A DNA stretch of 52,664 nt from a virus, in IMG/VR virus record IMGVR_UViG_3300029998_000712, positions 1 to 52,664 of that record, one strand, 5' to 3'. Made by a program: the position numbers and the translations under genes. The notes under the pieces are model-generated. The model had not been told where the DNA came from. It made no database searches and saw only the letters and a program-made list of their open reading frames with translations. Each line of letters starts with the position of its first letter. Position 1 is the stretch's first letter. Below are positions 1 through 52,664 of the stretch, in pieces.

Positions 1-126
1 ACTCAAGTAATTATTTATCTCATCAATTGTATAACCGTCTGTTTCTGTCCAATCAACTTTACCTATAACAAAATCTCCAATTTCGTATTTTTTTATTTTA
101 TTTTCAAAGTATTTTAAATGTTTCAT
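1..126 (-). CDS. Small tagged protein, C-terminus outside window
   Basis: Reading leftward from an ATG at 126, 42 codons remain open to the window edge. The product starts MKHLKYFENK and continues with Y-E-I-G-D-F-V-I-G. This is the same N-terminal segment and the same G-D-[YF]-V motif found in the neighbouring small proteins up to 4882, so it is one more member of that family, cut by the window edge. Function unknown. The N-terminus resembles a T4-type capsid-targeting sequence (inference). Confidence 0.75.
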   Translation of the reverse strand, partial: MKHLKYFENKIKKYEIGDFVIGKVDWTETDGYTIDEINNYLS

Positions 127-138
127 AAATTATATTTT

Positions 139-828
139 TTATTGTGGAATTATACTTGTTCCGATTCTATCTACCAGAGATTTAATCTCTTTTATTTGTT
201 CGGTTGTTCTAATACCACCAGTGAATTTTATTTTAACATAATCAGGTAATATTTTTCTCATGAATTTAACTTTCTCAATTTTTTGTTCAAATGATTCATC
301 ATTAGGTAATTTTCCAGTAGATGTAGATATATAATCTACATTATTTTCAATGCACATTCTACAAATTTTTTCAATTTCTTCATTGTTAAGTGCTCCAATT
401 TCAATTGTTAATTTTATGATTGAACCTTCTTTGTGACAATATTCCGTCAATTTTCTTATTTCTGTTTCTAATTCTTCTGTTTTATCTTTTTTTATCAATT
501 CATAATTAAGTACAACATCAATTTCATCAGCTCCATTGACAATTGATTTATCAATTTGATCAAGTTTATATTTTGTGATTGAATTTCCTTTAGGAAAATC
601 AATTAATGCAGATACTTTAATTTCATTTTTAACGAATGATTCTACTGATGCTACAAATTCTGGTAATACAGAAATTGCATAAAAATTATTATCTTCCGCT
701 TCTTTACACAAATCTTTAATTTGATCATTAGTTAAACTATCTGATAATCTAGTATAATCAATTAATTTGTAGTTTTCATTCTTTTCTTTATTATCTAAAT
801 ATTCTAAAATTTTTTTATAGACAATCAT
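139..828 (-). CDS. deoC: Deoxyribose-phosphate aldolase-like protein, Schiff-base lysine missing
   Basis: The 229 residues follow the DeoC TIM-barrel family along their length: D-Y-T near residue 25, the A-D-E-I-D-V-V strand carrying the conserved Asp, a T-I-E-I-G strand, S-T-S-T-G, and K-F-T-G-G-I-R-T near the end. DeoC normally cleaves 2-deoxyribose-5-phosphate to acetaldehyde and glyceraldehyde-3-phosphate, salvaging nucleosides. In E. coli the Schiff-base lysine (K167) lies in K-T-S-T-G; here that position is Ser. The second active-site lysine (K201 in E. coli, K-P-A-G-G) is retained as K-F-T-G-G. The C-terminal tail is also short. The family assignment is firm, but classical aldolase activity is doubtful. 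It lies between small tagged proteins. Confidence 0.85.
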   Translation of the reverse strand: MIVYKKILEYLDNKEKNENYKLIDYTRLSDSLTNDQIKDLCKEAEDNNFYAISVLPEFVASVESFVKNEIKVSALIDFPKGNSITKYKLDQIDKSIVNGADEIDVVLNYELIKKDKTEELETEIRKLTEYCHKEGSIIKLTIEIGALNNEEIEKICRMCIENNVDYISTSTGKLPNDESFEQKIEKVKFMRKILPDYVKIKFTGGIRTTEQIKEIKSLVDRIGTSIIPQ

Positions 829-846
829 GTTTTGAAACCTTATTTT

Positions 847-868
847 TCTATATATATTAAAAAATAAT
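847..868 (+). promoter_or_regulatory. Candidate phage promoter, TATATAT/poly-A motif
   Basis: A tatatatattaaaaaataat block ends about 10 bases before the methylase start at 879. Very similar blocks precede several other genes here (see 6559, 8989, 35108, 40272, 42588, 47453). This is a recurrent motif seen in the sequence; a promoter role is inferred. Confidence 0.35.
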
Positions 869-878
869 AATCAATTTA

Positions 879-1406
879 ATGACTGCAGGAAGAAATAGTA
901 TATCTAAAAATAAAACATGGAACACTCCACCTAAATTTGTAGAATTAATAAATAAAATGTTAGGAGAAGTAGTATTAGATCCATGTAGTAATGAAACTAG
1001 TATGATAGATGCTAAAATTAAATATATTTTACCAACAGATGGATTAAAAGAAAGTTGGAACTATAAAACTTTATTTGTTAATCCTCCTTATGGTTCAGAT
1101 GTTGAAAATAAAACAAGAATATATGATTGGATTAAAAAAGGAGTCGATGCAAATGAAAATTATAAAAGTGAAATTTTGTATCTGATTCCAGTTGCTACTA
1201 ACACTAAGCATTTTAAAGATTTAATATTCAAAAAAGCAAAAGGTTTGTGTTTTTTAAAAGATACAAGATTGAAATTTTGGAGTGAAGGTGTTGAAGATAA
1301 AAAAGGTGCTCCAATGGCTTGCTGCTTCATTTACTTTGGTTCAAATTATGAAAAATTTGATTTGTTGTTTTCTGACTTCGGACAATGTTTTGAAATAAAA
1401 TCATAA
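879..1406 (+). CDS. dam: Phage DNA N6-adenine methyltransferase (PF05869 type)
   Basis: The 175-residue product matches the short phage Dam family. It has W-N-T-P near residue 15, an acidic D-P-C-S-N motif near residue 35 in the place of the SAM-binding motif, and the catalytic N-P-P-Y-G near residue 68, followed by G-A-P-M-A near residue 145. These enzymes methylate adenine N6, usually to protect phage DNA from host restriction or to alter regulation; the site recognised cannot be read from sequence. The gene is rightward, behind a candidate promoter, and its end overlaps the convergent gene 1401-1673 by 6 bases. Confidence 0.85.
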   Translation: MTAGRNSISKNKTWNTPPKFVELINKMLGEVVLDPCSNETSMIDAKIKYILPTDGLKESWNYKTLFVNPPYGSDVENKTRIYDWIKKGVDANENYKSEILYLIPVATNTKHFKDLIFKKAKGLCFLKDTRLKFWSEGVEDKKGAPMACCFIYFGSNYEKFDLLFSDFGQCFEIKS

Positions 1407-1673
1407 ATTGAATTTACTTGTTGTTATAGACATTTTAGATATTTCTAAATCTTCTGATGTTGCTTTTCTTGTAATCTCATCTGGATAAATTTTAACATCA
1501 GGATAGTCATGGCTACCTTGATTTAAAAACTTACATGTGTAACTACCAAAATCATTATCAGATATTATTATCATTGGCTCATCATCTATGTTATTAAATT
1601 CACTGATGACTATTACACAATCGCCAATATTATATTCTTCATCAAATGTCTCAAATATTTTTAAATGTTTCAT
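1401..1673 (-). CDS. Small tagged protein (MKHLKIFE ... KFNL)
   Basis: 90 residues. It begins MKHLKIFETF, has Y-N-I-G-D-C-V-I-V at residues 14-22, and ends T-S-K-F-N-L. The segment R-K-A-T-S-E-D-L-E near residue 70 matches R-K-L-T-S-E-E-I-E in the protein at 4285-4593, so the two are true homologues. The KFNL tail is followed by a convergent gene and not by another start codon, so the tail is not just a by-product of translational coupling. Function unknown; I infer a capsid-targeted internal protein with a small beta-barrel domain. Confidence 0.8.
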   Translation of the reverse strand: MKHLKIFETFDEEYNIGDCVIVISEFNNIDDEPMIIISDNDFGSYTCKFLNQGSHDYPDVKIYPDEITRKATSEDLEISKMSITTSKFNL

Positions 1674-1674
1674 A

Positions 1675-1995
1675 TTATAAATTGAATTTTTTAGAGTCTA
1701 ATGCAAAATTGTATTTTTTGATTTCATCTTGTGGTGCAATATTTAAATAATCAAAATCTTCTGAATTCATCCTCATATAATCATCCTCATAATATTTAGA
1801 ATAATCTATTTTTACTATTAGATTTCCAAATTCAAAGGTATCATGATTATCATAATATTCATAAAATGTGTAGCAATTATTGATTAATTTTATTTTTCCA
1901 ATTGCTACATATCCACCTTTATTCTTATATAAATAAATTTTATTGTAATCTATATCTTCTTTATTTATGTTCTCAAATTTTTTTAAATGATTCAT
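1675..1995 (-). CDS. Small tagged protein (MNHLKKFE ... KKFNL)
   Basis: 106 residues, starting MNHLKKFENI and ending D-S-K-K-F-N-L. Between the ends it is rich in Tyr, Lys and Asp, with no enzyme motif that I recognise. The stop lies one base from the start of the next gene (1673) and the start lies one base from the stop of the gene behind it (1997), so it is part of one leftward transcript. Shares both end tags with its neighbours. Function unknown. Confidence 0.8.
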   Translation of the reverse strand: MNHLKKFENINKEDIDYNKIYLYKNKGGYVAIGKIKLINNCYTFYEYYDNHDTFEFGNLIVKIDYSKYYEDDYMRMNSEDFDYLNIAPQDEIKKYNFALDSKKFNL

Positions 1996-1996
1996 G

Positions 1997-2359
1997 TTAT
2001 AGATTAAATTTGTTTGATTGCCTAATTATATTTAGTTTGTTTAATACATCTTTTGAATTGTTGGATTGATAGATTATTTTATCTTTTATACTTTCAAAAA
2101 ATAATCTTTCTTCGTTTCTTATTTTGTCCCATCTACGATCACAATAATTATCTTCATCTTGATATTCATAAATTATTTTCAAATCTGTATCATAATAATT
2201 ACTATTATTTTTTTCATGCTTTAAAACTTTGAATATTACATATACAGGTTCTTTACCTTCATGATAGAAATTTCTATCCCATCTATCTTTGTGATCAAGT
2301 AAACAAAGAATGTATTCTTTAGGAACATTTAAGTTTTCATATGTTTTCAAATATTTCAT
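1997..2359 (-). CDS. Small tagged protein (MKYLKTYE ... NKFNL)
   Basis: 120 residues, starting MKYLKTYENL and ending R-Q-S-N-K-F-N-L. The middle (Y-V-I-F-K-V-L-K near residue 40, then alternating charged and aromatic residues) suggests a small beta-rich domain. It begins directly at the stop of the upstream gene (2360). No recognised family. Role inferred only from the shared end tags. Confidence 0.8.
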   Translation of the reverse strand: MKYLKTYENLNVPKEYILCLLDHKDRWDRNFYHEGKEPVYVIFKVLKHEKNNSNYYDTDLKIIYEYQDEDNYCDRRWDKIRNEERLFFESIKDKIIYQSNNSKDVLNKLNIIRQSNKFNL

Positions 2360-2941
2360 TTAGTCTATAATTTTTAATTTAGCTCCGCCCTTTATTAACG
2401 TTTTTATATCATCTGTATTTATATTTTCTTTGAATTTAGAAGTTTTCTTTTCTGGTTCTTTTAATAACCAATTATTACCAGAATTAGATGTTTGATAAAT
2501 ATATGTAATATTATCAAGAGTTAATTTTATAGTTTTTGCTGTTAGTTTTTTGTAGAATTCTTCCACTTTTCCTTTTATTGAATATATTTCAATAGGGTAC
2601 CATTTATCATCTTTGTAATATTGTAAAATTATATAATTTGGATTATCTAAAACTGTTTCATCTCTACTATATAGAAAGAAAAATTTCATGTCAATGTCTT
2701 TTCTTAAAAAATTCTCAATTTCCATTGTAGTTTCCATCTCTCCTTTTTTGAGATTCTGTTTAAATAATTGTTGATTAAAATCACTATCATCATATAAAAA
2801 ATCTATAGTTTTTTCTATATAATCATCATTTGATAATCCAATTTTAAAGAAATCTATTTTAGTGTCATTTATACTGTTCAATAATCCATCAACATCGGTT
2901 GTTATTGATTCAGTTATGTATTGTAAATATTTTTTTATCAT
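2360..2941 (-). CDS. Small protein with T4 CTS-like N-terminus
   Basis: 193 residues. The N-terminus, MIKKYLQYITES, is very close to the T4 internal-protein capsid-targeting sequence (MKTYQEFIAEA), including a Tyr, a Q-[YF]-I core and Glu before a small residue. I-T-E/S would fit the prohead-protease consensus. It lacks the KFNL tail and ends K-L-K-I-I-D. The body is rich in Asp, Lys and Tyr with no domain I recognise. Tightly packed with its neighbours (3 bases to the gene behind it). Confidence 0.78.
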   Translation of the reverse strand: MIKKYLQYITESITTDVDGLLNSINDTKIDFFKIGLSNDDYIEKTIDFLYDDSDFNQQLFKQNLKKGEMETTMEIENFLRKDIDMKFFFLYSRDETVLDNPNYIILQYYKDDKWYPIEIYSIKGKVEEFYKKLTAKTIKLTLDNITYIYQTSNSGNNWLLKEPEKKTSKFKENINTDDIKTLIKGGAKLKIID

Positions 2942-2944
2942 TTT

Positions 2945-3211
2945 TTATAAATTAAATTTGTTTGTATTATATTCAATTTCTGATATAAATCTATCACATA
3001 AAAATGTTCCTAAATTTTCACCAATTTTTCCTAATTTACTATTTACTTTACAAACATAATAACCATTTACATTTTTTAATATTTTTTTCACTAAATATAT
3101 CATGTCTTTAGTTAAGATTGAGTCTTCGCTATCTATGCAAATGACATAGTCTCCTTCTTTGAAATTTGGAGTGACTTTTTTTAAATTTTCGTATTTTTTA
3201 ACGTATTTCAT
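2945..3211 (-). CDS. Small tagged protein (MKYVKKYE ... NKFNL) with GDYV motif
   Basis: 88 residues: MKYVKKYENL at the start, F-K-E-G-D-Y-V-I-C-I at residues 17-26, and N-T-N-K-F-N-L at the end. The compact size with the G-D-Y-V strand suggests an SH3-like or KOW-like barrel (inference). It belongs to the same family as 1401-1673, 4285-4593 and 4604-4882. Confidence 0.8.
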   Translation of the reverse strand: MKYVKKYENLKKVTPNFKEGDYVICIDSEDSILTKDMIYLVKKILKNVNGYYVCKVNSKLGKIGENLGTFLCDRFISEIEYNTNKFNL

Positions 3212-3229
3212 TATGTGTGTAATAATTTT

Positions 3230-3649
3230 TTAATCATTATAATTTTTTAACTTTTTAACTTTATCTTTAAATTTACCACCGCCTAACACAGAAGTTGGTA
3301 TAGTGTTTCTATATTGTAAAATTGAAGATGTTATAAGATTTACACTAGCTCCATATGTTTGTTGATCTGGATGAGTCCAATCATCATCTTGTAATATCCA
3401 TACATTCTCTCTTGGATAACAAGATATTATAAATGGATTTTCAGTAACTACTGATTTAACATAACGTTTATAATCAACAGTATCAGCAAATGTCATGGAT
3501 CTTTCTGGATAAAGTATTAAATTGTCATTTTTACTTTCACGAACCAAATCATAGTAATGTTCTTCATTTGCATCATTTCCTTGGAGGAAAACAAAACATT
3601 GTTCGTTTTCCATTATATTTTCTGATTCAAATTTTTTTAAATATATCAT
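3230..3649 (-). CDS. Small protein with family N-terminus, no KFNL tail
   Basis: 139 residues. It starts MIYLKKFESE, matching the family N-terminus with Glu before Ser, but ends L-K-N-Y-N-D. The body (F-V-F-L-Q-G-N-D, then a W-I-L-Q-D-D-D-W stretch near residue 105) is unlike the other members and I recognise no family. A second Met at residue 13 could be a start, but it would remove the conserved segment, so the longer form is preferred. Confidence 0.7.
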   Translation of the reverse strand: MIYLKKFESENIMENEQCFVFLQGNDANEEHYYDLVRESKNDNLILYPERSMTFADTVDYKRYVKSVVTENPFIISCYPRENVWILQDDDWTHPDQQTYGASVNLITSSILQYRNTIPTSVLGGGKFKDKVKKLKNYND

Positions 3650-3685
3650 ATATTTTAATTTTTTTTTTTACTCGAAATTATATAT

Positions 3686-4288
3686 TTACAAATTAAATTT
3701 GTTTGCGTCTTGCTTTATCTCTAACACTGAATATGCGTCATCAAATGAATCAAATTCTTTTATTGTATTCATATCTACGTTGAAACTCATTATTGATTTT
3801 GGTGAATTCTCATATTTAGAGTTTGTATGGTCAAATATTTTCTTTCTTTCTGATTCAGGATAATATGAAAAATGTAATTTTACATTTGGATATTTATTCA
3901 TATATTTAATCCATGGTTCAGAATATTCAACTTCGTATAATCCTATATATTTATCATTTTCTCCTATGATATATTTTTTATAAGTCTTGAATTTTTGTAT
4001 GCCGTCATATAGGTTAGATATTTTAATTAAACAGTTTTTTAAGCTATCAGATTGATATGTAATATTTAATGTGTAATCATTAAATCTAATTGTACCGCTA
4101 ATTTTTTCTAATTTTAATTTAGACTTATCAAACCAATAAAAATATGATAAATCTACAAAATTATTTCTGTTTGATAATTTTACCTTTCCGATATATATCT
4201 TATCAGTTTCATCATCATCTATCATTACGTAGTTGCTGTGTATTTCATTGTATGATTCTTTTATGTATTGTGTATAATTTTTTATCAT
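3686..4288 (-). CDS. Tagged protein (MIKNYTQYIKES ... NKFNL)
   Basis: 200 residues, the largest member of this cluster. The N-terminus MIKNYTQYIKES closely resembles the T4 capsid-targeting sequence, with I-K-E/S as a possible prohead-protease site, and the C-terminus is Q-D-A-N-K-F-N-L. So one protein carries both the clearest CTS-like start and the KFNL tail. The body shows beta-like alternation (Y-V-M-I-D-D-D, then D-K-I-Y-I-G-K-V-K-L) but no known domain. Its start overlaps the stop of 4285-4593 by 4 bases. Confidence 0.8.
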   Translation of the reverse strand: MIKNYTQYIKESYNEIHSNYVMIDDDETDKIYIGKVKLSNRNNFVDLSYFYWFDKSKLKLEKISGTIRFNDYTLNITYQSDSLKNCLIKISNLYDGIQKFKTYKKYIIGENDKYIGLYEVEYSEPWIKYMNKYPNVKLHFSYYPESERKKIFDHTNSKYENSPKSIMSFNVDMNTIKEFDSFDDAYSVLEIKQDANKFNL

Positions 4289-4593
4289 ATATTAAATTTT
4301 AATGACTTTTTTGTTATTTCAAATTCTTCTATTTCTTCTGATGTTAATTTTCTTTCAAAATATTTTTCTTCTAAATAATATGTAACTATATCATTATCTT
4401 CTATTACTTCAAGAATATATCTATCATCATTTTTTGCGTTTAATCCAGTTATTTTTGCAAATTTGAAAACATCATTAGATATTCCAGATTTATTTTTCTT
4501 CCAGAACTTTAGATAATCATCTTTAAATAAAATGTAATCACCAACTTCATAGTTTGTGATTATATATTCTTCATATAATCTAATATTTTTCAT
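4285..4593 (-). CDS. Small tagged protein (MKNIRLYEEY ... LKFNI) with GDYI motif
   Basis: 102 residues: MKNIRLYEEY start, Y-E-V-G-D-Y-I-L-F-K at residues 15-24, and K-S-L-K-F-N-I end. The stretch before the tail, R-K-L-T-S-E-E-I-E, aligns with the protein at 1401-1673. It overlaps the next gene by 4 bases, implying coupled translation. Function unknown. Confidence 0.8.
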   Translation of the reverse strand: MKNIRLYEEYIITNYEVGDYILFKDDYLKFWKKNKSGISNDVFKFAKITGLNAKNDDRYILEVIEDNDIVTYYLEEKYFERKLTSEEIEEFEITKKSLKFNI

Positions 4594-4603
4594 ATGATTT
4601 TTC

Positions 4604-4882
4604 TCATAAATTGAATTTTCTTGTATTTAAAATTGATTCTACATCTTCTTTTCTTTTTGAATGATAATAGATGTCTGTTTTCTTCCACCATATATTATCT
4701 GTTTTACATTTTAATTTTATGTTGTGTCCATCAATTGCTGAATTATCTAATGATGTGACTTCACAAGGATTTATAAAAAAATGATTAAATTTCGGATGAC
4801 ATGCTGTATTATTTTTAATGATAACATAGTCTCCTACTTCTATTTTATCTGATTTATCTTCAAATGTTTTTATGTATCTCAT
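4604..4882 (-). CDS. Small tagged protein (MRYIKTFE ... RKFNL) with GDYV motif
   Basis: 92 residues and the first gene of the leftward cluster. It has MRYIKTFEDK, then I-E-V-G-D-Y-V-I-I-K at residues 15-24, and ends T-R-K-F-N-L. The same MRYIKTFED start occurs at 38792-39193, about 34 kb away. A tttttaatatatag block lies 10-25 bases upstream on the coding strand and may be its promoter, divergent from the AAA+ gene at 4956. Confidence 0.8.
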   Translation of the reverse strand: MRYIKTFEDKSDKIEVGDYVIIKNNTACHPKFNHFFINPCEVTSLDNSAIDGHNIKLKCKTDNIWWKKTDIYYHSKRKEDVESILNTRKFNL

Positions 4883-4955
4883 AGTTAATCTATATATTAA
4901 AAATAAACTATTAAAAAATTATATCATATATTATTTAAAATAAAGTATTATAATA

Positions 4956-6107
4956 ATGAGTGATATGAATGAAAAATCAATATCGAATAAATTACCACCT
5001 TATCTATTAACAGATCAAGCATTAGATAGAAGAGAGGATGTTTATTCTCTCACTGAATTTGGAAAAATTGTAAATAGACTTTTTTTAAGCGATCAAATAT
5101 ATTCAGATGACTTTTGGAAATATATAAATAATAAATTTAAATTGAAACCTGAAAATATTACGTTTTTTTGTGATGTACATTCTGATACTAAGAATAGAGT
5201 TGAAAAAAGTTATAAATATATAATTAAAGTTGATAAGCCATTTAAACTTATTATTCAATTCTATGATGAAGAAAAAATAAATGATATTCAATTATATGAC
5301 ACAGAAGAATCACAAAAAAATAAAATATCAGATTTGTTGATATACTTTGATTCAGATGCAATAGAATACGTAGATACTATATCTAATGAACTTAGAGATA
5401 TTGTATTTGTTCAACCAATAAATAAAACCTTTTTTATAATAGCATCCAATTCAATGGGCTATGAATTACATCCTGCTTCAATAAAAGATTATGATATTGA
5501 TATAGATTTAAATTATGGTGACTCTTTTGTTGATAAACACGTAGAAATATTAAAAAAAATAAAAAAAAATAAACATGGATTATTTTTATTTCATGGATTA
5601 GAAGGCTGTGGAAAAACTATGTATCTTCGTAAACTTGTTTCTGAATTAGCAAATGAAAAAACTATAATTTATGTTCCATCATTTTTGATGATGGATATAG
5701 CAAGTCCTGGATTAATATCATTTATTTCAAAATTTAAAAATGCTATATTATTATTGGAAGATGCAGAATCAATATTGACATCTCCTCAAGAAGAAAGAAA
5801 TCAAGCTGTTAGTAATATTTTGAATATTAGTGATGGATTATTAAATGATCATATGGATATGCAAATAATAGCAACATTTAATGTAGATAAAAAGATAATA
5901 GATAAGGCATTGTTAAGAAAAGGAAGACTTATGGTTGATTGTAAGTTTAAAAAATTGACATCTAAGCAAGCAACTAAACTATCTGAACATATAGGATTGA
6001 ATAAAAAATACAATGAACCCGCTACATTGGCTGATATTTATGAAGAAGTTGATGGTGGAAAGCAATTAATTGATTCAGATAATGATACTAATAAAATAGG
6101 ATTTTAA
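4956..6107 (+). CDS. AAA+ ATPase (PF00004-like)
   Basis: 383 residues. The C-terminal half is an AAA+ module: Walker A G-L-E-G-C-G-K-T at 214-221, Walker B L-L-L-L-E-D at about 264-269, sensor 1 Asn in A-T-F-N at 309, and an R-K-G-R arginine-finger region at 321-324, all in Bcs1-like order. The N-terminal 190 residues are beta-rich and unrecognised, presumably for substrate or partner binding. AAA+ proteins remodel protein complexes with ATP; the target here is unknown. It is followed after 14 bases by a helical protein, probably in the same transcript. Confidence 0.85.
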   Translation: MSDMNEKSISNKLPPYLLTDQALDRREDVYSLTEFGKIVNRLFLSDQIYSDDFWKYINNKFKLKPENITFFCDVHSDTKNRVEKSYKYIIKVDKPFKLIIQFYDEEKINDIQLYDTEESQKNKISDLLIYFDSDAIEYVDTISNELRDIVFVQPINKTFFIIASNSMGYELHPASIKDYDIDIDLNYGDSFVDKHVEILKKIKKNKHGLFLFHGLEGCGKTMYLRKLVSELANEKTIIYVPSFLMMDIASPGLISFISKFKNAILLLEDAESILTSPQEERNQAVSNILNISDGLLNDHMDMQIIATFNVDKKIIDKALLRKGRLMVDCKFKKLTSKQATKLSEHIGLNKKYNEPATLADIYEEVDGGKQLIDSDNDTNKIGF

Positions 6108-6121
6108 ATAAAAAACTAAAA

Positions 6122-6505
6122 ATGATGAATATAGAAATTTTTGATACAGTAGTCAATATGTTTAAAAATATAGATGAAATTTTATCTCATAAAGATGATA
6201 TAAATGCAGAACAAGAACTTGAAGATATGATAGAATTGGCTAAAATGGGTATAAAAAAAGAATTTAAAAATCCATATCAATTTATGATAAATTATTTCAC
6301 ATGTAAAGATGATATTATTAAATATTTTGATAGTATTAATGAAGAATGGTCCTTAAAATATCATTATGATCGTAAACAACCTAGTACAGATGAAGGTGTG
6401 AAATTTCCAGATATTTATATAGATTTTAAAAATTATGTAGAAAAATTGAACACTGAAGAGTATTTAGAATGTAAAAAATTAAGAGATAAAATATTCACAT
6501 ATTAA
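6122..6505 (+). CDS. Helical hypothetical protein with UVR-like C-terminus
   Basis: 127 residues, mostly charged and predicted helical. The end, E-E-Y-L-E-C-K-K-L-R-D-K-I, resembles the UVR helical hairpin of UvrB/ClpA-type proteins (y-x-x-A-x-x-L-R-D-x-I), which mediates protein-protein contacts; this is a weak match. It starts 14 bases after the AAA+ ATPase and ends at a hairpin terminator, so it may be the ATPase's partner or adaptor (inference). A second ATG follows immediately at codon 2. Confidence 0.65.
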   Translation: MMNIEIFDTVVNMFKNIDEILSHKDDINAEQELEDMIELAKMGIKKEFKNPYQFMINYFTCKDDIIKYFDSINEEWSLKYHYDRKQPSTDEGVKFPDIYIDFKNYVEKLNTEEYLECKKLRDKIFTY

Positions 6506-6511
6506 CAAAAT

Positions 6512-6535
6512 ATTTCAATTGAAATCATTTTTTAT
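6512..6535 (+). terminator. Intrinsic terminator
   Basis: The palindrome atttcaattgaaat is followed by a T-rich run just after the stop at 6505. The same 14-base palindrome core recurs in the terminator at 6772. Confidence 0.55.
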
Positions 6536-6558
6536 TTGGCTATTTAACATATTTCACA

Positions 6559-6579
6559 TTTTATATATATAATAAAAAA
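6559..6579 (+). promoter_or_regulatory. Candidate phage promoter, TATATAT/poly-A motif
   Basis: ttttatatatataataaaaa lies 3-23 bases before the ATG at 6582 and after a terminator, so the small membrane gene probably has its own promoter here. Confidence 0.4.
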
Positions 6580-6581
6580 CT

Positions 6582-6767
6582 ATGTCTATATTAACAGTAT
6601 TATTGGTTTTGATCGTGGTTGGTATTATTTTATGGTTGGTGAATTCGTATATTCCTATGGATGCCAAAATAAAAAATATCTTGAACATTGTAGTTATTAT
6701 CATTTTGGTTATTTGGCTTCTTAAAGTTTTTGGATTATTAGCAATTTTATCAAGAATACAAATATGA
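6582..6767 (+). CDS. Small two-helix membrane protein (Thivi_2564-like)
   Basis: 61 residues, almost entirely two hydrophobic helices (about residues 3-22 and 32-55) joined by N-S-Y-I-P-M-D-A-K-I-K. The phrase L-W-L-V-N-S-Y-I-P-M-D with K-I-K-x-I-L-N-I-V-V is characteristic of the small bacterial Thivi_2564 family as I remember it. Function is unknown in bacteria. It is a single-gene unit between two terminators, which suggests acquisition from a bacterium. It could act on the host membrane. Confidence 0.75.
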   Translation: MSILTVLLVLIVVGIILWLVNSYIPMDAKIKNILNIVVIIILVIWLLKVFGLLAILSRIQI

Positions 6768-6771
6768 CCAT

Positions 6772-6806
6772 AAAAAAGTGATTTCAATTGAAATCACTTT
6801 TTTTTA
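6772..6806. terminator. Bidirectional intrinsic terminator
   Basis: A perfect hairpin of the form aaaaagtgatttc/gaaatcacttttt has A-run and T-run flanks. It sits between the convergent genes 6582-6767 and 6794-7774 and can serve both strands. Confidence 0.8.
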
Positions 6807-7774
6807 TTTAATTCTATTATGGTTTTAAATTCTTCTAATATTTTATTTTTATTGATAGAATCTGATTTGTTTATATAGTCAATCACCATTTCATTTAATG
6901 ATAATGAACTTTCATTTAATTCCAATATATCTTCCTTATCTTTTATTATTTCATCATCTGAATAACTTATATTCACTATGTCATTTTCTGAAATTAACAT
7001 ATCTATTTTGATTTTGTTGTCAATTAATATTTTTTTATTTATATTAAGACTAACATAATTATTATTAAATATTTCTTTATTAATATTTAAATCTGATTCG
7101 GAATTTATTGAAATCTTTTTGAAATTTGGACTTATTTTATTTTTTACAAATTTATCTTTATCATTATAAACATCAAGTATGATGAATCCTTTGGTTTCAT
7201 CACTTTCTGTATTGTATGGTGATCCTAAATTTTTTATGTTTTTTACTACACCATTTTTATCATAAAATCCATTATAACACTTTTTAAATTTTCTTAATTT
7301 GTTTATGATGATGTCTTTTTTTGATGAATTTAAATAGTCAAAATTGAAGAAACATATATCTGATTCAAATTTATCAATATCTTCAATTTTTGTATTATAT
7401 GGTAATATTGTGAATACTTGTTCAACTAATAATTTTATTTGAGTAGGCTCATTAATTACTTCTATGTTTTTGAAATTTTTAAGTATGTTAAGTGATAGTT
7501 TATCATTTTCTCCTTCTATTATATAAACAGGTAAAATTTCTGATATTCTTTCAAATAATTTTTGTATGAAATTTAGAACAGTCAAATCAATATTCTTTGA
7601 TTTGTATAGAAAGTTACCTAAATGAATTAGAATATCATTTGGTTTTACATTTTCTGTTAGATATGGAATAAATTCATTGTTATAATAAATCTCCATATTT
7701 TTAAGCCAATCTTTTGCTGATATATTTTTAGATATATTAAAATTTGTGTTACTTATTATGAATATTTTTGACAT
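6794..7774 (-). CDS. Degenerate metallophosphoesterase-like protein
   Basis: 326 residues. The order of motifs is that of calcineurin-like or SbcD/gp47-like phosphoesterases, but the metal ligands are changed. S-N-T-N-F-N at residues 8-13 stands where S-D-x-H-F-G is expected, L-G-N-F near residue 52 stands for G-D-F, and E-G-E-N-D near residue 92 stands for G-N-H-D. Further on, N-L-G-S-P-Y and K-G-F-I-I-L-D match the C-terminal half of SbcD-like domains. With Asp and His replaced by Asn at each site, hydrolase activity is unlikely. It overlaps the gene behind it by 19 bases and clusters with structural-looking proteins, so a binding or structural role is plausible. Confidence 0.65.
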   Translation of the reverse strand: MSKIFIISNTNFNISKNISAKDWLKNMEIYYNNEFIPYLTENVKPNDILIHLGNFLYKSKNIDLTVLNFIQKLFERISEILPVYIIEGENDKLSLNILKNFKNIEVINEPTQIKLLVEQVFTILPYNTKIEDIDKFESDICFFNFDYLNSSKKDIIINKLRKFKKCYNGFYDKNGVVKNIKNLGSPYNTESDETKGFIILDVYNDKDKFVKNKISPNFKKISINSESDLNINKEIFNNNYVSLNINKKILIDNKIKIDMLISENDIVNISYSDDEIIKDKEDILELNESSLSLNEMVIDYINKSDSINKNKILEEFKTIIELNKKK

Positions 7775-8112
7775 CCTTCTATAAATTTTAATTTAATTTT
7801 TCTTAGAATTTTCTTATATGATTTAAAAACATTAGTTGAAAAATCTACAATTTTTAAGACATGTGTGTTTTCATTGTCTATTTCTATAGAATAATAGTTT
7901 AAAAATGTATCATCATCTAAATTAGTTATTTTTTCAAAATAAAAAAAATTGTCTAATATACTACGCAATAAATAATCATCATTTTTAATTATTATCAATA
8001 TTGACCAATCGATTCTTGAATGATAATATTTAATATTTAGATATTTTAATATCAATTCAGAATATTTTTGTCCATATCTACTGAAATTGTCACTGCATAT
8101 GTCATCTTTCAT
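7756..8112 (-). CDS. Hypothetical protein
   Basis: 118 residues, Ile/Lys/Tyr-rich with no motif that I recognise. The start overlaps the stop of 8109-8474 by 4 bases and its end overlaps the phosphoesterase-like gene by 19 bases, so it belongs to a tightly coupled leftward operon of four genes (8916 to 6794). Confidence 0.65.
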   Translation of the reverse strand: MKDDICSDNFSRYGQKYSELILKYLNIKYYHSRIDWSILIIIKNDDYLLRSILDNFFYFEKITNLDDDTFLNYYSIEIDNENTHVLKIVDFSTNVFKSYKKILRKIKLKFIEGCQKYS

Positions 8113-8474
8113 ATATTATTTATTTTTTTAATTTTTTCTTTTCTTTCTAACTGAATTAAGCTGTTTTCGATATCACCTATTATGCGTTCAGCATTGAATT
8201 CAACATTCATATTCCATTGGTTGAAATCAAAATCTATTATAGAAATACCAAGTATTTTTGTGTCTTTATATATTGTCACATCTTGTTTTTTTATGTGAGA
8301 ATTGATGCTATAATCTAATAAATTGCTTATAAATTTATAATTTTCATTAGATGTTGTTGCTGATATTTTTATGTAATCACCATAAAATATAATATCTGAT
8401 AATTTGAATAACATATCATATATTTTTATATTTATGATATATTTTTTGAAATTTATTTTGTTTGAAACTAGCAT
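8109..8474 (-). CDS. Structural-looking protein, paralogue of 8482-8916
   Basis: 121 residues. The segment I-S-A-T-T-S-N-E-N-Y-K-F near residue 35, followed by I-x-I-I-D-F-D-F-N and V-E-F-N-A, parallels M-T-A-T-T-S-L-N-N-F-E-K and V-K-F-E-I in the neighbour at 8482-8916, and both end in a Lys/Arg/Glu helix. The two look like tandem duplicates. The beta-rich pattern is reminiscent of small phage tail proteins, but I cannot name the family. Confidence 0.65.
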   Translation of the reverse strand: MLVSNKINFKKYIINIKIYDMLFKLSDIIFYGDYIKISATTSNENYKFISNLLDYSINSHIKKQDVTIYKDTKILGISIIDFDFNQWNMNVEFNAERIIGDIENSLIQLERKEKIKKINNI

Positions 8475-8481
8475 ATAAATA

Positions 8482-8916
8482 TTAAATTTTATTACTTAAT
8501 TCACAAATATGATTTAATTTATTTATCTTATCTTTTCTTTTCTTTCTTTCTTCCTTCTTTCTTATTGCTTTAATTAAATCATCATCATAATATACATAGT
8601 CAACAGAGAAATCAGTTTCTATTAAATTGTAATCTTGATTAATTTCAAATTTTACAGGAAATACTCCATTTAATATTCTACCGTTGTAATCAGTATTAAC
8701 TTTATGAACTGATTTATAATTATATTGATCACTGAAGCACCAATCTTTTAATTTTTCGAAGTTATTTAATGATGTTGTTGCTGTCATTTCTATTGTAGAA
8801 CTTTGCATATTGGTATAATGTTGTAGTCTCCCACCACTAAATTGTATTGGTAATGAGTTGTTTGTTATTTTTAGATTTGTGATATCAAAATCTATATTGT
8901 TAATTGTTGTGCTCAT
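8482..8916 (-). CDS. Structural-looking protein, paralogue of 8109-8474
   Basis: 144 residues and first gene of its leftward operon. It is beta-rich through residue 115 (F-D-I-T-N-L-K-I, then M-T-A-T-T-S, then F-P-V-K-F-E-I), then a highly charged helix with K-K-E-E-R-K-K-R-K-D. Similar to the adjacent gene (see 8109). A virion or baseplate accessory role is possible but unproven. Confidence 0.65.
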   Translation of the reverse strand: MSTTINNIDFDITNLKITNNSLPIQFSGGRLQHYTNMQSSTIEMTATTSLNNFEKLKDWCFSDQYNYKSVHKVNTDYNGRILNGVFPVKFEINQDYNLIETDFSVDYVYYDDDLIKAIRKKEERKKRKDKINKLNHICELSNKI

Positions 8917-8988
8917 TATATGATATTATTTTATTTTTTGTATTATAAAAAAAATGAATTGTTTATTCATATTCATTGAACTGATATT

Positions 8989-9010
8989 TTTTAATATATA
9001 AAAAAAATAA
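8989..9010 (+). promoter_or_regulatory. Candidate phage promoter, TATATA/poly-A motif
   Basis: ttaatatataaaaaaaataa lies 10-32 bases before the ATG at 9021, matching the blocks upstream of the sheath, tube and hub genes. Confidence 0.35.
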
Positions 9011-9020
9011 TTAAGTAATA

Positions 9021-9470
9021 ATGATAAAATATTTTGCATATGGTAGTAATATATCTGAGTATAGAATGAAAAATGAAAGAAATATTAATTTTTCATCAAG
9101 AAAATTCGCAACGTTAGAAAATTATAAATTAGTTTTTAATAAAGTATCTAAGAAAAATTGTTATTTAGGATTTGCTAATGTTATTCCATCTGATGATGAT
9201 ATTGTCGAAGGTGCGTTATATGAGATTGAAGAGTCTGATATTAAAAGAATAGATAAATTTGAAGGACATCCCATGCATTATACAAGAGAAGAAATTGATG
9301 TTTTTTGTGATGACGAAAAAGTTAGAGCATTAATTTATGTTGCTAATTCATCTATGGTTAGAAAAAATATATTACCTGATAAGAATTACCTAAAATATAT
9401 TTTGGAAGGTAAAGATATATTTAGTCCTGATTACTATGAAAAATTGTCAAATACCAATACATTAGATTAA
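9021..9470 (+). CDS. Gamma-glutamylcyclotransferase-like protein
   Basis: 149 residues with the GGCT/AIG2 fold signature: F-A-Y-G-S-N at residues 5-10 (the substrate-binding Y-G-S-N loop), G-A-L-Y-E-I near 74, and F-E-G near 89, whose Glu is in the usual position of the catalytic acid, followed by Y-T-R. The family cleaves gamma-glutamyl amino acids or gamma-glutamylamines to 5-oxoproline. Phage homologues exist, but the substrate during infection is unknown. It is a lone rightward gene whose end overlaps a convergent gene by 9 bases. Confidence 0.82.
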   Translation: MIKYFAYGSNISEYRMKNERNINFSSRKFATLENYKLVFNKVSKKNCYLGFANVIPSDDDIVEGALYEIEESDIKRIDKFEGHPMHYTREEIDVFCDDEKVRALIYVANSSMVRKNILPDKNYLKYILEGKDIFSPDYYEKLSNTNTLD

Positions 9471-9968
9471 ACTATCATTGATTCTTAAATTATTTAATTT
9501 ATTTTTTATATTAATTTTGAAGAATTTATTATCACTCATTTCTTTGAATCTTGCATAATTTTTTTCTATCTGATATAGATAAATACTATTATTAGAATGT
9601 TTTATGTGATTTAATTGATCACCTTCGTAAGATATGACACTACTTTGATGTGTAATTATATTATTATTTTTCATTGAACCGTATATAAATGATGGTTGGT
9701 CTATTATTGTTACATTATTTAATTTTGATACTTCTGTGAATAAATCAAAATCAATACTATTTAAATATGATTCTGAAATATTAGTATTATCACATTTTAT
9801 TAATGAGTTGTTTATCAATTCTATTAGATTTCTATATTCTTTAGTAAATTTTGAAGTTATGCTATATTTGTCTCTTATTGTGTATAATGACATACCAGAT
9901 AATTTTTGATTTCTTTTGATATTTTTTATATCTCTAATTACTTTAATCTTAAGCCATTCATTTGTCAT
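9462..9968 (-). CDS. Hypothetical protein, end of baseplate operon
   Basis: 168 residues. Basic N-terminus (K-V-I-R-D-I-K-N-I-K-R-N near residue 9) and an Asn/Ser-rich middle; no family recognised. Its start base overlaps the stop of the upstream gene by one base. It is the last gene of the leftward operon that starts at 19123, so expression with baseplate genes is expected. Confidence 0.6.
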   Translation of the reverse strand: MTNEWLKIKVIRDIKNIKRNQKLSGMSLYTIRDKYSITSKFTKEYRNLIELINNSLIKCDNTNISESYLNSIDFDLFTEVSKLNNVTIIDQPSFIYGSMKNNNIITHQSSVISYEGDQLNHIKHSNNSIYLYQIEKNYARFKEMSDNKFFKINIKNKLNNLRINDSLI

Positions 9969-10258
9969 TATAATATTCCTTCATTTTTTGCTTCTTCTAT
10001 TGCTAATCTTTGTCTTTCTTCAATTTCTTTTCTGTGTTTAAGAGCATCCCTTTTTAGTTGTTTAGATGTTTGTATTACAAATTCTAAATTCTGTCTTAAT
10101 CGTATGGATGCAATTTTAAAATCTTTTTTGTAAAGTTTATAATAATCTAATCTACAAAAATTCAACTTATCTATAATTTCTTCTATTGGATTATTTTCTG
10201 CATCATATTCATCTTCATCTTCATATCCAGATTCTTCATCTTCATAATAATTTTTCAT
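9968..10258 (-). CDS. Hypothetical acidic/helical protein
   Basis: 96 residues. Residues 1-25 are strongly acidic (E-D-E-E-S-G-Y-E-D-E-D-E), and the rest is a charged helix with Arg/Lys and a likely coiled coil at 65-90. It overlaps the upstream gene by 17 bases. No family recognised. Confidence 0.6.
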   Translation of the reverse strand: MKNYYEDEESGYEDEDEYDAENNPIEEIIDKLNFCRLDYYKLYKKDFKIASIRLRQNLEFVIQTSKQLKRDALKHRKEIEERQRLAIEEAKNEGIL

Positions 10259-10442
10259 TTATGTTATTTATTTTTTCTTTTCTTAAAAATATGTTTGCAT
10301 CTTTATAAAAAGATATGAAAATTTTTTTATAATTTATAAATTCTTCTATTTTTATGTGCTCAATATTTTTATTTATCAACATTTCATTTATATATTTTAA
10401 ATATAAACCATATGCTATATTATCAAGTTCTGATGCTGTCAT
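10242..10442 (-). CDS. Hypothetical small protein
   Basis: 66 residues, Ile/Lys/Asn-rich with no recognised motif. It overlaps the gene behind it by 4 bases (ATGA type) and the gene ahead by 17 bases, which supports it as a real, translationally coupled gene. Confidence 0.55.
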   Translation of the reverse strand: MTASELDNIAYGLYLKYINEMLINKNIEHIKIEEFINYKKIFISFYKDANIFLRKEKINNINEKLL

Positions 10443-10771
10443 TTGTATATTTTTTTTAGCTTATCTTTTCTTAATTTTCTCAATCTGCTTATTTTATTAA
10501 CATTTTTAAAAAAACTAATTACAGTTGAGCAATTACTATTATGTATAAAAATATAAACGTCTATATATATGGAGTCTATTTCTATGTTGTTTGTTTCATC
10601 GCATATAACTTTATATAAATTTATATTGTTATTAGATATATTTTTATTTAGAATATTAGATATATAAGATTTTATCATGTACCTTGAATTACTATTATTT
10701 TCAGATATAATTAAATCATCTAATAATTTGTATATTTCATTTTGTATTGTTTGAATCATTATAATATTCAT
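10439..10771 (-). CDS. Hypothetical protein
   Basis: 110 residues, no recognised domain; ends in a Lys/Arg-rich tail. The first 35 bases overlap the end of the PfkB kinase gene. A start at the internal Met at codon 5 (10759) is also possible and would shorten the overlap. Confidence 0.55.
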   Translation of the reverse strand: MNIIMIQTIQNEIYKLLDDLIISENNSNSRYMIKSYISNILNKNISNNNINLYKVICDETNNIEIDSIYIDVYIFIHNSNCSTVISFFKNVNKISRLRKLRKDKLKKIYK

Positions 10772-11714
10772 TTAGTAATCTATTTTTATCAATTGAAACT
10801 ACTCCAACTTTTTCACATGCAATTCCTCCTGCTAAATTTGAAATTTTTGCTATCTCTTCTATTTCTATATCATTAATTAACATTGATAAAACAGATATAA
10901 CAGAATCACCAGCACCAGACACATCAATTATGTTTCTTTGTGTTGTAGGTATTATCTTACTTATTATTTTACCTTCTTTTTTATAAGAAATAAATATACC
11001 ATTTTCTGATAGTGTAATAAATATAATATTTATTCCTTTATTATGAAGTATAATGGATCCTTCTTTAAGTAGTTCATTTTTATCTGATATATTTAAATTA
11101 ATACTTTCTTTGAATTCCTTAAAATTTGGTTTGAATAGTTTAATATTTTCGTAATAGTTGAAATTTTTTTTCTTAGGATCTACTAATATAGAAATTCCTA
11201 ATGAATTTGCTTTTTCGATTATAATTTTTATTATGTTTTCATTTAATACTCCTTTATCATAATCTTGAAATAACACGCAATCTACATGTTCATTTTCTAT
11301 TGTTGAGATAACCAATGAAATTAGGTTATCTGATTCATTATTTAAATCTTCAGTTATTTCTTCATCTATTCTTAAAATTTGGCATTTATTTCCAATTATT
11401 CTGGTTTTGTTTGTAGTTATTCTGATGCTAGATTGAATAATATAATTTGTTGATATTTCTTTTTCTTTCAATAAAGATAATATTGCATCTCCATTATTAT
11501 CTTTACCGATAACTGAGCATAATATAGGAGTACCACCAAGATTTTTTATGTTGTATGCTACGTTTGCAGCTCCGCCTAATTTATTTTCTTTTTTTATTAT
11601 ATCTACAATTGGTACAGGTGCTTCTGGTGAAATTCTATCAACATTACCAAAAAAATAAGAATCGAGCATAACATCTCCTATGATTAATATTTTTTTATTT
11701 TTAAATATTGTCAT
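10737..11714 (-). CDS. PfkB-family kinase, heptose-7-phosphate kinase (HldE/RfaE domain I)-like
   Basis: 325 residues over the full PfkB fold. D-V-M-L-D near residue 14, S-P-E-A-P-V-P near 29 and G-G-A-A-N-V-A near 47 are typical of the HldE/RfaE N-terminal kinase rather than of ribokinases. D-P-K-K near 181 and the anion hole with catalytic Asp, D-V-S-G-A-G-D-S, near 264-271 are intact. HldE domain I phosphorylates D-glycero-D-manno-heptose-7-phosphate for lipopolysaccharide core synthesis; the nucleotidyltransferase domain is absent here. It sits in the baseplate operon, immediately after the hub lysin, which is an odd place for a sugar kinase. Its substrate in the phage is unknown. Confidence 0.82.
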   Translation of the reverse strand: MTIFKNKKILIIGDVMLDSYFFGNVDRISPEAPVPIVDIIKKENKLGGAANVAYNIKNLGGTPILCSVIGKDNNGDAILSLLKEKEISTNYIIQSSIRITTNKTRIIGNKCQILRIDEEITEDLNNESDNLISLVISTIENEHVDCVLFQDYDKGVLNENIIKIIIEKANSLGISILVDPKKKNFNYYENIKLFKPNFKEFKESINLNISDKNELLKEGSIILHNKGINIIFITLSENGIFISYKKEGKIISKIIPTTQRNIIDVSGAGDSVISVLSMLINDIEIEEIAKISNLAGGIACEKVGVVSIDKNRLLNEYYNDSNNTK

Positions 11715-11771
11715 TTATAAAAAATTATTTATGGAGTTATATAAATATTTATAAAAAAAGTTTTATAGATT

Positions 11772-13616
11772 TTATGCAAATACTGTTCCGCCTATTGTTA
11801 CTCCACCACTTGCAAGTAATTTGTTTCTATATCCAATATTAGTTCCTGCTCCATACGCTTTTGATGATGCTGCTGTGAATTTTACTATATTTTTAGGAAC
11901 TTTTGATAATATATAAATTGCAGACTGAAATATACTTTTTTGATTTTTAGCATTTGGACCATCTGTAAAATTTTTACTTGGTCTGTGTCCATTTGCATTT
12001 GTTCCAGTGACAGATTGAAATTGATTTTTTGCTGTCAATATAGAATATACACTATTTGATCCTCCTTTTGTTCTAGCTCTATTTAACATTACAGCCATAC
12101 ACCAAGCTCTTTCTTCAGTATTATGGGATGCTTCTGCGTATACCGCTCTTATTAACATATTCCATTCTGTTTCACTCATTTTTCTACCCAAATATGAATC
12201 TGCTGATTTTTTAGCTAACTCTGCACTAACAGAATCACCAATAACTATAGGAGAGCCGTATATATCTTCCAATGATATATTATTGTTTACATCACATGGT
12301 ATGCTTGATGATGATGCAGAATATGAACTACCTTTATATTCTCCTTTTCCTGTATTTGAACCTTTTTGAGCATCTCCTTTTCTTACTGGCCATTCAAAAT
12401 ATAATTCGGGATCAACTTTTTTATTTGCTGGAGTAGTTACTGAGAAATGTAAATGTGGTCCTGTCGTGTGTCCTCCAGTGTTTCCTACTAAGCCTATTGG
12501 ATTTCCTGTTTTTACAATTGAATTTGCATTGACTAACATTTTACTCAAATGACAATATCCAGTTTTGAAACCATTTGTGTGTTTTATTACAATTGTGTTT
12601 CCTCCTCCATATTGACTATCAAATGATGCTGATACTACAATACCGTCAAATGAACTTACCACAACAGTTCCTATTGGTGCTGCTATATCTAATCCTGCAT
12701 GAAATGTCACTCCTTCTCCTTTAAGTTGTCTTGGTCCAAATCTACATGATACTCTAACACCTAATAATGGAAGAACCATTTCTGAACTTGTTGGTATATA
12801 ATCTGTTGCAGTGTTTGATTTTAATTCTTCACATCCAGCGGAGTTTAACATATTTATACGATTTAATAAGTTTGCATAATCAGCATCATTTGGCATTATC
12901 AAATCAGTGTCATTTACTGAACTAAATGTTTCTGATGGTCTTTCCGCTGAACTAACAGCTCCATTATCAACAATTTTAACATTTCTTGATACAAAATCTT
13001 CTCTTATCGCTGTGTACTCATCACATATCATATCAAGTTTTGTCTTTATTAGTGGTCCTCCAATACTATCAATCATTGATGTTACGCTTCTAAATTCATT
13101 TATAAATTTATCCATCCAATCAAAAAATCTTGTGCCTAATACTGCTTCTTGACCTGCGTTTTTTGATCCTAAATTTAATGTTTGAGTATTGTCTTTAAGT
13201 TCTAAATTTATAGAATCTCTTTCTAATGAAAGTTTATTATAATAATAATCAAGAGATAGTGATGTATCATCTGAATATATTTGTGTTCTATCATCATATA
13301 ATAATGCAGTGAATCTTGTATATTCATCATCACTTAACCCGTTAAGTCTAGTTTGTAAATTTATATTATTATTCTCTGAATATATATAATATGGTGAATA
13401 TAAATCATCTGATAAGTAAAGAATATTAACTAATTTACCAATTGCTGGAACAGAAAATTCTTTTCCACTTAAATCTCCAAATGGATAAGCCCATGGAATA
13501 TCTTTAACATCAATTCCATGATATAATGTTTGCACTCTTACTTTTATTCTACCTTTTTTTGCTGAATCAATATTTTCTTCTACTATTCCAACGTAAAAAT
13601 CTCTTAATAATTCCAT
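11772..13616 (-). CDS. gp5-like baseplate hub with M23 peptidase and SleB-type hydrolase domains
   Basis: 614 residues. Residues 1-90 look like the OB domain of T4 gp5 / phage spike proteins (F-Y-V-G-I-V-E, G-R-I-K-V-R-V). Residues about 285-400 form an M23/LytM zinc endopeptidase, with H-A-G-L-D near 305 and the G-P-H-L-H-F motif near 392. Residues about 478-614 match cell-wall hydrolase 2 (SleB): R-A-V-Y-A-E-A, then N-Q-F-Q-S-V. T4 gp5 has a lysozyme instead. The protein probably forms the needle hub and locally digests peptidoglycan by cutting peptides and, with the SleB-type domain, glycan or amide bonds. It lies directly behind the gp27-like hub genes. Confidence 0.85.
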   Translation of the reverse strand: MELLRDFYVGIVEENIDSAKKGRIKVRVQTLYHGIDVKDIPWAYPFGDLSGKEFSVPAIGKLVNILYLSDDLYSPYYIYSENNNINLQTRLNGLSDDEYTRFTALLYDDRTQIYSDDTSLSLDYYYNKLSLERDSINLELKDNTQTLNLGSKNAGQEAVLGTRFFDWMDKFINEFRSVTSMIDSIGGPLIKTKLDMICDEYTAIREDFVSRNVKIVDNGAVSSAERPSETFSSVNDTDLIMPNDADYANLLNRINMLNSAGCEELKSNTATDYIPTSSEMVLPLLGVRVSCRFGPRQLKGEGVTFHAGLDIAAPIGTVVVSSFDGIVVSASFDSQYGGGNTIVIKHTNGFKTGYCHLSKMLVNANSIVKTGNPIGLVGNTGGHTTGPHLHFSVTTPANKKVDPELYFEWPVRKGDAQKGSNTGKGEYKGSSYSASSSSIPCDVNNNISLEDIYGSPIVIGDSVSAELAKKSADSYLGRKMSETEWNMLIRAVYAEASHNTEERAWCMAVMLNRARTKGGSNSVYSILTAKNQFQSVTGTNANGHRPSKNFTDGPNAKNQKSIFQSAIYILSKVPKNIVKFTAASSKAYGAGTNIGYRNKLLASGGVTIGGTVFA

Positions 13617-13633
13617 TTATTTTATTATTTTAT

Positions 13634-15106
13634 TTAAAAATTTAAAGCTGATTTTGTTTCATCAATCAAATCTGTTAATAATCCTGAAGCAAGTTCTTTT
13701 CCAAGATTTTTTATACTTGTTCTGTTGTTAAAATCTGAGTTATAAACATTATCAGGCTCTATTTTATTTATGCCTGTCAGTTTAGTGAATTGATTTAATA
13801 ATCCATTTACTGCTGATCCTCTTGACTCTCTTAATTTTGTTTCAAGACTTGATACATAGTTGCTTCCTATTGTACTTATAGTTGTTTCAGCTTTAGTCAT
13901 TAGACTATTGAAAAATCCTTTAGATTGAATTGGACTATTGCTTTCTATGTCTTTCAAATCTTTGGTATAAGTCATTATACTGCTAATATTATCAGATTTA
14001 CCATTTGATGCTATAATATCTTCATATGGTTCAATGGTATAACTATTTTTAATTAATGGAAAACTACTTGATCTTTCTACTGATTTATAATAAATGTCAA
14101 AAGAAATTGTGGATGGCGTATTTGATACTCCATTGCCATATCCTCCTATTTCTATACTATCACCATAATTTCTACTCTCAAAAAAATTAAAATTGCAATC
14201 ATTTAATGTATATATTATTGATGACTTGCTTGATGCAATATTTTTAACATCATTATTTATATTATTAGTATTAATTGATGTATTATCAGATGATGTAGAT
14301 TTATTTTGTGGAATAGTAAAATTCCTCATATCATTTATTTGAATCATCATATTAAATCTCAAAACATTCTCAGGAAACATGTGTCGTTTATTCTTATAAC
14401 TATAAATCATAGTATTATATAATTCAGCTAAATACCAGCCTATCATAGACACATCTTCATTTAGTGTTATTGTAATTTTATCTTCTCCATATTTAGTCAT
14501 TTTATTATTTAAATTATTAATTCCGTCAATTTTTGTTATATAATATGATTTGGCCGATATGTTTCTGTTCGATTTACCGTTTAATGTATTTTCGAATATT
14601 TTAAAAAATGTGTTTCTAAATTCTTGCCAAAGTTTAAATCTATTTGTGTAATCTGTTGAACTTATGCTAGTGTATTTATTTATAAAAGATGAAAAACTAT
14701 TCTCAATTGAATAATTTTCCACAAAGAATGGAGAATTTTGTTCAAAGAATAATTCAAACGATGGTATAAGTGGATCTTCATAATAGAAATCATCATCTTT
14801 TATATTTAATGATCTTTTGAATGTGTTAGTATCAGAATCATATTTTTTTTGTACGTCTCTACCAAAACTTTTAGTTGTATCATCAGATGTATACCAAAAT
14901 TCTTCTTGCTTTGCATCTGATATGTGATTAGGATCATATGCATCAGTTTGTCCTTGAGTTAATCCTAAGGAATTGCCTATCATACTATTAGATAATTGTC
15001 CTAATGCAGATTGATCAGAATACCCTTTAATGTATTTTGCACTGTTACTACTGGTATCATTAATATTACCTAAAATTTCACTTGTTATCATTCCAACTAT
15101 ACTCAT
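13634..15106 (-). CDS. Baseplate / tail-tube-junction protein (gp48/gp54-like role)
   Basis: 490 residues. The region around residues 295-345 (Y-T-L-N-D-C-N-F-N-F-F-E, then T-I-S-F-D-I-Y-Y-K-S-V) has the pattern of tail-tube-like domains used by baseplate proteins that start the tube. The N-terminus is Ser/Asn-rich and flexible, and the C-terminal 100 residues are helical. It lies between the gp27-like hub gene and the gp5-like gene. I infer a baseplate or tube-initiator role; the exact T4 counterpart is uncertain. Confidence 0.6.
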   Translation of the reverse strand: MSIVGMITSEILGNINDTSSNSAKYIKGYSDQSALGQLSNSMIGNSLGLTQGQTDAYDPNHISDAKQEEFWYTSDDTTKSFGRDVQKKYDSDTNTFKRSLNIKDDDFYYEDPLIPSFELFFEQNSPFFVENYSIENSFSSFINKYTSISSTDYTNRFKLWQEFRNTFFKIFENTLNGKSNRNISAKSYYITKIDGINNLNNKMTKYGEDKITITLNEDVSMIGWYLAELYNTMIYSYKNKRHMFPENVLRFNMMIQINDMRNFTIPQNKSTSSDNTSINTNNINNDVKNIASSKSSIIYTLNDCNFNFFESRNYGDSIEIGGYGNGVSNTPSTISFDIYYKSVERSSSFPLIKNSYTIEPYEDIIASNGKSDNISSIMTYTKDLKDIESNSPIQSKGFFNSLMTKAETTISTIGSNYVSSLETKLRESRGSAVNGLLNQFTKLTGINKIEPDNVYNSDFNNRTSIKNLGKELASGLLTDLIDETKSALNF

Positions 15107-15115
15107 ATTTCATTA

Positions 15116-16579
15116 TTATTTTGTTTTTGGTCCTGTGCTGACAGTTGTTCCTCCTGCATTATTTGATGTAGCTGCTGCAGATAAATCGTGTTGTTCATTG
15201 TTTCCATTTCCATAATCTATATTAAGATCTCTTCTCATTAGTGTAATCTCTTGCTCTACTCCTTCTTCGTATTTAAATATGTAATTTATTCCTGTTACAT
15301 ACCAAAATCCAGATAGTTTATTGTTTATGTTATTTAATGGTTTTTTTGTGTTCGCATTATTTGAAAATAAATCATTAATATTAAAAACTTCTACTTTAAT
15401 ATTTTGAAATCTTTTTATTGAAAAATTTATAACATCTAATGTTAGAACTAATTTCATTCTTTCCATTGAAATTAGATTGTATTCATTTGATAATTTAGCA
15501 TAGTTATAATTTTCATGAACATTTTCATCATCCATTTTACCAATGAAATATTCATCATTTACATTATTATTGAATATTTGTGATTGCTTATCTTTTAATA
15601 TTTTTAATTTACTTCCTACTTTATTTTCATCTGTTTCTAAATCTGTTATTAGTTTCTTTGTTACAGTGTTGGAATTTTTTGTGTACCAAGTCGAATATGT
15701 TTGATAGCATAATTCTAAATTTATACTATATGATTGATTCATAATATTAAATTTACTAAAGTATTGATTTGTTCCTTTGAGAGCATCATTATTACTCAAA
15801 TATAAAAGTACATTTTTTTCTTGTGGAACTTTTTCTAATTGAGGATTTGCTAAACTATGAGATTCATCTTTTAATACACTATTTAATTCTGCTTGAACAT
15901 CAACGTAATTCAAGTTGTAATAAAAATCAATAAATGTCCAAACAAAAGATTGGTCTGAAACATAAGAATATTTTGTTATATCTTTTATGAATACTTGATT
16001 GACGTCACTTGGATTTATCCATTTCATTGAATCCGCACTATCATCAATGTTTGATGCAAATCCTAAATTCATTCTAAGAGCTAATTGTTTTATTGCTTGA
16101 TAACTAGTAGCGTTTATTGATTCATAATTTGAATATTGCAAATCATCTACATCTAATATTCCTTTTATTAAAAATTGTAATCCATGAGATTCAGGATCAG
16201 ATTTTATTGTTTGTAATTCTGTTAACCTAAAATCCATTCTTAATGGCATTAACTGCTCCGAACTAGATTTCACAAATACACTTATTATTGTATCATGATC
16301 AAAAGGATAGAAATCTGTGAATATGACACCAAGAGAATCCTCACAAAATAATTCTACTGACGGTAAGAATTTATCATTGAATAATTTTAGTGATATTATA
16401 TCACTTGGATCTATTGTTGTCCCATTTAGTGGAGGATTACTAGTATCAAATAATTTACTAATAAATACAAGAGGCACATAATCAAGAGATTGAACAAAAA
16501 CATCTGTTGCTGCTTTGTCGTATAATTGAAAATTCAATTCTTTTGTTTTTATTTTAGCTTTTTCAATAACTTGTATCAT
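15116..16579 (-). CDS. gp27-like baseplate hub protein (late control D superfamily)
   Basis: 487 residues. The middle part is typical of gp27/late-control-D hub proteins: S-Y-Q-A-I-K-Q-L-A near residue 164, G-F-A-S-N, W-I-N-P near 190, and the S-F-V-W-T-F-I-D-F-Y-Y-N-L-N-Y-V-D-V segment around 215-232. Such proteins form the trimeric cup at the end of the tail tube that binds the gp5 spike. Neighbours are gp53-like upstream and tube-junction/gp5-like genes downstream, as expected for a hub. The C-terminus is low-complexity (G-G-T-T-V-S-T-G). Confidence 0.8.
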   Translation of the reverse strand: MIQVIEKAKIKTKELNFQLYDKAATDVFVQSLDYVPLVFISKLFDTSNPPLNGTTIDPSDIISLKLFNDKFLPSVELFCEDSLGVIFTDFYPFDHDTIISVFVKSSSEQLMPLRMDFRLTELQTIKSDPESHGLQFLIKGILDVDDLQYSNYESINATSYQAIKQLALRMNLGFASNIDDSADSMKWINPSDVNQVFIKDITKYSYVSDQSFVWTFIDFYYNLNYVDVQAELNSVLKDESHSLANPQLEKVPQEKNVLLYLSNNDALKGTNQYFSKFNIMNQSYSINLELCYQTYSTWYTKNSNTVTKKLITDLETDENKVGSKLKILKDKQSQIFNNNVNDEYFIGKMDDENVHENYNYAKLSNEYNLISMERMKLVLTLDVINFSIKRFQNIKVEVFNINDLFSNNANTKKPLNNINNKLSGFWYVTGINYIFKYEEGVEQEITLMRRDLNIDYGNGNNEQHDLSAAATSNNAGGTTVSTGPKTK

Positions 16580-16593
16580 ATTTTAATATTTTT

Positions 16594-17079
16594 TTATTCA
16601 AAGGTATTTATTATTTTTATTTTGTTGTCATTTGTTACACTAACTTGCTTTAATATTGTAGGTTTTATTGATATTGGTAAATTAGCATCATTAAATAAAT
16701 TCTTTTTGTTTCTATCTGTTTGAATAGAGTTTATTAATGCTTGTCTTGCCTTGTCTTGCTGAGTTGGTATCTCATCTGTTGTGTATAATTGTACCAAATC
16801 CTCATATTGACAAAAATATATATATTGTCCTTCTTTGACAGAATACGGACTTATCAAATCATTTAGAATCATTAACTCTTCTACATAATCAGAAGATCCA
16901 TATAGATGCTCAGATATTCTATCTAATCTCATTTCATATTCTCTAGGTACAATATATATTCTTTTGCCTATTGATAGATTATTGACTATGTTTTTTTGAA
17001 ATATATCAAAAAGATTATTTTGATCAGAGTCTCTTTTTATTCTATAATTTCCGTTATTATCAAATGATAGTATTTTCAT
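16594..17079 (-). CDS. gp53-like baseplate wedge protein with LysM-like segment
   Basis: 161 residues. R-L-D-R-I-S-E-H-L-Y-G-S-S-D-Y near residue 52, then L-M-I-L-N-D-L-I-S-P-Y, and G-Q-Y-I-Y-F are the LysM-like core seen in gp53-type wedge proteins: a short repeat that anchors the wedge to the hub. Length is close to T4 gp53 (196 residues). It is followed after 14 bases by the gp27-like hub gene. Good match in motif and context. Confidence 0.72.
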   Translation of the reverse strand: MKILSFDNNGNYRIKRDSDQNNLFDIFQKNIVNNLSIGKRIYIVPREYEMRLDRISEHLYGSSDYVEELMILNDLISPYSVKEGQYIYFCQYEDLVQLYTTDEIPTQQDKARQALINSIQTDRNKKNLFNDANLPISIKPTILKQVSVTNDNKIKIINTFE

Positions 17080-17092
17080 ATTAATTATTATT

Positions 17093-19123
17093 TTAAGTTA
17101 TGTTATCATTACTTTGAACTTTATCAACGAATCCATTAGCATTATCTTGTGCCCTAAGAGAGTCTAACCATTGAGTATTTTGCTCAGCAGTTCCTCTATA
17201 GTTTTGAATTCCTGCTTTTGCAGCCATTGCCTTTCTTTGTTTGTATGTGTACCAATTTCCATCCTTACTGTGCATATAATTTTCTATTGATGGGTCTAAT
17301 ACCGAAGTGTTACCAGGCATATTAGTATCTGGTGTTACAACTATTTCTGGTAGACTACCTCCATCATATATTTTATCAGCCTCTGGCTTGACTTCTCCTT
17401 GATATTGAATTGGAGTTGTTGGAATTGATGAATATTCTCTTCTGTATGTATTATTAAACATTCTCATTAATTCTTGTTTACCTAATGATCTAGAAAATTC
17501 GCATTGAAATTTTGCAGTTAATCTTTGAGGCATATCATTGAATCCCATTTCATTGCTTGTTTCAACTGAACATGTTTTTACTATTATGTGACTTGTATTT
17601 AACCAAGGGGAATATGGATTTCCTATTGTTAAATGCCAAGGCGCAGCACTATCTTGACCTCCAGTCATCAATTCTATTGACCCTCTAAGTTCAAATCTGT
17701 GAATTGCAACAGTACTAGTTAATATTGTTTGAATTATTTTTAATCCTTCTCCAACAATTTTAGTCAATAACGAAGATGCTGCAACTTTAGCTGTTGCACT
17801 ATTAGTCTCGACACTTTGTTTTGCTGCAGATAATGGATCTGTTTTTCCTTCATTGTCTATTTTTTTAATTGCTTCAACATCATCATTATATTTTTTGTCC
17901 CATTTTAAATAGTCTGGAGTACCTTTCTTATATTTGTTTCTATTCGAAGATGCATTATCTTTCCATCCTACATATTTTGCTCGATTTTCTTGACTTTTTT
18001 TTGTGGCTGCTTCATTTTCTGCTTGAGTTTTTTTATCTTTTGTCGATTCTGTTGTTAATAAAGTTTTTGCTGCCACTGTTGCTTCTGTTGTGAATTCTGT
18101 GAATAATGTTTTCAATGTTTCCCAAAAACTTTCTGTTATTGTCACTACTAAATCCCACCATTCACTTAAATTATTTCCTCTTTTATCTACAGCACCTTTT
18201 GCCTTTTGCATTATTTTTGATGAATCGCTCCAATAGAATGACATATTTGATGTGCCCATTGCATATATATTATCTAATATATCTAACATTGCTGAACCTG
18301 GATCAACTTCACCTACCAATTTTTGCTCATATACAGTAATTAGCTCAAAACTGAAAGATGATTTTATGTTTTGTGTTTCTGGGTCTCTGAAAGGTCCTTC
18401 TTTTAATACATTAGGATCCCCTATTGGTATATTATTAAGTCCCCAATAATTTGGTGAGCCATTATCAGCCTCCTCATTCACTCCTGCTCCTGTCAATCCC
18501 ATTTTTTTGTATATCTCAAATAACATTCCTTGAGCAAAACTTGGTATAGGTATAATGTTAGCGATATCAACTTTTGTTACTTTTTTAACAATGTCCGCTA
18601 TTTTTTCATCAAATCTTTTGTTTGTAATTCCCCAAGTTTCATTGAAATTTATGGTTCCAAAATTATCATCTTGCTTAATCCATCCAATTATAGTAGATAC
18701 TGGTTCAGCGTTCATAAGTCCCAAATTTTCAGGTACAAAAACTCCTTCTGGATATCTTCTAAGAATAGCCATTCTATTAATAGGATATACTCCTAAATCA
18801 CGTAGATAAGCAAAATATGATGGTTTCAATCTTAATCCTGCTCCTGGTTTAGGTGCAAGTGTATTAAATGTAGGATCTTTTAATATTTTAACATAAGGAT
18901 TTATACTATTATTTTCATTATTATATATATTCTCCTGTGTATATGCTTTTATTTTATTGGTTCCTGCAACAAGAACACTTTTATCATTCTTTTTATATAC
19001 CGTATATTTAGAATTAAAAATGCTATGAGTATTTCCAACACTTGTATTATTTAACTGCTGTGTGATTGAATTTCTATTTGTTTCACTGTCAAATAAAAAA
19101 TCCATTTCAGAATAATGCGCCAT
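17093..19123 (-). CDS. Large baseplate structural protein, tube-like C-terminal domain
   Basis: 676 residues and the first gene of the long leftward operon. Residues about 85-160 (P-G-A-G-L-R-L-K-P-S-Y-F, then R-R-Y-P-E-G-V-F-V-P) are ordered. A 330-440 stretch is Lys/Ala/Thr-rich and helical. Residues about 490-570 (H-L-T-I-G-N-P-Y-S-P-W, then M-G-F-N-D-M-P-Q-R-L, then F-S-R-S-L-G-K-Q-E-L) match the pattern of tail tube/baseplate proteins. I infer a baseplate ring or tube-associated component. The exact family is not certain. Confidence 0.62.
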   Translation of the reverse strand: MAHYSEMDFLFDSETNRNSITQQLNNTSVGNTHSIFNSKYTVYKKNDKSVLVAGTNKIKAYTQENIYNNENNSINPYVKILKDPTFNTLAPKPGAGLRLKPSYFAYLRDLGVYPINRMAILRRYPEGVFVPENLGLMNAEPVSTIIGWIKQDDNFGTINFNETWGITNKRFDEKIADIVKKVTKVDIANIIPIPSFAQGMLFEIYKKMGLTGAGVNEEADNGSPNYWGLNNIPIGDPNVLKEGPFRDPETQNIKSSFSFELITVYEQKLVGEVDPGSAMLDILDNIYAMGTSNMSFYWSDSSKIMQKAKGAVDKRGNNLSEWWDLVVTITESFWETLKTLFTEFTTEATVAAKTLLTTESTKDKKTQAENEAATKKSQENRAKYVGWKDNASSNRNKYKKGTPDYLKWDKKYNDDVEAIKKIDNEGKTDPLSAAKQSVETNSATAKVAASSLLTKIVGEGLKIIQTILTSTVAIHRFELRGSIELMTGGQDSAAPWHLTIGNPYSPWLNTSHIIVKTCSVETSNEMGFNDMPQRLTAKFQCEFSRSLGKQELMRMFNNTYRREYSSIPTTPIQYQGEVKPEADKIYDGGSLPEIVVTPDTNMPGNTSVLDPSIENYMHSKDGNWYTYKQRKAMAAKAGIQNYRGTAEQNTQWLDSLRAQDNANGFVDKVQSNDNIT

Positions 19124-19172
19124 TTTTATTTATATAATTTATCTTATATATAAAAAAAACTTCTGCTGAATA

Positions 19173-19574
19173 TTAATAATCTCTAATTATTTGAATTGAG
19201 TCAAATAAAGAAATGCTTGATAGTAAATCATCAAATAGTTTTTGATTGTCTTTGAAATCTTCATAAAAAAATAATAAGTTAAAATTTATTTTTCCTATTA
19301 AATTTTCTTTTATTTGAAATATATCATCAATTTCTAATGTATTAATTTTGTGTAAATTTGGTATATAATATACATCTTTATTTTTTCTTATTGTTTGAGA
19401 TATCTTAGTATAAATTATAAGATTAAAATATTCTTTCCATTCGTTTACATCCTCTAAACCATGATCATCCAATTGTTGTCTGATATCTATTATAGTTTTG
19501 TTACGAATTTTATTTATTTTTATATATTTATCAAGTTTTTTTCGGTTTTTCACGAACACTATGTAGAATTCCAT
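19173..19574 (-). CDS. Hypothetical protein
   Basis: 133 residues. Begins M-E-F-Y-I-V-F-V-K-N-R-K-K, with a W-K-E-Y-F-N-L-I-I-Y stretch near residue 46 and an Asp/Phe-rich end. No family recognised. It is 50 bases upstream of the baseplate operon on the same strand, behind an AT-rich block (aaatatatataattcaaaa) that could be its promoter. Confidence 0.6.
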   Translation of the reverse strand: MEFYIVFVKNRKKLDKYIKINKIRNKTIIDIRQQLDDHGLEDVNEWKEYFNLIIYTKISQTIRKNKDVYYIPNLHKINTLEIDDIFQIKENLIGKINFNLLFFYEDFKDNQKLFDDLLSSISLFDSIQIIRDY

Positions 19575-19825
19575 AAATCTTATAATATTAATTTTGAATT
19601 ATATATATTTTTGAATAGGTTCGATTCAAAAATAATATACTAATATATTTAAAACTTTTGTCGATTTTGTGTATAAAATTAATACATATATTAGTATTTA
19701 AACTAATTATACAACGTATGTAATTATATCAATCTTATTTGTGAAACTAATAATATTATGAAAACTTTTTATGTACTGTTTCATATAATATCTGATTGTT
19801 ATAATAAAAAATAATTAAATTAAAG
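19575..19825. promoter_or_regulatory. Divergent intergenic region with 11-base inverted repeat
   Basis: This 251-base AT-rich gap separates the leftward baseplate block from the rightward replication block. It contains tactaatatat at 19638-19648 and its exact reverse complement atatattagta at 19686-19696, 37 bases apart, each followed by a similar -tttaaa- stretch. The arrangement suits a dimeric operator, a divergent promoter or a replication origin next to uvsX; none is proven. Confidence 0.4.
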
Positions 19826-21070
19826 ATGGCAAAAAAAACCACACAAACTTCACAAAAAAATAGTTTTAATTTTTCTAACATTTCTGGATTGATAGATACT
19901 ATGTCAAAAAAAGAGATTATATCAATTGAGGATTTTGAAAAGGAAAAAAGTTTTATTTCAACTGGTGTTTATATTTTAGATGCTCTTTTATCTAAAAGTA
20001 TTTTACATGGTGGAATATCTAATAATAGAATAACTCTTTTGGCTGGACCAAAGCAAACAGGTAAATCTTTTCTTTCTCTTAACATTGCTAGAAATGCGCA
20101 AAAAATAGGATATAATATTGTATGGATTGATACTGAGTTTTCTATTGAAAAATCTGATTTCGATATGTATGGTATTGATACATCTGATTCAAATAAATTT
20201 ATGTTAATTAGAACTAATATTGTTGAAAAAATCAAAATGTTTATGACATCAATGTTAGATGATATGACAAAACTTAAGGAAAAAGGAATGGATGTTTCAA
20301 AAACAATTTTCTTTTTAGATTCAATTGGTATGTTATCTTCAGAAAAAGAAAAAGCTGATACTCTTAAATTAGATATTAAACAAGATATGACACGTGCAAA
20401 ACAAATCAAATCTCTTGTTAGACTTATCACAAATGATTTAGGTTTTTTAGGAATTCCATTGGTAGCAACTAATCACGTTTATTTAACTCAAGATATGTTT
20501 CCTCAAACAATCATGTCAGGTGGAGAAGGTTTATATTATGCTGCTAGTAGTATTGTATTTTTAAGTGATGCAAAGTTGAAAACTGGTGAAGAAGATGAGA
20601 TGGATCTTGGTCGTTCTGGCTCTGTGATTACAGCAAAAGCCGGAAAAAATAGATTGGCTAAACCAAAAAAGGTTAAATTTGAAATTGATCACACAAAAGG
20701 TATTAATCCATTTAAAGGATTGGATTTGTTTTGTACTCCTGAAAATTTCAGTAAGATTGGTATAGCAAAAGTTAAACCAGTATTAAATAAAGAAACAGGC
20801 GAAATAACTTATCAGCCAACAAATAGATGGTATGTTAAACATTTGGATAAATCAGTTGCCGCAACACAATTATTCAATAGAAAAGTATTTACTCAAGAAG
20901 TATTAGAAAAAATGGATCCAATTATTTTTGATTATTTCAAATATCCTTCATATGAAGAATGTATGAAAGAATTAGAAGAAATTGATGAAAGATTGAATGA
21001 AATTGAAGATAAAGATATGCTAACTTCAGAAGAATTTGATCTTGATTCTGATGATAAATTATTTGTTTAA
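19826..21070 (+). CDS. uvsX: UvsX-type RecA-like recombinase
   Basis: 414 residues, the usual UvsX/RecA core plus an acidic tail. I-S-T-G-V-Y-I-L-D-A-L near residue 50, Walker A G-P-K-Q-T-G-K-S near 77-84, I-D-T-E near 106 and a Walker B-like F-F-L-D-S-I-G near 168 follow the family order. UvsX coats single-stranded DNA and drives strand exchange for recombination-dependent replication and repair. It starts the rightward replication block and is followed by the helicase. The last 25 residues are strongly acidic, as in other recombinases. Confidence 0.92.
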   Translation: MAKKTTQTSQKNSFNFSNISGLIDTMSKKEIISIEDFEKEKSFISTGVYILDALLSKSILHGGISNNRITLLAGPKQTGKSFLSLNIARNAQKIGYNIVWIDTEFSIEKSDFDMYGIDTSDSNKFMLIRTNIVEKIKMFMTSMLDDMTKLKEKGMDVSKTIFFLDSIGMLSSEKEKADTLKLDIKQDMTRAKQIKSLVRLITNDLGFLGIPLVATNHVYLTQDMFPQTIMSGGEGLYYAASSIVFLSDAKLKTGEEDEMDLGRSGSVITAKAGKNRLAKPKKVKFEIDHTKGINPFKGLDLFCTPENFSKIGIAKVKPVLNKETGEITYQPTNRWYVKHLDKSVAATQLFNRKVFTQEVLEKMDPIIFDYFKYPSYEECMKELEEIDERLNEIEDKDMLTSEEFDLDSDDKLFV

Positions 21071-21137
21071 ATACAAATAATAATTAAATAATAGATAATA
21101 AATAAACAATAATACAATTTTTATATAATACTTTTAT

Positions 21138-22478
21138 ATGGCAGATACAACAAACACAAACATGGAAAAACATTACTTTGTTCACATATTGGACAATCCT
21201 GACCAATTTTCCAAAGTAGATCCTTTTTTCTTTAGAAATTCTGATATACAATTTATTTACACTGTAATAAGAGAAGAATATATTAAAAGTGAAAGTCATA
21301 CTGTACCAAGTTCTCAACAAATTTATTCAATGGTTAAACTTGCTGATTCTGATAACAAAATAAATGATAAAGTTATAAAATTACTTCTTCAATCTGATAA
21401 CAGTGATTTCAGTCCTGAATGGTTACTTCCTATGTTTAAAGGATGGAAAATTCAAAACCAATTAAAAGGTGACGTACTAAAAAGTATTGATATGGTTAGA
21501 GGAATTGAAGAAGTTAATTATGATAATGCTCTTGAAATAGCTCAAAAAATGAAAGGCATGTTTTCAAATGTACTTATGGTAGATGATGATGATAATGATT
21601 TAGGTTCAGATTTTGATGATCCTGAATCTCATAAACAAATGATTTCAAAGAATTGTATTCCATCAGGTTGGCCAAGTATAGATAATATATTAGGTGGAGG
21701 ATGGAGTAAATCTACATTTAATGTTATAATGGGAGAAACCAATGTTGGAAAATCAATGTGGCTACATAATATAGCAACTAACGCAGCAAATGCTGGAGCT
21801 AATGTTCTACTTATTACATTAGAAATGGCAACAAGGAAAGTAATGAAAAGGTTAGGTTCAATGAGGCTTAAAATAAATGTAGATGAATATGATGAGAAAT
21901 CAAAAGATTCAACTTATATGAAGCACAAATTGAACAATATCAAATCACAATCAACAGTTGGTGGATTATTTGATTCACAACCTGGTAAAATATATGTAAA
22001 AAAATATAATACTAGTGATTGTACTGTTACTGATATTGACAATTATATTAAAAAATTTGAAGAAGTTAAAAGAATTAAAGTTGGGATGGTAATTGTAGAT
22101 TATATAAATATTATGTCAATTGAAAAAGGATTTGATATCTCAAATATGTTATATTTAAAAGGTAAACATTTAGCTGAAGGATTAAGACGAATTGCTGATA
22201 AATATGAATGTGCAGTTATAACAGCAACTCAAACAGATAAAAGTGTTTGGGGTGCATCAGATATTAATCTTGCTGCTATTCCTGAAAGTAAGGCAATTGC
22301 AGATACCGCTGATTCTGTTTGGGGTATTATTAGGAATCCAGAAATGAAAAGAAATAATATTTATAGGCTTAAAATATTAAAATTGAGAGATGGAGAACAT
22401 CATGAAGAACAAGTAAGATTTGATTTTAATACAAATTTTTTAACTATGGAAAATGATGCTTTAATCGGAGTTAAATAA
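21138..22478 (+). CDS. Replicative DNA helicase (T4 gp41 / DnaB family)
   Basis: 446 residues. An N-terminal helical domain precedes a RecA-like motor with G-W-P-S-I-D-N-I-L-G-G-G-W near residue 175, Walker A G-E-T-N-V-G-K-S near 199-206, L-L-I-T-L-E-M-A near 224 and the Walker B stretch V-I-V-D-Y-I near 318. A-T-Q-T-D-K-S matches the helicase motif 3 Gln. It unwinds DNA 5' to 3' at the fork as a hexamer. It sits between UvsX and a helical acidic protein; a primase or loader is not obvious in the window. Confidence 0.92.
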   Translation: MADTTNTNMEKHYFVHILDNPDQFSKVDPFFFRNSDIQFIYTVIREEYIKSESHTVPSSQQIYSMVKLADSDNKINDKVIKLLLQSDNSDFSPEWLLPMFKGWKIQNQLKGDVLKSIDMVRGIEEVNYDNALEIAQKMKGMFSNVLMVDDDDNDLGSDFDDPESHKQMISKNCIPSGWPSIDNILGGGWSKSTFNVIMGETNVGKSMWLHNIATNAANAGANVLLITLEMATRKVMKRLGSMRLKINVDEYDEKSKDSTYMKHKLNNIKSQSTVGGLFDSQPGKIYVKKYNTSDCTVTDIDNYIKKFEEVKRIKVGMVIVDYINIMSIEKGFDISNMLYLKGKHLAEGLRRIADKYECAVITATQTDKSVWGASDINLAAIPESKAIADTADSVWGIIRNPEMKRNNIYRLKILKLRDGEHHEEQVRFDFNTNFLTMENDALIGVK

Positions 22479-22499
22479 AACTAATAATATTAATAATAA

Positions 22500-23207
22500 A
22501 TGAAAAATAATGAAGAAATTGATGATTATTTAAATGATGATTTAAATAATGAATCAGAAGAAATAGAAGAACTAGAAGATGATCTGAATCTATTAGATGA
22601 AAATTTAGATATTTCGTCAGATGATGATAGTTCAGTTACTGATGATACATCTATTGAAGAAGAAGAAGAAGATGAAGAAGATGAAATAGATATTATGGTT
22701 AAATTTAATACTAATAATCATAAACTTGAAGGTAAACATGCGTTATCAAGAGATACTATATTTAAAGGTAAAGTAGAAGATAGTGGTGATCAGCAAGAAT
22801 ATGATTATAATATTAATCAGCAAGAAGATTTTAATCTGAATGATGGATTGCCAATAGAAGCAGGATCATCTTATGAATTTGAAAGTAAACACTATGAAGA
22901 TTACATAGATAGATTAAATCTTCAAAGAGATATTTATGATTTGCTAAGTGATAAAACAGATTTAGATTTTTCCTCAAATAGAAGAAAACCAAACAAACAG
23001 GCATTTAATGACTATTATAGAATGTTATTGAATAATATCGGAAAAGAATATAGTAAGTCTGAAATATTCGTTGAATTATCTTATTATTTCACTGATAATA
23101 TATTTAACATGTTTAAGTTGTTAGACAAAGAATATGCAACACACATAATAGTAGAACTAAAACAACGTGGGTATTTAACAAGCCTAAATAATATAAATTT
23201 TATATAA
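22500..23207 (+). CDS. Acidic hypothetical protein of the replication block
   Basis: 235 residues. The first 70 are highly acidic (runs of Glu/Asp such as S-I-E-E-E-E-E-D-E-E-D). The C-terminal 110 look globular and helical (F-N-D-Y-Y-R-M-L-L-N-N-I-G, then I-I-V-E-L-K-Q-R-G-Y-L). It lies 21 bases after the helicase and 23 before the reductase. Its position suggests a helicase accessory or loader, but the sequence shows no family. Confidence 0.65.
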   Translation: MKNNEEIDDYLNDDLNNESEEIEELEDDLNLLDENLDISSDDDSSVTDDTSIEEEEEDEEDEIDIMVKFNTNNHKLEGKHALSRDTIFKGKVEDSGDQQEYDYNINQQEDFNLNDGLPIEAGSSYEFESKHYEDYIDRLNLQRDIYDLLSDKTDLDFSSNRRKPNKQAFNDYYRMLLNNIGKEYSKSEIFVELSYYFTDNIFNMFKLLDKEYATHIIVELKQRGYLTSLNNINFI

Positions 23208-23230
23208 TAAAAACAAAAAATAGAAATAAC

Positions 23231-25789
23231 ATGAATTTTAAAAGGGAAGACGCATTTGATGCATCATTAAAATATTTCAAAGGTGATACATTAGCCTCTG
23301 ATGTTTGGGTAAATAAGTATGCGTTAAAAGATACAGTTGATAATGATACTGTTTATTATGAATTGACACCTGATGATATGCACAGAAGACTCTCAAAAGA
23401 GTTACATAGAATAGAACTAAAATATAAAAATCCATTATCTGAAGATTTTATATTTGATTTAATAAAAGATTTTAAATATATTATACCACAAGGTTCTCCA
23501 ATGTCAGGAATTGGTAATGATAATCAAGTTGTGTCGATATCAAATTGCTTTGTTATTGGAAATCCTGCTGATTCTTACGGATCAATTATGCAAGTTGATG
23601 AAGAACAAATACAATTAATGAAAAGACGTGGAGGAGTTGGACATGATCTTTCTCATATTAGGCCAGCAGGAATGCCAGTAAAAAATTCCGCTTTGACTTC
23701 TACTGGACTGGTTCCATTTATGAGTAGATATTCAAATTCCACAAATGAAGTTGCACAAGGAGGAAGACGAGGTGCATTGATGTTATCGTGTTCTGTTCTT
23801 CATCCTGATTCAGAAGCATTTATAGATGCTAAATTGGAACAAGGAAAAGTTACTGGAGCAAATATATCAATTAAATTGACAGATGAATTTATGACAGCAT
23901 CAATAAATTCTGGTATGTTTACTCAATTGTTTCCAATTGATTCAAAAAATCCAATAATTACAAAACAAATAGATGCAAATAAACTTTGGAAGAAAATTAT
24001 TCACAATGCATGGAAATCAGCAGAACCTGGTATTTTATTCTGGGATACTGTTATGAGAGAATCTGTTCCAGATTGTTATCAACAACATGGATTTAAAACA
24101 GTTTCAACAAATCCTTGTGGAGAAATAACTTTGTGTCCATATGATAGTTGTAGATTACTTGCTATTAATCTATATAGTTATGTGGTAAATCCTTTTACTC
24201 CAGAAGCATATTTTGATTGGGATTTATTTAACGAACATACCATTTATGCAGAAAGATTTATGGATGATATTGTTGATTTGGAACTAGAAAAAATTGATAA
24301 AATTTTAGAAAAAATTGAAATTGATCCAGAAACTGATCATACTAAAAGAGTAGAAAGAGAAACTTGGATTAAAATTCAAAATATGACTATTAAAGGTCGT
24401 AGAACAGGATTAGGAGTGACAGCAGAAGGAGATATGCTAGCTGCACTTGGATTGATTTATGGTACATCAGATGCAACAGATTTTTCAACAGAAGTTCATA
24501 AAAAATTAGCTATAGGAGCATATAAATCATCTTCTATAATGGCAAAAGAAAGAGGGGCTTTTCCAATCTACGATTATGATAGTGAGATTAATAATCCATT
24601 CATTCAAAGATTGAAAGATGTTGATCCTGAATTAGATTCAATGCTTAAAGAATATGGTAGAAGAAATATCGCACTGCTCACGATTGCACCAACAGGCTCA
24701 GTTTCAATCTTGACTCAAACTACATCAGGTATAGAGCCAGCATATAAAGTGTCATATAAGAGAAGAAGGAAGATAAACCCAAGTGATAAAAATGCTAGTG
24801 TAGACTTTATTGATGCAGAAGGACAAAAATGGGAAGAATATTATGTATTTCATAAGAAATTTGAAGTGTGGCTGGAAATTAATGGTTACGATGTAGCAAA
24901 AGTTAAATTGATGAAAGATTCAGAGTTGAAACCAATTATTGAAAAATCTCCATACAATAAAGCAACAGCTAATGATGTAAATTGGGTTGAAAAAGTTAAG
25001 ATGCAAGGTAGTATTCAGAAATTTGTTGATCATTCTATTTCAGTTACAGTTAATCTACCAAATAATGTAACAGAAGAAATTGTATCAAAAGTTTATGAAA
25101 CAGGATGGAGAAGTGGCTGTAAAGGTATCACAGTTTATCGTGATGGATCAAGAGAAGGTGTTATTATGTCAAATGAAGGTACTACTAAAAATGTAGTATC
25201 AGAATCCGGAGAAAATAATGCAAGAAAACGTCCAAAAAAATTAGAATGCGATGTTGTTAGATTCACAAATAAAGGTGAAAAATGGATTGGATTCTTAGGA
25301 TTGGACGTAGATGATAAAAGTGAAAAATATCCATACGAATTATTTACTGGTGTAGCTGAAGCATTTCTTATTCCTATTAGTGTCGAAAAAGGAGAGATTG
25401 TTAGAATTAAATTAGAGTCAAAAAATGGTGAAGAAGGTAAAAGTAGATATGACTTTGTTTATAAAGATAAAGATGGATATAATGTAACTATGGAAGGCTT
25501 GAACAGAGCATTTAATAGAGAATTATGGAATACAAGTAAATTATTATCTGCTTTCTTGAGACATAGAATTCACTTACCAAGTGTCATTCACCTTATTGAT
25601 ACATTAGAAATGACAGATAATGCTGCATTTGGAACATGGAAGAGTGGAGTAAAAAGAATTATTAAGAAATATATCAATTCTGCAATTATTGGAGAAAAAT
25701 GTCCTAATTGTGGAGCAACAGGAGATGATTTAGTATATGAAAATGGTTGCAAAACATGTAAGGCTTGTGGATGGTCAAAATGTGAATAG
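23231..25789 (+). CDS. nrdJ: Class II (B12-dependent) ribonucleotide reductase
   Basis: 852 residues. G-S-P-M-S-G-I-G near residue 91, I-S-N-C-F-V near 106, R-R-G-G-V-G near 136, N-P-C-G-E near 298 with the active-site Cys/Glu, and A-P-T-G-S-V near 488 are the NrdJ signature. No NrdB partner is present. The C-terminus holds a zinc-ribbon-like C-P-N-C-G ... C-K-T-C-K-A-C-G-W-S-K-C cluster, which in class II enzymes includes the redox-active tail. It makes deoxyribonucleotides from ribonucleotides using adenosylcobalamin, oxygen-independently, supplying phage DNA synthesis. Confidence 0.93.
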   Translation: MNFKREDAFDASLKYFKGDTLASDVWVNKYALKDTVDNDTVYYELTPDDMHRRLSKELHRIELKYKNPLSEDFIFDLIKDFKYIIPQGSPMSGIGNDNQVVSISNCFVIGNPADSYGSIMQVDEEQIQLMKRRGGVGHDLSHIRPAGMPVKNSALTSTGLVPFMSRYSNSTNEVAQGGRRGALMLSCSVLHPDSEAFIDAKLEQGKVTGANISIKLTDEFMTASINSGMFTQLFPIDSKNPIITKQIDANKLWKKIIHNAWKSAEPGILFWDTVMRESVPDCYQQHGFKTVSTNPCGEITLCPYDSCRLLAINLYSYVVNPFTPEAYFDWDLFNEHTIYAERFMDDIVDLELEKIDKILEKIEIDPETDHTKRVERETWIKIQNMTIKGRRTGLGVTAEGDMLAALGLIYGTSDATDFSTEVHKKLAIGAYKSSSIMAKERGAFPIYDYDSEINNPFIQRLKDVDPELDSMLKEYGRRNIALLTIAPTGSVSILTQTTSGIEPAYKVSYKRRRKINPSDKNASVDFIDAEGQKWEEYYVFHKKFEVWLEINGYDVAKVKLMKDSELKPIIEKSPYNKATANDVNWVEKVKMQGSIQKFVDHSISVTVNLPNNVTEEIVSKVYETGWRSGCKGITVYRDGSREGVIMSNEGTTKNVVSESGENNARKRPKKLECDVVRFTNKGEKWIGFLGLDVDDKSEKYPYELFTGVAEAFLIPISVEKGEIVRIKLESKNGEEGKSRYDFVYKDKDGYNVTMEGLNRAFNRELWNTSKLLSAFLRHRIHLPSVIHLIDTLEMTDNAAFGTWKSGVKRIIKKYINSAIIGEKCPNCGATGDDLVYENGCKTCKACGWSKCE

Positions 25790-25809
25790 TTGATAATCAA
25801 ATAGTTAAG

Positions 25810-25849
25810 AATAACTTCACATAAATAATATTTGTGTGAAGTTATTTTT
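25810..25849 (+). terminator. Intrinsic terminator after nrdJ
   Basis: The stem ataacttcaca / tgtgaagttat with a short AT loop is followed by a T-run. It lies 20 bases after the nrdJ stop. Confidence 0.8.
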
Positions 25850-25879
25850 AAAATTTGATAATAAAATAAAATAATAAAA

Positions 25880-26596
25880 ATGAAAAATAATAAAACATTA
25901 GCAATTGTTCTTTCTCATGCTGATACAATATTTAGAAAGGAACTTCTTAAAAAATGTGTAGAATCTATTGATTATGATGTTCTTATATCATCTAATTATC
26001 CAATTGATTCTGATATTCAACTAATGTGTAAATATTCTTTATATGATAGTAATAATCCATTATTGTATAAAGAAGATTATGGTAAGTATAATATTACTTA
26101 TTATTACTGGTGTTTGGATGATAATGGAGAGAGAATCTATAAGTTATTCGATTATGAACATGGTTTTGCAGCATATACTCTAATTAATAATGGAATGAGA
26201 TTTGCTAAAGATAGAGGTTATGAAAATGTTCATATTATAAATTATGATTATCAAATAAGCAATGAAGAGTTAATCGATAACGAAAATATATTAGATTCTG
26301 AGTTACATACTGATGCTATATTTTATGAGTATTATGATAGAGGATTTGATACTCCTGCTTATTGTACTGGATTTTTTTCTGGTAGAGTGAATGTACTAAA
26401 ATATTTTTTTTGTAAGTATAATAGTCAGGATGAATACTATACATCGTGTAAAGATAAATATATGTTAGAAGATATTACTTATAATTATTTTAATAATTCA
26501 ATTTATGTTGATCATATAAAATGCAAATCATTTGATGATTTAAGTAATACAGAAAAAACAAATCAAGAGGGTGTTTTAGAGTTTTCTAAATCATAA
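25880..26596 (+). CDS. Possible glycosyltransferase (GT-A-like)
   Basis: 238 residues. It starts with a strand-helix unit (T-L-A-I-V-L-S-H-A-D, then V-E-S-I-D-Y-D-V-L-I-S-S-N-Y) as in GT-A enzymes. H-G-F-A-A-Y-T-L-I-N-N-G-M near residue 92 and V-H-I-I-N-Y-D-Y-Q near 116 suit the sugar-nucleotide site, with D-Y in place of a D-x-D. No further family signature. It is a single gene between two terminators. It could modify phage DNA, virion proteins or host surface glycans. Assignment is tentative. Confidence 0.5.
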   Translation: MKNNKTLAIVLSHADTIFRKELLKKCVESIDYDVLISSNYPIDSDIQLMCKYSLYDSNNPLLYKEDYGKYNITYYYWCLDDNGERIYKLFDYEHGFAAYTLINNGMRFAKDRGYENVHIINYDYQISNEELIDNENILDSELHTDAIFYEYYDRGFDTPAYCTGFFSGRVNVLKYFFCKYNSQDEYYTSCKDKYMLEDITYNYFNNSIYVDHIKCKSFDDLSNTEKTNQEGVLEFSKS

Positions 26597-26602
26597 AGAT
26601 AT

Positions 26603-26635
26603 AAAAAAGCTACTAATTAAATTAGTAGCTTTTTT
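26603..26635. terminator. Bidirectional intrinsic terminator
   Basis: The hairpin aaaagctactaat / attagtagctttt has A and T runs on either side. It sits between convergent genes ending at 26596 and 26659. Confidence 0.85.
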
Positions 26636-26658
26636 GTGTTTAATAATAATGTTTATTA

Positions 26659-27930
26659 TTATTTTTTGTTATCTTCATCATCATCAACATGTTTGAAGAT
26701 AGTGTCTCTGAATTTATTAAACCTCTTATCTGCTAAGAACTTTTCAGTAGTTTTGTTAGGTTTAGAATCTTCAGATAATGTATATTCAGTATCAAGAACA
26801 TGAAGTAAATAACCAATAACTTCATCATCTGAAATTGTACCAAGGAATTTAACAAGATTTTCAAGTTGTTTAGGTTTCAATACTGAAACACTACGTTCCT
26901 TCATGTTTGCAAGAAGTTCAGATTTCTTATCACGATTGAAGTTTTTTACATCTTCAAGAATGTCGTCAAAACGATCAAGAACATCATCAAGTGTAATTTT
27001 AAGAGTATCTTCACAATATCTGATAAATGGTGCGTTTGATGCTCCAATATAACCATGTCCAATTTCTTTTACTTCACTGATCCAAGTACGGATATTTGGA
27101 AATTTCTTAATCATTACTGCATTTCCTTCACTGTCTTTGATTGTAGTTCCATCAATACCAGTTTTTTCGATCCATTCACCATGATTTTCAAAAATGTAAT
27201 CACTTAAAAATGTCCAAGAACGAGGAGTTGCATAAGCTTTGCTCGTTTTGTTGGTTGTGTTCCTTTGATCAGGTTTCTTGTAATAATGTTCAGTGTGAGT
27301 TTTCAAAAATTGAACGATTACTGGTGCTACATTTTTATTAGCATATTGATCAACCCATTCAGGAAATGGCATTGTGTGTTCAATGTGAATTAAACGATTG
27401 TTCAGAGCTTGGTCAAATTCTTCTACATCTGTACCATCTTCTTCACCAAGATTACCAGAAGAACACATAAGAACATTTGAATTGAATGCGAAAAATGCTC
27501 CAATTTCTCTTTCAAGTAAAATTTGAAGAGCTGCATTTCGTACTGCAAGAGTGGAACGGTTCAATTCTTCAAAGTGAATAATTGTAGGTTTGTCATTAGC
27601 CTTATATGCCCACTTAGGTGCAACGTGAGCCAACATCCTTTGAGATACTCCATCAATTGTTTCTTCATCTAATGATGGATATAAACCAACATCTGTTTCA
27701 TCAATCATTGATAACCGAATATCAAAATATTGATAACCAATTTTTCCAGCAATGGATCTCATGATTGCTGATTTCGCGTATCCAGGAGCAGATGTTATAA
27801 ATAGAACTCCACTTTTGGAATTCATCATCTTAAAATACTTTTTTTCTCTATCTGATAGAGCTTCGTAGCCTTCTGGAAATCTTTTTGCTGACGTCATTGT
27901 CACACCTTTACTCAAGTTTTTTTCTGACAT
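26659..27930 (-). CDS. MoxR-type AAA+ ATPase
   Basis: 423 residues. Walker A is the unusual T-S-A-P-G-Y-A-K-S at about 45-53 (Ala where Gly usually precedes Lys), and Walker B is I-I-H-F-E-E-L-N near 117. S-S-G-N-L near 157 supplies sensor 1 Asn, and N-N-R-L near 176 is the arginine region. This layout is typical of MoxR ATPases, chaperones that work with von Willebrand A (VWA) proteins. Such a partner lies at 30446-32074 on the same strand. In bacteria these pairs activate metalloenzymes or remodel complexes. The target here is unknown. Confidence 0.82.
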   Translation of the reverse strand: MSEKNLSKGVTMTSAKRFPEGYEALSDREKKYFKMMNSKSGVLFITSAPGYAKSAIMRSIAGKIGYQYFDIRLSMIDETDVGLYPSLDEETIDGVSQRMLAHVAPKWAYKANDKPTIIHFEELNRSTLAVRNAALQILLEREIGAFFAFNSNVLMCSSGNLGEEDGTDVEEFDQALNNRLIHIEHTMPFPEWVDQYANKNVAPVIVQFLKTHTEHYYKKPDQRNTTNKTSKAYATPRSWTFLSDYIFENHGEWIEKTGIDGTTIKDSEGNAVMIKKFPNIRTWISEVKEIGHGYIGASNAPFIRYCEDTLKITLDDVLDRFDDILEDVKNFNRDKKSELLANMKERSVSVLKPKQLENLVKFLGTISDDEVIGYLLHVLDTEYTLSEDSKPNKTTEKFLADKRFNKFRDTIFKHVDDDEDNKK

Positions 27931-27996
27931 AATTAATTCAATTTACTGTTTTATTAATGTTTTGTTTAATTGATATTTTATATTTTTAATACACTG

Positions 27997-28004
27997 CAAA
28001 GATA
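27997..28004 (-). promoter_or_regulatory. Bacteroidota-type -7 box upstream of the MoxR gene
   Basis: On the minus strand this reads TATCTTTG, a perfect TAnnTTTG -7 element, 67 bases before the ATPase start. The expected TTTG -33 element is not clear, so this is a weaker promoter call than at 29402. Confidence 0.4.
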
Positions 28005-28043
28005 CTACTTATTATTGATATAAAAAAATATTATTGTATTTTT

Positions 28044-29198
28044 TTATAGAATACTTTCATATTCATCATTGTCAATATCTTCTTCATTTATTTTTGTTGT
28101 TAATGATTCTATCTCATTATTACTATCATCAGATTGTTCTTCTGTCGTATCATTTGATTTAAATGCATTAAGTGGATTTTCTAATAATTCATTTACTTCT
28201 TCTTTATTTTCAGAACTTTCAGAGTCAGATAATGTTTTTAAAAATTCTTTAGTTTTTGCTTCTTTTGCTTCTTTAAAAATAGGAACTAAATAGTCAATTA
28301 CATATTCAAATTTTTCTGTTTCATTCTTAAATTCCCAATCTTTTATTGATGTTAAGTTAATGTCATATAATATTGACAATATTTCATAATCTGGTAATAT
28401 GTTTGGAACGATATCACCATTTTCAATTTTTACTACATTTTCAGTTTCAATCATAGTATCTTGAAATCTTAATGTTGCAGTATATGAATAATCATTATTA
28501 TCTGTTAAATATACTTCAATTCTATCTTTTTCAATAGATAATACATCAATCCTACAAACATATGGTATTTCATTTATTTTTATCCATGTTTCAGGATTTA
28601 CTAAATTTCCAATTATTTTTTGAAATTCAATATCAAATAAAAAATCATGTTTTTCGTATTCTATTACTCCTTCAAAATACTCTTTTAAAAGATTAATTAA
28701 GTCATTTTGATATACTTTCAATGCATCTTCTCTGCTTTTAGTTTTACTCTCTATTTGCTTAGCGTATTCATCCCACAACTCTTTCTGATGAACAATATGT
28801 TCTTTTTGTTTAGCTTCTTGATAAGCTTCAGGATCTTTCTTATATAAAAGTGAATCAGTTACTTCTAATATTCTATATTCATCTTTTATACTATCAATGA
28901 AAATTGAAAAATCTGAATTTTTAGACATTTTAATATCTAATTTGCCTGATAATTCATTTATATCACTTTCATCAGTAAAATAAATTGATGGTGCAAATTT
29001 TTCAATTTTAACTGAGCATTGATTGACTAATTCTTCTGCTATTTTTAATGTAGAAAATTCTAATGTTTCTAAATTTAATTCTTTTCCATTTCTAATCATA
29101 TAAATCAGATTACCATTTGGCTCAGTTGTAGGTACAATGTGATAATTATACTCTACATCATCTGAAAATAATGATAATAATCTTTCTTTATTTGTCAT
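28044..29198 (-). CDS. Hypothetical protein between MoxR and VWA genes
   Basis: 384 residues. Mixed alpha/beta N-terminal domain, a charged helical segment at about 125-175 (Y-Q-E-A-K-Q-K-E-H, K-T-K-S-R-E-D-A), a beta-rich middle, and an acidic Ser/Asn/Glu tail of about 60 residues. No family recognised. It begins 6 bases after the stop of the 59-residue membrane protein. Its location between the MoxR ATPase and the VWA metallopeptidase suggests a third component of that system (inference). Confidence 0.65.
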   Translation of the reverse strand: MTNKERLLSLFSDDVEYNYHIVPTTEPNGNLIYMIRNGKELNLETLEFSTLKIAEELVNQCSVKIEKFAPSIYFTDESDINELSGKLDIKMSKNSDFSIFIDSIKDEYRILEVTDSLLYKKDPEAYQEAKQKEHIVHQKELWDEYAKQIESKTKSREDALKVYQNDLINLLKEYFEGVIEYEKHDFLFDIEFQKIIGNLVNPETWIKINEIPYVCRIDVLSIEKDRIEVYLTDNNDYSYTATLRFQDTMIETENVVKIENGDIVPNILPDYEILSILYDINLTSIKDWEFKNETEKFEYVIDYLVPIFKEAKEAKTKEFLKTLSDSESSENKEEVNELLENPLNAFKSNDTTEEQSDDSNNEIESLTTKINEEDIDNDEYESIL

Positions 29199-29204
29199 AC
29201 TATT

Positions 29205-29384
29205 TTATATTTTTTTGTTTTTTATTGAGTAATAAACTGAATAAGGAAAAATTAAAAAATTTGTAATAAAAGTAATAAATAAATTTATAAAATTTCTACC
29301 TAATCTTCCCATTTTACTGGTTCTAAATGAACAATAAATAGCCCATAATAATGCTAATATCAAATATGCTATTATATAAATCAT
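29205..29384 (-). CDS. Small membrane protein, 59 residues
   Basis: An open frame from the ATG at 29384 to a TAA at 29205 gives a 59-residue product with two hydrophobic segments: I-I-A-Y-L-I-L-A-L-L-W-A-I-Y at about 4-17 and I-T-F-I-T-N-F-L-I-F-P at 37-47. Between them is a basic loop, R-T-S-K-M-G-R-L-G-R. It starts 18 bases after a clear Bacteroidota-type promoter and is followed 6 bases later by the 384-residue gene, so it is a likely real gene despite its size. Confidence 0.7.
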   Translation of the reverse strand: MIYIIAYLILALLWAIYCSFRTSKMGRLGRNFINLFITFITNFLIFPYSVYYSIKNKKI

Positions 29385-29401
29385 GTTTGTTTTTTGTATT
29401 A

Positions 29402-29432
29402 CAAAAGTAATAAAAATAATTGATATACCAAA
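29402..29432 (-). promoter_or_regulatory. Bacteroidota-type promoter (TTTG-N19-TACTTTTG)
   Basis: On the minus strand TTTG at 29432-29429, a 19-base spacer, and TACTTTTG at 29409-29402 give the -33/-7 pattern of Bacteroidota primary sigma promoters. It drives the 59-residue membrane gene and probably the genes downstream of it. Confidence 0.7.
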
Positions 29433-29503
29433 AGAAATTTAAATTATTTTCAAAAAAGATAAACTTTTATCTTTTTTGATACTGTTATATTTATATATAG
29501 ATT

Positions 29504-29653
29504 ATGAAGAAATTGAAAAATATGAAAATAGACGAAAATTTGCACACTGAGTTAAAAACTTATGCAAAAGAAAATTCACTCAAATTAAATGATTGGGTTG
29601 AAAAAATAATTAAAAAAGAATTTGAAAAAATAAAATCTAAAAATGATAATTGA
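29504..29653 (+). CDS. Ribbon-helix-helix DNA-binding protein, 49 residues
   Basis: An ATG at 29504 opens 49 codons ending in TGA at 29653. M-K-I-D-E-N-L-H-T-E-L-K-T-Y-A-K-E-N, then L-K-L-N-D-W-V-E-K-I-I-K-K, is a typical CopG/Arc RHH pattern: a short strand followed by two helices. It overlaps the endonuclease gene by 11 bases, so the two are translated together. A tatatttatatatag block precedes the start. It may regulate or assist the endonuclease. Confidence 0.7.
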   Translation: MKKLKNMKIDENLHTELKTYAKENSLKLNDWVEKIIKKEFEKIKSKNDN

Positions 29654-30449
29654 AGAAAAAATATTAATTATTATAAATTCTAAGAATTTTAATCATTTTA
29701 AAAATTGTGGTTATGATGTTAAAGTAGGTTATCAAATTGAAGTTTTGACTACACAATTATCTGATAATAGTAATTATGAAATTATAGCAAAATGTGATGA
29801 TTGCGGATTTGAAAATAAAATAAAAATGAGATCATACACAAAATCTTTAACCCATCACAATTATTATTGTTGTAAAAAATGTTCAATGAATAAGAATATA
29901 AAAACTAATAAAGAAAAATATGGAGTGGAACATACATTTCAGTCTATTGAAATGAGAGAAAAAAGATATAAAAATAATATTGAAAAATATGGATATGGCT
30001 GTACTTTTCAAGTAGAAAAATTTAAAAATAAAATTAAAGAAACAAATTTAATAAAATATGGTTTTGATAGAGCAAGTAAAAATGATGAAGTTATTGATAA
30101 GATGAAAAATACAAGAATAAAATTAGGTATTCAATTACCTGATTATATGATATCTGATTTTGTGCTATATAAAAGGAAAGTTAATAGAATAACTAAAAAA
30201 AATAAGAAATTGTTATTATTGAAATGGAATGGTTTAGATTATTATGATAATGAATATATAAAAAATAATTTTTCACTTGATGGACACAACGTTAATTATC
30301 CTTCTATTGATCATAAAATATCTATTTGGTACGGATTTAAAAAAGAAATATCACCTGATATAATAGGTGATATTTCTAATTTATGTATAACTAAAAATTA
30401 TATAAATTCTACTAAAAATATTAAAATAGAAACTCAATTTAATATTTAA
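29643..30449 (+). CDS. HNH-type (homing-like) endonuclease
   Basis: 268 residues. An N-terminal zinc-ribbon-like unit has C-D-D-C near residue 56 and C-C-K-K-C near 79. Two repeated N-x-x-K-Y-G ... F-Q units (near 96 and 117) are the DNA-binding repeats often found in phage-borne endonucleases. The C-terminal D-H-K-I-S-I-W-Y-G-F ... G-D-I-S-N-L-C ... N-x-x-K pattern at about 221-255 is an HNH/EndoVII-like core. It lies on the strand opposite to its neighbours, and its end overlaps the VWA gene by 4 bases. Likely a mobile gene. Confidence 0.75.
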   Translation: MIIEEKILIIINSKNFNHFKNCGYDVKVGYQIEVLTTQLSDNSNYEIIAKCDDCGFENKIKMRSYTKSLTHHNYYCCKKCSMNKNIKTNKEKYGVEHTFQSIEMREKRYKNNIEKYGYGCTFQVEKFKNKIKETNLIKYGFDRASKNDEVIDKMKNTRIKLGIQLPDYMISDFVLYKRKVNRITKKNKKLLLLKWNGLDYYDNEYIKNNFSLDGHNVNYPSIDHKISIWYGFKKEISPDIIGDISNLCITKNYINSTKNIKIETQFNI

Positions 30450-32074
30450 TCTTGTTTTCCAATATTTACAATCTGTTTTACTTTACCATTATCATATGAT
30501 ATAGGACATTTTTCTGCAGTTGATAATATTAAAGTTCGTGTTTTTACTTTTTTGAAATCCAAACTATCAGTATAACCGTCAGTCAAAATTACAGTGTTAA
30601 ATGTACTTAGTTTGTTGTGAGGATCAGCAATATAGTCAATTCCTGGATTTAAAGTTGTGCCACCGAGCCCAGATATCTTCATTTTTTCAATTTCTTTTTT
30701 ATCTTTAATGTGAAGAACCTTTTGAATTTGAGCATCACACTGAATTAAATTAATTTGTATATCGTTCTGAAAGATGTAAGATAGAACTTTTTCAAATTCT
30801 CCTGACATTGAGCCACTTGTATCAAGAAGAACATTAATTTCGTTCTTGAATTTCTTGTGCCCCTTCATTCCTGGTATTCCTTTACGATTAGGACGTACAA
30901 TTGTCTTTTCTTTTCTTGCACCAAAAACTTGGCTACTCATTGCTCTCTTAATCTCTTTTAAATAATCTTTTTTAGATTTTCTAAGTTTATTAAGAATGGC
31001 GTCAACATCTCCTGATTCCAAACCACGATTTTTAAGTCTTGTCATGATACCTTCAACGATTTCTCTTTTTAATTCTTGAGGAATATCATCTCCTAAGTGC
31101 GCATCAAGAGTATTTTGTTCTTGACGTTCTTCTCCTTCAAAGATTGTTTCAAGAGAGTAGCATTCTGCATCATTCTTGCCATATTTACCATATCTATCTT
31201 TACCAGATGTATCCGTTTTTCCTTGACGAGATTGATTGTTGTTGTGCTCATGTCCACAATTTGGACATTTTTTGCCATCTCCTTGAGTACCATCACCTTG
31301 ACCTTCACCTTGACCTTCGCCTTGTCCTTCACCTTGTCCTTCACCCTGTCCTTCACCTTGATCACCATCACCTTGTCCTTCACCTTGACCTTTTTCTTTT
31401 TTTTCTGATTTTTTGCCCTTTCCATCTTGATTTCCATCTCCATCTTTTGGCTCTCCATTATCATTTGGTGTCATAGGTGATCCACATTTTGGACACTTGT
31501 TGGCTTGGCTTTGCATTTTCTGAATATTTTCTTTATTCTTTTCTTGCCACTCTCTTTTTTTTGTAACATACCATTCATACAAATCTTCAAATATTTGTTC
31601 TCCTTTGTACTCTTTTGGTACCATAAGAGCACTATTATTTCCTAATTCATCTCTTGGTATTCCAATGAAAGGTTTAGAACCTGTTCCAAGTCCTTGTTTT
31701 TTCATTATTTCATCATAGATTATCTGATTGATGATCATATCCTGTACAACATTAGCATCTTTTAAATTGTAACCTACACTTCTTTTGATATGATCAAAAA
31801 GAATGTGAAATTCTTCGTGTATCAAAAGAAAGTTTATTTCTGGCTGAGGTAATGAATCAATGAATTTTCTATCCCAATAAAAATTCATACCAGATGATGT
31901 GACATTCACACCTGCTGTAGGAATATAAGGATTATTTTTACTTTCAAAGAAATTGATGAACAAAGCAAACTCACCATAGTATGGTAAATTACCAGTTGCC
32001 ATCATAGCTACGACTGCTTCAGTAAGCTTTTCGTGCATTTGATCAGGAATTACGAATTTATAAAAATCTGTCAT
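30446..32074 (-). CDS. VWA protein with HExxH metallopeptidase N-terminal domain (MoxR partner)
   Basis: 542 residues. H-E-E-F-H-I-L-F-D-H at 86-95 is an HExxHxxxxH zinc site in a DUF2201-like N-terminal domain. C-P-K-C-G near 194 and C-P-N-C-G near 268 form a possible zinc pair flanking a Gly/Glu/Gln-rich linker. The C-terminal half is a VWA-like domain with the MIDAS motif D-T-S-G-S near 414 and a later T-D-G. Bacterial genes of this kind sit beside MoxR ATPases, as here (26659-27930). Whether it cleaves proteins is not known. Length and domain order are normal for the family. Confidence 0.8.
   Translation of the reverse strand: MTDFYKFVIPDQMHEKLTEAVVAMMATGNLPYYGEFALFINFFESKNNPYIPTAGVNVTSSGMNFYWDRKFIDSLPQPEINFLLIHEEFHILFDHIKRSVGYNLKDANVVQDMIINQIIYDEIMKKQGLGTGSKPFIGIPRDELGNNSALMVPKEYKGEQIFEDLYEWYVTKKREWQEKNKENIQKMQSQANKCPKCGSPMTPNDNGEPKDGDGNQDGKGKKSEKKEKGQGEGQGDGDQGEGQGEGQGEGQGEGQGEGQGDGTQGDGKKCPNCGHEHNNNQSRQGKTDTSGKDRYGKYGKNDAECYSLETIFEGEERQEQNTLDAHLGDDIPQELKREIVEGIMTRLKNRGLESGDVDAILNKLRKSKKDYLKEIKRAMSSQVFGARKEKTIVRPNRKGIPGMKGHKKFKNEINVLLDTSGSMSGEFEKVLSYIFQNDIQINLIQCDAQIQKVLHIKDKKEIEKMKISGLGGTTLNPGIDYIADPHNKLSTFNTVILTDGYTDSLDFKKVKTRTLILSTAEKCPISYDNGKVKQIVNIGKQD
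31293..31390. repeat. GGTGAAGGACAA-type tandem repeats in VWA linker
   Basis: About eight imperfect copies of a 12-base unit encode the (Gly-Glu-Gly-Gln) linker of the VWA protein. The repeat also opens long spurious frames on both strands. Copy number could vary by slippage or recombination. Confidence 0.8.
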
Positions 32075-32103
32075 ATTTTTTAATTATTTATTTATTTGAT
32101 ATA

Positions 32104-32111
32104 CAAAAGTA
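32104..32111 (-). promoter_or_regulatory. Bacteroidota-type -7 box upstream of the VWA gene
   Basis: On the minus strand this reads TACTTTTG, 30 bases before the VWA start. I see no good -33 TTTG at the right distance. Confidence 0.4.
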
Positions 32112-32131
32112 ATACATTTTTTTCTAATAAC

Positions 32132-32425
32132 CTATTCTTTACCTCTATTTTTTAAAAAAAGCAAGAAAAAAACTATAAAAATGAATAGAGGTACAAAAAT
32201 AGCAGAATTTGCTTTTATTGTTTTTTTTAATCCATACACACGAACTTCATCTGTTATGATTGAAACTCCTTTTCCTCCTTCATTAAGAGTTTCAACTATT
32301 AGTTTTTTTTGTTCTGTTATGTCTTTGACAACTTGCTTTGGATCAAGTTCTTTTTCCTCTGATGATACATTAGAATATGAAAACAAAGGAATTAATAATA
32401 TTAATATAATAAATAATTTTTTCAT
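32132..32425 (-). CDS. Exported single-span membrane protein
   Basis: 97 residues. A signal peptide (K-K-L-F-I-I-L-I-L-L-I-P-L-F-S-Y-S, about residues 2-18), a charged region of about 50 residues, and one C-terminal membrane helix (residues 74-91, F-V-P-L-F-I-F-I-V-F-F-L-L-F-L) with a K-N-R-G-K-E tail. After signal cleavage the N-terminus would be outside the inner membrane and the C-terminus inside. It is the third gene of a tight leftward cluster with a rhomboid protease. It could be a rhomboid substrate or a lysis-related membrane protein. Confidence 0.7.
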   Translation of the reverse strand: MKKLFIILILLIPLFSYSNVSSEEKELDPKQVVKDITEQKKLIVETLNEGGKGVSIITDEVRVYGLKKTIKANSAIFVPLFIFIVFFLLFLKNRGKE

Positions 32426-32427
32426 AT

Positions 32428-32700
32428 TTATATTTTTTCAGTGTGTGTTTGTAAATTTGAACAATTTTTATTATATCCTATTTTACAATTTTGACAACCG
32501 TTTAATTGCTCCTTATAATACTTACAATTAGTATATCCTTTTTCACAACCTACAATTTTTGTGATTATGTGGATATCTGCATCAAATTCTGTTTTAAAAT
32601 GCTTGATATCATTTTCTGTTTCGACCTTCCAAAATGATGTAAATCCACTTTTGAATTTTATATAATCTCCATTGGTTTCGTATCCTGATTTTGTTTTCAT
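32428..32700 (-). CDS. Cys-rich hypothetical protein
   Basis: 90 residues. Five cysteines close the C-terminal half: C-E-K-G-Y-T-N-C ... C-Q-N-C ... N-C-S, a possible zinc-binding cluster. The N-terminal half (Y-I-K-F-K-S-G-F-T-S-F-W-K-V) is beta-like. It lies 1-2 bases from both neighbours, between the rhomboid protease and the exported membrane protein. No family recognised. Confidence 0.65.
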   Translation of the reverse strand: MKTKSGYETNGDYIKFKSGFTSFWKVETENDIKHFKTEFDADIHIITKIVGCEKGYTNCKYYKEQLNGCQNCKIGYNKNCSNLQTHTEKI

Positions 32701-32701
32701 A

Positions 32702-33433
32702 TTAATAAGTACGAATTTGTCGTTTATTTTTCCAATATAGCATTGTTAAATATCCACCAATCAATCCTCCTAAATGTCCAAAATGTGCTATTCCAAATCC
32801 TAAATTTGAATTAATTATTGATAATATGCCAAATATTAAAGAAAATGCTGCAAATCCATATATAAAATTCTTTATTTTCATTGGAATAACAAAGAATAAA
32901 AGAACTTCAGATTCTGGTGCTAAAAATAAAAGTGCAGCCATTACACCAGCAATTGCGCCAGATGCTCCAACAGCAGGTGATGGACTAATTAGCATACATA
33001 ATAGACTAGATGCAATACCACTTATGAAATATAACAATAAGAATTTTTTGCTGCTAATTGATTTATCTATAAAATTACCTGCAAACCATAATGCAAGCAT
33101 GTTTCCAATTAAATGAATAAAACTACCATGAAGAAACATGGATGTTATGATTTGATATGGTTGAAAATTTTGATCTGAAATATTATAAATTGCACCAATG
33201 TCAATTAATGAAGGCATAAAAAAAGAAGTAACTATAAATATAACAGTATTTATAATTATTAGATACTTTACTGCATCTGTAGAATAACCAATTGATGTAA
33301 ATTTGTAGGCTGTTTCTTTTCTCTTTTGAGTTTTTTTAATCTTGAATTTATAATCTCTAAATTCAGGAGTATCAAGAAGTTCTCTAATAGATTTCATCTT
33401 TGGTGAAAAATTGTTACCATTTGGATCAGTCAT
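32702..33433 (-). CDS. Rhomboid intramembrane serine protease
   Basis: 243 residues. After a basic 60-residue N-terminus come six membrane helices. H-L-I-G-N-M near residue 106 (conserved His/Asn), the catalytic G-A-S-G-A near 155-159 (Ser), and the catalytic His in F-G-H-L-G-G near 217 are intact. Rhomboids cut membrane helices of other proteins within the lipid bilayer. It is rare for a phage to encode one. It starts a tight cluster with a Cys-rich protein and a one-span membrane protein. Confidence 0.9.
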   Translation of the reverse strand: MTDPNGNNFSPKMKSIRELLDTPEFRDYKFKIKKTQKRKETAYKFTSIGYSTDAVKYLIIINTVIFIVTSFFMPSLIDIGAIYNISDQNFQPYQIITSMFLHGSFIHLIGNMLALWFAGNFIDKSISSKKFLLLYFISGIASSLLCMLISPSPAVGASGAIAGVMAALLFLAPESEVLLFFVIPMKIKNFIYGFAAFSLIFGILSIINSNLGFGIAHFGHLGGLIGGYLTMLYWKNKRQIRTY

Positions 33434-33472
33434 AATTTTTTTTTTATTAAAATTTATTTTTAAATTGAGTTA

Positions 33473-33480
33473 CAAAGATA
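33473..33480 (-). promoter_or_regulatory. Bacteroidota-type -7 box upstream of rhomboid gene
   Basis: On the minus strand it reads TATCTTTG, 40 bases before the rhomboid start. A -33 element is not evident. Confidence 0.4.
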
Positions 33481-33565
33481 ATATTATTTTTTGAATAATT
33501 TATTATAAATATAACAAGATTTTAAATTAATATTTTAAAAATAACTTAAATTGCTGATTATTAGA

Positions 33566-33826
33566 TTAGTCTTCCCTTTCTATTTTTGTTGAAAATTTGT
33601 ACATCTTGCTGATTTCAATGTGATGCTTTATTTCTCTCCATCTAGTTGTTAGATTTTTAGTATCATCAGATATGTTGTGATCCTGTATTAAATAATCAAT
33701 CCATAGTTGTACGTCAATAAAATTTTTAAAATGAAGAAAGATGGCATATAAATACCATCTATTTCTCCATAATTTTATATACCATTTTGATGACTCATAA
33801 GACATTATATCATTTCTCACCTTCAT
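33566..33826 (-). CDS. Hypothetical protein coupled to sigma factor
   Basis: 86 residues, rich in Trp, Tyr and Arg (W-Y-I-K-L-W-R-N-R-W-Y-L-Y). It overlaps the sigma-factor gene by 17 bases; an internal Met at codon 8 (33805) would remove the overlap. No family recognised. Translational coupling suggests it could bind or regulate the sigma factor (inference). Confidence 0.6.
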   Translation of the reverse strand: MKVRNDIMSYESSKWYIKLWRNRWYLYAIFLHFKNFIDVQLWIDYLIQDHNISDDTKNLTTRWREIKHHIEISKMYKFSTKIERED

Positions 33827-34436
33827 TATAATCTATATCTTTGAATTTTTTTTCTACTTTTTTCCTGATTATTGTTCTTCCTTTTTTGATTTGAGATTTT
33901 ATAGTAGATAGATTTATGTTTAATTCATCTGAAATTTCTTTATATTGCATACCTTCAATCTCTCTCATTATAAGAACTTTCTTATATTTTGAATCTTTTT
34001 CAGGTAGATTATATATTGCATCTTTTATGATTGTTGCTTTTTTTACAAAAACATTATATTCTTCAGTTGGTTTTTTACTATCATCATATGCTATAATGTT
34101 AGATAAGCTAAAATTTATTGCTAAATCTTTATCAATTGAATCAGTTGGTAATCTTTCACTGTCTTTGTGAACTTTTTTAACTATATTTTCTGCGATTTTA
34201 TAAATCCAAGTGTTTAGTTGTGCTCCACCTTCATCAGGTCTTTTATAAGTTTCAATATTCAATAATGCTTGAATAAACGCATCTTCTACATGATCCTCTG
34301 CAATTCCAGAGTCTTTAGTGTATTTTGCGATATACCATATTAATTTAGGTTTGTGATTTTTATAAAATTCTTGAAAATTTATACCTGTACGCACTTCGAA
34401 CTGTTTTTCAAGTTCATTATTTTTAGTTGATATCAT
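33810..34436 (-). CDS. ECF-type RNA polymerase sigma factor
   Basis: 208 residues. Region 2 (L-I-W-Y-I-A-K-Y-T-K-D ... D-H-V-E-D-A-F-I-Q-A-L, and L-N-T-W-I-Y-K-I-A-E-N) lies at about 30-85. Region 4 is a helix-turn-helix near residues 145-190 (V-L-I-M-R-E-I-E-G-M-Q-Y-K-E-I, then S-T-I-K-S-Q-I-K-K-G). The spacing fits an ECF (group IV) factor. A phage sigma of this type probably redirects host RNA polymerase to phage promoters, as gp55 does for T4 late genes. The AT-rich promoter motif seen upstream of structural genes may be its target. Confidence 0.85.
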   Translation of the reverse strand: MISTKNNELEKQFEVRTGINFQEFYKNHKPKLIWYIAKYTKDSGIAEDHVEDAFIQALLNIETYKRPDEGGAQLNTWIYKIAENIVKKVHKDSERLPTDSIDKDLAINFSLSNIIAYDDSKKPTEEYNVFVKKATIIKDAIYNLPEKDSKYKKVLIMREIEGMQYKEISDELNINLSTIKSQIKKGRTIIRKKVEKKFKDIDYNEGEK

Positions 34437-35138
34437 AAAGTTTATGTTTGATTTATTGTATTCAAAATGTATTCATTTGTTTTAGAAAATACATTTATTT
34501 AACTATTTATTTTTTTTGTAATATATGATTCTATCATACAGACTAATATAAGTCATACTATGTTACATAGTTATGATTGAGTTGAGAAATTAATTCATTT
34601 TATGACACATTATAAATTATGTGCTGATAATTTTAATTTGTTCAACATTAGAATGATATATTCTATCTTTAACTGATTATTTTTAATAATAATCTAAATT
34701 TAAATATTATAATTCATTTTTTTCTTTTTCTTTTTCTTTTTCTTTTTTAGTTAATATTATTTTGGTTAATTATCTCATATCTTATACTATAATTTTTTTA
34801 AATATCATCACTTTTTGAAGTCAGCATTTCTATATTCAACTCACTTAACATCATATCATTTATATCTAAGATTCTGTTATTTTATTTCTGTTATTTATAT
34901 CTAAAAATTACTTATTGAATTTTATTATTTTCAATGTAATTTCTTTTTGTTTTTCACTTATATAAAGGTAATAAAAAAATTGAATAAAACAAATTATATC
35001 ATCTTTTATTTTGCATCTTTTTCTGACATTTTTCAAAAAATCTATTTAATATATATTGTAAGTGAATAAGTGAAATATTAACAATTAGTATTTTTTTACA
35101 ATAAATATTTAATATATACATAAAAATAATTTTAAATT
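34437..35138. other. 700-base AT-rich intergenic region
   Basis: No frame longer than a few codons is supported on either strand. It holds a T/C-rich tract (repeats of tttttc) near 34717-34747 and two copies of ctgttatttatatctaa-like sequence near 34860-34910. A TATATA/poly-A promoter-like block lies at its right end before the sheath gene. The region separates divergent sigma-factor and sheath genes and could hold control sites or an origin. Confidence 0.5.
35108..35131 (+). promoter_or_regulatory. Candidate phage promoter upstream of sheath gene
   Basis: tttaatatatacataaaaat ends about 10 bases before the sheath start. It matches the recurring block at other structural genes. Confidence 0.4.
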
Positions 35139-38100
35139 ATGCCAATAAAAGACGCAGATTTCGGAAAATACAAAAGACCAGGTATTTTCTTTCAGGAAAT
35201 AGATCAAAGTATTGTTCAACTTCCAGTGCAAAATGTTTTAATTAATTTAGTTCCTGGATTTTCAAAAAAAGGTCCATTCAATACTCCAATCTATGTAACA
35301 AATCCAACTGATTTCAGTACAATATTTGGAGATGATGATAGAAGATTAGAAAATAAAGGTTCTTTTTTTCATAAAACTGTTAAACAAATGTTAAAAAGTG
35401 GTCCAGTTTGGGCATTGAATCTGTTAGCCACAGATCCAAATAGAGATAAAGTAGACTGGCAATCTATAGGAGTTTCTGCCAGTAGCAACTCTCAAAATAG
35501 TGATGTTATAAGATCTGCTTATGAATCATTTTATAATAGACAAGATTTCTGGGAAAGAGATACTGATTCATTTTTGAATGTAGTAAAAGCAAATAACTTT
35601 GGAGTACAAGATACTGATAGACTTTTTCATATAACAAATATGGGAGATACTGAAATTAGTGTATTTATGTTTAAGTCATCTGTTACTGGATTTGATGTTA
35701 CTGCAGAAGCTTGGTATGGTGATAGAACAAAAGTTCCTGCATACCTTGATTACAGGGATTGGATTTCAGATTACTTGGTATCCGTTGTAGTAGTTGCAGG
35801 TGATTGGTCTGATTATAAAACATTATCTAATGATAATACATTTAGTAAATATTTTGATAGAAATGGTTTAATTAAAACTCAAATATCAGCATTCCTAAAT
35901 GAAAGTACTGTATCAATTCTTGCAAGTTATGATTGCTCATTGATTCCATATTTTAAAGATTTGAATAATAGAGATATGTACATTAAAAATATTATAAATA
36001 ATAATACAGATAAAACTGGATTGTTCTGTACATATAATGAAGATGTTTTACTTGGAACTGATTTCAGAGTAAGTAGCCTTGATATTATAGGTGGTACAAT
36101 TGTTGGAGAAGATGTTAATAGCGTAAATTTTATGTCATATAGTACAACTCTTAATGAGCAAATCATATATGCTCAAAAATATTTAGATTCTCCAAATAAC
36201 GTTATAACTAACAATTTAGATAGTTATAATATAGATTTCATGACGAATGGAGCAAATGTTAGAACTGGAGTATATACAAATGGAATGACATTTGGAATTA
36301 AATGCGATACTACAATAGGAACTACATTAGATACTAGTTTTACTGTTTCTCCTAATTCATATTATGTCATAGGTGGAGAAATTATTACTGGTGTTACATT
36401 TTCAACTGTATCATCATCAAGTGTTCCATATGAATACGGATCAAGAGTAGATGTTATTTATCTTACTAATAATGTAGTAGATGTATTAGAAGGTATTGCA
36501 TCACCTAACGTGACTGGTGCAGTTCTACCTGATTATTTATTTAGCTTAGATAATACAATAATTCTAGGATATGTACAAATTGTTAATTCTGGATCAAGTT
36601 TAACATTAACATACAATCCAATATCTGTAGATACTAATGGATATGTTTCATTTGGTACAAATTCAGGATATGAAACATTAATAAGTAATGGTTTTGATAA
36701 TCAAAATTATATGAATATTGAATTTAAAGGAACATCAGGAAAAATTGGTGTTTATAATGATTATAATTCTCTTAGAGAATCTCAAGCATTTTATGAAATG
36801 TATGATAATATTACTACTAAGAGTGTTTTGATTCAGCAAAATAACGGTTCTTTTGTATCGGAATCTAAAGATCCAATATCTGCGGTAACTGCAACAGAAG
36901 CTACGTCAACACAAAATGCAAATATTAAAATATATATTAATAGTAATAATCCTAGCTTATGTCATTATAATAATTCTTTCTTAATGTATTATACAGACAA
37001 TGAATTTTTGCTACATGACAGTACAACATTAACAACAAGATATGATGTTCTTGGTGATTCAAATACTACTGGTATAGTAGCAAAATATTCTCAATTTTAT
37101 TTGGATTATTATAATGGTGTTATTAATAATTATGATTATTTTTATGTTAATAATAATAGTGGATTGACAAATAAAATATATTTAGAAATGTTTATAGATC
37201 AAAATGATATATTAACTGTTAATTTCTTATCATCAATTAATCCTTCAACTCCAACTTCTATTCCAAATGCTAACTGGATAGATGTGAATGAATATAATAG
37301 TAAATTAATTGTATTTTCAAATAGATCTAATTGGAAACAATCTGTTGAAATATTACAATGGTATGGTGATGACCTTACAGATTGTAGACAAATTGCAATT
37401 GATAAAAATAGATATTCAGAAATAACAATAGGTAATTTCTTAACTGCATATTATGATGAATCATATTGGGCTGCACCTAATGGAGAAGGTTATTTAGAAG
37501 GATCAGTTCCTAGAAAATTAACTAGAATTATAAATGTTAAAAATGATCCGACAAATGTTGATAGAAAAATAATGTATACTGATTCTCCTATAAAAATTGG
37601 ATATTTCAATTTGAGTGGACAGACTCCATCATTACAGACATTCAGTTATTCAGAAATTGATGTTTATGTTGATGAATATAAAGCTTTGGTTTTATCTCCA
37701 TTTAAAGTACATGCAGATTCTATACCTAATGGTACTGATGTTAGACAAAATTCAATTCTTGATATCGTTGGAATGGACACGAATCTTGGAAAAGCATTAG
37801 CTGATAAAAATAAAATCTCATGGAGATATTTAATAGATTCATTTGGTTTAGGACTTACTCCAATGTCAGGATATGGCTCAAAACAACAACTTGTTGATCT
37901 TTGTGGTTTGAAACTTAATTGCTTAGGATTTATAAGTATGCCAAGTGCTAAAATATTTAGAGAATCAAATAATCCATCATTTGTTAATGCTGATTATACC
38001 CTTAATTTAGATTTTGTTAAAGCAGGAGCTGATGATAGTAAGAATCCAGATTATTATTACCAATTTGCTCAAACTCATCAAGGTGTAGATGGTAGAAGTT

Positions 38101-38741
38101 GTGTTGGATATTTCTTTCCATATATAAGAATATATGATAATGGAATACCAAAATGGGTTCCACCTGCAGCTTATGCAGCTACAACTTATATGCAGAAATT
38201 TACATCTAATGTAGCAGGTATGACTCCTTGGACAATATGCGCTGGTATTACAAATGGTAGAGTTCAAACTATTACTAAAACTGAAATGGACTTTAATAAT
38301 ACAGATCTTGAATATTTACATGGCATGAATGCAAATCCTATTGTATATAAATTAAATAATGGATATTGTATTAATGATGAAGTAACTGCACAAGTGTTTC
38401 CATTCTCATCTCTTAGCTTCTTACATTCAAGAGAAGTTCTTATTGAACTTGAAAATAGAATGTATGATATGTTATTAGGTTATCAATGGCAATTTAATAC
38501 CGCTGAAATCAGAGCAGAAATTAAATATAGAGCAGATAAAATTTGTAAAGATATGTTGGATAATAATGCATTATATGATTTCTGGAATGTTTGTGATGAA
38601 AGTAATAATACTGATTATGTTATTGATCTGCAAATGGGAGTTATTGATACTTATGTAGAACTTATAAAAGGAATGGGTATAATTGTAAATAATATTACAA
38701 TAATGAAAAAAGGTGATATTAAATCAATGGGATTTCATTAA
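35139..38741 (+). CDS. Tail sheath protein (gp18-like), unusually long
   Basis: 1200 residues against 659 for T4 gp18. The N-terminus (R-P-G-I-F-F-Q-E-I-D, then V-P-G-F-S-K-K-G-P-F-N-T-P) and the C-terminal 300 residues (S-W-R-Y-L-I-D-S-F, then L-S-F-L-H-S-R-E-V-L-I-E-L-E-N-R-M, and the final G-M-G-I-I-V-N-N-I-T-I-M-K-K-G-D-I) are typical sheath core. The middle, about 250-850, is Asn/Ser/Thr-rich and probably forms large surface domains. The sheath contracts to drive the tube through the host envelope. The tube gene follows at 40305. Confidence 0.9.
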   Translation: MPIKDADFGKYKRPGIFFQEIDQSIVQLPVQNVLINLVPGFSKKGPFNTPIYVTNPTDFSTIFGDDDRRLENKGSFFHKTVKQMLKSGPVWALNLLATDPNRDKVDWQSIGVSASSNSQNSDVIRSAYESFYNRQDFWERDTDSFLNVVKANNFGVQDTDRLFHITNMGDTEISVFMFKSSVTGFDVTAEAWYGDRTKVPAYLDYRDWISDYLVSVVVVAGDWSDYKTLSNDNTFSKYFDRNGLIKTQISAFLNESTVSILASYDCSLIPYFKDLNNRDMYIKNIINNNTDKTGLFCTYNEDVLLGTDFRVSSLDIIGGTIVGEDVNSVNFMSYSTTLNEQIIYAQKYLDSPNNVITNNLDSYNIDFMTNGANVRTGVYTNGMTFGIKCDTTIGTTLDTSFTVSPNSYYVIGGEIITGVTFSTVSSSSVPYEYGSRVDVIYLTNNVVDVLEGIASPNVTGAVLPDYLFSLDNTIILGYVQIVNSGSSLTLTYNPISVDTNGYVSFGTNSGYETLISNGFDNQNYMNIEFKGTSGKIGVYNDYNSLRESQAFYEMYDNITTKSVLIQQNNGSFVSESKDPISAVTATEATSTQNANIKIYINSNNPSLCHYNNSFLMYYTDNEFLLHDSTTLTTRYDVLGDSNTTGIVAKYSQFYLDYYNGVINNYDYFYVNNNSGLTNKIYLEMFIDQNDILTVNFLSSINPSTPTSIPNANWIDVNEYNSKLIVFSNRSNWKQSVEILQWYGDDLTDCRQIAIDKNRYSEITIGNFLTAYYDESYWAAPNGEGYLEGSVPRKLTRIINVKNDPTNVDRKIMYTDSPIKIGYFNLSGQTPSLQTFSYSEIDVYVDEYKALVLSPFKVHADSIPNGTDVRQNSILDIVGMDTNLGKALADKNKISWRYLIDSFGLGLTPMSGYGSKQQLVDLCGLKLNCLGFISMPSAKIFRESNNPSFVNADYTLNLDFVKAGADDSKNPDYYYQFAQTHQGVDGRSCVGYFFPYIRIYDNGIPKWVPPAAYAATTYMQKFTSNVAGMTPWTICAGITNGRVQTITKTEMDFNNTDLEYLHGMNANPIVYKLNNGYCINDEVTAQVFPFSSLSFLHSREVLIELENRMYDMLLGYQWQFNTAEIRAEIKYRADKICKDMLDNNALYDFWNVCDESNNTDYVIDLQMGVIDTYVELIKGMGIIVNNITIMKKGDIKSMGFH

Positions 38742-38757
38742 TCAAATATAAATAACT

Positions 38758-38793
38758 AAAAAAAAGAGAGAAATTTAATTTCTCTCTTTTTTT
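38758..38793. terminator. Bidirectional intrinsic terminator after sheath gene
   Basis: A perfect hairpin agagagaaa/tttctctct is flanked by A and T runs. It sits between the convergent sheath gene and the tagged gene 38792-39193. Confidence 0.85.
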
Positions 38794-39193
38794 ATATTCT
38801 AAATTTTTCTGCACTTTTTGCTAATTCTAATTCCTCCTCCAATTTACCTTTTTTGTGATTATATAAAGTGAAAGTTTGTGATAAATTTATTTTTTTATCT
38901 GTCAACTGGTACCATCGTTTATTCATTTTAACTAATATATCATATTCATAAACATTTCTGTATTCAGAAACTAAATCAACATCTTCAATTCTACCAGTTT
39001 TGCTAATATTATCATATGTATAATTACCTTCATTGTCATAATTTTTAAAACATTGAAATGTTATTATATTATTTAATATCATTTCTTTAAGTAAATCAAA
39101 AAAATCAATATCATATGTTAAGCAATCATCCATTAATTTTTTAATTGATATTACTGTATTTTTTAAATCTTCAAAAGTTTTTATATATCTCAT
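38792..39193 (-). CDS. Small tagged protein (MRYIKTFED ... EKFRI)
   Basis: 133 residues. The start MRYIKTFED is identical to the protein at 4604-4882, and the end S-A-E-K-F-R-I is a variant of the KFNL tail. The body is Asn/Asp/Tyr-rich with W-Y-Q-L-T near residue 95. It has no gene just downstream on its strand. It lies between the sheath gene and two more tagged proteins on the opposite strand. Confidence 0.75.
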   Translation of the reverse strand: MRYIKTFEDLKNTVISIKKLMDDCLTYDIDFFDLLKEMILNNIITFQCFKNYDNEGNYTYDNISKTGRIEDVDLVSEYRNVYEYDILVKMNKRWYQLTDKKINLSQTFTLYNHKKGKLEEELELAKSAEKFRI

Positions 39194-39239
39194 AATAATA
39201 TATATAAAAAATAAATTTTAAATTTTAATATATAACAAT

Positions 39240-39596
39240 ATGAAGTATTTGAAAATTTATGAAGAATACAAATATTCTGATATTAAAATAGGAAATTATG
39301 TTGTACTAAATATAAAAAAAAATGATATTTGGAACGGAAGCTCTGATGCTAAAAAAAATAAAATAGTAGAATTTACTAATAATACAATAGGAGAAATTGT
39401 TGATATAAATAAAGGTTATTATGAGTTAGAGATAGAAGTTAAATATACTAATATTCCATTTGATATTAAATTTTATTTCGATAAAGATAATTCGATTATT
39501 GTTGGTACAAAAGAAATTCTTGACTTATCAGAAGAAAAACAGGATTTGATTGATAGATATAAATTAAGACAAAATGTGAATAAATTTAATATATAA
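39240..39596 (+). CDS. Small tagged protein (MKYLKIYEEY ... NKFNI) with GNYV motif
   Basis: 118 residues. MKYLKIYEEY start, D-I-K-I-G-N-Y-V-V-L-N at about 14-24 (a variant of the G-D-Y-V motif), and N-V-N-K-F-N-I end. Diverges from the tagged gene at 38792 across a 46-base gap that has a tttaatatata block. Three bases separate it from the next tagged gene. Confidence 0.8.
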   Translation: MKYLKIYEEYKYSDIKIGNYVVLNIKKNDIWNGSSDAKKNKIVEFTNNTIGEIVDINKGYYELEIEVKYTNIPFDIKFYFDKDNSIIVGTKEILDLSEEKQDLIDRYKLRQNVNKFNI

Positions 39597-39599
39597 TAT

Positions 39600-40127
39600 A
39601 TGAAATTGAAAAGATTTAATGAAAGTGTTGATGAAGATAGTACATATATAGATATACTATATGATAAAATTAAAACTGATAATAAAATAATTAATGGATT
39701 TGAGTTTTATGTGGATTATGGTTCAGGTGCTTTTACATGGGGTAATCATGATTTTTATGTATATGCTACTCCATATTGGGAAGATGAACAATTCCTTCCG
39801 ATTTCAGTTTCAAATTTTGATGGAGATGAGATTTATGATAGACAAATAAAATTGAAAGTTCTGAATTCTAAAAAATCTGTTGATAATTTTATAAATTACT
39901 ATTATGAAATAATAAATTCATTAACTTTAGATTTGAATAAAATATCAGAATTATATGAAGTTATTCCAATACTAACAAATAAATATAATAGAATAAAAAT
40001 TGATAATTTGACTATAACATCGATTGAAGATATAAAAGAAAGTAATTTTGATGAGGTAATTAAAATATATGATTTTTTAATTGAAAAATATCCTGAATTA
40101 TTTTTAACATCAAAATATAACATATAA
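39600..40127 (+). CDS. Small tagged protein (MKLKRFNES ... SKYNI)
   Basis: 175 residues. MKLKRFNESV resembles the T4-like prohead-targeting start, with F-N-E/S as a possible cleavage site. It ends L-T-S-K-Y-N-I, the Tyr form of the tail. Nothing follows for 177 bases, so the tail is not shaped by a downstream start. No known domain. Function unknown. Confidence 0.75.
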   Translation: MKLKRFNESVDEDSTYIDILYDKIKTDNKIINGFEFYVDYGSGAFTWGNHDFYVYATPYWEDEQFLPISVSNFDGDEIYDRQIKLKVLNSKKSVDNFINYYYEIINSLTLDLNKISELYEVIPILTNKYNRIKIDNLTITSIEDIKESNFDEVIKIYDFLIEKYPELFLTSKYNI

Positions 40128-40271
40128 AAAACCTATTATATATAAATATTTTTTTTCGGTTTTTTAGTATTTTTATGAAAAACTATGTATATAAGCACCT
40201 ATTTAGGTAAAATAAAATATTAGTTGGTTTTTTTCATTACAGTGTGTTAAATTTAATATATAGATAGAATA

Positions 40272-40293
40272 TTAATATATTTATAAAAAATAA
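40272..40293 (+). promoter_or_regulatory. Candidate phage promoter upstream of tube gene
   Basis: ttaatatatttataaaaaat ends about 12 bases before the tube start at 40305 and matches the block before the sheath and hub genes. Confidence 0.4.
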
Positions 40294-40304
40294 TCTAATA
40301 AAAA

Positions 40305-40868
40305 ATGGGATTAGCACACTTTACAACAGTGGATACGGCAAGAGAAAAATGGGAACCTATTCACAAAAATTTATACGAAGTAACAATTATTTTACCAACT
40401 GTTCTTCAATCTTTACATCCAAATGCAACTCACCTTCTTTTGGAAAATACTAAATCAGCAAAATTCCCAACTTATCCTGATTTATCAACTGGTGTTCAAA
40501 GATTTAAATACTCTACAAGAGCGTTTATTATGATGCCAGAAAAAACACATATAGATGATCTGTCTATTGTATTTAATCTTAACCAAAATGATGACTATCA
40601 AATTTTTTGCTTCAAAATTCTAAAAGATTGGTACGATTTAGGTTGGAATAATGAAACTGGCACCCTTCATTATAAGAAAAATCTAGTAGGCGATATTATT
40701 ATCCACGCACATGATAAAGAAGGTAAAGTTATTCGTAGAGTAACATATCATAACGTTATGATGAAAAGTTTTACAGGATTTGAAGAACTAAGCTGGGATA
40801 GCTCAACCGATATCTTTGATTTGACTGCAAACTTCGTAGCAGATTATTGGGAAGATTTTTATTATTAA
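40305..40868 (+). CDS. Tail tube protein (gp19-like)
   Basis: 187 residues, the usual size for a T4-type tube subunit (T4 gp19 is 163). N-Y-L-type beta patterning with L-Y-E-V-T-I-I-L-P near residue 23, Y-S-T-R-A-F near 66, and F-T-G-F-E-E-L-S-W-D near 155, ending in F-V-A-D-Y-W. Tube proteins stack as hexameric rings inside the sheath. Its position after the sheath and before the gp26-like hub gene supports this. Confidence 0.82.
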   Translation: MGLAHFTTVDTAREKWEPIHKNLYEVTIILPTVLQSLHPNATHLLLENTKSAKFPTYPDLSTGVQRFKYSTRAFIMMPEKTHIDDLSIVFNLNQNDDYQIFCFKILKDWYDLGWNNETGTLHYKKNLVGDIIIHAHDKEGKVIRRVTYHNVMMKSFTGFEELSWDSSTDIFDLTANFVADYWEDFYY

Positions 40869-40956
40869 GTCCTTAAAAATCAATAACTTATAACTTAAAT
40901 ATAGATAGTTTAAATTATTGAGAAGAAAAATTAAACAAAACCTGATTATTTTTAAT

Positions 40957-40987
40957 AAAAAAAGAATCCATTAGGATTCTTTTTTTA
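40957..40987. terminator. Bidirectional intrinsic terminator
   Basis: The hairpin aaaagaatcc / ggattctttt with flanking A and T runs ends the tube transcript. It overlaps the end of the convergent membrane gene 40971-41216. Confidence 0.8.
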
Positions 40988-41216
40988 TTTCAATGTTGTC
41001 ATTGTCATTATCAATATTAGATTTAGGTTTTCTGTCACACATTATAATTAATACTATTGCTACAAGAATATCTAGCCATATTACATCATTTGGACTTACA
41101 CCTGACATTCCGCATATTGCTCCAATGATGAATGCTACACTAATTGGAATTAGAGAATACCATTTCCATCCTTTTCTCCATGCTACTATTGTTAGAATAA
41201 TTTCTATTATGCCCAT
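40971..41216 (-). CDS. Small membrane protein
   Basis: 81 residues when started at the Met at 41216 (M-G-I-I-E-I-I-L-T-I-V-A-W-R-K-G-W-K-W). Three hydrophobic segments are followed by a charged, Asn/Asp-rich tail. This start is preferred to the one at 41282 because the extra N-terminal residues look like translated non-coding AT-rich sequence. The W-R-K-G-W-K-W-Y motif occurs in small bacterial membrane proteins as I recall, so a host origin is likely. Function unknown. Confidence 0.65.
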   Translation of the reverse strand: MGIIEIILTIVAWRKGWKWYSLIPISVAFIIGAICGMSGVSPNDVIWLDILVAIVLIIMCDRKPKSNIDNDNDNIEIKKES

Positions 41217-41275
41217 ATTTATTTTTATTTTGGTATATAGGAATATATTTTTAAAGTTTATAAAAATTATAAAAT

Positions 41276-42400
41276 TTAGCATTCAAAATTATCATATAAG
41301 AAATCGATCCAAGTATTTGTTGATTTTTTATTATAATTTTTAAGAGATATAAGATTTTTTCTAATATATTTCTCTTTATTTTTCAGAACTTTATTCATTT
41401 GAATATACATTGAATCGACATTATTTGGATCTGATATTCCAGTTGATATCCAATTGATTTCTTTTGAAACTAGCACAGGCACATTCACAAATACTGAATC
41501 AGCCGCTACTATATTAAATGTTTCTGTTAATGATACTTGCATTGATATATCCATTTTACTTAGTAGAGAAAGAAAATCTTCTCTATTTAGCCAATCAATT
41601 TCAATTAGGTTGTGATTAGTATTATTGAAGAGTGCTTTAATGTTTTTATAAACATTTTCTCCAGATTGTTCTAGTCTACTATAATTAATGAAAAAATTGA
41701 CAATTGTATTATTTTCTTCTCCAAATTTTATTGCTGCTACTGCTTGATTCAGTTGATTTTTTAATGGTCTAATAGCGCCAAAGCAACCTATATTATATGA
41801 TGCCTTTATTTTTCTTTTTGTTCTTAAATTAAAAAATTTAAAAAATTTAAAAAAATCACATCTTTCTTTTTTTATTTTAATTTTCTCGTATATATTAGGC
41901 AAATAAATATTTTTTATACCTATTGAATTAAGATCTTTATGAGTTATTTCATTGTTGAATGATACTTCTACATTTTTAATTTTTAAATATTCTTTAATCC
42001 AAGTAATAGCAATTCCTTCCATTGCTAAAAATGGAATTTTACTATGAACTCTAATTACAAATTTAAGTTTAGGATATAATTTTTGAAGTTCTGATAGCTT
42101 TTTAGGAGTTATCCAAACTGCTTCAATTATGCATATATCTGGCTTAAATTTATGTAATTTAGAATCTATATTATTTCCGTCTATACATAAATCTACTTCA
42201 GATTTCATATTTGGTAATGTTGATATAAAATCAGATACTAATCTTGCAGAATTGTATAATCCAGATTTTAATTTTCCGCATGAATAGTCTTTAGGTTCAT
42301 TGTGTTCTTGATTTTCACTATAATCTGAACTATAATCTGAACTATAATCTGAGCTATAAGTTTTAGATTTTTTAAGTAAAAATAAAATTTTCATAAACAA
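41276..42400 (-). CDS. GT-B glycosyltransferase
   Basis: 374 residues. The N-terminal half follows a phage glycosyltransferase pattern: M-K-I-L-F-L-L-K-K, a four-fold Y-S-S-D repeat, G-L-Y-N-S-A, then K-P-D-I-C-I-I-E-A-V-W near residue 88 and R-V-H-S-K-I-P-F-L-A-M-E-G-I near 118. The C-terminal half (Y-N-I-G-C-F-G-A-I-R-P-L-K-N near 200, then S-L-T-E-T-F-N near 292) is the donor-binding domain, with the E-x-F-x-x-x-x-A-like region of family 1/4 enzymes. It probably modifies phage DNA, virion proteins or host glycans. Confidence 0.75.
   Translation of the reverse strand: MFMKILFLLKKSKTYSSDYSSDYSSDYSENQEHNEPKDYSCGKLKSGLYNSARLVSDFISTLPNMKSEVDLCIDGNNIDSKLHKFKPDICIIEAVWITPKKLSELQKLYPKLKFVIRVHSKIPFLAMEGIAITWIKEYLKIKNVEVSFNNEITHKDLNSIGIKNIYLPNIYEKIKIKKERCDFFKFFKFFNLRTKRKIKASYNIGCFGAIRPLKNQLNQAVAAIKFGEENNTIVNFFINYSRLEQSGENVYKNIKALFNNTNHNLIEIDWLNREDFLSLLSKMDISMQVSLTETFNIVAADSVFVNVPVLVSKEINWISTGISDPNNVDSMYIQMNKVLKNKEKYIRKNLISLKNYNKKSTNTWIDFLYDNFEC
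42317..42360. repeat. 12-base tandem repeat in glycosyltransferase gene
   Basis: Three exact and one degenerate copies of actataatctga encode Tyr-Ser-Ser-Asp units near the N-terminus of the glycosyltransferase. As the unit is a multiple of three, copy changes would alter protein length, not frame. Confidence 0.8.
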
Positions 42401-42617
42401 GGATTTTTTTTTTAATTGTTAATCTTATTAACAATTGTCTTTCAGTATATATAAATTTGAAACATCGTATATTTGATAATATTTAAATTATTATGCTATA
42501 ATGTTCAAATTTTAATGTTTTATATGTTTTTTAACTAATTAATTTTATTTTTTATTTTTATTTTTATTTTGTGTGGGACAGAATAAATTTTATATATAAT
42601 AAAAAATAATTAATTAT
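42401..42617. other. Divergent intergenic region with 10-bp hairpin
   Basis: This 217-base gap separates the leftward glycosyltransferase from the rightward gp26-like gene. aattgttaat/attaacaatt at 42414-42436 forms a hairpin in the leader of the glycosyltransferase, next to a T-run. The rest is AT-rich with no gene. Confidence 0.4.
42588..42610 (+). promoter_or_regulatory. Candidate phage promoter upstream of gp26-like gene
   Basis: ttttatatataataaaaaat ends 8-10 bases before the start at 42618. This is one of the best copies of the recurrent motif. Confidence 0.45.
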
Positions 42618-43580
42618 ATGAGTAATTTTAAAAATAAGGAAGAAGATGATGCATTATCTTATTTAGAAAAAAATCTTAATGTCAATGAAAATGACAATGA
42701 TAATATAGATAACATAAAAAAACCAGATATGTCATATTTGGATAATAATATACCTTCAAATGAATATACTATTATTCCATTTAATATTTTACCTTGTGGA
42801 ATATTTTATAAAAATGGAACTAAACTTAGTATTAGAGCAGCAAGAGTACAAGAAGTACAAGCTTATTCTGTGGTTGATGATAAAAATTATTTAGATATAA
42901 CGGAAAAAATGAATCAGATATTAAGTTCTTGTATAAGATTTTTTCATCCTAATGGAAAACAGGGGTCTTATAAAGATATTCGTGATGGTGATAGATTATC
43001 TTTAATTTTTATGATTAGAGAGTTAACATTTCCAGGTGGTAAAAATTTATCAAAAGAAGTTATTTGTGGTAATTGTGGTAAAGAATTTAAGATGGAATTA
43101 AGAGCTACAAGTTCTGATACTGTTGATAAATCTTTTGTTAATCATGAAATGCCTGAAAAATTAAAGAAATTTTATGATCCTATTAATAAAGTTTTTATTT
43201 TTAATATTGATGGTGTAGATTATAATTTAGCTCCTCCTACAATTGGCATTCAAGAAATATTTTTTGGTGATATTAAAAATAAAATTCAAGGTGAAAAAAA
43301 TCCTAATGTTGCATTTTTGAAATTAGCATCATTTTTGCTGCATGACAGAAATAACATAACTGCAGAAGGAATAAAAGTGAAAGAGCAGGAATTTAAGAGA
43401 ATGGATATGAAAACTTTTCAAATTTTAAATCAGGCAGTAAATAATATGATATTTGGTATAAAAGAAATGAAGAATCAGTGTCCAGAATGTGGAATGGAGG
43501 TCCACACTGATATGAGCTTTCCCACTGGAGCCTCAAATATTTTCGTTATTCCAGATGCCTTTGACGAATATTTTGGATAA
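42618..43580 (+). CDS. T4 gp26-like baseplate hub protein (PF12322 type)
   Basis: 320 residues. After an acidic, flexible 50-residue start, I-L-P-C-G-I-F-Y near residue 56 begins the T4 base-plate protein domain (F-M-I-R-E-L-T-F-P-G-G near 132). Two zinc pairs are visible: C-G-N-C-G near 151 and C-P-E-C-G near 293. It is longer than T4 gp26 (208 residues). In T4, gp26 belongs to the baseplate hub pathway. A small reading frame overlaps its 3' end. Confidence 0.7.
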   Translation: MSNFKNKEEDDALSYLEKNLNVNENDNDNIDNIKKPDMSYLDNNIPSNEYTIIPFNILPCGIFYKNGTKLSIRAARVQEVQAYSVVDDKNYLDITEKMNQILSSCIRFFHPNGKQGSYKDIRDGDRLSLIFMIRELTFPGGKNLSKEVICGNCGKEFKMELRATSSDTVDKSFVNHEMPEKLKKFYDPINKVFIFNIDGVDYNLAPPTIGIQEIFFGDIKNKIQGEKNPNVAFLKLASFLLHDRNNITAEGIKVKEQEFKRMDMKTFQILNQAVNNMIFGIKEMKNQCPECGMEVHTDMSFPTGASNIFVIPDAFDEYFG

Positions 43581-43803
43581 TAAATTTGGATTCATGGATG
43601 TTGATCATATTGCACCTCATTTTATAAATGAATTAGTTTGGTGGGAATATGAAGAATATGTAAAAAGATTGAATGCTAGAATTGAACGTGATAATAAGCA
43701 ACAGAAAGAGTCATCAAGTGATAATTCAGGTATGTCAAATTATTCAAATAAAATTCCTAATATGAATTCAGTAATGAACAATTTGGGTAAATATAAACCA
43801 TAA
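43555..43803 (+). CDS. Small hub/tail assembly protein overlapping the gp26-like gene
   Basis: 82 residues, or fewer if an internal Met is used. F-G-F-M-D-V-D-H-I, then L-V-W-W-E-Y-E-E-Y-V-K-R, then a Ser/Asn-rich tail. It overlaps the gp26-like gene by 26 bases in another frame. The W-W-E-Y-E core is like small T4 gp51-type or tail-assembly helpers. It could be made from its own ATG or, less likely, by frameshifting from the upstream gene. Confidence 0.55.
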   Translation: MPLTNILDNKFGFMDVDHIAPHFINELVWWEYEEYVKRLNARIERDNKQQKESSSDNSGMSNYSNKIPNMNSVMNNLGKYKP

Positions 43804-43810
43804 TACAAAG

Positions 43811-43839
43811 AATCACTATTTTTTAATAGTGATTTTTTT
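43811..43839 (+). terminator. Intrinsic terminator
   Basis: The stem aatcactatt/aatagtgatt is followed by a T-run, 8 bases after the stop at 43803. Confidence 0.8.
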
Positions 43840-43875
43840 ATATATAATATTCAATGATAAAAAAATTCTATATTC

Positions 43876-44319
43876 ATGCTTAAAAAATTTAAAGACTTTT
43901 TCTCAAATAGAAATGTGATTTATGTTCCAGATGAAGATAAAGAATCTCAGGAAGAATTAAATGATAATTTGAACAAATCAATTCGTACTTGTGATTATTT
44001 TTTATTCGACGATTCAATAAATAAAGGCGCAGATATTAATAATGTTACATTTGGTGGAAAGGATAGTGACAATGATGATTATTATGTATCTCCTTTGGTA
44101 TTGTGTGTTATATACGATAGATTAAAGATGTTAAAAAAATTAATTGATTTGAATGTAAATTTAATTAATGTTATTACTGATGATGATATTTATGATTATA
44201 TTAAGGATCTAATGAAGACTTCTGATAGTGAAAAAGCTATAAAATATATTATTAAAAAAAATCCAGATTTTATGAAAGATATTGAAGCAATAAAAAATAC
44301 AAAAAAATTTAACATTTAA
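43876..44319 (+). CDS. Ankyrin-like small tagged protein (... KKFNI)
   Basis: 147 residues. I-N-K-G-A-D-I-N-N-V near residue 49 followed by S-P-L-V-L-C-V-I-Y-D-R-L-K-M-L-K-K-L-I-D-L-N-V-N-L at 75-96 is an ankyrin-repeat pattern. The start, MLKKFKDFFS, is related to the family N-terminus and the end is N-T-K-K-F-N-I. No gene follows directly (76 bases), so the tail is not due to coupling. Likely a protein-binding effector or internal protein (inference). Confidence 0.7.
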   Translation: MLKKFKDFFSNRNVIYVPDEDKESQEELNDNLNKSIRTCDYFLFDDSINKGADINNVTFGGKDSDNDDYYVSPLVLCVIYDRLKMLKKLIDLNVNLINVITDDDIYDYIKDLMKTSDSEKAIKYIIKKNPDFMKDIEAIKNTKKFNI

Positions 44320-44394
44320 TAAATATTGTTAATATTTAGTTAATTTATTTGATTTTTATTATTTATATATATACCAAAATCAAAAATTATAAAT

Positions 44395-44607
44395 ATGTCA
44401 AAAATAATGAATTTTCAGAAATTTTTAAGTGAAGCACTCACTATGACATCTGATGAATTATCTGAGATTGATGATATGGCAGATAATATTAATTGGAAAG
44501 AAGGAGATAAATTTGCGTTTATAGATTTTAATGGTATAAAAGACATACCAATTAGTATTAGTATTAATAATAAAAAAAGTAGAAAAGAAAAATCAGAAAA
44601 GATTTAA
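44395..44607 (+). CDS. Small protein with CTS-like N-terminus
   Basis: 70 residues. The start MSKIMNFQKFLSEAL closely resembles the T4 capsid-targeting sequence, and L-S-E/A fits the prohead-protease consensus. W-K-E-G-D-K-F-A-F-I-D near residue 33 may be a G-D-x-V-like barrel strand. Ends in a basic tail. An internal Met at residue 5 gives M-N-F-Q-K-F-L-S-E-A. Followed 6 bases later by the Nudix gene. Confidence 0.7.
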   Translation: MSKIMNFQKFLSEALTMTSDELSEIDDMADNINWKEGDKFAFIDFNGIKDIPISISINNKKSRKEKSEKI

Positions 44608-44613
44608 TGTTAT

Positions 44614-45102
44614 ATGGTAAAATTTGATGAGTATATAGTTGAATTTAAAAAATATCAGGTAAAAGAAAAAGAACAGAAATCTCATAAACTTTCTGGAGTT
44701 GTTCTAATATGTAATAATAAAATATTATTAGTAAGACCAAAAAAATTCAAGAAAAAAGAGAAAAAATGGTCAATTCCAAAGGGTCATATTGAGGATGATA
44801 TGGGTAAGATAAAGACAGCAATAGCTGAATTAAGGGAAGAAGCTGGAATAAAAATCACAAAGAAGCAAATCAATTCTAGTGATAAATTTGTAATAGAATA
44901 TGAAAAATCTGGAATAAAAAAAAATTTAACTTGTTATGTTGTAGATATTGAATATGGTGATATCAACATAAAACTAGTTAATGACATGATTTTGAAGAAC
45001 TTTTTAAAAAATGAGATTGTTGAAGCTGGATTCTTTTCAAAAAAAGATGCAGTAGAACTTATAGAAGATAATCAATTAGATATACTAAAAATTTTAAAAT
45101 AA
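44614..45102 (+). CDS. Nudix hydrolase-like protein
   Basis: 162 residues. After a CTS-like start (MVKFDEYIVEF), L-S-G-V-V-L-I-C-N-N-K-I-L-L-V-R near residue 27 begins a Nudix fold. W-S-I-P-K-G-H-I-E-D-D then A-E-L-R-E-E-A-G-I at about 74-81 forms the Nudix helix. The Glu residues that bind metal (E-x-x-E-E) are kept, but the usual first Glu is Met and the usual Arg is Ala. It may hydrolyse a nucleoside diphosphate-linked compound. It lies 1 base before a HAD-like enzyme. Confidence 0.75.
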   Translation: MVKFDEYIVEFKKYQVKEKEQKSHKLSGVVLICNNKILLVRPKKFKKKEKKWSIPKGHIEDDMGKIKTAIAELREEAGIKITKKQINSSDKFVIEYEKSGIKKNLTCYVVDIEYGDINIKLVNDMILKNFLKNEIVEAGFFSKKDAVELIEDNQLDILKILK

Positions 45103-45103
45103 T

Positions 45104-45985
45104 ATGAGTAAAGAAATTGCATTTTTTGATCTTGATAATAGTCTTTGGTACATAAAAAGCGATATATGGTTAATTGATAAAAATAAACCATCTGTTCCTA
45201 TGTTAAAGATTTCTCCAATTGAATTCGCTTTAATTAAAAGTGGTATTTATTCAAAAGATGAATTACCAGTTGATTATAATGGTGAAACATTTTGCATATC
45301 CAAAGATATGCTAGAGAGGGTTCAAAGAAAAAATAGAAACATTAGATTGTCAAATTTAGGAATATCTTACAGTGAATTTTTCAATGAAGATATTTTAAAT
45401 GATAAAGATGTCAAATTATTATTAGATAATGTTAAGCATCTAATTGGTAAAAACATAGAAATAGGAGTTTTGACAGCTAGAAGTGATAGGAAAAAACATG
45501 CAAATTTATTAAATAAATTAAGAGAAAAATTAAAAGAGTATGGTTTAGAAATAAGTAAAATATATTTTGTATCAGAATCAATTAGATCCACTGGATTCAT
45601 GGATAAAATTATTTATGATAAAAATAAAGTTTTATTGGAACATATGATAGGTTTGACAATTGAGGATAAACGTTTTGTGCCTATTAAAAAAGAAGCATAT
45701 GATAAAGTTTATTTTTATGACGATGTTAAGTCTAATTTTATGAATACTAATAATTTGCAGGATTACTTTGATTTCTTAATAAGAAATAGTGATGAAGAGT
45801 GTATTGAATACATAACCAATAGACTTAAAAATAATGATATATCATTAATAAATAACTTAGTAAGTAATAATACTGTTAATCCATTTGAATCAAAATTAAT
45901 AGAATTGAAGGCACCTATTAAATTTCCTATTAAAGTTTCTGATAATAAACTCACAGTTAAGTTTGAAAAATTTAAAAACTATTAA
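45104..45985 (+). CDS. HAD-superfamily hydrolase-like protein
   Basis: 293 residues. F-F-D-L-D-N-S-L at residues 7-14 is HAD motif I (D-x-D-x-S), G-V-L-T-A-R at about 120 is motif II with Thr, and Y-F-Y-D-D-V near 207 is the motif IV acidic pair; a conserved Lys precedes it. Such proteins are phosphatases or nucleotidases. The C-terminal 70 residues (ending T-V-K-F-E-K-F-K-N-Y) are outside the HAD core. The end overlaps a convergent gene by 4 bases. Together with the Nudix gene it could process nucleotides. Confidence 0.7.
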   Translation: MSKEIAFFDLDNSLWYIKSDIWLIDKNKPSVPMLKISPIEFALIKSGIYSKDELPVDYNGETFCISKDMLERVQRKNRNIRLSNLGISYSEFFNEDILNDKDVKLLLDNVKHLIGKNIEIGVLTARSDRKKHANLLNKLREKLKEYGLEISKIYFVSESIRSTGFMDKIIYDKNKVLLEHMIGLTIEDKRFVPIKKEAYDKVYFYDDVKSNFMNTNNLQDYFDFLIRNSDEECIEYITNRLKNNDISLINNLVSNNTVNPFESKLIELKAPIKFPIKVSDNKLTVKFEKFKNY

Positions 45986-47394
45986 ATTCTTTTTATTTGA
46001 ACTGTTGATGTTGTGAATTTTCCAGTTCCATCTGTTACTTTTACTGTGTAATTTGAAATTTCTGATGAAGGAGTCACAAGAGTTTTTGCAACATATGGAA
46101 TATATGGAGTCAATGTTCTAGTTCCATCATCATAATCAAGATTAGGATCATTTGCTATTATATTACCATATGAATCTGTCCATTCAAAAGTATAATTATA
46201 ATCACCTCCGTTTGCAGTAACACTTAGCATTGATATTTGACTAATTTTAACTTGATTTGGTATTGCTATCGCATTAGCGTTAAAAGGAACACTAGCAGAT
46301 CTTTTTTTGATTTTATTAAATAATGCTGTTATGATTGCTAATATTCCGAATATACTTGTAATTGAATCAATTATAGTCTTCAATATTACTAAAATTCCAG
46401 CTAATGTAGCTAAAATTCCAGCTAATATAGACATAGGTAGTAAATAACCTAATATATCAAATGATGATAAAAAAGGAAATATTTCTCCTATTTTTGCCTG
46501 TAAATTTTTTATAGCTATCATCATAGTCTTTACTGCAGTTAAAGCGGTTGGAATTCCAGCTCCAAAAGGAAGAATTACTAATGATGATACTAATGATACC
46601 AGAGCTAATGCAATAGTTTCAATAGTATCAGCGATTAAACTTGTAAATTCACCCAATTTTATTCCTAATTGTTCCAAAGAATGCTTCAATTCTTCTATCC
46701 ATTTATCAATTTGCTTTGAAATTGAATGTTTTTCACTTAAAGGGGGATAGTACTTATCATCTGTTGGCTTTGATACACAGCTTGGATCTATAATATCATT
46801 ATCATATAATATTCCATTTTTATAATATATTTTTCCATATATAAATAATTGTGCAGTTTCTTCTGTCATTGATGGATTTGATGTTAATAATAATTTTTTT
46901 GCCATTTGCCTTTTTGTTAATAACATTGATTCAATAGATTTCCATAAATTTGTTGTTATGTCTTTTATTCCAGATAATCCTAATCCTTGAAGTGTAGTCA
47001 TACCATCCTTAACATCTTTAATTTTTTTATTTATTTCATCTGTTCCTAAGCTTGCTGTATTGCCTGATGTTATACCTGATGTTACACCAGATGCGATTGA
47101 TGTTGTAATATCACTTGAATTTGAATTTATATTATTGGTGTTTGGAGTATTGGATGGAGTATCAGAAAAACTAGTGAATGGATAAATAATTTGAGTACTA
47201 TTAGAATAATACATATTAGCCATTGTTATTTCAGACTTGATAGATTCTACTGCACCAGTCATTCCTGGATATTCAACCCCATTTTTAGTGTATTTGAAAT
47301 ATGTGACAAATTGTTGAGTATCAATTACTATTCCATTGTATCGTATTTCTACATAAATAGTACCATTCGCTGTATAACTTCTAAATTCAAACAT
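45982..47394 (-). CDS. Membrane-segment protein with Ig/PKD-like C-terminus
   Basis: 470 residues. A beta-like N-terminus is followed by a Ser/Thr/Asn/Gly-rich linker at about 75-110, a helical region, and then several hydrophobic segments at about 245-365 (I-A-L-A-L-V-S-L-V-S-S-L-V-I-L, and L-L-P-M-S-I-L-A-G-I-L-A-T-L-A-G-I-L-V-I-L). The last 85 residues (L-S-V-T-A-N-G-G-D-Y-N-Y-T-F-E-W-T-D-S-Y-G) are a PKD/Ig-like beta domain. A virion protein that enters a membrane is possible, such as a tape-measure-like or ejected protein. No family firmly recognised. Confidence 0.55.
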   Translation of the reverse strand: MFEFRSYTANGTIYVEIRYNGIVIDTQQFVTYFKYTKNGVEYPGMTGAVESIKSEITMANMYYSNSTQIIYPFTSFSDTPSNTPNTNNINSNSSDITTSIASGVTSGITSGNTASLGTDEINKKIKDVKDGMTTLQGLGLSGIKDITTNLWKSIESMLLTKRQMAKKLLLTSNPSMTEETAQLFIYGKIYYKNGILYDNDIIDPSCVSKPTDDKYYPPLSEKHSISKQIDKWIEELKHSLEQLGIKLGEFTSLIADTIETIALALVSLVSSLVILPFGAGIPTALTAVKTMMIAIKNLQAKIGEIFPFLSSFDILGYLLPMSILAGILATLAGILVILKTIIDSITSIFGILAIITALFNKIKKRSASVPFNANAIAIPNQVKISQISMLSVTANGGDYNYTFEWTDSYGNIIANDPNLDYDDGTRTLTPYIPYVAKTLVTPSSEISNYTVKVTDGTGKFTTSTVQIKRI

Positions 47395-47452
47395 ATTATA
47401 ATTGATTTTTATTATATATAAAAATATAAAAGTTATAATTGATTTTAAAATA

Positions 47453-47473
47453 TTAATATATAATAAAAAATAA
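47453..47473 (+). promoter_or_regulatory. Candidate phage promoter, TATATA/poly-A motif
   Basis: ttaatatataataaaaaata ends 10 bases before the start at 47483. The opposite strand near 47400-47420 carries a mirror copy (tatatataataaaaa) for the divergent gene ending at 47394. Confidence 0.45.
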
Positions 47474-47482
47474 AATTTTCAC

Positions 47483-48736
47483 ATGAGAAATCTATATTCA
47501 AAGAATGAATTTTTAAATATTCATAATGATAGCAAATCAATAAATGAAGGAATATTTAGCTTTATAGGTAAATTATTTAATACCATTTCAACTTATATAA
47601 AAAAAGTAAAAGGAGGTCAAGAAATTCAAGATATATATGTAAAATACTTAAAAAAGATTAATGATGATATTAAGAAAAAAGTTCAAGTTGATTTAAATTT
47701 AACTGCTGAGGGACAAATAAATTCAACAACTACAACCACTTCTTCTGTTGCTACTTCTCCTTCTAAAATTTCTGCTCCTGCTGCTCCTTCAACTGTTTCT
47801 TCTGATAAACAGACTACAACTAATAATTCATCTGAAAATGACGTGAAAAAAGAAAGCAATAAAGTAAGAGTTCATTTAAAAAATAAATTAAATGAAGCTG
47901 ATGTTGCAACTGCAGTTAATAATGTTGCAAACAAAGTTAATGATGTAAAGAATACTATTAATCAAGCTAAAGAAACAATAGCACCAAGTACAGAGACAAA
48001 AGAAGCAGGAACAAATATTAAAATGACAATATCAGCATTGAAAGATAAAGCTAAACTTATTCAGCAAATAATTGATGCTGATGCAGAAGTCGCAAAAAAT
48101 GAAATGAATAGAGTTTTAGCTAAATATGGTGGTCAAGAAAAAAATCCAAAATTAGCTACTATAATAGCAAACAAAGTAGATGAATTTAAATTGGCATTTT
48201 TAAATGCAAAAATAAAAATATACGATGCAGGCGGAGATAAAACAGCATCAATAGAAGTTGCTAAGAATAGAGATATATTATCTAAACAATTAGATGAAAA
48301 ATGGAAAAATTTATCAAAAGAACAACAGTCTGGACAATCAACAGATTTGAAAATTGGAGATACTGTAAAATTTCATTCCGATGCATTAAATAAAGATGTA
48401 GAAGAAAAAATAATTAAAGTAGAAGGAGATACATTAACTTTCAATGGTACTAATGGTGAATTTACTAAAAAGAAAACTGATGTAACTAAAATTCAGCCTG
48501 CTGAGAAACCTGCTGAGAAACCTGTTAAAACAGAATATACAGAGGGAGATAAAATTAGTTGGACTCCAGATGGAGGAAATCAAGAAATAATTAGAACTAT
48601 AACTAAAGTAGATGGTGATACATTAACATTCAAAGAGGGTGATAAGCCAGATGGTAAAGATATGACAAAAAAAGCAGAAAATGTCAAAAAAATAGAAGCA
48701 AAACCAGCAGCAGCACAAGTAAAAGAAACAAAATAA
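47483..48736 (+). CDS. Candidate prohead/internal virion protein with two SH3-like repeats
   Basis: 417 residues. The N-terminus (residues 1-28) contains S-I-N-E-G, and L-N-E-A-D occurs near residue 136; both fit the T4 prohead protease consensus (I/L-x-E, then A/G). Between them are a helical region and a Thr/Ser/Ala-rich linker. The C-terminus has two repeats, I-G-D-T-V-K-F-H-S-D near 290 and E-G-D-K-I-S-W-T-P near 355, each ending G-D-T-L-T-F, like small beta-barrels and like the G-D-Y-V motif of the small tagged proteins. I infer a core or packaged protein. Confidence 0.6.
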   Translation: MRNLYSKNEFLNIHNDSKSINEGIFSFIGKLFNTISTYIKKVKGGQEIQDIYVKYLKKINDDIKKKVQVDLNLTAEGQINSTTTTTSSVATSPSKISAPAAPSTVSSDKQTTTNNSSENDVKKESNKVRVHLKNKLNEADVATAVNNVANKVNDVKNTINQAKETIAPSTETKEAGTNIKMTISALKDKAKLIQQIIDADAEVAKNEMNRVLAKYGGQEKNPKLATIIANKVDEFKLAFLNAKIKIYDAGGDKTASIEVAKNRDILSKQLDEKWKNLSKEQQSGQSTDLKIGDTVKFHSDALNKDVEEKIIKVEGDTLTFNGTNGEFTKKKTDVTKIQPAEKPAEKPVKTEYTEGDKISWTPDGGNQEIIRTITKVDGDTLTFKEGDKPDGKDMTKKAENVKKIEAKPAAAQVKETK

Positions 48737-48737
48737 A

Positions 48738-49583
48738 ATGAATATAATATCTTATAATAATTATTTGACAGAGAGTTCACAATCATCTATTTCTGAGTTT
48801 TTAAAATCTCAGTATGATAAAATATTTCCTGATCCAACACAATCATTAAATAATTTATTCTCATCTTTTATAAAAAGTTTAGATGTGGAAAAAAATGTAT
48901 CTATTCTATATCAGACATATTTAAAAAATAGTCAATCACTTACTCAAAATGAAATAAATAATTCAAAAACTATAATTGATGTTGATAAAGTATTAACAGA
49001 AAGTATCAAATATTTTTATTTTTCATTGAAACCTATTGTTAATAAATTACAAAATGATGACTTTACTATTAATGAAATATTTAGTAGATCAAGAGATAAA
49101 AGATTGCTTACATTGATGAGTTATCCAGAAGACCAATTTTCAAATGCTATATCAACGTATTCTACCACTATAATATCTGAAATTAAATCATCTGCAAATA
49201 TTATAACTGGAACTACTACTACTAATACCGCACCAACTACTGTTTCAGAATCAATAAATGATAGAATCAATTATAAGATTAGTAGAATTTTAGAAGCTGA
49301 TGATATTTCTATTGTGACTAATTTATTAAATTATAAAAAAGCTGCAATAAATTGGATTAATATAACATTATTTGATTCTATTAAACCAAAACTTCAATTA
49401 TTAAGACAATTAGGAGTGAATACTAGTAATAGTGTAGATCAATTAGCTAATCAAATGAAAGGTACTACAAATGAAAATGCTAAAAAAATTATTCTTAATA
49501 AAATTATTAATATGAATAAAGAAGAATTACAAAAATTGGTTGATTCATTAGGTTTAACAAAAGATGAATTAGGAGATTTATAA
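48738..49583 (+). CDS. Candidate prohead core/internal protein
   Basis: 281 residues, helical. The N-terminus MNIISYNNYLTESS is CTS-like with L-T-E/S, and R-I-L-E-A-D near residue 192 fits the prohead-protease consensus I-x-E/A. It begins one base after the stop of the 417-residue protein, with the same general architecture (CTS-like start, linker of Thr/Ser near 156, internal cleavage-like site). This suggests the two proteins act together in the prohead. Confidence 0.6.
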   Translation: MNIISYNNYLTESSQSSISEFLKSQYDKIFPDPTQSLNNLFSSFIKSLDVEKNVSILYQTYLKNSQSLTQNEINNSKTIIDVDKVLTESIKYFYFSLKPIVNKLQNDDFTINEIFSRSRDKRLLTLMSYPEDQFSNAISTYSTTIISEIKSSANIITGTTTTNTAPTTVSESINDRINYKISRILEADDISIVTNLLNYKKAAINWINITLFDSIKPKLQLLRQLGVNTSNSVDQLANQMKGTTNENAKKIILNKIINMNKEELQKLVDSLGLTKDELGDL

Positions 49584-49597
49584 AAAATAAAAATAAA

Positions 49598-49975
49598 ATG
49601 GAAATACAAAAATTTGAAGCCTATAAATATAGAGGGAAAAAATTAGATGTGATAAATAGAAAGGAATTCATTAATGAAATTAGTGATATTTTTGCATCTG
49701 AAATGTTTGGTTATAATAATAATGGTACATCTTATTATCCTGATTTAGAAACATTAAATATTTATTTGCATAATGATGAAACAGGAGAAGATAGAACAAT
49801 AAAATTGGATTTGTCTGATATGGGCATAGAAATTGGACACACAGATTGGTATGATGAAGAAGAAGCAGAAAATCATGATGACTTAGGTGTATTTGTTCCA
49901 GAAAGAAATTTAGATTTACCAATAACTAAAGCTTATAAATCACAAAAAGGTGATATGAACAAATTTAATATATAA
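49598..49975 (+). CDS. Small tagged protein (MEIQKFEAYKY ... NKFNI)
   Basis: 125 residues. The start MEIQKFEAYK is a variant of the family N-terminus and the end is G-D-M-N-K-F-N-I. The middle (D-L-E-T-L-N-I-Y-L-H-N-D, then I-K-L-D-L-S-D-M-G) is mixed alpha/beta and acidic. It is followed by a Bacteroidota-type promoter and not by a coupled gene, so the tail is a protein-level feature. Confidence 0.75.
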   Translation: MEIQKFEAYKYRGKKLDVINRKEFINEISDIFASEMFGYNNNGTSYYPDLETLNIYLHNDETGEDRTIKLDLSDMGIEIGHTDWYDEEEAENHDDLGVFVPERNLDLPITKAYKSQKGDMNKFNI

Positions 49976-49990
49976 AAAATTCTAAAATAT

Positions 49991-50021
49991 TTTGATATTT
50001 AAAAAGTATTTATTATCTTTG
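49991..50021 (+). promoter_or_regulatory. Bacteroidota-type promoter (TTTG-N19-TATCTTTG)
   Basis: TTTG at 49991-49994, a 19-base spacer, and TATCTTTG at 50014-50021 match the -33/-7 elements. It lies 17 bases before the gene at 50039, which it should drive. Confidence 0.75.
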
Positions 50022-50038
50022 TTGCTTAAAATTAAACA

Positions 50039-50365
50039 ATGAAGATAATAAATTTTTTATTTAGTAAATCTGAAAAAACTATGAACATAGTTAGTGAAGA
50101 TATTTTCAATTGTTCATATAAGGAAAAATGGATTCAACCTTATACTGAAAGTATTAAAAATAGAATGATCAATGATTCTAATTATTTAATAACTGATTCT
50201 AATTTAAAATATAAAAAATTAAATAAGAAAGAACTTATAATTGAAATTACTACGTGTTTAAATAGAATAGATAGAAATTATGAAGATTATGGAATAAATG
50301 ATAATGAATATAAATTTGAATTTGATCATTTCATAAAATCAACGATATTAATGTATAAAAAATAA
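50039..50365 (+). CDS. Hypothetical protein
   Basis: 108 residues. The first gene after a host-type promoter, so possibly expressed early. Lys/Glu/Asn-rich with a D-R-N-Y-E-D-Y-G stretch near residue 80; no motif recognised. Followed after 8 bases by another small gene. Confidence 0.65.
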   Translation: MKIINFLFSKSEKTMNIVSEDIFNCSYKEKWIQPYTESIKNRMINDSNYLITDSNLKYKKLNKKELIIEITTCLNRIDRNYEDYGINDNEYKFEFDHFIKSTILMYKK

Positions 50366-50373
50366 CATAATAT

Positions 50374-50775
50374 ATGAAAGTGAATAAATTTGAGGAAACA
50401 ACTAATAAAATTATACATATTGACGGAAAGTATTTTTCAAATGATTCTGTTTCAATAACAAACAGTCGTGAAATACTGAATTATATGGTTAATATTCAAA
50501 CTCATGCATTTCAAGATAATAAATTAACATTAACTAGTAATTTAATTGAGCCTTTAACAAAAATTTTTGGCACTCAAAACAAAACAATTAGAAGTGAGTT
50601 TATGTTGAAATTGTGGATTTTAAAATTTAAAGATTTGACATTTAATGTTTATACAGCAAAGAATCGAGGAACATCTTATGAAGTTTGTGATTATTCTTAT
50701 GAAGATGTTCGCAATGGCAAAATAGATAAAAAAATTATTGAGTTCTTAGAAGAGTTATATAAATTAATTAATTAA
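50374..50775 (+). CDS. Hypothetical protein with family-like start
   Basis: 133 residues. The start MKVNKFEETT resembles the family N-terminus but the tail is E-L-Y-K-L-I-N. The middle contains L-K-L-W-I-L-K-F-K-D-L-T-F-N-V-Y-T, a beta pattern. Shares one base with the next gene's ATG, so the two are translated together. Function unknown. Confidence 0.65.
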   Translation: MKVNKFEETTNKIIHIDGKYFSNDSVSITNSREILNYMVNIQTHAFQDNKLTLTSNLIEPLTKIFGTQNKTIRSEFMLKLWILKFKDLTFNVYTAKNRGTSYEVCDYSYEDVRNGKIDKKIIEFLEELYKLIN

Positions 50776-51218
50776 TGAATAATATGAAAATTGCACATAT
50801 AGTAAAATTAACAGACAACGATGGAGATTTACAATTTAAACTTGTAGATCAAGATACTTGGAATTGGATTATTATGGAAAATTCTGGAATACCAGAACCT
50901 ACTAAAAGAATAATTTTTAGTAATTTTTTCACAGGAAAAATTGTTTCACGATGGGAAGACAAATTGTGTCCTGATTCAATAAGAGAAAGAATAAAAACCA
51001 AATATTTAGAAAATTATGATTCATTTGATGGTGTGTTTATAACATATGGATCATGGGATAATGATCGAGCATTATTGGCTCCACCATTAGAAGATAATTA
51101 TGATTTATTTTGTAGAGATTATTCAAGAACTATTGATATTATTAATATGATAGAAAATGCAAAAGCAAAAGGATATAATGTAGAATTTGAACATGAATAT
51201 GTTGGACTAATGTATTAA
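50775..51218 (+). CDS. Hypothetical protein
   Basis: 147 residues. W-N-W-I-I-M-E-N near residue 29, R-I-I-F-S-N-F-F-T-G-K near 45, and Y-G-S-W-D-N-D-R-A near 91 give a mixed alpha/beta look, but I recognise no family. An alternative start is the Met at codon 4. Last gene before the candidate RNA and the tRNA cluster. Confidence 0.65.
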   Translation: MNNMKIAHIVKLTDNDGDLQFKLVDQDTWNWIIMENSGIPEPTKRIIFSNFFTGKIVSRWEDKLCPDSIRERIKTKYLENYDSFDGVFITYGSWDNDRALLAPPLEDNYDLFCRDYSRTIDIINMIENAKAKGYNVEFEHEYVGLMY

Positions 51219-51240
51219 TTGAAAAATAATTCAATAAATA

Positions 51241-51272
51241 TTTGGTAGATTAAAAACTTTGTATTACTTTTG
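51241..51272 (+). promoter_or_regulatory. Bacteroidota-type promoter (TTTG-N20-TACTTTTG)
   Basis: TTTG at 51241-51244 and TACTTTTG at 51265-51272 with 20 bases between match the -33/-7 elements. No protein start follows closely; the structured region at 51280-51445 would be its first product. Confidence 0.7.
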
Positions 51273-51279
51273 TTCTACA

Positions 51280-51445
51280 AATAAAAAATAAATTGATTGA
51301 TATAAAAAATGTGTAGTTGAACATTACAAGAAAGTGTATCAAGATTGAGTATATGAGTTAATGTCTTTCTATTGCTCTAAATAAATCTCAAAAAAAGTTC
51401 ATCATATCAATCAATTTTTAAAAATAGAAAAAAATGACTTTTTTT
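51280..51445 (+). ncRNA. Candidate structured non-coding RNA
   Basis: aaattgattgatat at 51290-51303 is perfectly complementary to atatcaatcaattt at 51404-51417, a 14-base closing stem around about 100 bases. Inside, tgaac near 51318 pairs with gttca near 51397, and acatta/taatgt near 51323/51360 could pair further. A host-type promoter precedes it and a T-rich run follows near 51438. No reading frame is supported in it. It may be a regulatory RNA; the family is not recognised. Confidence 0.5.
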
Positions 51446-51509
51446 ATATAATATATAAGAAAGTAGAAAATAACTTAAACAAAAAATAATTTTTAATATA
51501 TACAATATC

Positions 51510-51620
51510 ATGAACAACATTAGTAGACATATCACAACAGGCACAGCCACAACAACTGCAACTACTCCCGTAACAGGAGGAAGACCAGTGGCGTATTTGG
51601 GTGATAACAATCTAAGTTGA
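51510..51620 (+). CDS. Possible 36-residue protein, Thr-rich
   Basis: ATG at 51510, TGA at 51618-51620. The product is Thr-rich with the end G-G-R-P-V-A-Y-L-G-D-N-N-L-S. A ttttaatatatacaatatc promoter-like block lies just upstream and a hairpin terminator follows 28 bases after the stop, so it is a neat independent transcription unit. Codon use is less AT-rich than around it. Function unknown. Confidence 0.5.
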   Translation: MNNISRHITTGTATTTATTPVTGGRPVAYLGDNNLS

Positions 51621-51648
51621 TATTTTTATAAAATATTTTAATAGTGTT

Positions 51649-51684
51649 AAAACCCAAAGATGATTATTCAACTTTGGGTTTTTT
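51649..51684 (+). terminator. Intrinsic terminator
   Basis: The stem aaaacccaaag/ctttgggtttt with a T-run separates the 36-residue ORF from the tRNA cluster. Confidence 0.8.
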
Positions 51685-51702
51685 CTTTTTAAATAATTAA
51701 TT

Positions 51703-51781
51703 GGTCCTGTAGTGGCAGAATTTCCTAAATTCTATGTGCATAATGGAATGAAAAATGAGAGTTCGAGTCTCTTCTGGATCA
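51703..51781 (+). tRNA. tRNA-Arg(CCT)-like, D-arm reduced
   Basis: Acceptor GGTCCTG pairs with CTGGATC (one T-T mismatch), the T-arm is GAGAG-TTCGAGT-CTCTT, and the discriminator is A before CA. An anticodon arm AGAAT-TTCCTAA-ATTCT gives anticodon CCT. Only 7 bases lie between acceptor and anticodon stem, too few for a normal D-arm, while about 23 bases separate anticodon and T arms. The neighbour at 51795 has compensatory changes in the same anticodon stem, supporting this fold. Confidence 0.55.
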
Positions 51782-51794
51782 CAAAATAAATAAT

Positions 51795-51873
51795 GGCCTT
51801 GTAATGGCGGAGTTTTCTAAACTCTATGTGCATAATGGAATGAAAAATGAGGGTTCAACCCCCTCCTGGGTCA
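51795..51873 (+). tRNA. tRNA-Arg(TCT)-like, D-arm reduced
   Basis: Near duplicate of 51703-51781. Acceptor GGCCTTG with CTGGGTC (one T-T mismatch), T-arm GAGGG-TTCAACC-CCCTC, and anticodon arm GGAGT-TTTCTAA-ACTCT giving TCT. The region between anticodon and T arms is almost identical to its neighbour. The D-arm is again reduced to 7 bases. Confidence 0.55.
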
Positions 51874-51884
51874 CAGTAAAATAT

Positions 51885-51943
51885 CAGGTGTATGTGGTAG
51901 TGTCAGGATCAGGCACAAGGAAGTTCGACTCTTCTTCACCTGA
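51885..51943 (+). tRNA. tRNA-like element, D-arm reduced, anticodon unclear
   Basis: Acceptor CAGGTG pairs with CACCTG and the T-arm is GGAAG-TTCGACT-CTTCT, with discriminator A then CA. A stem GTGTC/GGCAC encloses AGGATCA, but this loop lacks the T expected at position 33, so the anticodon cannot be assigned. Only 59 bases long. It may be a decayed or non-standard tRNA. Confidence 0.4.
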
Positions 51944-52015
51944 CAATTATTATTGTAATATTTAATAATATAAAAGAGTTCTTTGATATTTGAAAAAATA
52001 AAATAGTTTAATTAT

Positions 52016-52102
52016 CGGGTAGTGGTGTAGTTGGTTAGCATACGTGTTTTGGGAACATGAGGGAACGTATAGTCATCGTGAGTTCGAATCTCACCTACCC
52101 GA
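52016..52102 (+). tRNA. tRNA-Pro(TGG) with enlarged variable region
   Basis: Acceptor CGGGTAG/CTACCCG, D-arm GTGT...GCAT, anticodon arm CGTGT-TTTGGGA-ACATG (anticodon TGG), T-arm GTGAG-TTCGAAT-CTCAC, discriminator A. The variable region is about 18 bases rather than 4-5 as in normal tRNA-Pro. Confidence 0.8.
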
Positions 52103-52177
52103 CATAACAAAAACATAGTTCGGAAAAGTAAAACGAAATTGAAAAATTTTTAGATTTTTATAAAAACAATTAATAAT

Positions 52178-52254
52178 GGGACTTGGGACTGCTTGGAGTG
52201 GTCGCCTCTCTTGCACAGAGGAATAACAGGTGGGTTCGATGCCCATAAGCTCCA
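52178..52254 (+). tRNA. tRNA-Ala(TGC)
   Basis: Acceptor GGGACTT/AAGCTCC (one mismatch), D-arm GACT...GGTC, anticodon arm CCTCT-CTTGCAC-AGAGG (anticodon TGC), 8-base variable region, T-arm GTGGG-TTCGATG-CCCAT, discriminator A. Note the acceptor lacks the G3-U70 pair in standard register unless G3 pairs with T70, which it does here. Confidence 0.85.
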
Positions 52255-52290
52255 CATAATCAGATAGTTACATAAATGATTATAAATAAT

Positions 52291-52375
52291 GCGATAGTCG
52301 CCTAGAGACCGATGGCGCTGGGTTGCCAATCCAGTAAGCGAAAGCACACCGTGAGTTTGAATCTCATCTATCGCT
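52291..52375 (+). tRNA. tRNA-Gly(GCC) with class II-like long variable arm
   Basis: Acceptor GCGATAG/CTATCGC, anticodon arm CTGGG-TTGCCAA-TCCAG (anticodon GCC), T-arm GTGAG-TTTGAAT-CTCAT, discriminator T. G1-C72, C2-G71 and T73 together with C35 C36 are the bacterial tRNA-Gly identity set. The variable region is 16 bases, with a possible GCG-AAA-like stem, and the D-arm resembles that of tRNA-Ser. Confidence 0.8.
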
Positions 52376-52396
52376 CAAATATTAAAATAAATTAAC

Positions 52397-52482
52397 GCAA
52401 GTGTCGCATAGAGGTCGATTGCACTAGATTTCCAATCTAGAAAGATAATATCACACCGAGGGTTCGAATCCCTTTACTTGCT
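52397..52482 (+). tRNA. tRNA-Gly(TCC) with class II-like long variable arm
   Basis: Acceptor GCAAGTG/TACTTGC, anticodon arm CTAGA-TTTCCAA-TCTAG (anticodon TCC), T-arm GAGGG-TTCGAAT-CCCTT, discriminator T. As with the neighbour, Gly identity bases are intact but the variable region is 17 bases (GATA/TATC can pair), and the D-loop (tagaggtcgat) is Ser-like. Confidence 0.8.
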
Positions 52483-52490
52483 CTAAATTT

Positions 52491-52561
52491 GGCCCTGTGG
52501 CGTAACGGAAGCGTATGACTATTACAAGGTTTGGGAGATGGTTCGATTCCATCTGGGGCTA
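52491..52561 (+). tRNA. tRNA-Val(TAC)
   Basis: Acceptor GGCCCTG/TGGGGCT with wobble ends, D-arm GCG...GCG, loop ATTACAA giving TAC, a 4-base variable region and T-arm GATGG-TTCGATT-CCATC, discriminator A. The anticodon stem is weak (two wobble pairs and one mismatch). Confidence 0.75.
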
Positions 52562-52575
52562 CTTTTTTTGAATAT

Positions 52576-52650
52576 AGGATTTTAACTCAGTTGGTTCAGA
52601 GTATTTGTTTAACAAGCAAAACGTCATTGGTTCGATTCCAATAAGTCCTA
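52576..52650 (+). tRNA. tRNA, probable Val(AAC)
   Basis: Acceptor AGGATTT/AAGTCCT, D-arm ACTC...GAGT, anticodon arm TTTGT-TTAACAA-GCAAA, 5-base variable region, T-arm ATTGG-TTCGATT-CCAAT, discriminator A. The loop reads AAC at 34-36, which would decode Val GTT; A34 is unusual in bacteria, so the identity is less certain. A further tRNA probably begins at the window end. Confidence 0.75.
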
Positions 52651-52664
52651 CAATAATGCCGATG

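Follow-up and report, generated by a model that had tools for sequence, protein, structure and literature searches.

The first 4,882 nucleotides of the window, by which we mean the whole 52,664-nt stretch of viral DNA analysed here, carry ten minus-strand open reading frames whose products start alike, and the about ten small proteins with a common N-terminus that a sequence-only reading had described there are thereby borne out. From the array's first gene onward these encode a 92-aa protein (4604..4882; N-terminal tag MRYIKTFE, start MRYIKTFED, C-terminus KFNL), a 102-aa protein (4285..4593; MKNIRLYE followed by E, C-terminus KFNI), a 200-aa protein with the class I tag MIKNYTQYIKE followed by S (3686..4288; start MIKNYTQYIKES, C-terminus KFNL), a 139-aa protein lacking the C-terminal tag (3230..3649; MIYLKKFE, start MIYLKKFES), an 88-aa protein (2945..3211; MKYVKKYE, start MKYVKKYEN, C-terminus KFNL), a 193-aa protein with the class I tag MIKKYLQYITE followed by S and again no C-terminal tag (2360..2941; start MIKKYLQYITES), proteins of 120 aa (1997..2359; MKYLKTYE, start MKYLKTYEN), 106 aa (1675..1995; MNHLKKFE, start MNHLKKFEN) and 90 aa (1401..1673; MKHLKIFE followed by T), all three ending in KFNL, and a protein truncated by the window end (1..126; MKHLKYFE, start MKHLKYFEN). 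The complete copy of the latter, 110 aa with the C-terminus KFNL, lies at 55158-55490 of a longer contig, so that eight of the ten array members end in KFN[LI]-COOH, one of them read from this copy. Located among the array genes are a DeoC/LacD-like aldolase without clear tag (139..828, minus strand; Pfam PF01791, E 3.6e-12), whose homologue in the genome LR756501.1 has the class I tag start MVKNFDKFVREA, and a convergent Dam-like gene (879-1406). Nine array proteins were without match in Pfam above cut-off or among PHROGs of known function. The 193-aa product has homologues in the related phage sequences G002 (93% identity), G003 (86%), G004 (72%) and LR756501.1 (35%), all with a similar start, and its AlphaFold model is poor (mean pLDDT 54). 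Upstream of the array's first gene lies a promoter-like element, TTAATATATA (4891..4900, minus strand), as is found at the tail sheath gene.

The array is larger than first noted, and tagged genes are spread across the whole genome as far as the contig's reading frames cover it. In the window they include a 133-aa protein on the minus strand (38792..39193; MRYIKTFE, C-terminus KFRI, which is KFNI in G003) and, on the plus strand, proteins of 118 aa (39240..39596; MKYLKIYE, KFNI), 175 aa (39600..40127; MKLKRFNES, KYNI) and 125 aa (49598..49975; MEIQKFEAY, KFNI). Two further plus-strand proteins start with MLKKFKDFFS (43876..44319; 147 aa, KFNI) and MKVNKFEET (50374..50775; 133 aa, no C-terminal tag). 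A NUDIX-domain protein (44614..45102, plus strand; PF00293, E 1.1e-10) starts with MVKFDEYIVE in the T4 register (4, 7, 8, 10). A 417-aa protein (47483..48736, plus strand) has a longer propeptide-like start ending in SINE followed by G and gave zero tblastn matches against the phage collection; it is followed by a 281-aa protein (48738..49583, plus strand) with the class I tag MNIISYNNYLTE and then S, to which similar starts exist in G002, G003 and G004. The model of the 118-aa protein shows a well-predicted, small barrel-like body and ends of low confidence (mean 84.6, as compared with about 45 for residues 1-10 and 60 for the last block). Foldseek returned zero matches at E <= 0.001 in PDB or BFVD and VIA-align reached only unrelated small barrels (best Z 6.2), and this protein is therefore given no function.

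The N-terminal tag and the bodies behind it

The window is contained with 99.996% identity in an incomplete 235-kb contig (G001), and the phage from which both derive is a Mahaphage-like huge phage, a clade named in the available parts of PMC7162821. Its tail sheath is 51, 40, and 39% identical to those of LR756501.1, LR756502.1, and LR745206.1, respectively; four records, all genomes of 634-735 kb, cover more than 80% of the sheath at 39-51% identity, two of them having equal length and equal values, and the relationship was judged from these identities. A search of bacterial genomes with the sheath gave no confirmed relative. The analysis covered the first 400 of 642 kb of LR756502.1, the first 400 of 635 kb of LR745206.1, 160 kb of LR756500.1, 320 kb of Lak-A1, and 60,000 of the 61,481 bases of G007, the last being omitted from the counts of tag excess because G002 and G007 overlap. 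Open reading frames were called mechanically (first ATG, longest first) and are uncurated.

With tag patterns that were composed after seeing G001 and LR756501.1 and later widened, 48 of the contig's 376 reading frames (>=60 aa) fit the N-terminal tag as compared with a shuffled mean of 8.7 (sd 2.8, max 22), and none of 500 shuffles of residues 2-16 reaches this number. The class I tag occurs at 8/395 starts and 0/994 internal methionines used as control, the class II tag at 36/395 and 9/994. An excess over shuffled N-termini is present in all seven genomes or contigs of the group that were tested, e.g., 77/559 vs 12.2 and 87/961 vs 22.8; the search of related phages for the same N-terminus, which had been proposed earlier, has thus found it in six related genomes or contigs. 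No such excess was found in Tenacibaculum PTm1 (3/282), Lak-A1 (3/299), and Flavobacterium MaF61 (2/182). The T4 genome holds MKTYQEFIAEA twice, and 7/245 of its reading frames fit the pattern vs 4.0 after shuffling. Ribosomal protein S21, which in huge phages is reported to have N-terminal extensions (PMC7162821, available parts), was considered as a tag bearer and rejected, the S21 reading frames of LR756501.1 and LR756502.1 starting without the tag.

Bodies that differ behind a constant N-terminus, as was likewise claimed at the outset, are confirmed by BLAST, which sorts 60 bodies with an N- or a C-terminal tag into 53 clusters, the largest in the contig having six members beside two pairs; one cluster of 12 tagged bodies was found in LR756502.1. 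A leader of about 10-20 residues is common to otherwise unrelated proteins, as is characteristic of T4-type capsid targeting sequences. In tagged proteins with recognizable domains, Pfam matches start at residue 13 (NT5C), 22 (radical SAM), and 28 (NUDIX); these were taken from the first 25 of 54 and the first 25 of 39 families, with 132/141 and 123/146 references scanned and the others dropped by eye. The match of the tagged GltX of LR756501.1 to solved enzymes begins at residue 22-29, which corresponds to chain residue 1-4 in 2cfo, 8i9i, 1j09, 1g59, and 2ja2. Against an extension of GltX, several solved chains can be aligned almost one to one from about the same number (e.g., 26 to 26, 22 to 21), perhaps due to added tags in the solved chains; the alignment of one solved NUDIX chain sets in at residue 4 of the NUDIX protein in the window, and relative to solved 5'(3')-nucleotidases the extension comprises just 4-9 residues.

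A lineage-specific C-terminal tag

K[FY]N[LIVM] forms the C-terminus of 41 of the contig's 376 proteins, as compared with 0.07 expected from 13 internal matches. The two tags co-occur: a loose N-terminal pattern is found in 37/42 C-tagged proteins (a slightly wider test) vs 62/334 others (p 3e-19). Both are under selection at the protein level, since in 29 pairs, some with a common target and some paralogues, dN/dS amounts to 0.13 for the last four residues and 0.26 for residues 2-10 vs 0.43 for the body, while dS is similar (0.72, 0.59, and 0.67, respectively); in the profile of the C-terminal tag, the pattern itself dictates K and N. Terminators following the stop codons of C-tagged genes, and membrane segments, were assessed by eye. 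The C-terminal KFN[LI] had not been part of the sequence-only reading.

K[FY]N[LIVM] ends are absent from the N-tagged proteins of LR756501.1 (0/95), LR756502.1 (0/94), and LR745206.1 (0/55), the last two over 400 kb each. A different peptide, DPYGEExW, is present in 91 reading frames of LR756501.1 (735 kb), many without N-terminal tag and some judged by eye to start with a membrane segment. Among the literature matches listed for DPYGEE, as far as their available text goes, only yeast peptides appeared, and among those listed on capsid targeting, likewise available in part and with subscription journals poorly covered, no such tags were described in huge phages. A counterpart of the C-terminal tag was not found in a literature in which subscription journals are poorly covered, KFNL itself having been sought in one phrase only. 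The conserved C-terminus is left unexplained by the T4 model.

Relation to T4 capsid targeting and to the tail sheath gene

The T4 internal proteins IPI, IPII, IPIII, and Alt carry a capsid targeting sequence that is cut by gp21, and Ip1-3 are injected and inhibit the host defence GmrSD. The leader is the sole homology among Ip1-3 (PMC12373910, available text), and residues 4 and 7 of the T4 sequence are its targeting residues (PMC9026906, available text). All ten array members have a hydrophobic or aromatic residue and an aromatic residue three positions apart, at 4/7 or 5/8, a pair that is part of the search pattern itself; eight of the ten have L, I, or V as its first member, where T4 has Tyr. 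The T4-like signal proposed earlier, with cleavage after Glu, holds in part: the residue spacing equals that of T4 positions 4 and 7, but a strict [LI]xE is carried by only 4/10 array members, and cleavage after Glu is therefore doubtful in the others. An in-register [LI]xE is present in 29-67% of the tagged proteins depending on the genome (21/49 in G001, 11/26 in G002, 9/31 in G003, 12/18 in G004, 52/95 in LR756501.1, 46/94 in 400 of 642 kb of LR756502.1, and 21/55 in 400 of 635 kb of LR745206.1). The designation of the N-terminal tag as capsid-targeting-like is supported at the level of sequence.

The relatives G002, G007, LR756501.1, LR756502.1, and LR745206.1 encode a gp21-like protease and a gp23-like capsid protein. 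As neither the protease (PF03420) nor the capsid protein was found in the window or in the incomplete contig, the tag is paired here with the protease and capsid protein of the relatives. The protease domain resides in a protein of 781-807 aa (55% identity between LR756501.1 and G002/G007), its matches reaching 25.1 bits at best where the Pfam cut-off is 27, and the capsid protein is related to T4 gp23 (E 2.9e-7). Likely cuts in the capsid protein, read by eye, have E before N (HQMNE-N, HQINE-N, HSINE-N, HELYE-N, HSMNE-N), and the FLTE-A of T4 lands in a different alignment column.

Two-thirds of the contig's tagged genes that have a gap upstream share the promoter-like element of the sheath gene. 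T[TA]ATATATA, which also stands at the tail sheath gene, precedes 16/24 of these genes vs 42/186 comparable untagged ones (p 2e-5). In LR745206.1, which lay outside the derivation of the motif on G001, LR756502.1, and LR756501.1, the numbers are 24/29 vs 81/283 (p 1.6e-8). A putative early element precedes 0/24 tagged vs 25/186 untagged genes of the contig (p 0.086) and 2/46, 2/29, 2/43, 1/15, and 2/11 tagged genes of relatives.

Like the T4 internal proteins, the tagged proteins join mostly small, unrelated bodies to a short N-terminal peptide with key residues three apart; some members have [LI]xE, and relatives encode both a gp21-like protease and a gp23-like capsid protein. Unlike T4 with its 7/245 fitting reading frames, the contig has 48/376, there are two tag registers and N or S often follows Glu, and this phage group has tagged enzymes, a conserved C-terminal tag, and many members without cut site. 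The same kind of N-terminal tag is shared with the Mahaphages LR756501.1, LR756502.1, and LR745206.1, while DPYGEExW distinguishes LR756501.1. In phiKZ-like phages such as SPN3US, head and ejection proteins are packaged with the genome and a prohead protease trims them after Glu; however, the propeptides comprise 20-254 residues, the motif is AxE, and the available text makes no mention of a short tag common to an array (PMC10052503).

A possible cargo code and its alternatives

The best explanation, which we regard as probable, is that the N-terminal tag serves as a T4-type capsid-targeting sequence and the C-terminal tag as a second docking signal; in the best reading, a system like that of T4 would have been expanded to dozens of cargo proteins and complemented by a lineage-specific C-terminal tag. 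We infer a route in which tagged proteins would be produced in late infection, the spaced hydrophobic or aromatic residues of the tag would bind the prohead core, and the proteins would be enclosed with it. The gp21-like protease would cut off the tag where an [LI]xE site exists, and at the next infection the bodies would be ejected into the cell together with the DNA. An action of such bodies against host defences, as suggested by the sequence-only reading, is hypothetical. Mainly in small accessory cargo, K-[FY]-N-[LI] at the C-terminus would act as second docking signal, probably for either this core or the lining of the capsid. In form it may be likened to encapsulin cargo-loading peptides, which are short, C-terminal, and load unrelated cargo into an HK97-fold shell, this shell being cellular.

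A role of the C-terminal tag in stability or degradation rather than packaging, which overlaps with the best explanation as to the N-terminal tag, would suit a short, lineage-specific peptide at the extreme C-terminus, but we consider it rather unlikely, the C-terminal tag being nearly confined to proteins with the loose N-terminal pattern (37/42), which indicates one shared route. It is unlikely that the tags address a site other than the capsid, such as a replication body, a membrane, or a host protein: although many tagged proteins miss the canonical cut site and the 91 DPYGEExW reading frames of the 735-kb relative include some with a membrane-segment start by eye, the T4 capsid signal is matched in residue spacing and, for many members, in the cut site, the promoter-like elements resemble that of the sheath gene, and in LR756501.1 class I tags are found on 341- and 361-aa proteins located 8-15 kb from the protease and capsid genes.

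Tandem duplication of one gene family, in which the ends were kept without signalling role and the middles diverged, could account for the contig's cluster of six similar bodies and two pairs and for the 12 clustered in LR756502.1. The division of 60 bodies into 53 clusters, the distinct known domains that follow the tag, and the purifying selection that acts more strongly on the ends than on the body at similar dS make this origin very unlikely. Least credible, and in our view close to negligible, are ends that act as DNA or RNA signals, with translation starts rich in A and with the last codons doubling as a promoter or coupling sequence. The sequence AAATTTAATATATAA does resemble the promoter-like TTTAATATATAA, and in several cases the KFNI stop (...ATATGA) overlaps the next start codon; however, synonymous changes are about as common at the ends as in the body, the codons of KFN[LI] vary (TTT/TTC, AAT/AAC, TTA/TTG/CTA/ATA/ATT), and the C-terminal tag is kept in the 15/41 genes that are not followed within 60 nt by a codirectional one.

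Extending the capsid-targeting explanation to the clade, we tentatively propose that Mahaphages use a two-address cargo code, in which a T4-like N-terminal peptide and, in this lineage, a C-terminal peptide (KFN[LI], KYNL) would load the products of about one-tenth of the genes, from small barrels to glutamyl-tRNA synthetase, into the capsid for delivery at infection, the second address depending on the lineage; this is a serious possibility in which we place limited confidence. If true, the particles of the largest phages would contain tens of different proteins selected by short peptides recognizable in the sequence alone, candidate effectors of the first minutes could be listed for phages without cultured host, many "hypothetical proteins" would become a testable class, and the existence of genomes of such size would be partially explained. 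The C-terminal tag would then represent a loading or sorting signal of a new kind, whose variation among lineages would permit direct tests of what recognizes it.

Tagged genes at the left end of the window and in related phages

The left end of the window (1-4882, minus strand) encodes ten ORFs with a shared N-terminal pattern (N-tag), in agreement with the about ten small proteins that the sequence-only reading had placed there. Two further genes, one DeoC-like and the other Dam-like and convergent, split this array. Two of the ten begin in the near-T4 form, termed class I (MIKKYLQYITES and MIKNYTQYIKES), and M-[KRNI]-x-[LIV]-[KR]-x-[FY]-E is the N-terminus of eight. Eight of the ten proteins end in KFN[LI], the exceptions being 2360-2941 and 3230-3649; the first ORF is truncated in the window, and its full copy in G001, the 235-kb IMG/VR contig that contains the window, terminates with KFNL. 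Positions 2620-55283 of G001, read in reverse, match the window at 99.996% identity. The DeoC-like aldolase within the array (139-828) is without a clear tag, and its homologue in LR756501.1 (337628-338419) begins with the class I tag MVKNFDKFVREA. Seven tRNA genes occupy the right end (51687-52651).

The tail sheath protein of the window is 51% identical to that of the 735-kb phage genome LR756501.1, 40% to that of LR756502.1 and 39% to that of LR745206.1. The five genomes of more than 634 kb in one study were placed there in the Mahaphage clade, with Bacteroidetes as predicted hosts (PMC7162821). Frequencies of the N-tag were compared with a null model in which residues 2-16 were shuffled 500 times per genome. 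The pattern fits 48 of 376 ORFs in G001 (shuffled mean 8.7), 87/961 in LR756501.1 (22.8), 77/559 in LR756502.1 (12.2) and 48/531 in LR745206.1 (12.0), as well as 24/136, 25/154 and 18/130 in the relatives G002, G003 and G004 (3.5, 3.9 and 3.8), and none of the 500 shuffles equalled or exceeded the count in any of these seven. T4 has seven fits in 245 against 4.0 shuffled, including two MKTYQEFIAEA starts, and 43 of 500 shuffles equal or exceed that; an excess over shuffles was absent in PTm1, Lak-A1 and MaF61. A DNA-pattern search for one strict form, MKHLKxYKIFE, gave 30 stretches, which lie on 28 viral contigs; five of these contigs are 248-476 kb long, and the two longest have two stretches each.

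Constant ends on differing bodies

The N-terminus had been proposed to stay constant in front of differing bodies and to act as a modular delivery signal, which is supported as far as the sequence goes. With their ends removed, 60 N- or C-tagged bodies of G001 form 53 clusters by BLAST, none with more than six members. In relatives, 94 bodies form 76 clusters, 55 form 51, 96 form 69, 32 form 25, 26 form 23 and 18 form 17. The tag precedes the domain in those proteins whose body belongs to a known one: the alignment of LR756501.1 GltX to solved enzymes begins at residue 22-29, and Pfam matches begin at residue 13 for NT5C, at residue 22 for radical SAM and at residue 28 for the NUDIX protein of the window. 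This evidence is uneven, being weakened by a nucleotidase extension of 4-9 residues relative to solved chains and by one solved NUDIX chain that aligns from residue 4. The model of the 39240-39596 protein has a confident body and two low-confidence ends.

The C-terminal tag (C-tag), K[FY]N[LIVM], is the new element. It stands at the end of 41 of the 376 G001 proteins, with 0.07 expected from 13 internal matches in 69,872 positions, and 18/136, 16/154 and 15/130 in G002, G003 and G004, mostly as KYNL in the last. In a set of 90 distinct proteins, 75 have T, S or A at position -6 and 50 have D or N at position -7, both positions lying outside the search pattern. The two tags occur together: with a slightly wider C-terminal pattern, [KR][FY][NR][LIVM], 37 of 42 C-tag proteins in G001 have a loose N-pattern, against 62 of 334 others, and among 648 distinct ORFs from 41 related loci 65 of 68 C-tag proteins match a still looser one. 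Among seven longer proteins of G001 that begin with a propeptide-like stretch, one has the C-tag (385 aa, KFNM). In the N-tag proteins of LR756501.1 (0/95), LR756502.1 (0/94) and LR745206.1 (0/55) this end was not found.

In 29 pairs, the last four residues have a dN/dS of 0.13 (dS 0.72), residues 2-10 one of 0.26 (dS 0.59), the body one of 0.43 (dS 0.67) and residues -8 to -5 one of 0.45 (dS 0.87). The ends are therefore conserved at the protein and not at the DNA level, and recent gene-to-gene copying is unnecessary to explain them. For 15 of the 41 C-tag genes in G001, no gene in the same direction lies within 60 nt, and several of these 15 have an apparent terminator, judged by eye, directly after the stop.

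By analogy with T4 Ip1-3 (PMC12373910), tagged proteins may plausibly have an anti-defence role. A scan of 123 tagged proteins from LR756502.1 and LR745206.1 gave one hit to the SMODS-associated NUDIX family (PF18167, E 4e-30), and one tagged protein is a hit to PADLOC's model for RT-associated NUDIX.

Likeness to the T4 capsid targeting signal

The first ten residues of the T4 internal protein IPIII are described as sufficient for capsid entry, with positions 4 and 7 weighing most in targeting and 8 and 10 in processing, and Asp at position 10 blocks processing and leaves targeting intact (PMC9026906). The conserved residue pair of the N-tag is spaced as T4 residues 4 and 7, although in eight of the ten array members the pair begins with L, I or V and not with Tyr as in T4. 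The start of the window's NUDIX protein, MVKFDEYIVE, matches all four T4 positions. Against the likeness, and against the proposed cleavage after Glu in the remaining members, [LI]xE stands in register in four of ten array members (21 of 49 tagged proteins in G001). In our reading, targeting residues would be retained in all tagged proteins and processing in some only; T4 mutants show that targeting can go without processing.

Capsid proteins of the relatives have putative cuts, judged by eye, before a conserved stretch (HQMNE-N, HQINE-N, HSINE-N, HELYE-N and HSMNE-N), whereas FLTE-A of the T4 capsid aligns to another column. In LR756501.1, proteins of 361 and 341 aa lying 8-15 kb from the protease and capsid genes start with ...HYKNFVNE-A and ...YNYNGFLFE-A. 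The glutamyl-tRNA synthetase of the same genome (133267-134895) has about 25 residues ahead of its catalytic domain, a leader ending in MKE-S, which is near [LI]xE and not strict.

Promoter-like elements and other short peptides

T[TA]ATATATA-like words are enriched 5' of start codons and occur ahead of both the sheath gene and a gene with weak likeness to baseplate hub genes. Scored 10-70 nt upstream in genes with an upstream gap, this sheath-type element precedes 16/24 tagged against 42/186 untagged genes in G001, 35/46 against 69/247 in LR756502.1 and 29/43 against 118/467 in LR756501.1; in LR745206.1 (24/29 against 81/283), G003 (10/15 against 28/81) and G004 (7/11 against 19/66) the comparison is independent of the derivation of the motif. 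TA[TC]nTTTG, which we take to be the Bacteroidota housekeeping -7 box, is found in G001 before 0/24 tagged against 25/186 untagged genes (p 0.086) and in LR756502.1 before 2/46 against 39/247 (p 0.04), with no significant difference in the other four genomes compared. From these promoter-like elements we infer the probable time of expression of tagged genes. In G001, several members of a run of large paralogues starting with M[IV]NIQL[AV]SEEWV (about 212000-232400) are also preceded by the sheath-type element.

A second C-terminal pattern, approximately R-x-x-[KR]-[LI]-x-x-[LI] (e.g., window 10439-10771, minus strand), lies near the end of 34/389 proteins in G001, 45/580 in LR756502.1 and 55/549 in LR745206.1, with about one expected from random internal ends, and of 2/1002 in LR756501.1. 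Those listed are mostly small, and the sheath-type element precedes 2/34, 0/45 and 1/55 of their genes in the first three genomes. In LR756501.1 (loci L027-L041), DPYGEE occurs in 91 of 1018 ORFs, mostly followed by x-W, often within the last ten residues and otherwise near the start or internally; it is a protein motif because its codons vary. Among ORFs of at least 60 aa, the loose N-pattern is found in 33/90 with DPYGEE against 171/871 others (p 3e-4). DPYGEE[DN]W, as a DNA pattern, gave 71 stretches on 27 IMG/VR contigs, with at most 11 per stretch. LR756501.1 also contains, at other sites, fragments of its own capsid and protease genes (11314-11850, 145582-146127, 497197-498567, 542353-542832 and 619760-620383), and several of these fragment ORFs contain DPYGEE as well.
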